Shown here: positions 1 through 64,000 of the stretch, one piece after another
Position numbering within the stretch: the first letter of the stretch is position 1
Layout of the letters: every line of letters begins with the position of its first letter
Source: Hexactinellida sp. DTS-2022
Lineage: Eukaryota; Porifera; Hexactinellida
NCBI GenBank assembly: GCA_028753945.1
Contig: JAPNXP010000001.1
Location: forward strand, 11,708,501-11,772,500
Reading direction: 5' to 3'
Length of the DNA: 64,000 nucleotides
Program-made: the position numbers and the translations under genes
Notes under the pieces: model-generated
Told to the model about the DNA's origin: nothing
Database searches by the model: none
The model's input: the letters and a program-made list of their open reading frames with translations, nothing else

Positions 1-1801
1 AGGAATCTCTGATAGCATAGTTCACATAAACTTCGTAATATACCTCAGAGTTAGTATGGCACCCAGGCCCAGCTAAAGCAAACCTTCCTAACGATATGTT
101 CCTTTAGGAAATACTCCGGCGTAGGAACTCATTTTGCTCCTGTTAAAGATAATATTGTTTTGAAGCCATGACTGAAAAACGATGTGGCTCAGCATGCAGC
201 ACCCAATCGAATTGTTTCTGTAAAATATCGGTAATGACAGTACTGCGTCCTACGACCATGTTATAAATGTATTGAGAGATAATCTCAGATAACTAGGTCA
301 GGTCAGTTCACAAACCTGGTATATTAATTATTTTAGGAGTAAAGCACTTTAAGATAATAAGTTGTCTAATCGAATTGCCAGTATCAGTGCTCGTACAAAC
401 TGGTAAGAATTGAATCTAATCAATATTCAGAATTAAATTTCTGTGGAGCTAGACATTATTATTCTTCAGGTGTATCCAATGAGCAGTGTAATATCTCGCA
501 TAACAGGAAGAAAGTATCCATTTGAAGCTGGAGGAATTGAGTTATGCTCATTAACAATGTAGAATAACGTAGAATTGAAAGACTATGCAACACGTGCCAT
601 ACCAAATTGGTTGATAAGCAAATCAGCTTAATAATAATATTTCAGAAATGCTTAAGGAGAAAGTTCTCAGTTCGTTTCAAATGCTTGCTTCGTATAACCA
701 AGTTATTTCGACGTAAAATAACTAACGCAGCAGCTTTTAACAGCTGGGAACTACTCTATAGAATTGTATAGAATTATAACTATAGCCTCTGGAGTCTGTA
801 CTAGGTGATACTAAGATTTGTATTCACACTCAATAGATTCACAATCCAGTGATAACTATAGTAGAATCTCGTTAGTACGAACACCTGGGGACCGTCAAAG
901 TGTGTTCGGCTTATCCGGAATTCGGATAATATTATTTGTATTGACTCCTATTGAGTATTGGAAAGGTTTTGAAGGGGACTGAAATAGTGTTCATATTAAC
1001 CGGAATTTCATATAACTCTGTTCGTAGAACTTCGTACTAAGGAGGTTCAATTGAATAAGGTTTGAGAACAGTTAATAATAGAGTTGGAGAATGACACAAA
1101 ATTGAAATTACAAACCGCTTATAATAAAGTACCCAATGTGAAATCTAAAGACCGAGTTAAACAAACAGAATAATTAGATTCAGCACAATTCTGGTTAATG
1201 CGAACACCAGGGGACAGTCGAATTTGTTCGTATTAACCAGTCACTAGCATGCATCTATATAACTTCTTAACTCCTTAACTCAAATAATACTCATAATAAA
1301 CAATTTAAACCTATGCCTGCTAAATTATGCGTACATAAATTGTTATCTGATATTTCGCCTTATTTGTTTCGTATTGATGGGGAAACCGTTAGTTCACACA
1401 TTATGCAACTAAAATTTGGTATCCTACCGATGACCGGAGTATGTCCACGAACAAGACTCAATTGTGTATACTTACTTGTGTATATTCTATAAATTATCAC
1501 TCGTAAATAGGTCCGGATCTCGAACCTATCATTCTAGCATGCTATGGCAAAACCGCAAAAGTTACAAGCTAAGCTAAATCTGTACAAGTTGCACCCAAAC
1601 TCGTATCTCCTAGGTAAATACGTTCATAACAACCAAAGACCTCGGAAAAATGCTTCCTGACTACAACATTACATAATGACATAATCAGTCTATTTATACA
1701 AGAATACAAGAATATTTATATTACAAGAAAAGTTCTACATGGGTCATACAAATAAGCTAGATATACATAGAGATAGAGCAAGCAGAACTATTCTAAAATT
1801 C
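1..1801. other. AT-rich intergenic DNA without a recognisable gene
   Basis: No reading frame with family resemblance is seen on either strand. The stretch holds one complete pogo-like MITE (859-1054) and a small fragment of the same family near 1195-1250, recognised by its 'gcgaacaccaggggac' and 'ttcgtattaacc' words. The rest is unique-looking AT-rich sequence. The last 100 bases before 1802 would be the 3' flank of the calmodulin-like gene. Confidence 0.6.
859..1054. mobile_element. pogo-like MITE, family 1
   Basis: The left end reads AGTAGAATCTCGTTAGTACG and the right end is an imperfect inverted copy ending in 'ggaggttcaatt'. The core shares 'aaggggactgaaatagtg' with copies at 6793, 38431 and 43782. 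Ends and size fit non-autonomous Tc1/mariner-pogo elements, which insert at TA. No coding capacity is seen. The right terminus has decayed. Confidence 0.65.
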
Positions 1802-2263
1802 CTAATACTTTGAAGTGAGTATTTTTGCAAACGCTTCATAGTTAATCATCCCATTACCATCCGCTCCCGCTTCATTAAGCATTTCATCCACTTCGTCTTC
1901 GGTTAACTTCTCGCCTAGCGTAGTCATTATGTGTCGGAGTTCCGACGAGCTAATCTTACCATTTCCCTCCTTGTCGAACACCCGGAATGACTCACGAATC
2001 TCCCCTTCGTTATCCTGCTCCTTCATCTTAGTCTGAATAAGAGAGAGGAAAGTGTCGAACTCTACAACCCCCGAGCTGTCCGCGTCGGCCAGCTGCAGCA
2101 TCTCCGCGACCTCTCTCTCGGACGGGTTCTGTCCCAAGGAGCGAAGTACTGTGGAGAGGTCTTTTATAGCGATTGTGTTATTATTCTTATTGTCGAACAG
2201 AGCGAATGCTTCCTTATACTCTGCGATTTGTTCCTCAGTCACTCCTGCCTGGAAATTGGCCAT
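1802..2263 (-). CDS. calmodulin-like protein with degenerate EF-hands
   Basis: A 153-residue single-exon frame with the calmodulin layout of four EF-hands and a central linker, beginning [20 protein letters not shown]. Calmodulins bind calcium and switch target enzymes; this copy probably binds fewer ions. Loop 1 ([12 protein letters not shown]) lacks the usual acidic and glycine positions. Loop 2 ([12 protein letters not shown]) ends in Thr instead of the bidentate Glu. Loop 3 ([12 protein letters not shown]) is canonical. Loop 4 ([12 protein letters not shown]) has lost both the first Asp and the last Glu. Length matches calmodulin plus a 4-residue N-terminal extension. It ends in TAG at 1802-1804. 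True calmodulin is almost invariant in animals, so this is a divergent paralogue (calmodulin-like or troponin-C-like). The family is certain; the exact subfamily is not. Confidence 0.88.
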
Positions 2264-3374
2264 CTCATTCAGTTCACTTTAATTCGACTTACCTAGCTAA
2301 GTTTAACAATAACTATTATATAACGAATACCTATGCAGCTTAAGTATATTGATATACGAAACCATTAGGTCAGTGCTAATTAGCTTATTCGATAATGAGG
2401 AGTATATCAAGTTATATTTCTTTTGGTGCAGACTCTCAAATCCTAATTACAGCAATTAATTTGGTTAACCGAGTTAAAATAGGCAACACCATACAGGGCC
2501 TGCAGTTAACAGGTTGTCTAGTTCAAAAGAACTGGATCATGCATCTATTTAATGGCTACACTCAACTTAATTCAAGGTTAATCAAAAACTTTAATCTACG
2601 ACTATTAATAGCCGCCATTAAATTATGTTGAAAGTTGTAAATCGTATCCATTCAAAATAAATTGTTTAATAAAACAACGAAGAAACGAAAACGCTTGAGT
2701 ATTCAAAATTATTTGTCCACACAATAATAAGATTATGTAATTTCAGCTGAGATTCAGATGGTAACGTAAATAATATTTTGATTCACTCGTGGTCTATACA
2801 GCAGCATTCTTTGATAATAATTAACCAAACTTAGATTTATTAAAGACGTATTGCTTAATTACACGATCGGAGGTATTTAATGACTACAAATTTTGAATAT
2901 ATAATTATCGAAATTAAACCGAAGCTGTGGCGAGTTCCGAGAAACAATTACTGTTTCACCTGATGCTTTAAGCTCCCAGGGCTACAGCCTGTATGACAGT
3001 CAAGTGATATCACAAGGTTATATAATAAGCAAGTTGCATACTCGTGGATGGACTAATGATATTAGTACATTGATAATTAGATAAATTTGAGATAGCATAT
3101 TAAAATTAACCGATTCATTCTATTGAATAGAAGTATATATGATAAGTTAAAAGTAGAAAATTTTTAAAAATTTAAGCAATTTAGAGACAAGACGGATGGC
3201 ATAAGAAAGCAGACATTTGTATGGGATATATAATTAACTATGTCATCCAATATATTAGAATAAATCCATTTCCACACTGTCAAAATCAATTTAACACTTG
3301 AATACAATTGTCTACTCAGGAATTTACCTGTTCTGATTAATGTATAGATAAGAAATAAATTCATTCTAGCCGTC
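2264..3374. other. intergenic, no gene seen
   Basis: AT-rich DNA between the calmodulin-like start codon and the SEC24 stop codon. It contains the promoter side of the former and the 3' end of the latter. The open frames at 2395-2631 (+) and 3164-3364 (-) have no family resemblance and AT-driven composition, so I read them as chance. No repeat family seen elsewhere in the window was recognised here. Confidence 0.5.
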
Positions 3375-6300
3375 TTACTTTGAAATTTTTGAACGAAGGA
3401 AATTTAAAAAGTCATAATAAGACATAGTCTCTTCGAATTTGTCTTCGACTAATCTCTTAGGGAATTCCATCTTGTAGTGCGAGCTGTCCGTTAGCACCAC
3501 GAGGACGGGGGCCCGGGCCCGAGAGCTCCTGATCTGGGAGAGCAGCAGCCGCACCCTCTCCGATAGCATGTTGTCGATAACGGGTAACTCCTCTATGCTA
3601 GTTGAGTTGTCATCGAGGATTTCTTGTGGAGAGGAAACTCCGAATACTTTCTGCATGAACTCGGTACTCACACTGGTGCCCATGTATATAATAATGTACT
3701 CGCCTGCATCTAGCAGGTAGGCCCCAGTAAGCGAGGTCTTCTCGGCAGAGCAATGCAGTATCTGCACCGATATGTGGTCCCCCTCAGCCTCGTTCGTGAG
3801 CTCCGACTTCTCCACGATATCGTGCAGGCCGTAGAGCGTGGGGTATATGCTGGTGAGCAGCTCGTCGAGAGGGAGCGTCTTGAGGAGCAGGGTTTGGTAG
3901 CTGCGCTCGTCCAGCTGCACCTGGCTGTTCACGCGGAGCAGCGGGTGCTTAAGCAGCCCAAGCAGGTAGAGCGGGACCAGACGCAGGGAGGTAGGGAGAT
4001 TGATAGAGTTAGACTTCGTGGATCGCTGGCTGTTTAAAGGAGCGTAGGATTTAATAAGGTCGCCTACGACATTGATTAATCCAGTGCGTGCATCTCCTAG
4101 CGACGAATCTATTATTCTATCCACCGCCATTTTCGAAACAAAGGCTGCGATGCCCTGTGCATTAGCACTGGCATATACGTCCAATAGTTTCTAGATAGGA
4201 GAAGGAAAACTATAAAACAGTTGATGAAATTATAAAACATGTATGGAGGAAATGGAAGGTTTGGCATTGAGTTTTGCTACTGAAAACTCCGATAAAACGG
4301 AAAAGGAATCCGAACTGGGACATAACTTATTGTCTGATGCATCTCTAATAAAAGTTGGAGCTCGTAAATAGTTCTGACAACCATTTCTATGAGAACTTTG
4401 ATATTGCATTTATATGGGCCTGTCCATAGACAGGTAGATTGGTAGAGGTTTTTACTCTTACGTCACGCATGCGTTCAGGGGGATCGCCATAGACGTAATA
4501 CAGAACAATTAGTTAGATGTATAAATAAATCGCTTATGAAGCGCGTTAAATTAAAACCTCGGATAGTTACAGACTCTATACAGCTTAATGAATGTTATAC
4601 TGGTCCCAATCGAGACAGCAAGCCCGGGGCAATAGGAAGCGTAACACCCACAGACGCGGGGTAGTAACGGGGTGAGGACACTCCTGATGAGTCCCTGAAA
4701 CGAAACGAAACCCAACTTATAGTCTATCAATCTTAACGAACAGTATTACAGACTTGATCCGAGCATAAGTATTGTGGACTTCGCCTAATAGGGACAGATA
4801 CTAAGGGAGAAATGACACTAGGGTTTATCCGGTTAATCGAGACAAACTGTATTACAGAGTTTTATCCAGGAGCGCGCCATACGCCTAGAGGTGTATAAAG
4901 TGGGATATGTTTGCGTTTAGGAGCGTGAAAACTGCTGAGAGTCCCCATAGAGTAAATACAAACTAAACTTTTATGCGGACAAATTTCATACTCTAGTGAC
5001 CTTAGGAGAGTTCAATTCTACGTAGTCTTGTAAAATTACCCTGCTGTCTTAGTCGAATGTTTAGTGCCATTTATATGTACTATATTTATTAGAGTTTACT
5101 TGGTTATCACTTATAAGCAAGGAATTATCCAGGAGCGCGAAACCCTCCTTTTGGAGCATGATTTTGGTAAATTTGAATTTAGGAGCGCGAAAATTTCGAA
5201 TACTCTCCTATACCGTAACATTAATTTGTGATTTAGGAGTATTAAAATTGGATCAGACCACTGCAGGATTAGGAGCGTATTTATAAATGGATGTATAATA
5301 CACTGCATATAAGTATAACTCACCGTTGTAACAGGCAGAGCAATGGTGGCCACGCGTATTCTCCTCTCCCCGCGCACACTGGTGTAGAGCAGGGCGGACT
5401 GCAGGAATGCGACTTCTACGTCATCGAGTGTTTCTTCGTGCGAGAGCTGAATAGCGAACGAGTGGTCAGGATTCACATTGGGCAGCGCTAAAAGATCTGT
5501 TGAGCGCACGAAGCAGTTCCCATGAAATGTGTGGAGTGCCAAACCTATAGAGTTAGATTGGCATCAGGCATTGCGATGATATGGTACCCGACTGTCAAAT
5601 ATGCAGCAAGCGAATTAGAAACAAACCTGGTGAACATCGAATTCTCATAACAGCTTCGAAACCAATTCTCCGAGTGAAATACCTGTGCAGGTCTTCCTGG
5701 AAAGCTCTAGTTCTATTCGGGAAAGATTCTTGCGAAAGTGTAGAATAGTAGCGCACCTGGAGACAATGTTATCTATTAATTAACTAACCTAATTAATAAG
5801 TATAGTACAGTGCAACCTCGATTATCCGAACTAGTTAGGGACCAGTAAATGTTTGGATAATTTAAGGCTGAACTAATTATAGAATAACATTGGGACCAGC
5901 CAGGTATGTAATGGAGGTTGCACTGAATCAGGAATTGTTGAGTTAAACAGTCTGCCTCTAAACAACAGAGTTTATTTGTGAGTGTGTGTAAACTAATTTA
6001 TTATGAACATTCGTATATTATCACGATTCACGAGCCTTTCGGCTCAGTTGCTTCGCGACTTACTATCCCTAAATAACTATCATAGTGATAAGTTAATTTA
6101 TTGTTTTATGACGTAATTTAATCACAATACAAGTATTTCACAATGAGTTATTAGGTTCTATGAAATATCGAGTCAATCCTAAAAGTTAGAATTTATTTAA
6201 CATTTTAGTGGTCTAAGGTGAGAAATGGTACAAAAGAAGGATAAGAAAGAGTGACATAGAGACTCGGAATTTATTAATTTATTTCCTTGTCCCAACTCAG

Positions 6301-9300
6301 AATTTACTTCGGGTCAAACAAATTATTGAAACTAAGATACGTATTAAAATATAATTGTAACATCTATCATAGTAACTCGGTTCCTACTTTCCAATCGATA
6401 CAGACAATCTAGTTAAGTTGTTGATAAATTATAATTTGAGCTTTGAGGTGTTATTTTATAGAAATATAAGAAATGGCGCAAGTACAATAGTTGGAATCAG
6501 TTTTGGTGCATGAAGATATGACTTCTAGGGATATAGCAAACCGTATACTAGTACGAATACTCATTTGTACAGATACCTGTCCGGAAGAGAATCTGGAGAG
6601 TGAGGCTATCGAGAATAGGTCAGTGAACTGGCTACACGTCACAAACAGGTCCACTCCCACTTGTTTCTCGCAGCAGTCCAGCGCTAACTTCTTGTAGAAG
6701 TCTGTGCTAGCAGACAGCTGTATTGACTCTATGTTCTGAGTATGTTTCTTTAGGTAGTTTGTAGCCTAATTGTATCAATAATAAAACAACTACAGTAGAA
6801 CCCAGGGGACCGTCATACAAACACAAGGGGACCGTAAAATGCGGTCGCCTCATCTAGAATTTGTATTAACCAATATAGTTTGTATTGAAAAAGCTTTGAA
6901 GGGGACTGAAACAGTGTCCGTACTAACGAGGTTCTACTGTATAGAACAGTGGTTCTCAACCTTTTCAAATTAACGGACCCTGGCCCTGGTTGTATTAAAA
7001 AATATCTTGCGACCCAAACATTTACTAAGCGACCCAAAACATGTACAAATAATATGATACTATTATCGAGTAGGTACCGCGGCGGACCCCTTGAAATATT
7101 TCGCGGACCCCAGGTTGAGAACCACTGGTATAGAACTTATCAAAGTCGGAAGAAATAGCTATAATTATATACCGTAATATAACCATGGATGTACTCACTT
7201 GCTCCGAGCTCATAGCGCCGCTGCCCTTGGTAGGCCTCTGTGCGATGAGTACAGTGATCCTCCCGCCGCTCTGAGAAATCATCTTAAACGCAGACTCTGT
7301 CGCCACGCCCATGCAGCTCTCGTTGCTGTGCGTGTTTGCCCATATCCCCGGCAAGTCTCGGAGCAGCTGCTTGAAGGACTCCTTGGCCTCCTTGAGGTAC
7401 ACCATCAGGTCGTTGTTGGTCGGGAGGAACACCTCCTCCAGGTCGGGGATGTCGTATATGTGTGCGGGCAGGGTCCCCCGCACGCCGTAGAACTGGATGG
7501 AGTGGTTGAAGGTGACGAGACCCACCTGCGTACGGCTGTCCCCCGGCAGCTCGTCCAGACAGGAGATCAGAGTCTCACAGAAGGCAGATAGAGCGCCTAG
7601 CAATCACGCATAATCATAATAGAAAGGAAGTGTATTGGTACAAGAAAACCGGTTATAACACACAGAATCATAATACAGTAGAACCTGCATAATCCGACGC
7701 TCTATAATCCGGAATTCAGCAGAACCGACACTTTTCCTTGTCCCAATGAGCGTCGGACTATGTATTAGAGCTGCATAATCCGACAATTTTTCAATCCGAT
7801 ATTTTTTGTCTATCCCAACGGGTGTCGGATTAGCCAGGTTCTAACTTCTACTGTGGAAAGGAAGTGTATTGATACAAGAAAACTCGGTTATAAACGTACC
7901 TGGGCTACTATGTACTAATTATTTAACCAAATTTATTTAAGTAGTATGTATTTCTATGTAGATAAAAACTCGGTTAGTACAAAGAATATATGCATTTATT
8001 TCCCATTCCCGAGGGGGTACGTTATAACCGAGTTCTACTGCAGTGCACTACCTTATCCACTGGAGAGAGTGCATACCTGAGACTACGGATGAGTAGGATA
8101 CGTCCAGTACGAACACGTATACGGGGGGCTGGGGGGGCCGCAGCGCGTAGTCCGAGTTAGCAATGTATTCCACTATGGGGGACTGGACCTCAGAGTAGGT
8201 GCCGGTGTTGTGATTAGCTTTAACCGCGTCATCAGAGTTGAAGCCATCCGGGAGGGAGTTGGCTCGGTGACAAATGTTGCACTTCCATTTGCGACCGGGC
8301 AGGAATGCGATGTACGGGTTTATGTATGTTCTGCAGTTGGAACAGCGAATGATACAGGAGGTGGATACGACAGGCAGCTTGTCGCTTGAGATATCCTACA
8401 GGGAACAGAGCTGGATACAACCAGGGAATTTATGTTGAGCATAGAAACAATAGAATTCTTGGATAAATTGGAGGTTGTTCCACAGTGGGAATTTAGGTGG
8501 AAATAGGATAAAATTATCATTCTCTTGAAACTTGAATTCGTGCTTACCAGTGAATTCAGAATATCAAATAACCAAGTAATGCATAATTTCATTCTGATCT
8601 AAGAAAAATTTTGGTTGTTATGACTATTCAAAGTATTAGATTTTTGACAATTGGAATTTCTATTTTGCGGTTATAGAAAGTTACTAATGCTTCATTGCAT
8701 ATTTTGAGAACACTGTTCTTCAGAATTACTTCTCTTTTGAATATTCTGATATACATTTAATTATATATATTATATATCATAATAACATCTCAGTATAAAT
8801 TGATTATGTGATGTGGCTAACGGAAAATATACGATTCGGACAATAAATTCTTGCTTAGTCCCCCTCCTTCAAGATGATGGGAAATATCGTGTCCAGGTTT
8901 ATGCGTTTTTTTTTGTGTTTTTAATATAAAGTATACATATTTAACTTCAATATAAACCAAATTCCAGATGCGCAAAACTTTGCCCACAGATATTTTCTTT
9001 TATTATTAATTAATTTATTAAGATAAGTGATTCAAGTACAAATTATACTCCTTCAATTAAAATTATTTTTTATGCATAACAAGGAAGCTTCAGAATTTCT
9101 TAACTCGAATCCAGTGAGTTAGGGGCTACAATGAATTAGAATCTGACTAATATCAAACATTTCGGTGTCAATTTGATGAATTAAAGTTTAGCAGGGAGCT
9201 GAACTGTCGGCAAATTAGTGGAAATTTACTTTGTACATACTGAGATCTCAACAATACTGTCAAAACTAGGTTCTACTAGCTCTAAAACCTAGGTGATGTA

Positions 9301-12300
9301 ATATTCTTATAAAATAGTTTCTAAATGCGCGAAAAGGCGCGACGTAGATTACTTAATAACTTTGAACCATATATATTAGGATTTTTGAAAAAATTATACC
9401 TTGTTCAAGAAATATAATCAATAATCATGGGTGAACAATAAAAAATTTGTTAACAAACCTAAAGTATAATTTATGATAGAATTAACATAAATTGTCTAGA
9501 ACTACGTTTAGGTGAATACGTACATCATTTTTGATAATTCCATTCAGTTTGCAGCTACCGATAACCTATATGTCAATAATACTTCATTAGAGTCTATATA
9601 GCATAGTTTTCCTATTTCCACTTCAGCCCTGAAAATTCCCACTGTGCATGTTCTAGACTCTAGAGTAAATGTATAAGATTATCCAAGGAATTATCCAGGA
9701 GCGCGAGACGCTCGTTTTGGACTTGGAGCATGATTTTTTGGAAATAATAATTAGGAGCGCGAAAATTTGGAATCCTCTCCTATACCGTAACATTAATTTG
9801 TGTCTAGGTGTATGAAAATTGGATCAGACCAGGATTAGGGGCGTATTTACAAATGGCTGTATAATATTACATTGGATACAACCAACTGGCTCTGACAGTG
9901 GTATCCGCCTAATAGTTATATTAGCAAGTTATAATCAGTCTAAACGAGCATTTAATGTTAACAAGCTGCTCGTCCGCGCGACGCGCGTTCTTACAACTTG
10001 CACTCGGGCCTGCGGCCCTCGCTTGTATTCATGACAAATTATGCCTGTTGTATTTAGATACTGTGGAGTGTAATGTAAATTTAACGAACATTATACATCC
10101 CTTTCCTTACGTCACGTTTTTTGCCATTTGGAATAAAAAGTACGATCTGTGACATTCGTAATCCTTCTCCCCCCTCGAAAGCGTTACGTAACGTTCGAAG
10201 GCCTCATACGTAGGTTGGTTATATTATGGGAAATCATTTAGGAATTATAATAGCTGTCCGCTATGTACAAATGACCGTGTATAAACGTATATAGACTATA
10301 GAGCAGTGGTTCCCAACCTTTTCCAAAAAAAGTCAGGATATTACTCCCCTAAGCAATATTTTTGCTAAAATTCCCCCCAGGATTACAATGTAGAATTTTG
10401 GTATGGAAATAACTGAAAAACTAAGTGAAATATAAATAATACTGTCAATGAGAACTGTCAATATAATCAATGCAAGGAATTTTTAATTACTTAGTGATTA
10501 AATCATTCAGTGAGACAAAGTAATCCATAAAATTTCATTAATATATCTAAGTATACCTATGCGGAATTCCTCCCCGAGGATGGCCAAATTCCTCCCCAGG
10601 GAGGAATTCCTCCCAGGTTGGGAACCACTGCTATAGAGTAACCTTTAAGCTTTAGCAGATTCCACTTTACAGTATGTAGTTGCCGTCTAAGCAGTATATT
10701 AAGCTGACCTACCGCGCTACGCGCGTTCTCACAACTTATTCTCGAGCCTTCGGCCCTCGCGTGAATTTACAACAATTTTGATTCCTTAAGTAGAATAGAC
10801 AAATTAGTTATTTCAGAAAGAAAGACTTTTAGACTAAATCATAATAATATAATATATGCTCACGATCCTCGGTAAATTAATACATTAATTCATGCTAAAA
10901 AAGTCATTGATACGAAATTTATTCCAAACTAACAAATACATCTTTTCTCGGGTTTATGAGTAGCAAATCTGAAATCTAATTGATTAATTAATCAAAAGTT
11001 TGGAAATGAAGAGTTCATAAGGTGGAATGAAAGGTTTGAGTTTAACTTTTACTAAATAGACTATTTATGCGATTAATAGGGCTATTGAAGTACTAACTTA
11101 TAGGGTAAAATTTATTGGTCAAATGTATTGACCCAGAATTATTTGTATTTATTTTTCCAGTCAATTAAATTGCAGTCTCAGTTTGGCTTTCTATAATGCA
11201 TAATTAACAGCTGATAGATCTGTCACCTTTTGAAAGGGAAGAATGAATATTTTTCTTAGATATTAGAATTTGTTTCTAGAAACAATATTTCCTACCCCTC
11301 TGCCAAATTACAAGTCTGTAGCTCTTACCAGTTCCTCAATCAATTCCGAACAACAACAAAAAACAAATCATTGTGATTTAATATATAAGATTATGTTCCT
11401 CTAATAGCAAATTCGCCTATTAGTAAGCAAATTAGGTGCAAAATGCGACTTGCTTTATAGGACGGAATTACAGTACCTCGGACCAAAGTGACCATATCAA
11501 GCGACTGTAATTACGATTATTCATAAAAAGGGAGAATTAAGATATAATTAATTTAATAAATGACTGAACACATAACTAATGATAAATAATAGATTTAAAT
11601 GCAATAAATGATGATCATGCATTATACCAATAATTAAGGACAGACCAAATTATCGATCGCAGGAATGTATACAGTCAGGTTCTGTTACTGTGAACATGCA
11701 TTCAAGGGACAAAAAATTGTGTTGATAATAGAGAGACTTCATAACAAGCGAACTAAACTTAAAAGTTATTAATTTGAGATCATAGAGCTTGTTCATAATA
11801 AGCAGACGAAAATCGGTCACAATAAGTAGACCTGACTGTATAGCTGTAATTCTCAATTTTATTACCTAAACCGCATTTATAATTGAGATAAATACTAACT
11901 TCCAATCCCAATATTATAATAGACTAGCGCGCTTCGCTTGCTAGGTCGCTTCGCTTGCTAGGTCGCTTCGCGGCAGAACACAACCACACACCAACCGCAA
12001 AGCGGTTGGTGTGTGGTTTATATACTTCGTAACCTTAATTATAATGCGAAAATAGGCCTAAAATAGGCCAATTTACAATGTGAAATTTTTGTGATTACGT
12101 CATCATGCGATGAGTAAGCATATTGGCAATCTGGTATGACCAACGTGTCCGCATCATTAATGTCCCTGTTCTATTTAATTTTCAGATTTTTAGTTCTAGA
12201 GGGCGGGAATTATGTGCGATTAAGTGAATTTTCAGGGTTCCCGAAATGTGATAATGACGTCATACCTTGTCGAGGTGTGAGAAATTTTTAGTGGAAACCT

Positions 12301-15300
12301 CAACTTGTTGGCGGGTGCCAAAAGTTACCTCTATATGCCAAAAATCACATTTGGAAACCGTCCACTTTCTTCAATCAACTCGGAACATACAAACAAATAT
12401 ATATATACACATATCACGGGTCGCACGGCTCTGAAAAATCTCCGGCCAAACAGTTAAAGTGATCCGGCCAAAACCGGACCGTCCTATATAATATAGTAGA
12501 AAAAATGGAAACTGGTCCGGCCATGGCCGGACCAGCCGGACCGCGTGCTACGCCTATGATATACACCCAGCCTTGTGTTTAATAGTATAGATAAACAAGT
12601 ACAGTAGAAGCTCGCAAACCGGGGCACCTTGGCGTATCTGAAATATGCCCCACTTTGGGAGAGTGCCCCGGTTTGCGAGCTTCTACTGTATGCTGAACAC
12701 GAATTTGGCATATAAAATTTGCAATATGAATATTTATTGCTGTTGTTTACAAAATAAGTAAGGAAATCAATTAAAATTCAAAATGAACCTAGACTAGAGG
12801 TTAGCTTCCAACGGATATAATAGGTAAATGCATATGCTGAAAATGCTGATAAATGCTGTCTAATGGAAAATATGTTAGTTGTTTAGTTGAAATAACTAAT
12901 ACATGTATAGTAAGGCGTATATTCTAATTCAGGGGTTCGCAAACTTTTGTAGCATACCGGCCACACTTAGTTAGGTAAGGACATATCATTACCGGCCGCA
13001 TCTAAAAAAATTATTTTGATGCTTTTTTCGTATGAAACCTTTATAAAAATATATCAAATTCCCAGTAGTAAAGAATGTTAAAAAATCCTTAAAATGTACC
13101 AAAAATCAAAATTGTCCTCGTAGAACATTTAGGCATTGCTGCTACCGGCCGCACCAAAAAAGCAATCCGGCCGCATGCGGCCTAAAAAGGCGAGTTTGCG
13201 AACCCCTGTTCTAATTCATAAATCTAAACCGCGTAGTGGTTGAGTGATCCGTCGCAAAAGCGATTGAGGGCTCGAATAATGGAGCCTCAATGCGAATAAA
13301 TACAAATAGGAAGAAGTATAAATTTCCATTAGTAATCACGTAATTAGTATAGTAAGTGCAATATAACTGTTTGTATTAGCTACAAAGGGAAACCACATTC
13401 GCATAAGTGTACATAATTAATTAGCAATGATCAGACAAATATGTATGCAACATAAATCCCACCCATAAGATCGCAACAACAACAAATCACAAGTATACAA
13501 ATTGCGACCAAGTAAATTACAAGCTTCAATAATAATGATACTAAATCATATCAAGAAACGACAACTTGGGTCCCACAACACCACCTACACCTCATCCTCT
13601 TACAAATGCATTTTCCCTTCTAAATCAGTTAATTCTGTTTCTACCCACTCTGAGCTCGTGTACAAGTTCACCCCAGACGGCACCCAGCTGGTCACCTTTG
13701 CTCCTGACTGGAACACCCTCTCCATCCACCGCTACGCTGGCGTCACGAGGGACGCGGTCAGACGCGCCTCTGCTGACCGCATCTTCGACCAGGCCTTCCG
13801 TCTCCAGCACCAGATCACCACCCCGGAGCCCTCCACCGTCTTCTCCCCCCACTACTGCTTCCTCTTCACCAGCGACTCCCGCTTCCTGCTCACTGCCCAC
13901 AGACAGACAGTCCCCGCGGACCCGGCCCCGCCCCCGTCCGAGAGTCCCCCCGGGCTGCCCACGCGGGAGGGCTACCTGCGGGCGGGCCTCGGTCCCGAGC
14001 AGACCCCGGCGCTGCCCTCCGACCAGCTGGCCGTCTCGCACCTGCTGCTGGTCTGTCTCGGCTCCGGCCGGGTCCTGGACAGCCTGGAGGTGCTGCTGAG
14101 TCTCACTCAGCTCAGGAGCGTCAGTGCCGGCATGAGTGTCTGGCTCCACGGGTACACCCTGGCCGTGCTCTCCCCCGTCGCGCAGCGCATACACCTGCTG
14201 CGGATATCCGCCGGACCGGGGCCTGGGGACGCCCGTCTGGAGGAGTGCTGCAGTCCGATCGGCTACTTCCTCAGCTACCCGGACTACCAGCTGTTCCTGT
14301 CCCACCCGAGCCACGCGTGCGTCCCGCCCGCCGTCCCGCTGTACCCGCCGCACATGCTGTCCCAGCTGCAGCAGCAGGTGTTCGTGTGTCTCTACCGACA
14401 GCAGCTGCGCCGGGGCTCGCCCGACAGACTCCTGCGTCTCTACCTCTGCTGGGAGACCCTGCTGAGCATGCGTGTGTGGCGCATCCAGCTGCTGGACGCG
14501 CGCACGCTGCTGCTGCGCTACAAGCACACGCGCGCCCCCAACCGGACAAAGTTCCGGCTCTACAACCTCTGGGTGGAGTACTGCTGCGACACGCGGCGAG
14601 TCACGCGCGCCTGGTACGACCAGCTGGACGACTCGCGCGAGCTGCTGCAGCTCTGCGAACGGCAGCTGCCGGCCCTGCAGGACCCCGTCCGCCACAACCC
14701 CTGGTACTCGTGCCGCGCCCGCCTCCTGGAGGCCGGGGGCCGCGAGGAGGCCAGGGACGTGCTGCGACAGCTGCTGGACAGGTACCCCGTCAAGCAGCAC
14801 CGGGTGGCCTCCTACTCGCCCTACCTGGACACGCGGCTCTTCTGCGTCAGCGACCAGCTGCTGCCTGTCGTGCTCACCAACAAGATGGGGGACTTCGAGG
14901 ACTCTATTCGCTTCTACAATGCAGAGACTATGCAGTACTGTTTCTGTCTACACCTGTGCATGGGGGACTGGTCCCCTAGAGAAGTTAGGCTCGTCACACA
15001 TCCATTTGACCCTTTCATTATCTCTATTGAGAAGTACCAGGGTAACGTTGAGTATAATTTTCATTTTAGGTAATTAAATATCCTGGTACTTCCAATGATA
15101 AATTAGTGGTCACTTGGGTGTGGGAGAGTTTAACGACTCAGGAGATCGGTCTCCAGTGTGCAGGTGTAGCAGACTCTGTACTGCCTAGTCTCTGCATTGT
15201 AGAAGCGAATAGAGTCCTCGAAGTCCCCCATCTTGTTGGTGAGCACGACAGGCAGCAGCTGGTCGCTGACGCAGAAGAGCCGCGTGTCCAGGTAGGGCGA

Positions 15301-18300
15301 GTAGGAGGCCACCCGATGCTGCTTGACGGGGTACCTGTCCAGCAGCTGTCGCAGCACGTCCCTGGCCTCCTCGCGGCCCCCGGCCTCCAGGAGGCGGGCG
15401 CGGTACGAGTACCAGGGGTTGTAGCGGACGGGGTCCTGCAGGGCCGGCAGCTGCCGTTCGCAGAGCTGCAGCAGCTCGCGCGTGTCGTCCAGCTGGTCGT
15501 ACCAGGCGCGCGTGACTCGCCGCGTGTCGCAGCAGTACTCCACCCAGAGGTTGTAGAGCCGGAACTTTGTCCGGTTGGGGGCGCGCGTGTGCTTGTAGCG
15601 CAGCAGCAGCGTGCGCGCGTCCAGCAGCTGGATGCGCCACACACGCATGCTCAGCAGGGTCTCCCAGCAGAGGTAGAGACGCAGGAGTCTGTCGGGCGAG
15701 CCCCGGCGCAGCTGCTGTCGGTAGAGACACGCGAACACCTGCTGCTGCAGCTGGGACAGCATGTGCGGCGGGTACAGCGGGACGGCGGGCGGGACGCACG
15801 CGTGGCTCGGGTGGGACAGGAACAGCTGGTAGTCCGGGTAGCTGAGGAAGTAGCCGATCGGACTGCAGCACTCCTCCAGACGGGCGTCCCCAGGCCCCGG
15901 TCCGGCGGATATCCGTAGCAGGTGTATGCGCTGCGCGACGGGGGAGAGCACGGCCAGGGTATACCCGTGGAGCCAGACACTCATGCCGGCACTGACGCTC
16001 CTGAGCTGAGTGAGACTCAGCAGCACCTCCAGGCTGTCCAGGACCCGGCCGGAGCCGAGACAGACCAGCAGCAGGTGCGAGACGGCCAGCTGGTCGGAGG
16101 GCAGCGCCGGGGCCTGCTCGGGACCGAGGCCCGCCCGCAGGTAGCCCTCCCGCGTGGGCAGCCCGGGGGGACTCTCGGACGGGGGCGGGGCCGGGCCCGC
16201 GGGGACTGTCTGTCTGTGGGCAGTGAGCAGGAAGCGGGAGTCGCTGGTGAAGAGGAAGCAGTAGTGGGGAGAGAAGACGGTGGAGGGCTCCGGAGTGGTG
16301 ATCTGGTGCTGGAGACGGAAGGCCTGGTCGAAGATGCGGTCAGCAGAGGCGCGTCTGACCGCGTCCCTCGTGACGCCAGCGTAGCGGTGGATGGAGAGGG
16401 TGTTCCAGTCAGGAGCAAACGTGACCAGCTGGGTGCCGTCTGGGATGGCTTGTATGCGGTCTCAGATGTGTAGAGACAGACTTAGCAGATTTATGAGGAA
16501 AAGTGCATTGGTAAGAGGATGAGTGTGGGGGTGGGACCCCTATTCATCGCAATAACAGCATTTGGATATCCCAGCCAAAGTGCAAGCCTGATTGATTATC
16601 AAATTAATGCAATACAGTACATCTTCAGTGGATACCAAACTAACCTCAAACGAGAATAAAGAAAGAGAAAGAGAGGAGAAAGCATGAATTATTATTAGAG
16701 CCAAAGCATCCGGAAATTATTTAATATTCAACTCACAACTCAATCCTTCAAGTAAACAAGAAACACCTTTACCTGAGTGTATACAAAGAACTTTTGTATG
16801 CTTGTACGTATATTGTATGTAATATGTATAGTGTGTATTATTGGAAATTATTAAATCTTATTTCTAATAGCACGATCCTTGATAAGTAGAGAAGACAATA
16901 ATTATATAACAAAGGCGTTACACTGCAAAAGGACAAACGGTACATGCCGGATAACACATGAACCAATGTTACTAGATTAGAATTGGGAGTAAGCAGTATT
17001 TAGATCATTATAATTAAAAAGTAAATATGTAGCGGTCTATAAGATTGAAACTTGTCCGGTTCCGTAATTTGGATATTAATTAATGTTGCAGTGTAAGTGC
17101 GAATTTGGTGTATTTGCGATTACACGTGACGTGAGTTCGATGTAAGTGCGAATCAATAGATCACTAATTGATTTGTACGGTGAGTACGAATTTAATTACA
17201 GATTTCAACAATTTCGTGTAAATTTCGTGTATTCTTTCATAATCAGATAATGACATTTGCAGAATATAGCATATATATAAACAATAGTTGTATAAATGGT
17301 AACTGTATCCAAAACGCAATGTATGACTCGGAAGAAAAGAGGCTTTCCAAGAAAGTGAGAAAGAACGTAAACTTCTGAACTCTATTCTCGTAATAATTCA
17401 GAGGTATACCACAGTACAATTCCAGACTTAATCAAATCTCTATCAGATGAGGGGCAAGAATGGCACAACAAACAAACGTGTAGTAGCAATAGAAGATCTC
17501 TATGATGCTATTAAAAGGTCCATATTGATCAAAATCATAGTGGTTGGACCGGATTGTAGAAACGAATTCATCACTGCTGCATGGAGTTACAGAAAAGATT
17601 TGTCAGCTTTTCGTTTCCCACTGCAAGATATGCCAACTTAAGAAATCGAGGAAGTTCATTAAATCCCTTGTTGTCAACTTATTTCCATTCGTCAAATTAT
17701 CTCGCGGACAGATTGACTTGATTGACCTAACAACTGTATTTCCCGATGACAATGCACCTTATAAATGGCTTCTCGTATATCAAGACCATTTTACAAAGTT
17801 TGTCCGTCTACGTGCATTAGTGAATAAGTCTGCTGAAGAAGTTGCAAATACTCTCATGGATTTTTTCTGTGATTTGGGAGCTCCGCTTATCCTTCAGAGT
17901 GATAATGGACGGGAGTTTAAAGATTCTCTACTGTTTAGATTTAATGTCATGCTGAATGAAAACTGACAGTCAACAAAATCATTCATGGCAAGCCGCGTCA
18001 TCCTGAAACTCAAGACTCAGTGGAAAGAGCTAACCAAGAGAAACGTCACTTCACTGCCATGATATTCGAGAACTCGGACAACTCTTGGGTTAATTAAGTA
18101 TGTCCGCCAAGTGCAATATAAGAAGAACGCCAGCTTTCATAGCACAATAGGAATGACTCCGTTTCAAGCGCTTGGAAATCGTAAACCCCTCTAGGCCTCA
18201 CGCTCACAAAATTCGGTATTCCCATTGAAGCGATAGATAATATCTGGAGTCCAGAAGATCTAGAATTTGTGAATAATCAGTTTACCTCGTTGAGACCTGA

Positions 18301-21300
18301 AGAGTATGCAACCTCCGTGAAGTCAATATCTAATATCTACGAAAGACATTTTCGCAGTTCCCACCAATAAATATCTCCCAACAATCTCAAACTTCTATTC
18401 TACCCCGAGCATAAACGAACCCACAAATTCCATTAGCTACCTTATTATAGGAAATTAACGCGAAGGAAATTAACACTCCATAAAATTAACGTGAATTGGA
18501 GCTGAACATTTTCAAATACATTAAATTAACGCGAATAAATTTTATTAAAAAAATTCAGGATTATTAATCTCCTGATGCAAAATGCATCAATATCGCAATC
18601 TTGAAGTGTAAGAATTGCTCAAATTTAATATGTTCCGTGTAATCGCGAATACAGCAACAATTTGGTTTAATCGCGAATACACCAAATTCGCACTACACTG
18701 CAACATTAATATGCACTCAATTCTGTAACTAATTAATTAAGAGGAACATAAACTACGATTATCAGTAAGTATAGCAGTACGTAAAAGTGGCGATAACAAG
18801 TAATTATGTATTTTTTGATGGCTTTGTAACCGATATAGTTCGGTAGTAATCTACCGATTGTAGTGCATAAGTATTCTAGAATGGATACTGTACAAATAGC
18901 TTGGGAATGCAACAATATAAACTGACTCTGAAGGGCTGAATGAGAATCCCGAACGGCAGTTTGCTTTTGTTCAGCAGAGATTTGGAGTATGGAATGCAGT
19001 TGAGTGTGGAGCAGAGCATGTATGGATCGAACTGCATCTTGGTCCTGACTCCAATGCTCACGTTAGGCAGCGGGGGCTCCGGTATGTACTTGGGCAGGAT
19101 GTTCCGCGTGTCCAGCAGGTTTACCGGCTCCAGCTCCGGCGGCAGCACCTGCTGCTGGAAGGAGGGCGTCTGGCTGAACTGAGCCGATCCTCCTATTCAG
19201 GAATAGTGTGTAAACCAGTGGCTCAGTGGCTCCCAACCTGGGTACACGGACGGCAATAGAGGTCAACAAGATCTTTAAATTAGTATTACGGGCAATGGGA
19301 GGATACACATAATGTTTAGTATAGTTGACAAAGGTTGGGAAAACCTTTCTGATAATTAGAACTAAGCTTATTGCATTACAGACAATTGAATATTTCCAGT
19401 AGAATAACCAGTAACTAGCTGGATACATTACAAATGAATAATGTTTCATGACAGCATAGTTAGCATATTATGTATGTATTATTACCACGGTTACACAGCT
19501 AGGCTTGTACATAACACAGACTAACCAGTGGGTTGGAACTGCGACTGTCCGTACGCGGGCTGCTGTCCGGGCCCAGTCTGCAGAGGCCGCTGTGTATCCA
19601 CTCCCACACTGGGGGAGAGGGAGTGCTGGAACGGAGGCGGGGCCATCTGCTGTGCGGCCGGGTACTGCGGCTGTCCTGTGTGGGGTTAATTATACACAGT
19701 GGAACTCGGTTAGTACGTACCTGGGTTAGTACGGACTAATTTGTATTATAAAGAAAGTTTGTCAATCTATACGTATCTCTATGCATTGTCAACTCGGTTA
19801 GTACGTACACTGGATAATAGGTACTAAGTTTTCTCTCCCGAGGGGATACGTATTAACCAAGTTCTACTATATTGGAACAAAATGTATTACAGGTCTCCAG
19901 TTAGTATAAGTAGAATTCGGATATAACGTCCCCCTTGGGAAAGGAAAATAAGTACGTATTATCCGAGTGTACATACTAATCGAGTTTACCCTGCATAGAA
20001 ATACATACTGCTTTATAAATTTGTTAAAATATTCGTACTAAGCCGAAATAAGTTAAATTAACACAGATACGATATAACCGAGTGCTACAGTACCAGAACA
20101 CCATGGATGTAGAGTATTTGAATGACGTCCACGATTGGGCGCGAGATTATCGATATTTTTTTAACAATTTTTAAGCAAAAGATGCTTACAGTACTACACG
20201 AGTCATTAGGATAAATAAATGTGAAATTTGTCAGCCAGCACGAGTCTAATCCTCTCATTCAAACAGCCATGCAAATATCAATCTAATTTAAAATCTGCTC
20301 GAGGATCCCCGACCCTTTGTGACGCTTAGTAATAACCTGGTGCAATCACATAATCATGGGATTGTTCATAAATTGTATATTAGTTAAAAGCGGGGTCATT
20401 GTTATGATTAGTCCACCAATAATGTAATTGAAATATCAGACAAGTGATTGTTATAATTGTTAAAATATTTTGCTATAGAAGCAAAATAACTTTAATTTAG
20501 AGAAACGCTTGAACATACCATAAGCTACTGTGAGTTACTAACCTATTAATTGTCGATTGAATGACAGTTAGGAAATGAACATATTATACTGTATTCTCTT
20601 TCAATTGTAAGTGGGCCAGTAATTAAATCACTGCCATTCAATTATTGTTTGTTTGTTTGTTGTTCGTGTGGGTTGGAATAATATAGAGGAACGAAGCAAG
20701 GCTATGTTCCTAAATAAGGAATCTGGAGTATACGTACAGTGGTGTTCGCCTAATAGAAATTCCTCTAATAGCAAGTTATTTCAGAATTCAGTTCCCAAGC
20801 GAACATTTAATGCTAATTTTGTTGTCTAATAGCAAGTTCGCCTATTAGGATGCAAATTTCGTGCAAAACGCGACTTGCAATTACGCGAACAGCACTACAG
20901 TTTCTATGAGTGTGGTACCTTGAGTGGGGAGCTGCGCGGCAGAGGGGGGGAGGGGGTCTCTCTGGATGCTCTGAGCCCAGGGCTGGGGCCCGGGCTGCTG
21001 CTGGGAACTGAGAGCTGCCTGGGGGCCCTGGGTACCCAGAGGCGCGAAGAGAAGGGAGGGAGGGGGGTTCTGGCCCTGGGTGACTAGGGGCTGGATATTG
21101 GCTGCGGGGGCGGGGCGAGTGGGAGCGGTGAGCTGGGAGTTGGAGACGGGGGCGGGGGCGGGGCGAGTGGGGGCATGCAGCATGGAGGCTACCTGGCCAG
21201 CGGGGGGCTGCTGAGCTGGCTAGAAAGGATATATTAATACTGCACTTTATAAGACTATCCTACAGTCAACTCCCGTTATAACAAGTCGGATATAACGAAA

Positions 21301-22373
21301 TACCCGCTTATAACAAAATGGATATTTTCTCCCAGAGCACTAAATACACTAATTATTATCCGCTTATAACGAATATCCGGATATCAGAAAGGAATTTACA
21401 GGTCCCAATCAATTCGTTATACCGAAAGTTGACTGTACTACTAATGAGGCTACATACCCGCTGAGCACCGTGAGGAGGGAGGAGGGCTTGTCCGGTCTGA
21501 GGGGGCCTGCCTGCAGACACAGAGCTGTGCTGTCCGTTAGCGGGAGGGAGGACCGGGGCGGGAGGGAGGACCGGGGCCGGAGGGAGGACCGGGGCAGGAG
21601 GGAGGACCGGGAGAACAGGCGCCGGGGGCTGTGGGAAGTGAGCAGCCGGACTGTAAGATATAGGAATAGTATAAGTATACATCATGTGTATTATATACAA
21701 TAGGTGCTAATCCTTGTTATATTATGGTAAATTAGTCCAGGCCAAAGTTGCCGTCAAATCTAACTAGATTCAGCATATTAGTCCAAATATCGGTAGTGAT
21801 GTATAACCGGTCCGATTAAAAATATAACTCTTACATGTATACTTACAAAATCGCTTGTGACTAGGATGTGATAAAAAGGATAATTATTGAGGATTCCGAT
21901 TCCCGGTTTCGAAATAATAAGAATGCATTGTAGTTTGTATAAATAGAGTACCTGTTGGTATTCGCAATCTGGCTCTGAGAGGGGTATGTAGGTTGCATCT
22001 TCAGATTACTCATGCCCTGTATTAGAGGCTGTGATTGGGAGGGGGGCATAGATGGGGGCAAAGAGGGGTGAGATTGGGAGGGGGGCATAGGGGGCTGTAA
22101 TTGAGTTGGGAGTAGTTGTGGGTTTGAGTGGGAGGGGGGCATAGGGGGGTGCGATTGGGAGGGGGGCATAGGGGGGTGCGATTGGGAAGGAGGAAGGGCT
22201 GGCTGTGTCTGTGCAGACAGAGGTTGGTAGTACTGAGGATGCTGGAAGGAATTTGTCGCCGCATTAGACGCAGGGTCCTGCATGCTGTAGGGCTGTGTCT
22301 GGGGATATTTATATGAGGGAGGATACCCAGTAGGGGGAGGGGCTCCGGAGGGGTCAATTGGGTATTTCGACAT
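3375..22373 (-). CDS. SEC24: SEC24, COPII coat cargo-adaptor subunit (11 exons)
   Basis: Exons in transcript order: 22373-21952, 21650-21458, 21219-20919, 19675-19526, 19192-18927, 8395-8077, 7596-7199, 6765-6577, 5756-5627, 5544-5324, 4190-3375. All junctions are GT-AG and the phases join to exactly 1,135 codons including the stop. SEC24 with SEC23 forms the inner COPII coat at ER exit sites and selects cargo. The first 330 or so residues are a Pro/Gln-rich low-complexity region with PPSQSHPPM repeats. Then come the conserved NLLDTRNILP stretch, a zinc finger (C462, C465, C483, C486), the vWA-like trunk, the beta-barrel with STDFYKKLALDC, the helical segment around GERRIRV, and the gelsolin-like C-terminus ending SYYDFLNFLRSKISK. 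The C-terminus resembles the SEC24A/B class. Intron 5 (8396-18926) hosts DET1, its inverted copy and a Ginger element. The start at 22373 is the first Met that opens the proline-rich region. Confidence 0.9.
4672..4718 (+). ncRNA. hammerhead-ribozyme-like motif, probably degenerate
   Basis: The core words CTGATGAG and CGAAAC occur in order 15 bases apart, preceded by GAG-GACA-CTC, which could fold as stem I. GGGT upstream could pair with ACCC after the last GAAA as stem III. Stem II is very weak and the nucleotide at the expected cleavage position would be G, which active hammerheads do not use. It lies in SEC24 intron 10 on the strand opposite to SEC24. I treat it as a relic or chance match. 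Confidence 0.2.
5119..5300 (+). mobile_element. MITE family B (copy 1)
   Basis: Begins 'aaggaattatccaggagcgc' and ends near 'aaatggatgtataata'. It carries 'ctcctataccgtaacatta' at the same place as copies at 9685-9866 (+) and 43612-43773 (-). About 180 bp and non-coding. It sits in SEC24 intron 10, ending only about 25 bases from exon 10. Shorter relatives with 'ggagcgcg' words lie just upstream at 4865-4930. Confidence 0.65.
5808..5925. mobile_element. short pogo-like MITE in SEC24 intron 8
   Basis: CAGTGCAACCTCGATTATCC at the left and an inverted 'ggaggttgcactg' at the right, 118 bp in all, flanked by TA-type sequence. Terminal inverted repeats and size are typical of non-autonomous Tc1/mariner-pogo elements. 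No coding capacity. Confidence 0.7.
6029..6061. repeat. GC-rich mini-hairpin module
   Basis: Two adjacent small hairpins, GAGCC-TTTC-GGCTC and GTTGC-TTC-GCGAC, in otherwise AT-rich intron sequence. The reverse complement of 58813-58886 contains the same order of hairpins, so this is a copy of a dispersed repeat. Confidence 0.55.
6793..6940. mobile_element. pogo-like MITE, family 1
   Basis: CAGTAGAACC at the left, 'cgaggttctactg' at the right, TA on both sides, and the family core 'gaaggggactgaaacagtg'. It lies in SEC24 intron 7, directly followed by a hAT-type MITE at 6947. Confidence 0.75.
6947..7127. mobile_element. hAT-type MITE with perfect 8-bp target duplication
   Basis: Terminal repeats CAGTGGTTCTCAACC and the inverse GGTTGAGAACCACTG, flanked by GTATAGAA at both 6939-6946 and 7128-7135. 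An 8-bp target duplication with CAGTGG-type ends is the signature of the hAT superfamily. The left target duplication includes the last base of the neighbouring pogo-like MITE, so the hAT element arrived later. Non-coding. Confidence 0.88.
7676..7853. mobile_element. pogo-like MITE, family 2, in SEC24 intron 6
   Basis: CAGTAGAACCTGCATAATCC at the left and 'tagccaggttctaacttctactg' as a degraded inverse at the right. Internal 'aatccga' words recur. It is flanked on both sides by related 20-base stretches (aaaggaagtgtattgrtaca at 7623 and 7858), so it inserted into or beside a duplicated segment. Confidence 0.65.
7872..8041. mobile_element. pogo-like MITE, family 3, in SEC24 intron 6
   Basis: 'aaaactcggttataa' at the left and the inverse 'ttataaccgagttctactg' at the right. 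The body resembles 19697-19869. It ends 36 bases from the 3' border of SEC24 exon 6. Confidence 0.55.
9685..9866 (+). mobile_element. MITE family B (copy 2)
   Basis: Collinear with 5119-5300: 'aaggaattatccaggagcgc', 'gcgcgaaaattt', 'ctcctataccgtaacatta' and 'aaatggctgtataata' occur in the same order and spacing. About 182 bp and non-coding. It lies in the large SEC24 intron 5. Confidence 0.65.
9971..10023. repeat. GC-rich mini-hairpin module
   Basis: GCGCG-A-CGCGC is followed by 'ttcttacaactt' and GGGCC-TGC-GGCCC. The same 50-base arrangement recurs at 10711-10765 with compensating changes in the stems. Confidence 0.6.
10304..10630. mobile_element. hAT-type MITE with perfect 8-bp target duplication
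   Basis: Ends CAGTGGTTCCCAACC and GGTTGGGAACCACTG, flanked by CTATAGAG at 10296-10303 and 10631-10638. The ends match those of 6947-7127, but the 327-bp interior differs, so it is a related subfamily. Non-coding and in SEC24 intron 5. Confidence 0.88.
10711..10765. repeat. GC-rich mini-hairpin module
   Basis: GCGC-TAC-GCGC, a 'ttctcacaactta' spacer, then GCC-TTC-GGC in 'cgagccttcggccctcg'. It is the second copy of the 9971-10023 module, about 0.7 kb away. Confidence 0.6.
11672..11838. mobile_element. pogo-like MITE, family 4
   Basis: CAGTCAGGTTCTGTTACTG at the left and 'gtagacctgactg' inverted at the right, with TA-flanked ends. A related copy lies at 41853-42041, recognised by its CAGTCAGGTCTG start and the shared 'catagagcttgttcataata' words (inverted). 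Confidence 0.6.
11929..12018. repeat. GC-rich tandem unit followed by a 17-bp perfect hairpin
   Basis: 'tcgcttcgcttgctagg' is repeated in tandem from 11930 to 11970. A hairpin follows with arms 11982-11998 and 12002-12018 (AACCACACACCAACCGC and its exact inverse) around an AAA loop. It stands out against the AT-rich intron around it. Confidence 0.7.
12408..12558. mobile_element. MITE family E (copy 1, weak 5' end)
   Basis: Repeated 'ccggccaaaaccggacc' words and an end reading 'gtgctacgcctatg' match the complete copy at 28651-28820. The right end is clear; the left end is degraded. Confidence 0.5.
12602..12688. mobile_element. 87-bp near-palindromic pogo-like MITE
   Basis: CAGTAGAAGCTCGCAAACC at the left and its near-exact inverse at the right, with about 30 bp of pairing per arm and a short centre. 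It is flanked by TA and is one of the shortest complete elements here. Confidence 0.75.
12930..13208. mobile_element. hAT-type MITE with perfect 8-bp target duplication
   Basis: Ends CAGGGGTTCGCAAACTTTT and GAGTTTGCGAACCCCTG, flanked by TTCTAATT at 12922-12929 and 13209-13216. The interior repeats 'accggccgca'. An 8-bp target duplication places it in hAT. Distant relatives with 'gcggcct' interiors include 39163-39475. Confidence 0.88.
13231..13310 (+). repeat. possible tRNA-derived SINE fragment
   Basis: 'gcgtagtggttgagtg' resembles a pol III A box of a tRNA-like head and 'gggctcgaataa', 40 bases later, resembles a B box. There is no clean cloverleaf and no target duplication, so it is a weak call. 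Confidence 0.3.
13535..15073 (+). CDS. DET1: DET1 homologue (CUL4-DDB1 ubiquitin ligase cofactor), intronless
   Basis: A 512-residue open frame from ATG 13535. DET1 works with DDB1 and COP1 on CUL4 ligases in the nucleus. The order of conserved stretches follows animal DET1: KFTPDGTQLVTFAPD near the N-terminus, then RIFDQAF, CFLFTSDSRFLL, LHGYTLAVLSPVAQRIHLLR, a leucine-rich central region, MRVWRIQLLDARTLLLRY, then SPYLDTRLFCVSDQLLPVV, DSIRFYNAET, and the C-terminus VTHPFDPFIISI ending YNFHFR. Human DET1 is about 550 residues. The frame stays open upstream to 13469, and LRPSKLQ there weakly resembles the family N-terminus, so a short upstream exon is possible. The gene lies within SEC24 intron 5 on the opposite strand. 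A second copy faces it (15130-16543), making a large inverted repeat. The interior is much more GC-rich than the surroundings, like other exons here. Confidence 0.88.
   Translation: MILNHIKKRQLGSHNTTYTSSSYKCIFPSKSVNSVSTHSELVYKFTPDGTQLVTFAPDWNTLSIHRYAGVTRDAVRRASADRIFDQAFRLQHQITTPEPSTVFSPHYCFLFTSDSRFLLTAHRQTVPADPAPPPSESPPGLPTREGYLRAGLGPEQTPALPSDQLAVSHLLLVCLGSGRVLDSLEVLLSLTQLRSVSAGMSVWLHGYTLAVLSPVAQRIHLLRISAGPGPGDARLEECCSPIGYFLSYPDYQLFLSHPSHACVPPAVPLYPPHMLSQLQQQVFVCLYRQQLRRGSPDRLLRLYLCWETLLSMRVWRIQLLDARTLLLRYKHTRAPNRTKFRLYNLWVEYCCDTRRVTRAWYDQLDDSRELLQLCERQLPALQDPVRHNPWYSCRARLLEAGGREEARDVLRQLLDRYPVKQHRVASYSPYLDTRLFCVSDQLLPVVLTNKMGDFEDSIRFYNAETMQYCFCLHLCMGDWSPREVRLVTHPFDPFIISIEKYQGNVEYNFHFR
13567..16543. 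repeat. 1.4-kb-arm inverted repeat made of two DET1 copies
   Basis: Arms 13567-14985 (+) and 15130-16543 (-) pair over about 1.41 kb with a spacer of roughly 145 bp. The central 1.25 kb of the arms is nearly identical, with few scattered changes. The outer 100 bases and inner 50 bases are clearly diverged. Point differences on both sides argue against a pure read-folding artefact. Confidence 0.9.
15130..16543 (-). pseudogene. DET1: inverted partial copy of DET1, damaged at both ends
   Basis: Read on the minus strand it follows DET1 from the IPDGTQLVTFAPDW region (near 16450) to DSIRFYNAET (near 15185), with the same frame open throughout. The N-terminal part is broken: an in-frame TGA lies just before IPDGTQL (near 16463), there is no ATG in the DET1 frame, and bases 16460-16543 align only loosely to the intact copy. 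The C-terminus diverges after NAET and stops at 15130, so the conserved VTHPFDPF segment is missing. Protein differences in the core are few (for example T to A, S to T, H to Y and C to Y). It is on the same strand as SEC24, so it is transcribed in sense inside that intron. A non-functional duplicate is most likely. Confidence 0.85.
17084..18705 (+). mobile_element. decayed Ginger-like DNA transposon with TTAA target duplications
   Basis: Terminal inverted repeats TGTTGCAGTGTAAGTGCG (left) and CGCACTACACTGCAACA (right), flanked by TTAA at 17080-17083 and 18706-18709. Length is 1,622 bp. The interior encodes an integrase-like frame on the plus strand. TGTNR termini, 4-bp target duplications and an integrase-type transposase are the published traits of Ginger elements. 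It is inserted in SEC24 intron 5. A sub-terminal 'cgtgtaatcgcgaatac' word repeats the terminal motif inside the right end. Confidence 0.85.
17447..18370 (+). pseudogene. Ginger/KRBA2-type integrase remnant
   Basis: Pieces in two frames together read as an integrase: an HHCC zinc-binding segment (HCKICQLKKSR near 17610-17655), then the catalytic core with GQIDLIDLT (first Asp), WLLVYQDHFTKFVRLRAL, GAPLILQSDNGREF (second Asp), then HGKPRHPETQDSVERAN (the Glu) near 17985-18035, and NASFHSTIGMTPFQALG near 18130. Breaks: a frameshift near 17530, a TGA at 17964-17966, and an in-frame TAA near 18097. It cannot make an active enzyme. The core order D-D-E and the VDLIDM-like motif are shared with Ginger transposases and the domesticated KRBA2-like integrases. 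Confidence 0.8.
19697..19869. mobile_element. pogo-like MITE, family 3, in SEC24 intron 3
   Basis: CAGTGGAACTCGGTTAGTAC at the left and 'acgtattaaccaagttctacta' at the right. It begins 21 bases from SEC24 exon 4, so it supplies part of that intron's 3' end. Confidence 0.7.
19908..20090. mobile_element. pogo-like MITE, family 3 relative
   Basis: 'gtagaattcggatataacg' at the left and 'gatataaccgagtgctac' inverted at the right, next to 19697-19869 in the same intron. The ends have decayed. Confidence 0.55.
20736..20900. mobile_element. MITE family G, in SEC24 intron 3
   Basis: 'acagtggtgttcgcctaata' at the left. The interior has 'caagcgaacatttaatg' and 'taatagcaagttcgcc'. The right end 'gcgaacagcactacag' is the inverse. 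Related copies: 33405-33570, 36805-36940 (inverted) and a partial one at 11393-11487. It ends 18 bases before SEC24 exon 3. Confidence 0.6.
21263..21435. mobile_element. pogo-like MITE filling SEC24 intron 2
   Basis: CAGTCAACTCCCGTTATAAC at the left and 'cgttataccgaaagttgactg' at the right, 173 bp. The host intron is only 238 bp, so about 65 bp of original intron remains. Confidence 0.75.
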
Positions 22374-22800
22374 TGTGTGGTGTAATAAAAATGTGTCTAT
22401 AACATAGCCTAACAATTTGCTTTTGTAATAGATTTATAATAGACATACTATACCTGCTCTAAATACAATTATTATATAATATACATTTCATTAGCTCCTA
22501 ATAGCACTAATGAGGTCATATCTGCAACATCAGTATTGGTATCAGCTGATAACTATTAAATTCGTGTCCATGGTTTTGTAATATAATACATTCCAAAAAC
22601 CAGACATTCGTTACGCTATTCAATATCAGAAAATGGCACACCCATTTCTTTTGGTTTATTGCATCAAAAGTTATACTTTAAAATTTTCATGTTGTTTCTA
22701 TCCTCACAAATCAACTTACCTATTGCTTCGCATAAGCGTCCCAGCGCTTATATTTTTCGTGTACCAAATTTAACCTCATATTTTTGTGTAAAATCTAGAA

Positions 22801-22846
22801 AGGAATATCCCACATTTCACACCTTTTTGAAATGTGGGATATTCCT
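22801..22846. repeat. perfect 19-bp-arm hairpin
   Basis: Arms 22801-22819 (AGGAATATCCCACATTTCA) and 22828-22846 are exact inverses around an 8-base loop. There is no T-run typical of a terminator, and nothing in the window repeats it. It could be a foldback element or a small-RNA hairpin. Confidence 0.7.
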
Positions 22847-23014
22847 AATCCACTTTATCCCCTCGCTCAAGCAGAACAAGAATCAAGTCAATCGAGCATG
22901 TATAAGTGGTCGAATTGTCGTTTGAAGTGCGCTCATTTGAATCTTTTGCTAACTTCACGCTCGTTACGGACTTCACAAATTTTTTGTATCCAAGCAATTT
23001 TTATTAATAATAAT

Positions 23015-23114
23015 TAAAGAGTTTACTTATTCACCGATCATCGGCGTTTGTATTAAAACCTCGCTACTTTCTACAGATTGTTTTTTTATGTTTATAAAAA
23101 ACACCATCGGTAGA
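23015..23114. mobile_element. MITE family D, truncated copy
   Basis: 'gagtttacttat', 'cgatcatcgg', 'gattgtttttttatgttta' and 'aacaccatcggtagaaa' occur in the same order as in the complete copy at 31782-31955. The right half is missing. Confidence 0.6.
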
Positions 23115-23850
23115 AAATAGTTCTTAATTAAGTAGAGATCACTGCATGTTAAACAAAAGATATAACATCCATAGTGGGATACAGAGAGTAATGAGAATAT
23201 ATCATAACAATGATCCCAGGTTGAAACACCTGAAAGAATACCGTAGGCAGGCAATGACAGAGATATCTAGTTGAGGTGATACATGGACTCTCATGATTGG
23301 TCTGTACACCCTCACACAAATAGTGCAAATTACACAAAAATACATGCTTTGTAAAAATATGCAAATTAATCATGTTCTCTCAATGGTTAATCGATTTTAA
23401 TAGATTTTGTAAATGATACTCTTCTCGATAGTAGGTCAACCATACAATTAATTAATTAGTGCAATTATTTGAAGTATAATTACCCAATTAATAGCCGATT
23501 AACTACTGCTAATATCGATCAACCCATCTAATTTAATAATTAAATGAGCAAGAATAATATTACAATAAATGTAGCACATATTAGTAAGTGACGAGTTTGC
23601 TTAGTAAATAGCGGTTCAGTTCTGCTAACTGTATAAGATAATAAATTAAATATATCAAGGGTCACTTGTGCAAAGAATCACAGCTTGATGCAATTATGCA
23701 CGTTCGAATATATACAAAGATTAAAAATTATAAAAGAACAAAATGCGAGGATTATCTAGATGGGTGAAAGTAACTACTTTAGTCTTGGGATGAACTAACT
23801 GCTGTGATTTATGTGAATAAAATAAGCCGTGTGAGTAAAAGTATAGCGCG

Positions 23851-24888
23851 CTAGTGTCTCTGATGCAGAGAAGAGCTGGCCATGTAGAGAGAGGGGTCTA
23901 GGGGCTGGAGCTGTGGGGAGGGGGGCAAGTAGGAGGGTCTAGGTCCCATTACATTCGGATAGTTGTAGAAGAAATCGTCTCGGGAGTGAGTCTGTTCGTG
24001 ACCGGGGGGTGTGGAGTTCCCATTGCCCTGGACGGATTGGGATAAACTGGTTGGGAGATTGGGCGTCGCGACCTCTTGCTTCGGGTACGGAGATAGACTG
24101 TGGTAGTTGTGAGTGGAGGCGCATGTGTTGTCGACAATGCCAACGTATTGTGAGGCCGGCCCGAAGGTCCCGTCCTGGTAGCAGAGCGCGTGGTCGCTAC
24201 TCCTGAAGCCCTTGGCAAACGCGTTATACTTAATCTTGAGTTTTGTTATCTTTGGGTTCTGGTAAGCTGTGACCGCGTAGAAGACGGTCTCCTTGAATGT
24301 GTGGGTGCTGAAGCTGGAGGGCCTCCGGACCCCGTTCTCGTCTGTCATGTCCATCAGGACTATGTGGATGCGGGCCTGGTACTTGTGCATAGAGTTGAGA
24401 ATAATGTATCCGTTCTGGTCCAGGTTGTTGTTGGTGAGCTTCATCTTCTGGAAGGAGATGGGCTGCTTCATCCACTCCCTGCCCATGCAGGGGGAGTCCG
24501 GGTGGATGTAGAGTCGCCCCTGCACGGGCGGGTCCGCCTTCCCAGCCACCACCCACTCGTTCTCGTGGTACTTGTAGCGATTGTCGTCATAAGGAGCCAA
24601 ATCCATAACCATGATATAGCGCTCATCCATTTCGAGACCCACTACACGAATGCGGATCTCTGGGAACATTCTTCTTCCGGCCTTTGTGATAATCATCTCT
24701 GTGTTCTCCGTGTGGAACTCGTCCCACAGCGGGTTATTCTCGAGCATAACCCGGGCGTTGGAATTAATATTGTTAGAACTGTCATGATCGAGAATAGCCG
24801 GAGTCAGTGAACCCAAACTATTACAGTGAAGAGGATCTACAAAATCACTCTCAGAATTACAAGCTTCCACTAGGGATTCAGCCATCAA
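23851..24888 (-). CDS. T-box transcription factor, intronless
   Basis: A 345-residue single-exon frame. T-box proteins bind TCACACCT-type sites and act in the nucleus in embryonic patterning. The DNA-binding domain runs from NNPLWDEFH (about residue 50) through TEMIITKAGRRMFPEIRIRV, KADPPVQGRLYIHPDSP, SFQKMKLTNNNLDQNGYIIL, NSMHKYQARIHIV, ETVFYAVTAYQNPKITKLKI and ends at FAKGFRSSDH (about residue 235). The near-universal NPFAKGFR motif reads NAFAKGFR. The C-terminus is short and rich in Pro, Ser and Tyr. Match words are shared with Tbx4/5 (TEMIITKAGRRMFP) and Tbx20/15 (ETVF-AVTAYQN-ITKLKI), so I do not assign a subfamily. T-box genes of other animals usually have introns in the T-domain; none is needed here. 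MM at the start leaves two candidate Met codons. Confidence 0.9.
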   Translation of the reverse strand: MMAESLVEACNSESDFVDPLHCNSLGSLTPAILDHDSSNNINSNARVMLENNPLWDEFHTENTEMIITKAGRRMFPEIRIRVVGLEMDERYIMVMDLAPYDDNRYKYHENEWVVAGKADPPVQGRLYIHPDSPCMGREWMKQPISFQKMKLTNNNLDQNGYIILNSMHKYQARIHIVLMDMTDENGVRRPSSFSTHTFKETVFYAVTAYQNPKITKLKIKYNAFAKGFRSSDHALCYQDGTFGPASQYVGIVDNTCASTHNYHSLSPYPKQEVATPNLPTSLSQSVQGNGNSTPPGHEQTHSRDDFFYNYPNVMGPRPSYLPPSPQLQPLDPSLYMASSSLHQRH

Positions 24889-26808
24889 TAGAATATACTA
24901 ATCTATGTCAATAAATGCTGCTTGTTTGCTGAGTCGAGTAAGAACGGTAATTAATTAATTTGATACGATTATATAAACTAATTAGGTTGACTTGAGTTTA
25001 AATAGCTGCTGAGATGGTATCATTTGCTCACAGCTCTATAATTACAATTTATTCTTGGTGAATTTGATCCTATCACTCTAAATCATAAATATATACATAT
25101 GTGCATAAAAAGTTATTCGTTTGACCTACAAAATAATCAGAAGTTTAATTGTTTAATTATGGGGAATGATAACAAATAATTTGCATGTTATTAATATTCC
25201 ATACAAGTCACTGTGCATCTGTTCACAGTTAAAATTAATTCAGGTAATTAGTATGAAAAGTTAAAAAGCAGTAAAACAAAAATTACTAATTAGAGTTATT
25301 ATAGTTGCACATATAAACTGAGATCGACACCATTGCCTAATGAAATCGTCTTTGTTGCATTACAATAGGTGGTTTTCAATAATCATAAAAAACAAGGCAG
25401 TCAATTCAATACTGGCCCACTACGTAGTAGTCGGCACAGAAGAAAAAAATTCCTTTCAAGAAAATCTAATTGAAATGCAAACAATTAGATGGTTGGCAAC
25501 TGTGAATAATTTTTCAACTATTTATTAAACCATTGTGAGTTATCCATATTCAAATAATTGATAAATAATAAAACACCATCTTGCAAACAATGGAATTAAT
25601 TTGTTGGAAAAAAGAATAAAAACTAAATTATTCAAATGTGGCGTTTAGGTCAAAAGAATTTAAGTGTTTTATCCAAAATAATCAATTAATTAAGTTTTTA
25701 CACTTATCAGTATATGGTTACCCCCAGCCAAATTGTTTGTTTTGATTCTCCAATTAGAGTTATTTTGACCTGGCTACATTGAGTCTGTGCTGTGAGACAT
25801 GTTTTCAAGTTATTAATTCGTAACAACGGCTCGACTAAACACGATTGTTTTGTAAATTTAAACTTCAAACTCTTATAAATTGACACAAAATATTCATTAA
25901 TTGGGAGAAGAGTATTACACGCGTTGAAAGGGCTACTCAATGTATTTGAAACGTATATTAGCAAACAGCATACTCAATTAGTAAGTTACCCTCAGTTTAC
26001 TACTATACTGACAGTGAAGTTTGTTATTCACAAATTTGGTATTCACTGCTTGTAATATTTCTTTGTGACTGCATGATTGTTGTAAAAATTAAATGCTAAT
26101 CTGGCTATTACTCTAGTGAAAACCAAAATAGTTCTATGATATGTTATAAAACAATCAGTGAATAATTTCTCCTTTAATAAGGTATATATTGTTGGGAATT
26201 TTATTGATTTCCCTGTAACTGACCGGATCTGAATTTTACAAATTACATATATTTTACTCAGAACTCCTTTTGGGTTAATTAGAGAGTTGGATTTTGTACC
26301 ATATCGTTTGCAATTGAATTAATAAATAAGAAATAGACTCAACATATGCAATAGATAGGATAGGTTGCAAGGTTAGAGATAACTTCAAATAAGTTCATAA
26401 GTATGTACATACAACTCTCGTAGAGATTGGGAGTCCATTCTCAATAGACGAGTTTATGCAGAAATTTAAACATAATATGTCATAATATTATTGAGCGAAG
26501 TTTTGAACTAAAATCTTCTAGTATTTCCATTATTATGCCCAATTATTGGTTTATAGAACATATTGTATTACAAAATTAGTGCTTACATGTCTTGATGTAA
26601 ATTAGAATTGTTAGTTGGTTGTTAACAAAGGATGCCAGTGGGAAGATTTTAATAACTATCACCAACAAATCCACCTGGGAAATAATTTAGAAGAAAATTC
26701 AACCAAAATTGAACTCGAAAGCAACTTAATTAATAGTTATCACCATTTGGGAACATTGTAATGGATATAAATTTGAATAATTGCAGTATTTAACCAATTT
26801 CACAAAAT

Positions 26809-28504
26809 CAGGTGCGGCGAGCGCTGTACCACTTTACAGGATAGACAGCTTTGCTGTACCACCTATATCTGTTCGAAATTAAACAATTCATCGAAAATGT
26901 ATTTAAATTAATAATTTAATGATCGCGGGACCACATTCGAATACTGTAAAATTCTCCACCGTACCATTTTTCGAAAGTACGCCTGATAATAATATATTAT
27001 TGGAGTAAAGAAATAATTCCATAGCAATATTTGAAAAGTATGCGTAATATTTGAGCGCCAAAAGTTGCTTCTTGCTTGTGGATTATAGAGGTCTCAAAAA
27101 CCCTCAAATCCCACTTCAAGTAAATAAATAAATAAATCTAGTTATATCTCATGAATGTGTAGGATAACCTAATCTCTGCTACATATCTATTCACAATAGG
27201 ATAACCAGCCTTATATAGTACTCTAGAACCGCCTCCAATTTATCCAAAATTTCTATTGTTTCTATACTCAACATAAACCCCCAAAGATATAAGGTCACAG
27301 AGATAAAAGACAGTCCTTTTAAAACTACAATGCACTCTCGCTATCCAAAAATATATTTCTAATAAAAGCGGGAAAAATTTTAAATATAGTATATTACTAT
27401 GGAAGTATAACAAATAAGTCCCAGACAAGTACTTTCAGTAGTACACTAATCGTTTTGATAGGATTACAAGATTTTGATACCTTAATTCGGATTACCGAGT
27501 TCTCATTTGATAAAAGCCCATATAAATGTATTACTTCACCAATCCAACGACTCACTAATTGGAACAGAAATTATGATCAGAAAACGGCTGTTCGGATTAG
27601 CGAGGGTGATTGTAATAGTAATAATAGCAATGCATAGTATACTATACTTGTTCAGTAGTAACCATACCAAATTTATGGAATTGGACAATTCCATAAATAG
27701 TGAATTCCTGATTCATATTTATGAACCATCCCCTGGATATAATGCTAAAAAAATGGATTTGGGGGATTTGTAAGGGGGAATTTTTGTGTCTACACTGAAA
27801 TTCCTTGCTAAATTCCTGAAATAGGTACGTACTATCAGGGTTTCATTCAGGTGTGCCGACGCGCCTTCAGACGAGTAATTCTGAAAGAAAACTTTCCTAA
27901 GCGCGCGAAAATCGAGAGATGTTCCCATAGACGTAATACAAATTGAGTATTTAGGCGCGTGTGAGCGAGCTCAAACTTAGTCTAGGCGCGCAGAAAAATT
28001 TGCCTGGGTGAAAGCCTGGTTACTACAGTTTCTAATATTGACCTTTTTGAAGAATTTCACTATTAATACTCAGGGATGGTGAATATGCTGCTAACAGCAC
28101 ACTATATATGTTGTAGCAGCTTTTAGTCCAGGAAACCAAATGTCATTTCTCGGAAGGAATCCTGTTGAATTGATTATTCGCCCTTTGTCCACGAGTTCAG
28201 GGATTTTTAGCTGGAGGTAACTTACTTTGTTTCAACTCCACAACAATACTTAGTTCTTGATTTTTATATTAATTGCATTGTTAAACATCTAATTAAGTCC
28301 TTTCGAAAAATATTACGGCGGAGAATTTTACAGTACCTATTTGAATGTGGTCCGGCGATGCCGCCCTAGTTATTTGAATGTGATTCGGCAATTATTAGAC
28401 CATTAAATTATCAATTAATAGTTAATTTAGAACAGATAGAGGTGGTACAGCAAAGCTGATCATCCTCAAAAGTGGTACGGCGCTCGCCGCACCAGCCGTC
28501 CCTG
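26809..28504. mobile_element. 1.7-kb element with ~200-bp terminal inverted repeats
   Basis: The left end CAGGTGCGGCGAGCGCTGTA matches, in inverse, the right end (tacggcgctcgccgcaccag then ccgtccctg). The pairing continues for about 200 bp with words such as 'gctttgctgtaccacct' and 'tactgtaaaattctcc'. The left tip lacks about 9 bases found at the right. No target duplication is clear. The interior has no recognisable transposase, so it is non-autonomous, and it carries the family A MITE at 27836-28018. Confidence 0.7.
27836..28018 (+). mobile_element. MITE family A (copy 1)
   Basis: Ends CAGGGTTTCATTCAGG and the inverse CCTGGGTGAAAGCCTG. The interior has 'cgcgaaaatcgagagatg' and 'gcgcgtgtgagcgagctcaa', collinear with 44185-44369. 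It is inserted in the larger inverted-repeat element 26809-28504. Confidence 0.8.
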
Positions 28505-28650
28505 CATCTTGATTTGTACAAATAAGCTATAATTATTCATGCTGCAGATAAACTTTAGTTGACTAGTATATTAACATTTTTCTAAAGCTAATTTCTGAAA
28601 CAACTAATAGTCTAAGTTAATGACCATTGATCTACATAATATATGTATAT

Positions 28651-28820
28651 CAGTGGCGTAACACTACTTCAAAAAGTGGTCCGGCCAAAAACTGGACCTG
28701 CCGAACAGGCTAAAAAAGTTGTCCGTCCAAAACCGGACCTGACCAAAAAAATGGGTCCGGCCAAAAACGGAATTGCCAAAAAAGTGGAAGACCAAAGCCG
28801 GAACGCGTCCTACGCCTATG
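28651..28820. mobile_element. MITE family E (copy 2)
   Basis: Begins CAGTGGCGTAACACTAC and ends TACGCCTATG, a short imperfect terminal repeat. The interior is an irregular array of 'ggtccggccaaaa' units, which is why it gives an open frame on both strands. The related copy at 12408-12558 shares the end and the unit. Confidence 0.6.
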
Positions 28821-29917
28821 TAAGTGTAAAATATGTATGTTCCCATCCTTAGGCGTCGATGTTTTATGAATCACACAAAAAACTGGGGGATCAAAAAAAG
28901 TTCCAAAAGTTTATACATATTAGTAATTATTATGCACTAATATGCTGCCTGCAGCCAGTTGACTTCATTCTTTCGATACAAAAGTTTGAAAGTCTGAAAA
29001 AAGTATATAATGTATAGTATATAGACAATGCCATTATAGAAGTTTTGAAAAACACCTATAGGTGATGAATAACAATGTGGGCTTATGTGGCTTTAATAAT
29101 TTGAGGTTTTAATCACCCATTGCACATTAATTAAAGTCTATACTAATCAGTATGTACAACGTACAAGTATATTGAGTTACTAATATAAATCCGCATCGGA
29201 ATACTACATGCTCTAAAATATAAATTTCGAATGTCAATTGTGTGCATAGAGGTCCACGAGTACTTACGAGACTAATTAATGTAAACAGGAATCACCTTTA
29301 TTTCGTTCGGTAATTCACAAATGTGTCAGAACCCGCGAAGCGCTCTCGGACACATTAACTTTGGGATTGAGCTGTAAGGCCATCTTTTGAGCCGCTATAT
29401 ATCCAATGGAGGTTGATATATTAGCAACACTTTTATTGTGAGTCGTGTGGTTTACATAAACAGATAATACAGGCATATACTAGTTTGAGAGGATACCATG
29501 TCTATCAATTAGACTTGAAACCGATTTGGGGACAAGAGATAGTTTTCAATCAGGAGAATAATAATCTTTATGAATTATGATAAATTCGCAGTAGCTGGGC
29601 AAAAAAAATTACCGGGGAACCGGAAGTTGTCTTTAACGATTGGGCATATTCCAAGAGAGATAAGTCGTTACTTTTGGTACGCACTAAAAAACGGAGCTTA
29701 TATTTCCGGAATATTATCGTGTGAGAAGCCTAGAAGTTCTCCGCTTTTGCAAGCTGGTTTATTCGCGTTAATTTCTTCACCTCAATCGCGTTAATTTCAT
29801 CCATTTGAAACTGTTCAGATCAATTCGCAGTAATAAGGTTATTTTCAATATTTCTATTTATTTTCTATTTTATTTCAATATTATCTGAATATATAAACTT
29901 TTCCTCAACTAGCATAG

Positions 29918-30352
29918 ATGTCGGATGAAACTGCCCTTGTCCCTGCCCCCGAATACCCGGGTGTACCTGTGAAAGATGACACTCCCCAACAGCCCCCTCC
30001 CCAACAGCCCACTCCCCAGCAGCCCCCTCCCCAACAGGCTACCTACCCAGCAATGCCCCCTCAGACAGCTCCCATACAGCAGCAGCCCCTGCCTGTCAAG
30101 ATGGCATGGGGCACTAACCCCACCCCGATGGTGTGTGTTAACTGCAATACCCAGCAGACCAGTGTGGCTACTAAGAAGATTGGGATTATGAGTTGGATCG
30201 TAGTTGGGATAGTAGCTTTCATTCTATTCGACCTGCTTTTGTGGCCGTGTATTCCCTGTGCCTTCTTTGCTCTGCTTATAGACGGACTGAAGGACACACA
30301 GCACGTCTGTCCCAACTGCAACCACGTTAATGGCGTGAAGAAGATGGTGTAG
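29918..30352 (+). CDS. LITAF-domain membrane protein, intronless
   Basis: A 144-residue frame from ATG 29918 to TAG. LITAF/SIMPLE and CDIP1 proteins are monotopic membrane proteins of late endosomes and lysosomes. The N-terminus is Pro/Gln-rich with QQPPPQQP repeats and an APEYPGVP stretch, as in the PPxY-bearing tails of the family. The LITAF domain starts at MVCVNCNTQQTS (first CxxC), continues through a hydrophobic in-plane anchor (about 25 residues, IMSWIVVGIVAFILFDLLLW) and ends with HVCPNCNHVNG (second CxxC). These four cysteines bind zinc. Length matches the family (about 160). There is no intron, although vertebrate LITAF has several. Confidence 0.92.
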   Translation: MSDETALVPAPEYPGVPVKDDTPQQPPPQQPTPQQPPPQQATYPAMPPQTAPIQQQPLPVKMAWGTNPTPMVCVNCNTQQTSVATKKIGIMSWIVVGIVAFILFDLLLWPCIPCAFFALLIDGLKDTQHVCPNCNHVNGVKKMV

Positions 30353-30533
30353 CTGTTGCAGTACATACAGATTAATAACTTTTATATTATTTGTATGGAA
30401 CATAGGGCATACGACCAGTTTATCTTATTCGCTCCAGCTTTGTATCAAAATTAGGCTATTTCATATTTATTTGTATTTATTTATTTTTGCAATTATTTCA
30501 TTCTGATATTACGATTTTTCGTAAATACGTGTA

Positions 30534-30699
30534 CAGTAACTCCCGTTACAACGAATTCTAAAGGACCCTTATTTTACTTCGATATGAAAGTAAAATTAAC
30601 TACTTCACCGTCTGGGGAATATTCCCCAGACGGATCAACTAATGTTCATTATAAGCGTGTATTTCGTTATATCCGACTTACTATAACGGGTGTTTACTG
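30534..30699. mobile_element. pogo-like MITE
   Basis: CAGTAACTCCCGTTACAACG at the left and 'ctataacgggtgtttactg' inverted at the right, 166 bp, with TA on both sides. It has the same end type as 21263-21435. Confidence 0.75.
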
Positions 30700-31109
30700 T
30701 ATTACACCTCTGAAATATCTTAAACCCTAAATAATCCGAGACGGATCATAATATTTCCCTTCCGCAGGGCCTGGTGATGTCTCTCACTAAGTTTAATAGC
30801 GGATTAACTACCAGAGACTCTCCATCGAGTTAACTGCCGAACGCTGTATATATTAAAGACGGTCTGCACCAGGGTTCTCGCCAGGATTTTCGTTGTAAGG
30901 GTACATGAGAGTGAGATATCACTTAATGTCAATGATTTAATGAAACCTTCAAATAATAATATTGACTCAAAGGCTACATGCTCACTCACAACATGTTAAT
31001 AAACGGTACAGTAGCTTTCAAGAAGGGCATGTACCTTTGATAGAGGCCTAGCGAGAACCATGGTCTGCACATTGTTTAAGTTACAGAAACATACTTTAAT
31101 AGCAATGTA

Positions 31110-31255
31110 TAGTATACTCGTTAATAACTTAATACGACTATCAGTTAAGGAGTCAAGGTTTAATTCCCCTAGCCTATACAAATGCATTCAAGTGACTGGC
31201 TAATACGAACAAATTTCGACTATCCCCTCGAGTTCGTATTAACGAGAGTCTACTG
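31110..31255. mobile_element. pogo-like MITE, family 5
   Basis: 'tatactcgttaataac' at the left and 'cgtattaacgagagtctactg' at the right. The interior 'tttaattcccctagcctata' is shared with 32171-32350 and 44470-44600. Confidence 0.55.
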
Positions 31256-31781
31256 TATATAATTTCTGAGTCATTAGACAGATTTAGACTCATTACTTGG
31301 TTATATTTTCTTTAAATTGACCGGTAAAGTAGCATAGGAAAATAACAGTACGCTTATTAACACTGGATTAATGCTCTCGTATTTTATAATTTTTTATTTA
31401 TTACACAAAGTGACAACCTATTGCAAGTCTCAACTTGTTCGTAATTATATAACTGGACCAGGGACATAATCAGGACTTTGAGCTGGTGTTGTAGGATATC
31501 GTTCGAATTTAATTTAATTGTATCAAAGTTTTCCATTCCTAAGGGATCATGTGTAGGGATGAGGGAAAAGGTCGATTATCTTTGTTAATTGTTCTACAGT
31601 GAATCTACACGTTTAAAAATAAGGAACCCTAATTCAAACTTGAGGCTGAAGTTCCTTATTTTGATTGTCAATTCCAGCCTCAAAAGTACCTTATCGGTTC
31701 CTAATTCTCATTTCAGCCTGGGCAGTTCCTTAAGAGTTTCTTAATCTTTTGCCAAATCTCAGCCTGGAGTTACTCATTTTT

Positions 31782-31955
31782 TTAAGAGTTTACTTATACA
31801 GCGATCATCGGTATCACCGATAATCGACGTTTGTATAAAAACACCTGGCTACTTTCTACCGATTGTTTTTTTATGTTTATAAAAAACACCATCGGTAGAA
31901 ACTAGCCAGGTTATTTAAAACAAACGCCGATGATCGGTGGATAAGTAAATTCTTT
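31782..31955. mobile_element. MITE family D, complete copy
   Basis: 'gagtttacttatacagcgat' at the left and 'gatcggtggataagtaaatt' at the right form inverted ends. The interior itself has a second inverted pair ('ctggctactttctaccgat' and 'atcggtagaaactagccag'), so the whole element can fold into one long hairpin. Confidence 0.75.
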
Positions 31956-32170
31956 TTTTATAGTGTACTAGTTTGGAGTTTCTGCACCGGGTATCTCCCC
32001 CTTAATTTCAACCTAGATTTTATTGACCATTGATCAAAATATCCGGGGGGTAAAGATATTCTCGCCCCCTAGGATCGAGGCTTATGCAGTAATAAGTGCC
32101 AATTAAACCTGCTTTATGGGTACGTATTGCTAATCAGAGTTCACCCATGGTTTACCCTAATCTTAAAATA

Positions 32171-32350
32171 CAAGACAGTACTCTCGTTAATAAGAACACG
32201 TAGTACGTATAAGAAAGAAAATAATATATTATATTATATCAGTTAGGGAGAAAAAAGTTTAATTCCCCTAGCTTATATAAATGCATTAAAATGACTCCGG
32301 TTAATACAATGGTCGGTTCCCTGGTGTTCGTATTAACGAGACTCTACTGT
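32171..32350. mobile_element. pogo-like MITE, family 5
   Basis: 'cagtactctcgttaataaga' at the left and 'gtattaacgagactctactg' at the right, with the shared interior 'gtttaattcccctagctta'. About 180 bp. Confidence 0.65.
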
Positions 32351-33404
32351 AGTCAGTTTTAAGATTAGTATATTCATAGTGTGTAGGATTACTATGTGAA
32401 AAATATGTTATTTATGTCTGTCAGTTAATCCAAACCTACTATCTTACAAACACCTTATCCATTAATTACTTGTATGTTATATTTATGTTCACATATGTTT
32501 TGGGAGGTAATTATATAGCTTGTTGTAATTGGTTCTGAGTAACGAATTCCTGACTAGACAAACCAACAATCTTACTAGCTCCCAACAACGCCCACGAAAA
32601 GTTATAAAGTGTGGGAATGTTATTTTAACTGCATACCTCCTTCAACAGTTCGCTACTATGCAATACGTAGCATCCAATCAGGGTTTAGATATTTATTTTA
32701 TAACAGAGAATTCTGGCTGTAACATAACTATATTCCTGCTATTTGATATTGGTAATTTGGTATGTAGCGAGCTATATCGAATGTCGAGGTATCTTCACTT
32801 AATGCACTCAGTAACTAACTAATATACCCACCCTCCCTAATCCCAACAGTCCTGTTCCACTCACGAGAAATGTTCGGTTCAGTAAATAGCTGTTAACATT
32901 AGACGATCCTTTTTACGATACTACTTTGAAAATATCAAATACTGAAAGATATTGACAGTGTACTCTATAGTCACTTAAATTTAATACAAAAGGGCTCTTC
33001 TGATGTACGAATAAATATCAAAATATGATTCTCAATTACATAATAATATATGATTCTCTTATTTTGTCCATTAATGGTTAAGAAGAATTTAATGATAATA
33101 TTGTGTAAAATTGGCTTGTATTTCAGAAAAAGGATCGGGATCTTTGGCAAAAAATCTTCGACAGATCCCGATTACGATCCTAGTTTGTAAAAGGATGTAC
33201 GATCCAATCACGAGCCTCAAAAAAGGATCACGAGCAGATCGAAATATCTTAAGCCTTAATTAGAATCGAGTATAGGTATTTGGATTAGGTACGCATCTTT
33301 GTTAAGAACTTAACCTACAAACCCAATGTCAGTAAGTGCATATGTACTCGAAACCCAAGTATGTAGCGGAATTTGGGTGATAAGAAAACCTATATAATAC
33401 ATAC

Positions 33405-33570
33405 AGTGGGTTCATCTAATAACAATTGCTTTAAAATAGGAATATTACTCTTTAGCAAGTTATTTTCAGTCCCCAAGCGAACATTTAATGTTAATCTTGT
33501 TCGCCTAATAGCAAGTTAGTTAATAGCAAGCAAATTTTGTGCAAAATGGACTTGCTATTATTACACATTT
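33405..33570. mobile_element. MITE family G
   Basis: 'acagtgggttcatctaata' at the left, then 'ccccaagcgaacatttaatg' and 'gttcgcctaatagcaagtta', collinear with 20736-20900. The right end is approximate. Confidence 0.55.
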
Positions 33571-34116
33571 CAAAACGTGATATGTAGTCTTATACGCACT
33601 ACTCACTCTACTTACTAATTGGGACACGTTTGTTCCAGGCAGTTTGTCCGATTAATCTTAGTTTAAACGGTATATTGTATAAATTGGTACTGGCTATTTG
33701 TCGCAATTAAGCGAAGTCGACTGTTTTAAAATATTACCGATCTTAGAATTTCACAACCTTTTTACTGAACATTGTAACTGGGATAAGTACTCAAGTACTC
33801 ATAAAATTTTAATTAATCGAGGGAGATAAGCTATGGATAGTATCAGCACCAGAACAGTTGGAATATTTGAGATTGTTACTGTTCATTTATGTAACTACTC
33901 AATGTATGTAGATTTTGATAAAACTAGTGAAATTAATATTTTATTTTTTGTTAAATTAATCCATCCTTTCTATTAGAAATCTCAAAATTATTATATTTGA
34001 TTCTTTAATTTTGTGCAATGCATTAAAACTCTTCAATACAATTTACATTACACCTGTATATACGACTAAAATAGCTGCAAAGAAATATACAAACTAGAGA
34101 GTTAATCACATCATTG

Positions 34117-37100
34117 CTAACTATTAAGTGTCGATTCGAGTTCATTGTTTCTCAGGGTTAGGCTACGAATTTCTTCAGAATTGCGTTCTACAATTTCCAT
34201 AAGCGACTGCTTGTTAAGATTAAGAGACTGGATTTTATCCTTCAGACTACCTATTTCTGAGTGGAAGCTAATCGTAGACTTCTTGTTGTCTTCCAGATTG
34301 TTTACTTTGCTCTTAAGCAGTGATTCCACTGATTTCTTAGAAATCTTTAATTCGGCTATCCCGTTCTCTAAGTCCCTGTTCCTGTCCTCGAGGGAACACA
34401 CCTGTTTGAGTAAAGTTGAATTCTTAGTCGCGAGACTCTGCACATCAGAGAATGTCTTAGTGAACACTTCTTTATTGCTGCACATCTTCGATCTGAAGTC
34501 TTCAAGTTCGGTATTCATGCTGTGGTTCATAACAAGTGTGATCTCGTATTTCTGCTTAATATCTGTCAGCTCCTCCAGCAGCGCCTGCGTGTACTCGGGC
34601 AGCGCGTCTATCTCGGTGAAGTCGGACTGAGAGGAGACCACCGAGTTGCTGAGCATAGTAGCCGAAGCGCTGTCCTCCTGTGCCAGGGGCGTCGCGTCGT
34701 CTCTCAGCTCCTCGCTGAACACGCGCTCCCTCAGACGGATAGGCAGCCCGGGCTCCTGGGGCGGCAAGGCGGGCTGGGCGGGCGTAGGGTCTACAATGCT
34801 GAGTTTGTAGTCCGGATATCTGACCAGCCGGAGAGCTTCTATCCCTATTATGATATCGCTGTCAGGAGACCCCGGGAGCTCGGCCAGCGTTATGTTCAGA
34901 TCCTGTAGCGACACGGAGATTGGGACCGTGGTGGGAGAGGGGGTGACGTTGTCTTTGACGATACCTTTGATGCCGTTAATGTGCGCCGCGTATATCGCGC
35001 CAGTAAGCCCGCTTACGCGCGCGTCCACCGAGAGGGAGGGGGGCGGGCAGTAGCCGGAGTACCTCTGCTCCACGTGGCTACCCAACTCTGCCACGAACTT
35101 AATGACGGGCGAGTCTCGCGTGTCGGTCGAGAGGAAGTTCTTAAGGTGCTTAGCGTACTTCCGGGGGGCGTTACAGTGGTCTAAGTACTCCGTGACTTCA
35201 ATCGGCTGCTCTCCGAAACTGAGCTTCGTGACGGCGCCCTTAATCCTGAGTCTCTCTCCTACGATCTCCGGAAAGAGCAGTATGTTGTTGATGTACACTC
35301 TGAACACATATGTTAGCACGTCACCTCGCCGCAGCACCCGCCCCTCCTGGATAATGTCGGCGCAGTTCCCGGCAGTGACAGCGGAGAGCAGGTCCACCAC
35401 AGACAGGATCTTCTGCTTAATGGGCTGAGCCACCTGGCTGGGTCCGCGTCTCCCAGTAATGCCGCCTATTTGGTGGCTGAAACTCGAGAAGAAAGACTGC
35501 TGGTGGAAGTCTGGCTCTGCGAAGCACAGCTGATCCATGGTGACCGCGTCTCCGTCGTACACATTCATCTGGGAGGAGGTCATGCTGATCAGGTCGGGAT
35601 GCTGCATGACGTCACTCCCCTCCGAGGAGAGACTCGAGGTGAAGGCGGACTGGTTGTCTCCGCAGTAGTCCTCGTCCAGAGACGGCAGCACCGACCTGGG
35701 TCTCCCCGGGGCCCCCTGTGTGTCCTCGCCCTGTAGGGAGGTGTGGCTGCTAACTTTGGCTCTGTACATCTCCGCCAGGGCGGCGGCCGATATCTCCGCG
35801 TCGCACTGGGACCCTACACTCTTGCGGAGCTCCAGGGGCAGCTGGAGACTCACACAGACCCTGTCCACGTCAACGACACCGGATATCTTAAGCAGCGGAG
35901 ACGCCTCCTCCTCGGGCCCCTCTGTGCCCGCCTCCTTATTGAACCTGTCCATCTTCCGGACCTCGCTGAGCACGTCCTCCTTGAGAGCAGTTATCGTGTC
36001 TTTGAGTCGCATCATGCTCAGGAACACGACCTGTCTCAGATTGAGGTCCACTGCCCCCGGGAGAGACACCATGTAGTATATGAGAGGGTTGTCGTTTAGC
36101 GGTTCCGACTCCTGGTCCGAGAGGTGCTTGGCTAGCTCTGCCAGAGGCTTCAAGTGGGAAATAATGTTAGTGGCTATCCATGCGTTTATGGTTATGGGTT
36201 CCATGAACTCGTCCGGACGCATGACCCCCTCCTCGGTGAGAGAGGAGACCAGACTTAGCGCGAAGTGTCTCAGCTCGACCTGCCAGAGCTGTGTTTTCTT
36301 CATCTTCTCCACGTCCCCGTAGCTGCTCCTCTCCCTCTGGCGCAGGAGGGATAGCAGGTCCCGCAGGATGGTGGGCTTAAGAGGAAGGTCGTCTGTCGTG
36401 TGTGGGTACTCGCTAGGCGACCGTAGCAGCCAACTGGAATGCAGTCTCTGTAGGAAACTGACTAGCTCTTTGCAGGAGTTCACAAGGCTGACTGCCGAAT
36501 AGTTCTGTATGATAATCTCTGATATGTCCAGCTGTACAGCTACTGGGCGGTCCGGCGTATAGCTAACCTCCGGGGGGTAGGCTAGGGGTATGGTCACCTA
36601 GTGACAGGTTAAGTATGTAGTGTGTATATAGCAGTTATTATACTACGGTAGTATACCTTTGTCATAAGGGTGCCCACGTGTATGTCCATACCTTTCAGTT
36701 GGTTTTTGCCGATGAGCGTTAGATCTCCAAACTTCTGCTACAAGTGACAACACACAATGATAATGCGTGAACAACGAAATAAGTTAACGGATAATGTTAT
36801 TATACCGTGGTTAGTGTAATAGCAAGTCACATTTTGCACGAAATTTGCTTGCTAATAGCGAACTTGCTATTATAGGAACAAAATGCTCGCTTGGGGATGA
36901 AAGTAACTTACTAATAGAGCAATATTGCTATAGCGAAACAATACATACAAACAGGTACCTTCTTCTGAGACTGATTCTCCTCCTGCTCTCCCAGCTTGAG
37001 CGTTAGAGCCATCTTAATAACGAACTTTATGAACCACAGGAATGTGTCCTGGTAGAACGTGACTTGCACTGGGTTGATGCACACATACAGGTTGGGGCGA

Positions 37101-40100
37101 GGGACTTGAGATAACACACAATAAGTTAAGCTGAGATTAATTCTCTATGAATCCATGGTACTCACTCATGTATCTAGCTGCGCCCGTGGCAGGGTAGAAG
37201 TAAGCCGTGAAGTCTATCCAGACGGTGGGGGCGTCTTGTCCGAACTTGTAGCTGCCCTTATCCGAGGCTATGAAGGGCCTCTGCTTGTCGGGACTGTCCC
37301 CTGTCGAGACGGGAGAGATGCTGAAGTCCACGCAGCGGAAGCAAATAACGCTCTCCCTCAGCTTGTGCAGACTCACGCCCACGAAGAGCAGTCGGGACCC
37401 TGTCTGGACGCGCGAGGCCTTCTTCTCGGTCTCCTTCAGGAGTCCGTTTCCCCACTCCGTCCGCTCCTGGAACTTGTAGTCGAAGCTGGCCCAGTGGTGT
37501 CGCTGTGAGCCGGCCCGCTGGTCCGGATATATGTCCAGTCCCAGGCCTGACAGCTGCACGTGTGTGGACTCGAGTCTGTGGAGACTCTCCGCGGAGGAGG
37601 CGGGGGTGTGGCAGCAGAGATGCACGTCCAGCTTCTGCACGCGGAAGTGAATGGAAGTCTGCACTATGAGTCCGGGCGGGATCCGCCTCTTGCCCTGCTG
37701 GTACGCCTCTATGTTCTCGTCCTCGTGGATGAATGTGGACTGCAGGTGCATCATGCTAGCGGATATGTCTACCTATGTACAGTCGACAACAGTTAAATCG
37801 AACTTTCACTAATTCGAACAAATTTATTTTTCCTTGAAATTTGGAAGCCCATCCCATACAATATCCGTTCGATAATTCGAAAATTCGCTAGTTCGAACAA
37901 ATTTATTTCACCCCCTGAGGTCGAATTAACGGATGTTGACTGTACATTAGTTAACAGCTATTGTCGCTACACAACCTACCTTTCCCTCCTCGTCTTTGTG
38001 TATGAAGTTACGAGACTGCCCGGAGCTCGTCTTCCTGGCAGCGCTCTTCTGAGTCTGCGGCGGCGCTTCTGTCTGTCTCCGTCTCAGCTTCTGCAGGCCC
38101 CTGGGCTCGGGCTCCCGAGGGCCCGGGGCCGGGGGGATGGGGGGCCCCAGGGCCGTCTGCTCCTGCTCCATCGCCTTAGCCAGCTCGTGGAGCTGCTTCA
38201 GGTGCTGCATAAAGTGGGAGGCCTCTTTGAGCTCCGAGTCGTTGAGGATGATGGAGAGCACCCCGAGCTGTATTATGAACTTGCTGCACATGTGCGAGCA
38301 GTCGGCTAGCTTCTTCTTCATCGAGAAGTTTATGAAGGAACTGTCGCAGTTCAAGCGTATCAGCTGACTGTCCGTCTTCGTGAGAAGAGAGGACCTAGCC
38401 GTCGCCTACAGTACAATGTAGATATAAATACAGTAGAACCTCGTGAGTAAAACTAAAACACAAGGGGACCGTCAAAATGTGTTCGATTATTCGGAATCGT
38501 ATTAAACATATATTTTGTATTGAAAAGACTTTGAAGGGATTGAAATAGTGTTCGCGTTCGTATTAACAGTGTTCCTACTAAGGAGGTTCTACTGTACTTC
38601 CCAACTGATAGAATCCTTCCTCATACCTTAATGCAGAGAAATGACAGTTGTCTGAAAACAGTAACGGACTGGTCTGCATTGTTGACAGGTCTGCTTTTGA
38701 TAAGATCGTCCAAACAGCTCTTGAATTCGTGGTTCGTACACTTGAGTGTAATGCCGGAGACCTCGAGATCTGCCCTGAACTGTGTGGAAGTGAATTCTAT
38801 GTTTATTGACTCTACTTCAATGAACATGCTGTCCAGCACTTTCTCTGTCAGCCCATACTTTGATCTGGATAGGACAGTATACACAGATTGGAATCAATGG
38901 GTTGTGTGTCAGCTCCTTTGGTATTAACTCATTTCTGTTATCTCAGTTAGTTATGGCTTAAACTAAACAGTTAATTATGCAACGGAACTTCCTTAGCTCC
39001 CGTTAGTCAAGAATACGGATAACTTCACTTGCAAGGGTTGCCGTGGGAATGGTATTTAAATTCCCATTCCATTCTCACAGAATTTCTGTGGGAATTCCCA
39101 GCTCTACCAAATGATAGTATTCTGTAAAACAAGTACACTATTGACTGAATGTGGATAAAAATCAGGGTTCCGCGAACTAGGTTTTTCAATGCGGCCTAAA
39201 ACAACCTAATGTGTGGCCTTGATAGCCCAGTGGAAATTTGTATCATGTGTGACCTGAGAGACATTTCTAATTTTAATCTGGCCTGTACACATATACACAC
39301 TGATTATTACCTTTCCTTTATGCACTTTTTGCTTAGAATTAGTATAGTTCTAGTATTGCAACAACATAATAGTTTTGTTATAAAATTCGAAAAAAAAATC
39401 GATAATGTTTGCGGCCTGAGGAAAATTTTGTTAAGATTATGTGGCCTGATTTAAATGAAAGTTTGCGGAACCCTGGGATAAATATACAAATTTATACTAT
39501 AAAAACTCGATTGTTGGGTGTTTTGTGTATTTGTTTGTTAGCCAGGATTGTATAAAAGTGATGGGGGATTAGAACCGCATTTATAGTTGAGATAGCTAAT
39601 AGAGACTAAAATCCAAATGTTATAATAGGTAAACAAGTATGCTGATTTCGAATTTCGCATTTATATATTTATAATATGAATATTTGTTGTTGTTGTTTCA
39701 CAAATAGGTAAACAAATTAATGAAAATACAAAATTACCTAGAGGCTAGCTTCCAAATGGGTATTATAGGTAAACCAGCATGCTGAACACGAATTTAAAGT
39801 CTACAAATTTATGATGAGAATATTTGTTGTTGTTGTTGACAAAATGGCGTAATCAAATCTATTAAAATTCAAAATGAACTTAGACTAACTTCCAAATGTT
39901 AGAAAAGGTAAACAAGTATGCTGATTACGAATTCAAATTATATCACCTACGAAGCTACCGAAGGGCTCGTAGAATATAATAATAGTAATTGTACGTACAA
40001 TTGATAAAATATACGTATAGGATTCCTACATGTGGGGATTCCCACAGTATTCCCATAGGCAAAAAAATTCCCATTTCCACCCATATGAGAATCCTATGGG

Positions 40101-43100
40101 AATTCCCATACCCAACGGCAACCCTGCCGGGTGGCGGGATAATAACCCCTGACTCACAATTCAGTTACCAGTGTAGTTACAAATGGCTTTGGTACCCGAC
40201 TTTATGTGTGGGATCATCAAAGCAAGACTACATCATAGCGTTGTTTAGAATGCTATGACTACATACTATACCTCTTATTTAATTAACAAATGTCATTATA
40301 CTTCATAATATTAGTCGAATAATGATTCTATCAACTTATTATCTGAAACAATTTATTATCAAACTCCATTTTAGTCTAAATATAATTGTATTTAGTAATT
40401 CTTGGAGTTAGTTACTCTACCAACCATTTGGAATGCTTGAAATGGAATTAATCGACACTGGTACATTTCAGGCTTCTAACCTGTCTCGAATAGGATTTAA
40501 TCTGAGCCGAGCTTAAAGCTACTTGATTAATAAGCGATTAATCCGAATCATTGAATGTGTATTGACCACGTTGTTGATGCGGTCCAGAATTATTGGACAC
40601 TAAATCCTGTGGAGTGTGGATATAGGTATTGTCGAGCAATCAATTGGCTTTAATTAATAAGTTAGAGTCGCCTAGTTAGTGTAAAGATCAAGCTTGCTTT
40701 GTAAACACGGATTTATATTACGTTGACATATATTTTGATATTCAAGTAAGTTAGTATTGGCCACAGCCTGAAATGAAGACTGCGACAAGTATAAAAGAAG
40801 TCAACCATTATGTCAGTCAGTCAAACCATCTAATAACAAATAACACGGCTGATTAGCGGCCGTATTGGTATTAACAAAATCTAATGCTTTGAGCCTCCAG
40901 AGTAGAAATTTGGGACTGACTTATGGAACTGTATTTATAAAGTTGAACAGTTTAATTATTTTCGTCCGCTGTCCCTAATTAGTTAGAATGGCAGGAGTAT
41001 TCGGCAGAGGAGCCCCGCCCAAGATAGGCACATCTGCCCCTAAGTGTGGGACCTGTCAAACGTCGGTCTACCACGCAGAACAAGTCATCGCCATGGGCAG
41101 ATCTTTCCACAAGATGTGCCTTAAGTGCCGGGACTGCAACAAGCTGATGGACTCGGGATCAGTGGTGGAGCACGACGAACAGCCCTTCTGTCGCGCGTGC
41201 CACCAGAAAAACTTTGGCACAAAGGGCTACGGCTTCGGGATGGGAATCGGAACGCTGCAATCAGAATACACCACGGATATCAACACCGGATCTACAGACC
41301 AACCCAAGGCCGCCTTCCCTCCCAACCCAGACCACTCCACGGTTGTAACGATAGGGGGCGTGCCCCGCTGTCCCATCTGCAACAAGTCGGTGTACCATGC
41401 AGAGGAGATCGTGGCGCTGAACAAGAGCTGGCACAAGGGCTGTCTCCGCTGCGAGGGCTGCCAGAAGTCGCTGGCTAGAGCCGACGTACAGGACCATGAG
41501 GACAAGCCCTTCTGCAAGACCTGCTACGCCAAGAAATTCTCCACCCCCGGGTATGGCTATGGAGTGGGAGCAGGCACTCTCTCCAGCAACCAGTCGGAGC
41601 CAGTCAAGACAGATAAGTCCACATATCCGTATGTATAGCCTGTGACTCCAGTGAACTTAATATATGTATTTTCACATTACTGTCACTACCTAATTACTAT
41701 TGTATTGGCTATAGTATTCATAATAATATATACTACTTGTACCTATCAAAGCGGGTTTATACATTTATGTAACAAATCCCAACACCTTCACTAGCATTGG
41801 ACAATGCCTGGTTAATTCACATCTTATGGTAAGGTAGTTTCCAAACATTATTCAGTCAGGTCTGCTTATTGAGAACAATTTTCGTCTGCTTAATATAAAA
41901 ACTTTTATTATGAACAAGCTCTATGGTCTCAATAAAATAACTTACATAGGGTTTGTATTAAGTTGAGTTTGCATATTATTAAGTCCCTCTATTATGAACA
42001 CGATTTGGTCCTTGAATATTCATAATAAAAGAACCTGACTGTATTTAGGTTTTAAAGTAAAATGAATATGATTAGTCACAAACATTCTGAGCTGAAGTCC
42101 GGATGTATACTGTTCACATTATTGCCTTAATATGAAGTACTGTTTGACAATTGACATAGTGTATGTGTTAATTGGATTCGAATTAGACCCCTCAGGGAAT
42201 TAATAGCAAGATAGATACGTATCGTACTAATCTATAACTAAGTCTGAATCTATTAATAAAGAGTGTAATTGTTAATTCCAATGAGAATAATGAGAAGAGT
42301 CATATTAAACTGATTGAATCAGTTAACCAGTGTCAAATCAATCGAAATATTATTCTAGGAAATGTAATGCTCAAATTAACCTTTTTTGGGTACACGAATT
42401 AAAATATTGAGCCTTCTAGCTAGTTAATATTCTTAATTTCAGGATCTAACTTATCAACCTTTAACTGAATCAGTATACAAATAAGTACAGGAGTAACAAC
42501 ATATAATGTTACTATAGAGTATTATGATTATTTATTACAAACAAACCCAGTAGATTGTTTGCGAGCAGGAACTTCCTGTTTCTGTCTGAGCTTAATCTCG
42601 TCTATGACAGATATCTTAACATCGATAGAGTCTATAACCTACAGTGTTAGCAAATAATAATATGTGCTTGATACTGTTATATCGCTTATAGAATTTCTTC
42701 TATATATAAAAAAAGAAAAATATTTTTGTTTGTTTGTTCGAATTGACTGAGGAAATGGTAGAGCTACATATACTTCAAAATTACTACCTAGAAACTAGTT
42801 AAACTCGAAATCTTTTGATATTTTGATACTTACAATGTGTATTGGCTTGGTTTGAATTCTTGTTATATGAACCTAGAGGGAAGATAGGAACGTCAAATAA
42901 CAACGATAATGTTTTGATAATTAACAGTATTTGTATTAAGTTTGACTCGTATTTACAAGTCACAAGAACACACAGGTGATAGATAGTGCATACTGGAATT
43001 AATATATTTATAACAACTAAGAGTATACTAAATTTGAATACGGTTGATCCTATTAAAATAAATATACAGTAAACTCTAGTTATAACTAATACAATGAACC

Positions 43101-44707
43101 CTGTATTTACATCGATACAAGCGGAGTAAAATAAATTACTTTAGCCGTCTTCGGAATACATTACAGTGGAACCTCGTTAATACGAACACCAACGGACGGT
43201 AAATTTTTGTTCGCTTTATCCGGAGTTCGTATTAACCGGAGTAATACCCATTCAATAGCCATTGTAGGGACTTGATTTTGTGGATCTGTTTGTTCGTCTT
43301 ATCCGGAAATTCGTATTAAATGTGTTCGTACTAACGAGGTTCTACTGTATATAACTTCATTATAACGGGAGTTCACAGTACATAACTACTTCCTCAATAG
43401 AACATAACCTACCTCTACTTTAATGTTGTCACATACGATAGAGGATATCTCCAGCCAGGGCGGGAGGTTGGTTATATCGCTAATATATACTGTGTCTAGC
43501 TCTAAGTTCTTCAGCACTCCTATTCCCTTCGAGAGATTCAGATCTATGTCGTCTGGCCCTAGTGATTTGGTGAATCTATTTAGAGAGAAATAGTATGTAT
43601 ATCAGTGTATGATACAGCCATTTGTAATTACGCTTCTAATCCCGGTCTAAATTCCGTCTAATCCAATTTGAATACGCCTAAATCACAAATTAATGTTACG
43701 GTATAGGAGAGGATTCCAAATCTTCCGCTCCTAAATTCAAATTTTCCAAAAATAATCTCCTGGATAATTCCTTGATGTATATTGTAGAACCTTGTTAGTA
43801 GGAACACCAGGGGACCGTCAAAATGCGTTCGCCTTATCTGGAATTCGTATTAACCAATATCATTTGTATTGAAAAGGCTTTGAAGGGGACTGAAATAGTG
43901 CTCATATTAACCGGAAATTCGCATTCGTATTAATCGTGTTCGTACTAACGAGGTTCTACTCTAATTTAATTTATATTTATGTTAATGTTATTGTACTGAC
44001 ATTGCAGCGCTAATTAGCGTATTCTATCCTATATGGGAATATGAGAATCTCGTAAAATGGTGAATTCAAAAAGGGAACGAGAATGCATAACAATCCTAAT
44101 TTAAGTTAGTAAAGTAATATCCGATTAAGACAGGCGATTATCTGACAAACTTTAATTTAAATTTCTAAATCCAGTTAAACCACTCAGGGTTTCATACAGG
44201 CGTATGCGACGCGCCTCCAGGCGCGTAATTTCAAAGGAAAACTTTTCTAGGCGCGCGAAAATCGAGAGATGCTCCCATTGACGTAACACAAATTGAGCAT
44301 TTTAGGCGCGTGTGAGCGAGCTCAAACTTAATCTAGGCGCGCGGGAAATTTTGCCTGGATGAAAGCCTGAAACCACTCATCTAAAAATCACCCTAAAATT
44401 GACCCTGGCATGGCTGTTTAGAAACGTTAAACAATGGATATTTGAATTCATTAAAATGAATTAGTTTTGTGTAATACAAAATATCGGTTGAGGAGCACAA
44501 AGTTTAATTCCCCTAGCCTATACTAATTCTATAAGTAGCTCCTGTTAACACGATTTCCGGACAATACGAACATATTAAGACGGTCCCCTGGTGTTAATCT
44601 AATGTAGTATTAACTAACTAATGTAGTATCTAGTATTAACTAACTAATTAATAAAGCAGTTACCTTGCTAGCTTTTTGAGAATCTGTTTTTTGAGAATAG
44701 CGGCCAT
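34117..44707 (-). CDS. BLTP3: BLTP3 / SHIP164-type bridge lipid-transfer protein (9 exons)
   Basis: Exons in transcript order: 44707-44664, 43575-43413, 42638-42547, 38864-38627, 38405-37980, 37772-37166, 37104-36959, 36737-36657, 36597-34117. All borders are GT-AG and the phases join to 1,426 codons including the stop; vertebrate UHRF1BP1 and UHRF1BP1L are about 1,440-1,460. The N-terminus is a chorein domain (MAAILKKQILKKLARFTKSL, then GIGVLKNLELD and NLPPWLEI), which starts the lipid-carrying groove between membranes. SKYGLTEKVLDSMFIEVESI and LGVLSIILNDSELKEASHFM follow the human order. The large last exon encodes beta-groove repeats, a low-complexity part, and a C-terminal coiled coil (about the last 150 residues, heptads rich in Leu, Glu and Lys). 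It acts on endosomal vesicle traffic in vertebrates. Intron 3 hosts CSRP. Confidence 0.88.
36805..36940. mobile_element. MITE family G in BLTP3 intron 7 (inverted copy)
   Basis: 'taatagcaagtcacattttg' and 'aaaatgctcgcttgggga' are inverse matches to 20736-20900. It takes up more than half of a 221-bp intron. Confidence 0.55.
37780..37942. mobile_element. pogo-like MITE filling BLTP3 intron 5
   Basis: CAGTCGACAACAGTTAAATC at the left and 'cgaattaacggatgttgactg' at the right, 163 bp of a 207-bp intron. Its left terminus lies 6 bases from the acceptor AG of exon 6, so the MITE end serves as the intron's 3' part. Confidence 0.75.
38431..38594. mobile_element. pogo-like MITE, family 1, filling BLTP3 intron 4
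   Basis: CAGTAGAACCTCGTGAGTAA at the left and 'actaaggaggttctactg' at the right, 164 bp of a 221-bp intron. The core 'gaagggattgaaatagtg' is the family 1 word. Confidence 0.75.
39163..39475. mobile_element. hAT-like MITE in BLTP3 intron 3
   Basis: CAGGGTTCCGCGAACTAGG at the left and 'gtttgcggaaccctg' inverted at the right, 313 bp, with 'gcggcct' words inside. Flanks GGATAAAAAT and GGATAAAT are similar but not exact, so the target duplication has an indel. Confidence 0.7.
39600..39940. repeat. three dispersed monomers of the 142-bp satellite
   Basis: 'taaacaagtatgctgattac', 'gaatatttgttgttgttgtt' and 'aaattcaaaatgaacct' words recur three times, diverged from the main array at 55801-56960. 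Similar single monomers lie near 12690-12860 and 58905-59000. Confidence 0.6.
39946..39971. repeat. GC-rich mini-hairpin fragment
   Basis: 'gctaccgaagggctcg' is the same word found inverted in the hairpin modules at 6029, 10711 and 58813. It is short, so it is supported mainly by the other copies. Confidence 0.4.
40988..41638 (+). CDS. CSRP / muscle-LIM-type protein with two LIM domains, intronless
   Basis: A 216-residue frame from ATG 40988 to TAG. CSRP proteins are cytoskeletal and nuclear adaptors binding alpha-actinin and zyxin. LIM1 runs from CGTCQTSVYHAEQVIAMGRS through HKMCLKCRDC to CRACHQKNF; LIM2 from CPICNKSVYHAEEIVALNKS through HKGCLRCEGC to CKTCYAKKF. All eight zinc ligands are present in each. 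Each LIM is followed by the family's glycine-rich tail (GTKGYGFGMGIG and STPGYGYGVGAG). The LIM order and linker length match CSRP1-3 (about 193 residues), so it is a true CSRP rather than a longer LIM protein. It lies entirely in intron 3 of BLTP3, on the opposite strand. Confidence 0.93.
   Translation: MAGVFGRGAPPKIGTSAPKCGTCQTSVYHAEQVIAMGRSFHKMCLKCRDCNKLMDSGSVVEHDEQPFCRACHQKNFGTKGYGFGMGIGTLQSEYTTDINTGSTDQPKAAFPPNPDHSTVVTIGGVPRCPICNKSVYHAEEIVALNKSWHKGCLRCEGCQKSLARADVQDHEDKPFCKTCYAKKFSTPGYGYGVGAGTLSSNQSEPVKTDKSTYPYV
41853..42041. mobile_element. pogo-like MITE, family 4
   Basis: CAGTCAGGTCTGCTTATTG at the left and 'aataaaagaacctgactg' at the right, TA-flanked. It is related to 11672-11838 and lies between CSRP and BLTP3 exon 3. 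Confidence 0.7.
43067..43378. mobile_element. pogo-like MITE split by another MITE
   Basis: 'cagtaaactctagttataac' at the left and 'ttataacgggagttcacag' inverted at the right. The 184-bp family 1 copy at 43164-43347 sits inside, between TA dinucleotides. It lies in BLTP3 intron 2. Confidence 0.7.
43164..43347. mobile_element. pogo-like MITE, family 1, nested in another MITE
   Basis: CAGTGGAACCTCGTTAATAC at the left and 'gtactaacgaggttctactg' at the right, TA on both sides. It is closely related to 59420-59608, which shares 'agccattgtarggac' in the centre. Confidence 0.78.
43612..43773 (-). mobile_element. MITE family B (copy 3, inverted)
   Basis: 'gatacagccatttgtaa', 'taatgttacggtataggaga' and 'ctcctggataattcctt' are the reverse complements of the marker words in 5119-5300. 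It lies in BLTP3 intron 1 beside a family 1 MITE. Confidence 0.65.
43782..43962. mobile_element. pogo-like MITE, family 1
   Basis: 'ttgtagaaccttgttagtag' at the left and 'gtactaacgaggttctact' at the right, with the family core 'gaaggggactgaaatagtg'. It lies in BLTP3 intron 1. Confidence 0.72.
44185..44369 (+). mobile_element. MITE family A (copy 2)
   Basis: Ends CAGGGTTTCATACAGG and CCTGGATGAAAGCCTG, with the interior collinear with 27836-28018. About 185 bp. A pogo-like family 5 fragment follows at 44470-44600. Confidence 0.8.
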
Positions 44708-45350
44708 TCCTTCTAATTTTATGCAGCAGTATAAAGCTTGCAGCCGTATTTTGTACAGAGAAATAGGTACACTTTAAATCTTCTAAATTCTAATCATTTA
44801 CCATGCATTCACTAAATATGAGAAAATAATCACACTTCATGATTGTATTAAATATGTATAACCACACTATATGAAAATATTTTAATCCATTAATTAATAT
44901 ACTAAAGAATACGATTAGTTGTACAACAATAAACGCAATACACACAAGACTAAACTCGTGTTCAGAAACGAACAAAATTCAGGTTTCTTAACTAATTCTC
45001 CATTAAAGTACTATTTATTGTCATTGCGAGATCCAACTGCGTAAACACACGCTAGCACTTATCACAGCTACCTGTAGTCAGGTCATTCCACGTGTCTTCT
45101 CAAGAAGGCATCCTAACACGCCCACACATTTCAGTGTCTTATAGTGTTAGCTATAAACATATTCTGTTTTGTCTATGTGTATGTACTAATTAACCACTCA
45201 AGCAGCAGTTAATAATTAAATGAATTAAATCTAGACTTTGAGTTCCTACCCCATATTCAATAGTATATCTGTATCATCTACTTTCTAATACAATTTACTA
45301 TCAAAGGACATATCCAATACGAAACAAGGTGGATAAATAACAAAAGGTAC
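44708..45350. other. BLTP3 upstream region and RAD50-copy 3' flank
   Basis: The first part is the BLTP3 promoter side, with no recognisable element. From about 45213 the sequence is a diverged copy of the RAD50 downstream flank ('ctttctaatacaatttacta' recurs at 45280, 46822 and 51480), showing that the duplicated segment extends past the coding sequence. Confidence 0.55.
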
Positions 45351-45783
45351 TCAATAAGAGTTGTGGGAGAAGGCTAGTTTATTTATCTGGGAATAGTTGT
45401 CGGTTTTTGTCAATCGCCAGTAGCTAGTAGTGCTCCACAAATTCTGAGTGTGCGAATTTCTCGACAAATTTCTGGTCGTGGGTTATCAAAATCATTTGAA
45501 AGCCAATAAATCGATCAAATTCTCAGCCAGAGAAGCCACATTCCTTTGATCCAGATTTGTGGTCGGCTCATCAAGTGCGACGCCAGTCGAATAAGGATGC
45601 ACGCCAGGACCTTCTGACCCGCGCTGCACCGCCCCCGCATCCCCATCTCTATCTCCCCCTTCATCATAACGACTCTGTAGTTGTACGAGCACCTGCCAGT
45701 AGCACTGCTGGTCCCTTCGTCATCAGCAGAAATCTGTATGTAGTCTATATCGGAGCCCTTGTAGATGTTCTGCCAGAGCTCCT
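45351..45783 (-). pseudogene. RAD50: short 3' fragment of RAD50
   Basis: On the minus strand it encodes the last 130 or so residues of RAD50: [35 protein letters not shown] (signature motif), [21 protein letters not shown] deletion of about 33 bases removes LAETFCGKCGII, and another takes out most of EAKAQGKSNFQMI, so the frame is broken and Walker B is damaged. It ends abruptly at 45783, just before a pair of perfect GC-rich palindromes. It is more diverged in its 3' flank than the other two copies, suggesting it is older. Confidence 0.9.
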
Positions 45784-45830
45784 GCTATCTGTCTCTCTGT
45801 ATGTATATGTTGCAGTCAAGTGCGTTTCAA

Positions 45831-45876
45831 CGCCAAACGCGTTTGGCGCATTTTAGTTCAGCCAAACGCGTTTGGC
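45831..45876. repeat. two perfect 16-18-bp palindromes
   Basis: CGCCAAACGCGTTTGGCG at 45831-45848 and GCCAAACGCGTTTGGC at 45861-45876, with a degraded third half-copy to 45900. They sit just beyond the breakpoint of the RAD50 fragment. Confidence 0.8.
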
Positions 45877-46399
45877 GTGTTTCTATACGCCATTCGCGTT
45901 TCTAACATTATTTCTTTTATTTGCTGCTATTTAATTAATGCTAGTTAGATTATTCACAAACAGAGTATCTAATTAATATTCAAATATCTGTTCTACAATA
46001 TTTACTGATAATTTTCATCTGTGTACTAAAATAATACCATTGCGACTTATACTAAATATTTAATTAAAACCATCGTGAATTAAAAACAATTCACGTTCAA
46101 ACTAAGTAATTGAACAATATGTACTTGAACTATATGTACCTCGCCTAGAGAGAAATATAATTCCGAATAATTCCTTCTGATTGCACTTCCCCAATGTTTA
46201 ATTTAATTAAGTATAATTTCAATATTCATATTACATTTATCTTAGTAATATAATTTAATTATATTTTGAATTGTGAAGACTTCAAATGTGTAAATTAAAA
46301 TTAAAGATTAATTAAAATTATTACAAATAGAAATTAGGATACGTGTAGTATTTACGTTACTATTTTGAATAATATAATTGACATCATCAACTTTGTAAA

Positions 46400-46545
46400 A
46401 TGTTCGATGTTCCAACTTTCACGGAGGGAGACACTTGTGTACAGAGACATTTGTGTACAAGACTAGTGCGACATTTGTGTACAACTTTGGTACGACACTT
46501 GTGTAGACAGATTTTTGTGTACAGACTGTAGAGCTGTAAATGGCT
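46400..46545. repeat. irregular short repeats of 'acacttgtgtac'
   Basis: At least five copies of 'cattgtgtaca'-like words (acttgtgtacagagac, atttgtgtacaa, cacttgtgtag) occur in 150 bases. There is no coding meaning, though they give a small open frame on the minus strand. Confidence 0.5.
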
Positions 46546-46889
46546 CACATTAAGTAGGCCATGTGTGTGTAGCACTAATAAAACTATAGTAGGAACCTAC
46601 TATATAACGTTTTTTACTAGAAGCACACTGCACACTAAAAATAATTTAGTCGATATTGTAAAATCTGTGTTGGGGTTTTGTTCCACTACTAGAGTTGAGT
46701 TAATAGAGCCACCGGTAAATAGATTTATCCGCTTAATGAGGTCAAAATGATAGTTTGGCTTAATAATTAAATCTAGATTTTGAGTTCCTACCCATATATA
46801 AATAGTATCTGTATAATCTACTTTCTAATACAATTTACTATCAAAGGGCAATTCAATACGAAACAAGTATGATAAATAACAAAAGGCAC

Positions 46890-48179
46890 TCAATAAGAGT
46901 TGTGGGAGAAAGCTAGTTTCTGTATTTGGGAATAGTTGTCGGTTTTTGTCAATCGCCAATAGTGTTCCACAAATTCTGAGTGTGCGAATTTCTCGACAAA
47001 TTTCTGGTCGTGGGTAATCAGAATCATCTGAAAGTTAGATTTTCCTTGAGCCTTGGCTTCCAATAAATCAATCAAATTCTCAGCCAGAGAAGCTACATTC
47101 CTTTGATCTAGATTTGTGGTTGGCTCATCAAGTGCGATAATCCCGCATTTCCCACAGAACGTCTCTGCTAGCGCCAGTCGAATAAGGATGCACGCCAGGA
47201 CCTTCTGACCCGCGCTGCACCGCCCCCGCATCCCCATCTCTATCTCCCCCTTCATCATAACGACTCTGTAGTTGTACGAGCACCTGCCAGTAGCACTGCT
47301 GGTCCCTTCGTCATCAGCAGAAATCTGTATGTAGTCTATATCGGAGCCCTTGTAGATGTTCTGCCAGAGCTCCTGTAGGATGGCGTTGATCTGCTCTATC
47401 TTGCTTTTGTGGAACTGCATCATGCATCTGTCCAGCTTGTGGTACGCGTAATCCAAGTCTTTAATGAGGTACCCCACCGTCATGAGCTCATGACGGTGGG
47501 GTACCTCATTAAAGACTTGGACTATGCGTACCACAAGCTGGACAGATGCATGATCGAACTTCTCCAAGATGGTCAGAATAGCTTTCAGCTGCTTCTCCTG
47601 CAGGCTTATTTCCTGCGCCAGCTCGTTCTCCTGTATGGCCAGCTGGTCGTGCTCGGCCAGCAGAGACGGGAGTGTGGCCTTCTCCACAGTGAGCATGTCC
47701 TCGCTGGTGCCTGAGAGCCGCTGCAGGTTCTCCAGCCTCCCGCGCAGCTCCGACAGCTGCGACTGCTGCTGCGACATCATGGTGGGCGCCACGTGCGTTA
47801 TGCGCTTCTGCAGGGACTCGAGCACCGGCTTCATGCCCTCCGGCTTGTCGAACGCCCGCTTGCAGACGGGACACGCGTGTCTCTGCTCTATGAAGCTGAG
47901 ACAGTCCTTGTAGAACTGCTTCGAGCTGGAGACGGACATCAGCTTGTCCTGCTCGGCCTGCTGCTCCTGCTTCAGCTCCTCCACCCTCCAGTTTGGAGCT
48001 GGCTCTCTTCCTCTCGCCCTCCTTGTTTTGAGAGCCAGCAGCTTCCCCTCTCCTCTTCTTACCCCCCGCTCGTACCTCTTCACCTCGCTCCTGCCCAGGA
48101 GCTTGGGGTCTGTCACGAACGCGTTTCCCGGCGCGTTGGGGGGGTAACAGCCGGTTGCCATAAACCGCAGACACTCCAT
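46890..48179 (-). pseudogene. RAD50: internally deleted RAD50 copy with an open 429-codon frame
   Basis: The frame runs MECLRFMATGCYPPNAPGNAF to FSHNSY with no stop. It lacks everything before IIECL, so there is no Walker A; the ATG exists because I of IIECL is ATG here rather than ATA. Most of the coiled coil is gone in at least three deletions: after GRSEVK, after GKLLALK and after LTILEK. It keeps the zinc hook CPVC (C103, C106), the signature [13 protein letters not shown] and Walker [13 protein letters not shown]. Upstream of 48180 it still matches the RAD50 start region, with the codons between GCAATAG and the P-loop deleted. A 134-bp palindrome lies at the third deletion (47420-47553). 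Possibly expressed as a small protein, but more likely a pseudogene. Confidence 0.8.
47420..47553. repeat. 134-bp palindrome (67-bp arms, no spacer)
   Basis: Centred at 47486/47487 (catgag-ctcatg). Both arms carry the RAD50 stretch encoding MTVGYLIKDLDYAYHKLDRCM, once in sense and once inverted. Only a few mismatches occur near the arm middle. It sits at the junction of a large coding deletion. Confidence 0.92.
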
Positions 48180-48226
48180 TATAGAGGTCTTCCCGGCCCC
48201 GTTTTCCTATTGCTAGCCCAACAAAA

Positions 48227-49290
48227 GTAATAGCTAGATATAATAAAAATTATTTGCTTTTTCTAAGCTAATTATCTCATTATCTCAAAAGTTAATGAAG
48301 TTAAGCATAATTTATGTATTATCAATGAATAGGAAGTTACCTATTCCGGATAGATCAGAACTAGCCCAGTTTACATAAAATCGATAGTTTTTGAGTTATG
48401 ACTCATTTTAGGAAATATACATTTCCCTGGCAACCGAGGAATGTGTCAACATTCCATTTATAATTTCGATATATTTTATTCAACTAGTTATAGGCATCAT
48501 CATGTTCCAATCTTGAACATTTATAACGAGTTTAACTATGGTAAAAGCAGGTTATAAAAACACGATATTTCGCACCCAAAATATCGATTACGTCATCATA
48601 TGATGACATAGCACAATTCTGAAGGATGCTATGTATACCTTGATACCAAGTTCCTATATAGTTATAGTACATTTATGACGTCTATCACTACTAGTTATGG
48701 AGATAAATATAAATAACCTATTTATCAATGGACTCTTATTTCCTACTATGATTCGGCAGCATGTATAGCCTACTCTATATATGGCCTTGACAGTATATAT
48801 ACCAGGGATGCACAAGAAGATGGGAAATTTTAATTTTTTAATGTTTTCTATATTGAACTACTAAGTTCTTTATGCGTCTCTAGGTCGTAAACATAACTCA
48901 GCCGTGCTAGCCCGTAATTAATATTAGCTATAATGAGAACGGTGATTGGATTTTCATAATTTAATAGTAATAATAAACACAAACAGTACAATTTCTAATA
49001 TTAATATACAGTGAATACTACACAATTATTTGCTTTCTTTCCTCTCCTCTTTCTCTCTCTGGCTCTAGCAGTGACACACGACACACTTAACTACATAATA
49101 GAAATAAGAATAAACAGAGTAATACAAATCATGGTAAATACAAATAAGTAGACACATAATTAAGAGAATTTCTTTAATTTACGCTTTTGAAAGGAACCAG
49201 CGAGTTATAATTATTAACTTTGTTTGCAAGAAAGCAATTCGCTGCGGTCGACTAGCTTCGATAAGATGTTCCAACTAAACACACTGCTAA
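48227..49290. other. intergenic, nothing recognised
   Basis: AT-rich DNA between the deleted RAD50 copy and the transposase remnants. It has one partial inverted pair ('acgatatttcgcacccaaaatatcg' near 48560, and 'atcatatgatgac' nearby). No gene or named repeat family was seen. Confidence 0.5.
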
Positions 49291-49301
49291 TACAAGTAGA
49301 C

Positions 49302-50210
49302 TTACAAATACATCAACGAAAGTTCAACAAGTATTTTTCTAGAAGGTCCACTTACAAGTTTCGCCAACAGCTCTTTATTGTTTTCGATGGCACTAAAGGT
49401 CTTCCATAAAACAAGAATGGATTTCAAAACTGGCTCAGATGGATATTTAAGTCCGCCACGGACCGTTAGCTGCAGAAGTTTATACTGAGAGTCCAAGTTT
49501 AAATAAAGGAGAAATTATTTATCAACTGTTAGCATATGTAGACAGACATGACACAGTTTTGTTTGTTTCAGGTACTGATGGACAGTATAGCCTGCAATAA
49601 AGGAAATGATTGAAGCAACTGTGAACCACAATCAATTGTTGATAGGTCATGAATCTCATCAAGAAATGGCTGCAAATTGAATTCACCATCAGTAGTGGAA
49701 AACGGACAAGAAAAAGACTTGACAAATGACTGAATAGATTGAAAGGAAGTGTCTTGTTGATCAGTAAATATGTTTAATATGCTAGAAAGTTCAAGTCGAC
49801 GCTCGGTTCAAGGATTTGAAGATAGATGTGATAATTAGAACCCGACATCATACGGCATAAACCGAAATGGTGTTCCAAGGGATCCGTCTGTAGAAAGGAG
49901 GACAACAGATATGTAAAGCCACAAGATTGAGTCAAACGGTTGGTAATTTGTGATAAAGCAATACAAGCATGTCTAAAACTGGTGTATGTTTGTTTACTCA
50001 GTTTGCCAATTTTTTCTGGTAAAGTTTGCCAAGCATCTAACGAAAACTACACGAGTCAAAAATAGAAATCGCTCGTAATTAAAAGTCAAAGGTCTAGAGA
50101 AATTATCGTTCAAACGTATTCCTTTAAATGGTGTGTTAACGTTGAATAATTTCCAAACAGTAAGAAGGGTATCAACAAACTCCGGAGTATTATTTCTACA
50201 TTCTGGATAG
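49302..50210 (-). pseudogene. P-element/THAP9-like transposase remnant
   Basis: On the minus strand, pieces in more than one frame read TPFKGIRLNDNFSRPLTFNY, ACIALSQITNRLTQSCGFTY, LLSSFLQTDPLEHHFGLCRM, then ERRLELSSILNIFTD after a frameshift near 49800, and FSTTDGEF near 49690. The 'DPLEHHFGLCR' word resembles the C-terminal domain of P-element-type transposases (DPLE-FFG-R). The N-terminal half and THAP domain were not found. Moderate confidence in the superfamily, high in it being a dead transposase. Confidence 0.5.
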
Positions 50211-50219
50211 TTAGCGCAG

Positions 50220-51310
50220 ATGCTCAAAGGTTATAACCAAATGAAGGAACGTGCTGATGGATATTCGGAGGAAAGTACGAGGTTAATTTTCGCTTACGGA
50301 GTTGCAACTATGAGTGATTCAAGCCTTGCCAAATTACCGAACATAGATTCAATTAAAAGAACGATACGTAAGCACAAGAATGGTCTTGAAGTTTTAAGCA
50401 ATCCAGCACATGCATCAGAAATCCAGATTCAAGACAAGTACAAAGTAACTTCAAAAGGAGAATCATTTTTACTATATGATTCAGGAATAGGAGACAGTAA
50501 CAGATTAATTATGTTTGCCACACCAAAAATGCTTTCAATTTTAACGTCATCGCAATCTTGGTAAGCAGATGCAACTTTTAAAGTTGCACCACAACAATTT
50601 TACCAACTATATACAATTCATGCGGAAAAAGATAGATATATCTTCCCTTGCGTCTATATATTGTTGACAGAGAAAACCGAACTGACTTACAAGAGGATGT
50701 TAAGAAAGTTGGTTAGAAATACAACCGGCATTAAACCCTTTGTATTTAATGTTAGATTTTGAAAAGGCAGCTATTAATGCGTTTGAAGAATTCCTGGCGG
50801 TTTTATCTGGATGTTTCTTTCATTTTTCCCAGAATATTTATAGGAAGATCCAATCGCTGGGATTAACTAATCAATACATGGAGGATCCTGGTTTCGCTCT
50901 CTACATGAGAATGCTTCCAAGTCTTGCATTTGTCCCGGAAAATGAAGTGTGTGATTGCTTTCTTATACTAATGGGCGAGTTTCCGCAAGATGCATTAGAA
51001 GTTGCAGAATATTTTGAAACAACATACCTGGGAAGAAGGTTACCAGACCAAACCAGGAGGACACCGCCATTTCCAATGAGGTTTTGGAATATGTGGGATA
51101 ACTATCTCTCACCCCAGTTTCCCCAAGTTGGTCAATCATTTTCAACGGGAACAAGCTGTGCAAGAAGCAAAATATGCAAAATGGGAGGGAGGGAATATAC
51201 ATCCGCAATCGAAATCAAGCAAGGAGCGTAATGAAAGATTGTATAATTTAGTGCTAATGGACTACGAGAAACGGGATACAATAACATTCTTAAAGGGGAA
51301 AGGGCATAGC
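50220..51310 (+). pseudogene. Mutator-like (MULE) transposase remnant
   Basis: Segments read SLAKLPNIDSIKRTIRKHKN, LLYDSGIGDSNRLIMFATPK, then ADATFKVAPQQFYQLYTIHA and IFPCVYILLTEKTELTYKRM (near 50570-50700), LDFEKAAINAFEEF, GCFFHFSQNIYRKIQSLGL, ALYMRMLPSLAFVPENEV, PMRFWNMWDNY and, after a frameshift near 51130, NHFQREQAVQEAKYAKW. 'DATFKVAP-FYQLYTIH' and 'DFEKAAINAF...GCFFHF-Q' are hallmarks of the MULE transposase domain (with a FLYWCH finger in animal copies, not seen here). Stops and frameshifts make it non-functional. It lies between two RAD50 copies. Confidence 0.75.
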
Positions 51311-51552
51311 ACAAAATTTTACATTCTAGTTATTATTTCAACCCTCATTATTATTTACTCTTAATCTTCAATATTATCTTAATTAACTTAAATTTTCATT
51401 ATTAAAAATTCCGGGACGAAAATTCCGGCGACGAAAGTTCCGTTTACCCTGGTTTACCATATAAATAGTATCTGTATAATCTACTTTCTAATACAATTTA
51501 CTATCAAAGGGCAATTCAATACGAAACAAGTATGATAAATAACAAAAGGCAC

Positions 51553-54500
51553 TCAATAAGAGTTGTGGGAGAAAGCTAGTTTCTGTATTTGGGAATAGTT
51601 GTCGGTTTTTGTCAATCGCCAATAGTGTTCCACAAATTCTGAGTGTGCGAATTTCTCGACAAATTTCTGGTCGTGGGTAATCAGAATCATCTGAAAGTTA
51701 GATTTTCCTTGAGCCTTGGCTTCCAATAAATCAATCAAATTCTCAGCCAGAGAAGCTACATTTCTTTGATCTAGATTTGTGGTCGGCTCATCAAGTGCAA
51801 TTATCCCGCATTTCCCACAGAACGTCTCTGCTAGCGCCAGTCGAATAAGGATGCACGCCAGGACCTTCTGACCCGCGCTGCACCGCCCCCGCATCCCCAT
51901 CTCTATCTCCCCCTTCATCATAACGACTCTGTAGTTATACGAGCACCTGCCAGTAGCACTGCTGGTCCCTTCGTCATCAGCAGAAATCTGTATGTAGTCT
52001 ATATCGGAGCCCTTGTAGATGTTCTGCCAGAGCTCCTGTAGGATGGCGTTGATCTGCTCTATCTTGCTTTTGTGGAACTGCATCATGCATCTGTCCAGCT
52101 TGTGATATGCGTAATCCAGGTCTTTAATGAGGTACCCCACCGTCATGAGCTCGAACCTCTTGAGGTCATGCTCCCGTATAATGTTCCGGTACTGCTCCGA
52201 CTCGAGGATGCGTCTCAGCTTGTCCACCTGCTTCCTCTTCTCTTCCAGCTCGCCCGTCAGTTTGTCCCGCTTAGATCTCTTCGTCTTCAGCACGGTCTCT
52301 ATCTGCCGTAGGGCGGCCTGCAGCTTCTTGGGCGGGTTCCTCTCCAGCTCCTCCCCCAGCCCCGCGATCTCCTCTCGCAGCTGCCGGAGACTCGCCTGGT
52401 GTCCGATGAGCTCAATCGCGTCTGTGTACTCCCGGGTTATGTTCCTGGAGTTGGCGATCTCGTTCTCTATCTTGGAGATGTTAGCTCGCAGCTCCCCCAG
52501 CCTCTCGCCAAGACTCTCAGTCCTGCTCTTGGCCTGGGCGATCTCTCGCAGACAGGCCTCGTACTCCGTCTGGCTAATGGCAGAGGAGGCAGAGTCAATC
52601 TCACACTGCTTCTCACCGATCTTAGAGATCAGAGACCTGAACAGTTCTATCTTCCTTCTCTTGCCACTCAGGGTTTTCTCATTCTCCGTGCGCTTCTCCT
52701 TCAGCTCGCTCTCGAACTTGAGGATGCGACTCTTGATGGGAGCGAGCGACTGCCTCACCTCCCGGATGCTCCTCTCCAGAGTCTCCATCCTCCCCTCCAG
52801 CTCGGCTCTCTTCTCCACTAGCGCGGTCTGCTTCTGCTGCCGCTGTCGCTGTTCCAGCTGGGCAGACCTCAGCTCGTGCAGGCGCTGCTCCTTGCCCCGC
52901 AGCTCCCGCTCGTGCTTCTGCTGGGAGGCTTGCTTCTCTGCGATCTGAGAATCGAACAGCTTTATTTCCCTCTGCGTCTTGCGCAGCTGCGCCCTGACCT
53001 CCTCGAGGGACCTGGAAGCAATCGGGTTCTTCAGTTTCTTAGACTCAGTGCTTATCTTGGAATCTATTTCCTCGCACTCGTTCTCTTTCTCGCCCAGTAC
53101 GCGGACATCTGGGACGAGAGTGTTTATCTTCTCCAAGATGGTCAGTATAGCTTTCAGCTGCTTCTCCTGCAGGCTTATTTCCTGCGCCAGCTCGTTCTCC
53201 TGTATGGCCAGCTGGTCGTGCTCGGCCAGCAGAGACGGGAGTGTGGCCTTCTCCACAGTGAGCATGTCCTCGCTGGTGCCTGAGAGCCGCTGCAGGTTCT
53301 CCAGCCTCCCGCGAAGCTCCGACAGCTGCGACTGCTGCTGCGACATCATGGTGGGCGCCACGTGCGTTATGCGCTTCTGCAGGGACTCCAGCACCGGTAA
53401 AATGCCCTCCGGCTTGTCGAACGCCCGCTTGCAGACGGGACACGCGTGTCTCTGCTCTATGAAGCTGAGACAGTCCTTGTAGAACTGCTTCGAGCTGGAG
53501 ACGGACATCAGCTTGTCCTGCTCGGCCTGCTGCTCCTGCTTCAGCTCCTCCAGCACCTCAGAGTGCTCCCGCTCTCCGCAGAGCTCCCGCTTGCGGCTGT
53601 TGAACCTCTCCAGGCTCTCCCTGCACTGGGCCGCCTGCTGCTCGCACATGTTCCTCTTAGCGGCCGCCTCGCTCAGCTCCCTGTTGAGACCCTCCAGTTT
53701 GGAGCTGGCCCTCTTCCGCTCGCCCTCCTTATCCGCCTTGAGAGCCAGCAGCTTGCCCTCCAGCTCCGAGAGGGGCGGCGGCCACACGAACAGAGACTCC
53801 AGCTCGGGGTTTATCCTGTCTAGCGTCTCGGACACAGACCTCTTCTTACCCGCCCTCTCTCGCTCGTAGCTCTCCAGCGTCCGACGCACGAACTCCTCTC
53901 TCTCCAGCTCGTTGTTCTCCCGCTCCAGCCCCGGCACCAGTCTCTCCCGCTCCTGCCTCCTGTCTGCCAGCAGCTGGAGCTCTGACTCGGTCTGCTCCGG
54001 GTCCCGACTGCCCCGCAGAGCCGCCAGCTCCTCCCCCGCAAGCTCTATGCTCTCCTGGATGTCCTCCAGCTCCCGCCCCGGCCCCTGCTCCTCTCGGACA
54101 CTCACCAGTCGCTGCTCAGTCTCGCGCTGCTCCTCCTCGCGGATCTTGCAGGTCTGTTCCTGTTTGGCCTGCTCCCTCAGCAGGTCCTCCTTCCGCGAGA
54201 CCAGCGCCCGCTCCTGCTCCTCCACCTCTGACGTCACGCTCCGCAGCTCCGACTCCAGCAGCCGCAGGTGCGACTTTCCGCGCGAGAGCGAGTCTCTCCC
54301 GAGGGACCCCGGGGAGGAGAGGAGCGGGGAGCTGGAGGAAGACATCACGGCGGTCAGCTCGTCCATCATTTCTTTCATAATTATTTTCTTGTTTTCCAGA
54401 GACTTTCTGTTCTCGTCCAGTTTCCCGAGTCGCTGTTGCTGCTGCCTCAGCTGTTTCTCGGCCTCCCCGCGGTTCCCCTCCGCCTCCCTCAGCTCTCTGT

Positions 54501-55473
54501 CTCGCGACTTCTGACACCTCTCTTCTGCGCGCATCCGCTCCGCGTGCTCCTCCTTCTCCCGCCGCAGAACCGCCACCTCCCCGCTAGGGTCGATGTGAAG
54601 GAACTTCCCTTCAAAGCTCGTGATATTCTGCTCCAGGTGTCTGCGGGTGTTCAGCTTGCTCCTGTGCTCGCCCTCCCGCCGCTGCGCAGCCTCCAGCAGC
54701 TCGCTGCCGCGGGAGAGCTCCCGCTCCTTCTCCCCGACGCAGGCCTCCAGATCGGAGGATTCGCTTTCCTTGGCTGTCACCGCCTTCTCGAAGGAACTCA
54801 GCTCGAACTTGAACTCGTCCACCTGGTTCTTCTTGTCGCCCATGTGCTTGAGGTCGTTCTCTAGCAGCTTCCATTGGCTCTGGTATTCGCTCTTGAGTTT
54901 CTTCAGATTCTCAAGTGCTTTCGTGAACCGCGTAATCTCGAAAATGTTATCGAATCTCCTCTTCAGCTCCTTGCCCTCCTCCAGCGGCCAGTGCGACTCC
55001 TCCTGGTGGCAGAATATAACGGAGGAGAGCACGTACTTGGACACGCCCAGCTGCCGCACCATCTCCCTGTCGAAGTCTGTGCACTTTGAGGAAATGGAAG
55101 TCTTCACCTCGCCCCCCCTGCTCAGACTGGACTCCAGTGACTTGGTGGTTATCTGTCCGTTCGGCTTCAGAGTGGAGTGCAGCAGTCTGGTGGCACAGAA
55201 GTCTTCTCCCGTGTGGTTCTTGAAGTCGAGCATAACCTTGCTTTTCACCTCGCTCCTGCCCAGGAGCTTGGGGTCTGTCACGAACACGTTTCCCGGCGCG
55301 TTGGGGGGGTAACAGCCGGTTGCCATAAACCGCAGACACTCTATTATAGAGGTCTTGCCGGCCCCGTTCTGCCCGGCTATTATAGTGATCGGAGACTCGA
55401 ACTTTATGTTGCTCTCCTGCATCGGGTGGAAGCTGCGGATACCCATTATCTGCAACTTGTCGAGAGTAGTCAT
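51553..55473 (-). CDS. RAD50: RAD50, DNA double-strand-break repair ATPase, single exon
   Basis: An uninterrupted frame of 1,306 residues from ATG 55473; human RAD50 has 1,312. RAD50 with MRE11 and NBS1 holds and processes broken DNA ends and starts ATM signalling. Features in order: N-terminal ATPase half with Walker A GQNGAGKT (residues 36-43), Q-loop region VIFCHQEESHWPL, long coiled coil with heptads rich in Glu, Arg and Leu, zinc hook CPVC at about residues 678-681, returning coiled coil, signature [13 protein letters not shown], Walker [13 protein letters not shown] and the C-terminal VEHYWRL. Start choice: MTTLDKLQIMGIRSF aligns to the family N-terminus, whereas the upstream MYYILLL stretch does not. 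No intron interrupts it, although vertebrate RAD50 has about 25 exons. Two damaged copies lie downstream. Confidence 0.95.
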   Translation of the reverse strand: MTTLDKLQIMGIRSFHPMQESNIKFESPITIIAGQNGAGKTSIIECLRFMATGCYPPNAPGNVFVTDPKLLGRSEVKSKVMLDFKNHTGEDFCATRLLHSTLKPNGQITTKSLESSLSRGGEVKTSISSKCTDFDREMVRQLGVSKYVLSSVIFCHQEESHWPLEEGKELKRRFDNIFEITRFTKALENLKKLKSEYQSQWKLLENDLKHMGDKKNQVDEFKFELSSFEKAVTAKESESSDLEACVGEKERELSRGSELLEAAQRREGEHRSKLNTRRHLEQNITSFEGKFLHIDPSGEVAVLRREKEEHAERMRAEERCQKSRDRELREAEGNRGEAEKQLRQQQQRLGKLDENRKSLENKKIIMKEMMDELTAVMSSSSSPLLSSPGSLGRDSLSRGKSHLRLLESELRSVTSEVEEQERALVSRKEDLLREQAKQEQTCKIREEEQRETEQRLVSVREEQGPGRELEDIQESIELAGEELAALRGSRDPEQTESELQLLADRRQERERLVPGLERENNELEREEFVRRTLESYERERAGKKRSVSETLDRINPELESLFVWPPPLSELEGKLLALKADKEGERKRASSKLEGLNRELSEAAAKRNMCEQQAAQCRESLERFNSRKRELCGEREHSEVLEELKQEQQAEQDKLMSVSSSKQFYKDCLSFIEQRHACPVCKRAFDKPEGILPVLESLQKRITHVAPTMMSQQQSQLSELRGRLENLQRLSGTSEDMLTVEKATLPSLLAEHDQLAIQENELAQEISLQEKQLKAILTILEKINTLVPDVRVLGEKENECEEIDSKISTESKKLKNPIASRSLEEVRAQLRKTQREIKLFDSQIAEKQASQQKHERELRGKEQRLHELRSAQLEQRQRQQKQTALVEKRAELEGRMETLERSIREVRQSLAPIKSRILKFESELKEKRTENEKTLSGKRRKIELFRSLISKIGEKQCEIDSASSAISQTEYEACLREIAQAKSRTESLGERLGELRANISKIENEIANSRNITREYTDAIELIGHQASLRQLREEIAGLGEELERNPPKKLQAALRQIETVLKTKRSKRDKLTGELEEKRKQVDKLRRILESEQYRNIIREHDLKRFELMTVGYLIKDLDYAYHKLDRCMMQFHKSKIEQINAILQELWQNIYKGSDIDYIQISADDEGTSSATGRCSYNYRVVMMKGEIEMGMRGRCSAGQKVLACILIRLALAETFCGKCGIIALDEPTTNLDQRNVASLAENLIDLLEAKAQGKSNFQMILITHDQKFVEKFAHSEFVEHYWRLTKTDNYSQIQKLAFSHNSY

Positions 55474-55800
55474 TGCTATTGTTAGCCCAACCAACAGTAA
55501 TATGTAGTACAAGATATATATGTTGTAAATAAGAGAAATAGAGTAGGCGGCGAGATTGAGTAATACTTAAATAGAAAGGGTTTAACTAAATATTATGGGT
55601 TGTTAAAAATTTATTATATCCCAGATCTATTCCAGTTATTTGTTCACTTCTAAGTGTGAATATTTGGTAAACAAGTTGCTGAATACGAATATTACACTCG
55701 CAAATCTATATTATTAAATCTCGATTGTTGTTTGTTTGTGTGTGTGTGTGTTTGTCCGGATTGTATTAAAGTGATGGGGGAATAGAAACCGCAATTAATA

Positions 55801-56960
55801 TTGGGATATAAACTAACTTTCAAATGTTATAATAGGTAAACAATTCTTATAATAGGTAAACAAGTATGCTGAACACGAATTTCGCGTTTATAAATTTCTC
55901 ATATGAATATTTGTTGTTGTTGTTTACACAAAATAGGTAAACAAATTAATGAAAATTCAAAATCAACCTAGAAGTTAGCTTTCAACGGGTATTGTAGGTA
56001 AACAAGTATGCTGAACACGAATTTCGCGTTTATAAATTTATCATATGAATATTTGTTGTTGTTGTTTGCACAAAATAGGTAAACAAATTAATGAAAATTC
56101 AAAATCAACCTAGAAGTTAGCTTTCAACGGGTATTGTAGGTAAACAAGTATGCTGAACACAAATTTCGCGTTTATAAATTTATCATATGAATATTTGTTG
56201 TTGTTGTTTGCACAAAATAGGTAAACAAATTAATGAAAATTCAAAATCAACCTAGAAGTTAGCTTTCAACAGGTATTGTAGGTAAACAAGTATGCTGAAC
56301 ACGAATTTCGCGTTTATAAATTTCTCATATGAATATTTGTTGTTGTTGTTTACACAAAATAGGTAAACAAATTAATTAAAATTCAAAATCAACCTAGAAG
56401 TTAGCTTTCAACGGGTATTGTAGGTAAACAAGTATGCTGAACACGAATTTCGCGTTTATAAATTTCTCATATGAATATTTGTTGTTGTTGGTTACACAAA
56501 ATAGGTAAACAAATTAATTAAAATTCAAAATCAACCTAGAAGTTAGCTTTCAACGGGTATTGTAGGTAAACAAGTATGCTGAACACGAATTTCGCGTATA
56601 AATTTCTCATATGAATATTTTTTGTTGTTGTTTACACAAAATAGGTAAACAAATTAATGAAAATTCAAAATCAACCTAGAAGTTAGCTTCCAACGGGTAT
56701 TATAGTTAAACAAGTATGCTGAACACGATTTTCGCGGTTAAAATTTTCTAATATGAATATTTGTTGTCGTTGTTTACACAAAATAGGTAAACAAATTAAT
56801 GAAAATTCAAAATCAACCTAGAAGTTAGCTTTCAATGGGTATTATAAGTAAACAAGTGTGCTGAACACGAATTTCGCATTTATAAAATTCTAATATGAGT
56901 ATTTGTTGTTGTGGTTTACACAAATAGGTAAACAAATTAATGAAAATCAAAATAATAACT
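55801..56960. repeat. 142-bp satellite array, 8 units
   Basis: The word 'caagtatgctgaac' recurs at 55861, 56003, 56145, 56287, 56429, 56571 and 56711, with 'caagtgtgctgaac' at 56853, so the period is 142 bp, one unit being 140. Each unit also has 'gaatatttgttgttgttgtt' and 'aaattcaaaatcaacctaga'. Divergence rises toward both ends, the usual pattern of unequal exchange. Confidence 0.93.
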
Positions 56961-57041
56961 TCCCTTTCTACCATTTCACAGTGGCTTAAAATCGCAGTTG
57001 GTAGGGAATAGATATCTGTGTGCACTTTAGCCTATTATAAT

Positions 57042-57290
57042 GTATTAATTACATATGGGTTATCGATGTTTAGAAAATGTTTGGTCATATCAAAATTTAT
57101 TTACACCTCATACTTTGTCTGTTATGACGTCATGATGATGTTACTTATTTTTTTGAAATTCTGAAATCCGCTATATCTTTCGAGTTTGCGTTGTACTATG
57201 AATTAATTACATATGGGTTATCGATGCCTATGCTCTTTTGACATAAAAAAAAATTATTTATGGCTCCAGATGTATTAGTTATGACGTCAT
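57042..57290. repeat. two direct copies of a ~168-bp unit
   Basis: 'attaattacatatgggttat' occurs at 57042 and again at 57210, each followed by 'cgatg' and, about 85 bases on, by 'gttatgacgtcat'. The repeat stops in a poly-T tract. Confidence 0.6.
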
Positions 57291-57447
57291 ACAACCGTGT
57301 TTTTTTTTAATTTCTGGTATTAATTAATTTAACCCCTTAAATTAATATTTTGCAATTATGTGTCGACTGTACCTAGGAATTGCTTAGAAAATTAATTTAC
57401 TTATTGCCTTAATTCATTCAAAATAGGTTTATTAATTATATAATACA

Positions 57448-58084
57448 CTATTTACAGCTGACGTAAGCTCGTATATTTTCTTTTACCAATTTCCAAATAA
57501 TCAAGAAGAAACAACTACTTATCAATCGGAACTTTTTTCGTGTTATCGCATCACTAAAATCTCCAGCATAGGCAATCTTTTTGGAAATCTGAGCTAACTG
57601 ACGGTTATCGTCTTGATTGGATACCAATTGTAAAGAAATAGCTGCGATTGAAATTTCTGACATGTCTTCAATTTCTGAAATTTCTTTAATGCACTCCAGG
57701 AATTTAGAGAGGCGTGATCTCTGATGTTTCAAATAAACACTATCGAGACTCTTTCTATGGATAGGTCTACTTTCATCAGGCACAGAGGACGTAGTAAAGT
57801 CAGCTGGAGTTGATAGACGACTCTTTTTAAAGTCCATAATTAAAATCGATTTGAGAATTCCACCATTCTCCATCCAATTCGTCAACTGACTTCCTTCCTT
57901 TCCTCACATTATTACGAACCCTCCATAGCAATGATTGCAAGGCACTATTATTTATTCCAACAGACTCTTCAATTTCAGTCAATGCTGCTTGAATATTGAA
58001 TTCATGCGACTTCAAAATCTTTGCCAAATCAAGTCTGGTCTTGGGGATATTCTGATCACTAGCTGCCATTTGAGATAAATACAC
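57448..58084 (-). pseudogene. unrecognised coding remnant in two overlapping frames
   Basis: The first frame (58084-57827) reads KTRLDLAKILKSHEFNIQAA, LTEIEESVGINNSALQSLLW, RVRNNVRKGRKSVDELDGEW. The second (57885-57448) continues ADFTTSSVPDESRPIHRKSL, KFLECIKEISEIEDMSEISI and ISLQLVSNQDDNRQLAQISK. They overlap near 57830-57885, so a single frameshift would join them. The composition and amphipathic helices look like a once-functional protein of at least 200 residues, and the SSVPDESRPIHRKSLDSV stretch looks conserved. I do not recognise the family. A transposon-borne accessory gene is my best guess, since only transposon relics surround it. Confidence 0.4.
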
Positions 58085-58812
58085 AAAAAAATGAATGAAA
58101 ATTGACGCGAATTATGGTCACTACTATCTTAAACAAAATATATATCACATATGAAACAGCAGAATCAAATAACTTGGTGGTTACAATGGATATTGAATTG
58201 CAGTTACCAAATTGAGACTTGGAATCTTGCATAGTAACCGAATGCTCACATTGGAATGTAGTATATATTTTTATTTCCGGAGCGAACCGGAGGTTGTGAC
58301 TTTGTATACTAACTCTACATACATTAATTGATTTTCTGAAAGTATATTCAATTTGCATTTCTTTGCATAATGGTGTTTCCGCACACTTCAAATATCTAGA
58401 TTTGTTACAATTTGTTTAATTTTACAGGTGATATTAAAAATAATATTTCTTGGAAAAATATTTAAGCTACACTACTATGATTAAAAAATACAGTTTCAGA
58501 ATACTTATATTACTAATCTAAATTTAGTACACACAAAAAATTGCCATAGTAACATAATTATATTGACTCTAAGTAGAATACCTTATTTCAAATTCCAACA
58601 AAACCGCAAATGGAACTAAATTACTCCAACGTTCGAAGGCAATTTTTATATACTTGTAGGCTTTAGATAAGCTGGAAATTTGAAATTTAGAACACTATGG
58701 CAATCAAATAACAATAAACAAGCTGGAAAACACAATAATACAGACCTCAATAATTGGTCTATTCCCTGCCATAAGCCACTGTGCATTTCCATGGTAGAAA
58801 ATGTGATGAGTA

Positions 58813-58886
58813 AGGCCGCACAGCGGCCGTTAACTTGAGGTGCGTAGCACCGATCTGTTGCAAAGCAACCGAGACCGAAGGGCTCG
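58813..58886. repeat. GC-rich mini-hairpin module, longest copy
   Basis: Three hairpins in a row, GGCCGC-ACA-GCGGCC, GGTGC-GTA-GCACC and GTTGC-AAA-GCAAC, followed by 'gaccgaagggctcg'. The inverse of the last part equals the 6029-6061 copy. Confidence 0.65.
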
Positions 58887-59419
58887 TTTCTATTATGTCT
58901 ATTTGTTGTTGTTATTGACAATATAAGTAAACAAGTTTGTAGAATATTAGAATTCACCTAGACTCCTAGAGACTAGACGGTTATTTTAAGTAATAAATTG
59001 CATGCTAAATACGAATTTAGAATTATCTACTTGCAAATAAGGGCTGTTTGTCGTTAAATTTGGGGAATTAATGACTAAGAATAAGATTTAGATTTTAAAT
59101 TATAAGTAAGCAAACTAGTATCATTATAGTGCGTATATAGATAATATTGAAGCTTGACAAAATGAATACAAGTCCTTTTCTAAGTTAATTATATTGCGTG
59201 GTAAAGTGTAAATTATACATGATATTGTATGATAATGAATAGTTAATTAATTATATATTCTATCTGGTACACTGAGAGCAGACGAGATTTATCGAATAGT
59301 GTAAGTACAGTTTTATTTTTAAGATAATCAAGGTATTACCCATAGGTTCATATATAGTAAATAGACACTCCCCAGATATAGTATAAACCTTGGTACCATT
59401 TGTGATTGGTAACATACTA

Positions 59420-59608
59420 CAGTAGAACTTCGTTAAACGAATACCAAGTTACCAACGGACAGTAAATATCTGTTAGCATTATCCGAAGTTCGTATTAACC
59501 GGAGTAATACTCAAAGAATAGCCATTGTAAGGACCTGTTTTGTGGAACTGTTTGTTCGTCTTATCCGGAAATTCGTATTAACCGTGTTCGTACTAACGAG
59601 GTTCTACT
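59420..59608. mobile_element. pogo-like MITE, family 1
   Basis: CAGTAGAACTTCGTTAAACG at the left and 'gtactaacgaggttctact' at the right. The centre 'agccattgtaaggacc' matches 43164-43347. It is the 3' neighbour of SRP54. Confidence 0.75.
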
Positions 59609-59766
59609 TAATTACTAGCCAAAGTGAGTTAGCATACTAAATAAAGGGGCGGTTCAGTTATATCCCTAGATTGAGACAAGTAGACAAACAGAACAGGTAT
59701 ATCTAATAATTATAGCTCCATTACAATGCTATATAGCATAAGAGTATAACCAGCTGACAGCTGTGC

Positions 59767-61283
<1,517 letters not shown>

Positions 61284-61744
61284 CAACTAGATAGTATATA
61301 GACTAGAGAATAGATACGGTAAGGAATAACCTGTATAGAAAGTGGGCTGTTAGGGAAGTAGGGGGAAATTACTGTCTGTAGATAACGCCATAACGGTTTC
61401 ATAGACATGTTATACTAACACAGATTATGAGGCTTAAATTAGCAGATACAAGGGAATATAAACCCTAACTTAATATCAAAACTAGTTATAACTTATAATA
61501 ACCAATGACTATTATACAGAAAAATCGGAATCACACAGAAATGAAAAAATCTATTGTATAGTTGTGCTTTTCAAATTTCAATGCACTTTGCCGCCAAACA
61601 AATGGCTTCTCGGTCCATAGGTGCTTATAAAAGAGAGTTCGAAAGTAAACTGTAATAAAATTCCATGCATAAACTCCAGAATGGAAAGTTAGGACTTACA
61701 CTAGTGTATTCGCGAATTTGGTAGAATTTATGTACTTGAACACA

Positions 61745-62400
61745 TACCTGCCAACCGTACAGGGATTTCCTGTACAGAACAGGGATTTTGACCATTTTGG
61801 CTGGACCGTACAGGGATTTTTAAATTTGTACAGGGATTTTTAAATTTGTACAGGGATTTTTAGCTAGGGAAATTTATTGATTGTGAGTCTATTAATAGCT
61901 AAACTTGTCTACAACATCTAAATATAGCATTTTGTTTTTGTGTAAAATCTGTTCCTATACGAGCATATAGGGATGTACAGTCTATATAAACTAATGTTTT
62001 CACCTTACAAGCAGGGGCGTCGGAAGCGTGAAATCGGGGAGGGGGCAATCAGAATTTAGATGGGGCAGAGATAAAAAGCTAATTCTTAGTTTTATAAATC
62101 CCCACGTGATTTTATGTCTTTTTTGATAGTTTCACTTCGGATAAGAGCAGTGGTATCATGACATTTGAACTCATGTGTATCATTGGTGTTGTTATTACAT
62201 CTATTTGGACAGGGGAAGGGAGCACAGGCGAGGGGATGCACAGATGAGGGGGCACCGAGATTTTTGAGGGGGGCACGTGCCCCCCCTTCTGACGCCCCTG
62301 CTTACAAGAAAGATTTTTTTGGGTGTACAGGGATTTTGGCCAATGTACAGGGGGAAATAGGAGCCTCGTACAGGGATATGTCTCAAATAGGTTGGCGTGA
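61745..62400. mobile_element. composite repeat with 'gtacagggattttt' units
   Basis: The left end 'acctgccaaccgtacaggga' and the right end 'tacagggatatgtctcaaataggttgg' are loosely inverse. In between, 'gtacagggatttttaaattt' recurs in tandem at 61812-61862. A second element (62012-62299) interrupts it. Confidence 0.5.
62012..62299. mobile_element. hAT-like MITE inserted in the composite repeat
   Basis: CAGGGGCGTCGGAAGCG at the left and 'cttctgacgcccctg' at the right. The flanks 'ttacaag' (62005) and 'cttacaag' (62300) agree, which supports an 8-bp duplication of CTTACAAG. Non-coding; the G-rich tips create a spurious open frame. Confidence 0.75.
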
Positions 62401-62619
62401 ATTTTACTTTTTGTGTAAACAGTTGAACACGGATATAACGAATTCATTAGGACGGTAGAAGTGTATTAGATAAAACGTGAATTAGATAAATGCGTGAAAC
62501 GATGAAATACATATGAACAAATAGGCTAGTAAGAATAAATTAGTTATATCCATGAATTCGTTATATCCATTTCCATTATAGATACCGTTACCCGTAGATT
62601 AATTAACATCAGAATCTAT

Positions 62620-63658
62620 TCATAACAGAGATTTAATCCTCTCTTCTCTCGCCCTAACGGCCTCCTCCCAAATAGTCTCTCCGGTGCACTGACACACTTT
62701 CTTGCGGTTCCCAAACACCCCAGAGGATCTAGCTATCACGCCATAGGTACAGGTTCCCTTTGTGAGTGGAGAGGTGACTAGCGAGCGGCCTATGACGTCA
62801 CTAACTTTAAACTGGCTGGTTGTGAAGCTAAAGTTAGCAACTCCGTCAGGCCCTACTTCAAACGTGCCTAGATACCCTTTGGCGTCATTGGTATTTGAAT
62901 CTGTAGAGACAATACATTCTACTTAGAAAACAAATGGACGAATGAAGGGTAATGAAGAAATTGTTCGAAATTGGAAAATATTCGAGCCAAATAGGAAATA
63001 GCCTGGGTTTTCTTATATCCATGGTCTAGTAATACTAAAAATTCGAACTATTTGCTACTTTGGTTTTTCGAACTTTCGAACCATTTCCACCATACCGAAG
63101 AAACAGCCTGAATTTAATCAAATCACCATGGATACCAAATAAGCACTGAAACGCATGATCATATCCAGGACTAATAAAATAAAGTCATTTTGACATATTT
63201 ATGTTAGTTTATATAGGAAAAAAGACAAGTTTACTACTTATTTATTGAATAAGAGTAACTAAAATGAACAAAAAGGGAACTATTTAGGTGTTTTAAGCGT
63301 GCGTAGTCTTAATACTGATCTGATTTTAGAGAATTGTGCTCCAGAAAATTATTTTTCCAATGCGGGTTTTTCGAGGACCTTCGCGGGTCAGCGGGTTTCG
63401 ATGCTCAAATGCGGGTCACTTGGGAGCCCAGCTTACCTTTCCCAAACACGTCTCCACAGCTCTCTGCCCCCCGCGTGATATCTCCCCGCGTGTGCACCCG
63501 TGCCTCGTACCGCCCCTGCCGTACCCCACTGAGGGACCCCTCCACCCCGCAGACACCCGCCCCCTGCAGCAGTCTGCTCAGCCCTGCCACTTTCCCGCCA
63601 CTCAGCATTGTGACCACTCCCGAGTCCACTGGAGTGGCGCTGGTGGCGTAGCTGTAGC
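62620..63658 (-). CDS. CCS: CCS, copper chaperone for SOD1 (3' part, two exons in window)
   Basis: Exons 63658-63437 and 62900-62620 (TGA) join in phase through a GT-AG intron; earlier exons lie beyond the right edge. CCS loads copper and the disulfide into SOD1 in the cytosol. The first exon encodes the start of the SOD-like domain 2 (GVVTMLSGGKVAGLSRLLQG, VEGSLSGVRQGRYEARVHTR, GDITRGAESCGDVFG); the second encodes its end (SDVIGRSLVTS, GVIARSSGVFGNRKK) and domain 3, with the copper-transfer CxC motif in KKVCQCTGETIWEE. Odd: the metal-binding HxH of SOD-like domains reads RVH, and the segment that normally holds further His ligands is shortened to DSNTNDAKGYLG. The fold-forming and SOD1-contact residues look kept. 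The N-terminal MxCxxC domain is not visible. Confidence 0.88.
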
Positions 63659-63671
63659 CTCGCAATACAAC

Positions 63672-63935
63672 GATGAACCCTACAGATACCAATGTAAACA
63701 ACAACAAATATGGGAATAACAGAAACACCAATGTAAACAACAACAAATATGGGAATAACAGAAACACCAATGTAAACAACAACAAATATGGGAATAACAG
63801 AAACACCAATGTAAACAACAACAAATATGGGAATAACAGAAACACCAATGTAAACAACAACAAATATGGGAATAACAGAAACACCAATGTAAACAACAAC
63901 AAATATGTGAATAACAGAAACACAGTAATTATATG
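63672..63935. repeat. 39-bp minisatellite, about 6-7 units, in a CCS intron
   Basis: The unit contains 'accaatgtaaacaacaacaa' followed by 'atatgggaataacagaaac', repeated almost without change from 63690 to 63925. 39 is a multiple of three, so open frames appear on both strands, but they are repeat artefacts. It lies just upstream of the CCS exon at 63658. Confidence 0.92.
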
Positions 63936-64000
63936 CATACACGTTTTTTTTTTTATAAGGAACACCTTTATAAGGAACTGCCCAGGCTGAGATGAGAATT

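Follow-up and report, generated by a model that had tools for sequence, protein, structure and literature searches.

An intron of the SEC24 gene of the sponge Hexactinellida sp. DTS-2022 (assembly GCA_028753945.1) contains an inverted repeat, the two arms of which carry coding sequence of the DET1 family and are near-identical along a middle tract only. The repeat lies in a stretch of 64,000 nucleotides (contig JAPNXP010000001.1, positions 11,708,501 to 11,772,500 of the forward strand), which was analysed as a whole, is referred to below as the window, and supplies the coordinates used here. As judged from sequence comparisons, the arms encode a divergent DET1-like paralog and not the strongest DET1 of the genome, to which they have no close match. 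The arrangement is probably best explained by an old tail-to-tail duplication of this paralog, followed by a gene conversion that made the middle of the copies alike. Among the literature matches listed, none had a title or abstract start that concerned this locus.

The inverted repeat and its host intron

SEC24 is encoded on the minus strand. The intron that was read from the sequence spans positions 8396..18926 of that strand (10,531 nt, GT...AG, phase 0, candidate splice sites chosen by eye). The exon region upstream of the intron (18927..19196, minus strand, exon start not fixed) matches residues 5-76 of the Sec24A chain 2nup_B with an E of 1.4e-11, while the exon region downstream (8051..8395, minus strand, exon end not fixed) contains zf-Sec23_Sec24 and matches residues 79-181 of 2nup_B. 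With its GT donor at 18926 and its AG acceptor ending at 8396, the intron encloses both arms of the repeat.

The near-identical part of the repeat consists of a left core arm (13669-14946, plus strand), the presumed converted tract, and a right core arm (15170-16447, minus strand). Each is 1278 nt long, and the two can be aligned with 17 mismatches and no gaps. Outside of the core, homology is degraded, and widens the arms to ~13568-15044 and ~15079-16539 in a gap-aware local alignment. The left outer flank (13567..13668, plus strand) is a diverged homolog of the right copy, with 18 mismatches and 10 gap columns per 93 aligned bases; the left inner flank (14947..15045, plus strand), which is the C-terminal coding part of the left copy, is likewise diverged (21 mismatches and 11 gap columns per 88 aligned bases). 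These flank counts come from a global alignment that covered almost the same sequence, and add up to 39 mismatches and 21 gap columns per 181 aligned bases outside of the core. The distance from core to core is 223 nt, and the outermost homologous bases are ~34-36 nt apart. A preliminary description of this DNA had placed, within a single SEC24 intron, an inverted repeat both arms of which carry DET1 coding sequence, and that layout holds for the DET1 family. Its dimensions do not: the near-identical arms measure 1.28 kb instead of 1.4 kb, and a spacer of ~145 bp matches neither of the two distances given above.

Exact inverted matches of comparable length were not seen in the surroundings of the repeat. 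Within a distance of 3 kb, the longest such match in positions 13501-16600 is 247 nt, while the parts of the window that lie left and right of these positions have longest matches of 28 nt and 70 nt, respectively. Inverted repeats of at least 100 nt were absent from five stretches of 10 kb (four on contig C1 and one on C11, from a random draw of 160), a 50-kb background sample that is too small for a genome-wide rate. When the genome (112.4 Mb, 18 contigs) was searched with left-arm DNA, skipping very common words, both of the two scored candidates were the arms themselves.

The DET1-like copies and the main DET1

The left copy (13535..15073, plus strand) is a single open frame that starts with the ATG at 13535 and codes for 512 amino acids followed by a stop. 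Its product scores 101.8 bits against the Pfam Det1 profile (PF09737; positions 3-411 of 412, cut-off 25 bits), residues 22-512 match chains of the DET1 homolog in PDB entries 9lul and 9ltj with an E of about 1e-19, and the 512 codons include a DET1-like C-terminal end. It reads as a full-length open gene, whose product presumably functions as a protein. The open frame is in itself weak evidence of this, because other frames of the GC-rich core, too, run for hundreds of codons without a stop. In the left frame, 6 of the 17 core differences are synonymous and 11 are non-synonymous, one of the latter being a stop. The non-synonymous share, 0.65, is near the 0.74 expected if all single-base changes are equally likely, so that the differences acquired after the arms were last alike give no clear indication of protein constraint.

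On the minus strand, the frame of the right copy is open only between 16461 and 15130 (15130..16461; 443 amino acids), and the copy appears truncated and pseudogene-like. Its core is immediately preceded by a stop, and the sequence for the DET1 tail has shifted to another frame. What is left scores 69 bits against the same Pfam profile (positions 43-361 of 412), again above the 25-bit cut-off. As read from its frames, the copy is not a whole gene. The stop of the left copy overlaps an ATTAAA motif (15073..15078, plus strand), which we take to be a variant poly(A) signal. The first plus-strand AATAAA beyond position 15000 is found at 16655, past the right arm.

DET1 is a partner of DDB1-DDA1-COP1. 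A search of the whole genome with the Pfam Det1 profile returned four matches, two of 254 bits on C1 (at 5.48 and 5.52 Mb) and the two window copies at 99 and 65 bits. The 254-bit copies, the main DET1, are identical across the 4,191-base loci compared, and belong to a ~20-kb segment of repeat-rich DNA that is present twice at 99.7-100% identity. The left copy is only 33% identical to the main DET1 over 480 aligned residues, with a codon-aligned identity of 48%. Thus, while the left copy resembles DET1 (PF09737) in covering nearly the full profile and in matching PDB DET1 chains, it is divergent from the genome's stronger DET1. Of 389 aligned core positions, 113 agree between human DET1 and the main copy, and 98 between human DET1 and the left copy; the paralog therefore looks old, and does not look like a decayed recent copy. 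The DET1 identity that had been ascribed to the arms is correct as to family for both of them, but the strongest DET1 is elsewhere and the right copy is incomplete. With respect to the partners, the DDA1 profile had no matches in the genome, and likewise none in every control genome. Three matches in the genome are to a DDB1/RSE1-type first-propeller domain, and may also represent SF3B3 or CPSF1.

Origin of the identity step

The difference in identity between the core (17 mismatches in 1278) and the sequence outside of it (39 in 181) is abrupt (Fisher p 1.5e-24), and the inner step falls inside the coding sequence of the left copy. Protein constraint was considered as the cause of this step, and was rejected. 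Among residues shared by human and main DET1, the left protein keeps 61 of 113 in the core, 5 of 11 in the N-terminal and 11 of 20 in the C-terminal part; the counts at the ends are small, but the shared residues are kept to a similar extent in the core and at the ends, which argues that the step is not due to constraint. Conversion is favoured because a recent simple duplication predicts even identity throughout the arms, and because constraint confined to the core is not seen. What is left is a sharp step in identity that selective constraint does not explain, as in a gene-converted inverted repeat.

We propose that a divergent DET1-like paralog, lying in antisense orientation within the long SEC24 intron, would have been duplicated tail to tail long ago, after which indels would have removed the start and the tail of the right copy. 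More recently, the middle 1.28 kb would have been homogenised between the arms, either by gene conversion or by template switching at the inverted repeat, with the left copy staying open and full-length. The ability of the SEC24 pre-mRNA to form a hairpin would then be a by-product of duplication and conversion. The direction of conversion and its recency are suggested by the sequence of one genome.

A similar process is described for mammalian sex-chromosome palindromes in excerpted text of Jackson et al. 2021 (PMC8981503), where near-identical, GC-rich arms undergo arm-to-arm gene conversion. The sponge repeat shares with the palindromes of that excerpt the inverted, near-identical and GC-rich arms that are probably kept similar by conversion, but differs from them in being 1.28 kb long and intronic, in having one truncated copy, and in that its conversion is deduced from a single genome.

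Conversion between the arms may also have been GC-biased, an addition to the proposed history that we regard as possible but doubtful. GC-biased conversion would have raised the GC content of the core and pushed its protein toward amino acids with GC-rich codons. Consistent with this, third-position GC of the left copy is 0.904 in the core and 0.51 and 0.50 at the ends, compared with 0.727 and 0.56 and 0.57 in the corresponding parts of the main DET1 (p 3.6e-11 for the core comparison), and GC bias is documented for primate X palindromes in the excerpted text of PMC8981503. However, seven other genes or exons of the window have a third-position GC of 0.71-0.82 in the middle, which in most of them is lower at an end; in one very short segment of SEC24 the value is 1.0. 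At other genome loci sampled, the longest frame has a third-position GC of anywhere between about 0.24 and 0.77, so that this value varies widely in the absence of any palindrome. Values of 0.25 to 0.56, seen in further long genomic frames, made GC bias somewhat less likely. In addition, RAD50, which is also located in the window, was rejected as a second case of GC-driven conversion, since its duplicated parts are not GC-richer than its unique parts (0.72 vs 0.81). Given the other window genes, the genome loci and RAD50, GC bias is treated as a possibility only.

Fold-back artefacts are a known problem of long reads, and a palindrome such as this one could be produced during assembly or library preparation by a fold-back read or a chimera. 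That the assembly contains the ~20-kb duplicate around the main DET1 speaks for such an origin. A fold-back read would not, however, yield the 17 differences between the arms, or arm ends and spacer sides that have diverged with indels. Because the arm ends differ, an artefact is disfavoured, and we consider it highly improbable.

Hairpin capacity and possible targets

Provided that a single transcript contains both arms, these can pair with each other. The 751 nt around the loop fold with an energy of -663 kcal/mol, while the mean for 20 shuffled sequences is -276 kcal/mol. The aligned stem contains 989 fully paired 21-mers, and its longest perfect run is 247 bp. The long inverted repeat can, in other words, be folded into the near-perfect stem that characterizes hairpin RNAs (hpRNAs), and the hairpin-capable layout noted in the preliminary description is confirmed. 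That description had further envisaged siRNAs against DET1 that would couple a COPII gene to a ubiquitin-ligase cofactor. Here the results are unfavourable, since the strongest DET1 is not the one in the window and shares with the arms no exact match longer than 11 nt and no ungapped 21-mer better than 17/21. Compared over the coding sequence of the main DET1, the longest exact match of either core arm is 11 nt in sense and 10 nt in antisense orientation, and the best ungapped 21-mers match at 17/21 and 15/21 positions, respectively. This excludes siRNAs that would match the main DET1 coding sequence perfectly. The arms and the main DET1 do belong to the same protein family, but with matches this short and a codon-aligned identity below one half, direct targeting was rejected, and we put the probability that the arms are a source of siRNAs directed at the main DET1 close to nil. 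Nor was any separate target with extended complementarity, of the kind known for hpRNAs, found in the left-arm genome search, which (with very common words skipped) returned the arms only. The left copy is the only target at hand, because the DNA search found nothing else and the main DET1 is out of reach of perfect pairing.

The left copy could in principle be silenced by the stem. SEC24 pre-mRNA, or transcripts of the left gene that read through past its poly(A) signal, would form the stem and be cut by Dicer into siRNAs against the left paralog, while conversion would keep the arms matched. The numerous fully paired 21-mers and the long perfect run agree with this possibility, and so do the protein families present in the genome: there are 15 matches to Argonaute/Piwi (some evidently exons of one gene), 9 to RNase III, and 10 to RNA-dependent RNA polymerase (RdRP), 7 of which lie in frames of 2106-2785 codons and span 535 or more of the 582 profile positions. 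RdRPs occur in several animal groups, according to excerpted text of PMC6396948. In Drosophila, the arms of known hpRNAs consist of pieces of genes, and some of these loci originated close to their target or within transcription units that were already there, as stated in an excerpt of PMC10317233. The sponge locus is like the hpRNAs of that excerpt in being a long inverted repeat of protein-gene sequence, with a hairpin-capable transcript and a near-perfect stem, but differs from them in that one of its arms still reads as a complete coding frame and in that the genome search yielded no separate target.

On the other side, the stem sits in an intron, which is normally removed in the nucleus, and beyond the arm itself no close target was found. 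The genome also contains five matches to adenosine deaminases of the ADAR type at two loci, which makes editing an alternative fate of the stem. Taken together, silencing of the left paralog by either transcript appears unlikely. That the intron hairpin is a dedicated self-silencing device, in which SEC24-derived siRNAs, perhaps amplified by RdRP, would repress the nested paralog while conversion keeps trigger and target matched, appears quite improbable. We favour duplication followed by conversion, under which the hairpin capacity of the SEC24 pre-mRNA does not constitute evidence of a regulatory RNA, and an RNA function is presumably absent. The locus would illustrate how inverted duplication and gene conversion can incidentally give rise to hairpin-capable sequence in a host intron. 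It further sets right an appealing account of regulation, the stronger DET1 being elsewhere and unreachable for the stem by perfect base pairing.

Searches for mir-103 and let-7 found neither in the genome (60 of 6265 and 57 of 18595 candidates scored, respectively), and controls were equally silent. Since Argonaute/Piwi, RNase III, RdRP, and ADAR-type families are present, dicing or editing of the unspliced hairpin is possible. With both RNAi and ADAR-type families at hand, the locus is a natural test of the fate of an intronic long dsRNA, which may be diced, edited, or removed.

RdRP genes and third-position GC across the genome

A profile search of the whole-genome assembly (G000) for the cellular-type RdRP (PF05183) returned seven near-complete matches, each covering at least 535 of the 582 profile positions and each lying in one uninterrupted frame of 2106-2785 codons. 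These were located at C15:1312120, C11:1531723, C7:2137069, C11:14649043, C4:4486919, C18:872328, and C8:2299595, while three further matches, all on contig C1, were fragments. The RdRP set is unusually large for an animal. Third-position GC varied strongly among long frames of the assembly when fetched loci L009-L014 were compared with the window genes: values of 0.34 and 0.56 were obtained for RdRP genes and 0.26 for an RNase III gene, whereas most window genes fell at 0.7-0.8.

Surroundings of the main DET1

The genome's strongest DET1 matches, which lie outside the window, are carried by a segment of ~20 kb present in two copies (G000:C1:5475000-5535449) that are 99.7-100% identical and are surrounded by many 0.4-3-kb repeats in both orientations. 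The doubled segment may be a true duplication or an uncollapsed haplotype.

RAD50 copies and other repeats in the window

A full RAD50 frame and broken partial copies occupy window positions 45312-48206 and 51459-55566. When compared piecewise, the copies were mostly 97-99.5% identical, with some pieces at 83-93%. A near-perfect palindrome (47419-47554; 68-nt arms, 97%, zero spacer) sits within a partial RAD50 copy, and is related to positions 52082-52152. A tandem array of a 142-nt repeat and its diverged relative were observed at 55706-56997 and 39615-39873. The SEC24 intron that houses the DET1-like arms also contains an integrase-core (rve) fragment (17544-17966), which scored 33.1 bits, barely above the Pfam cut-off of 32.6.
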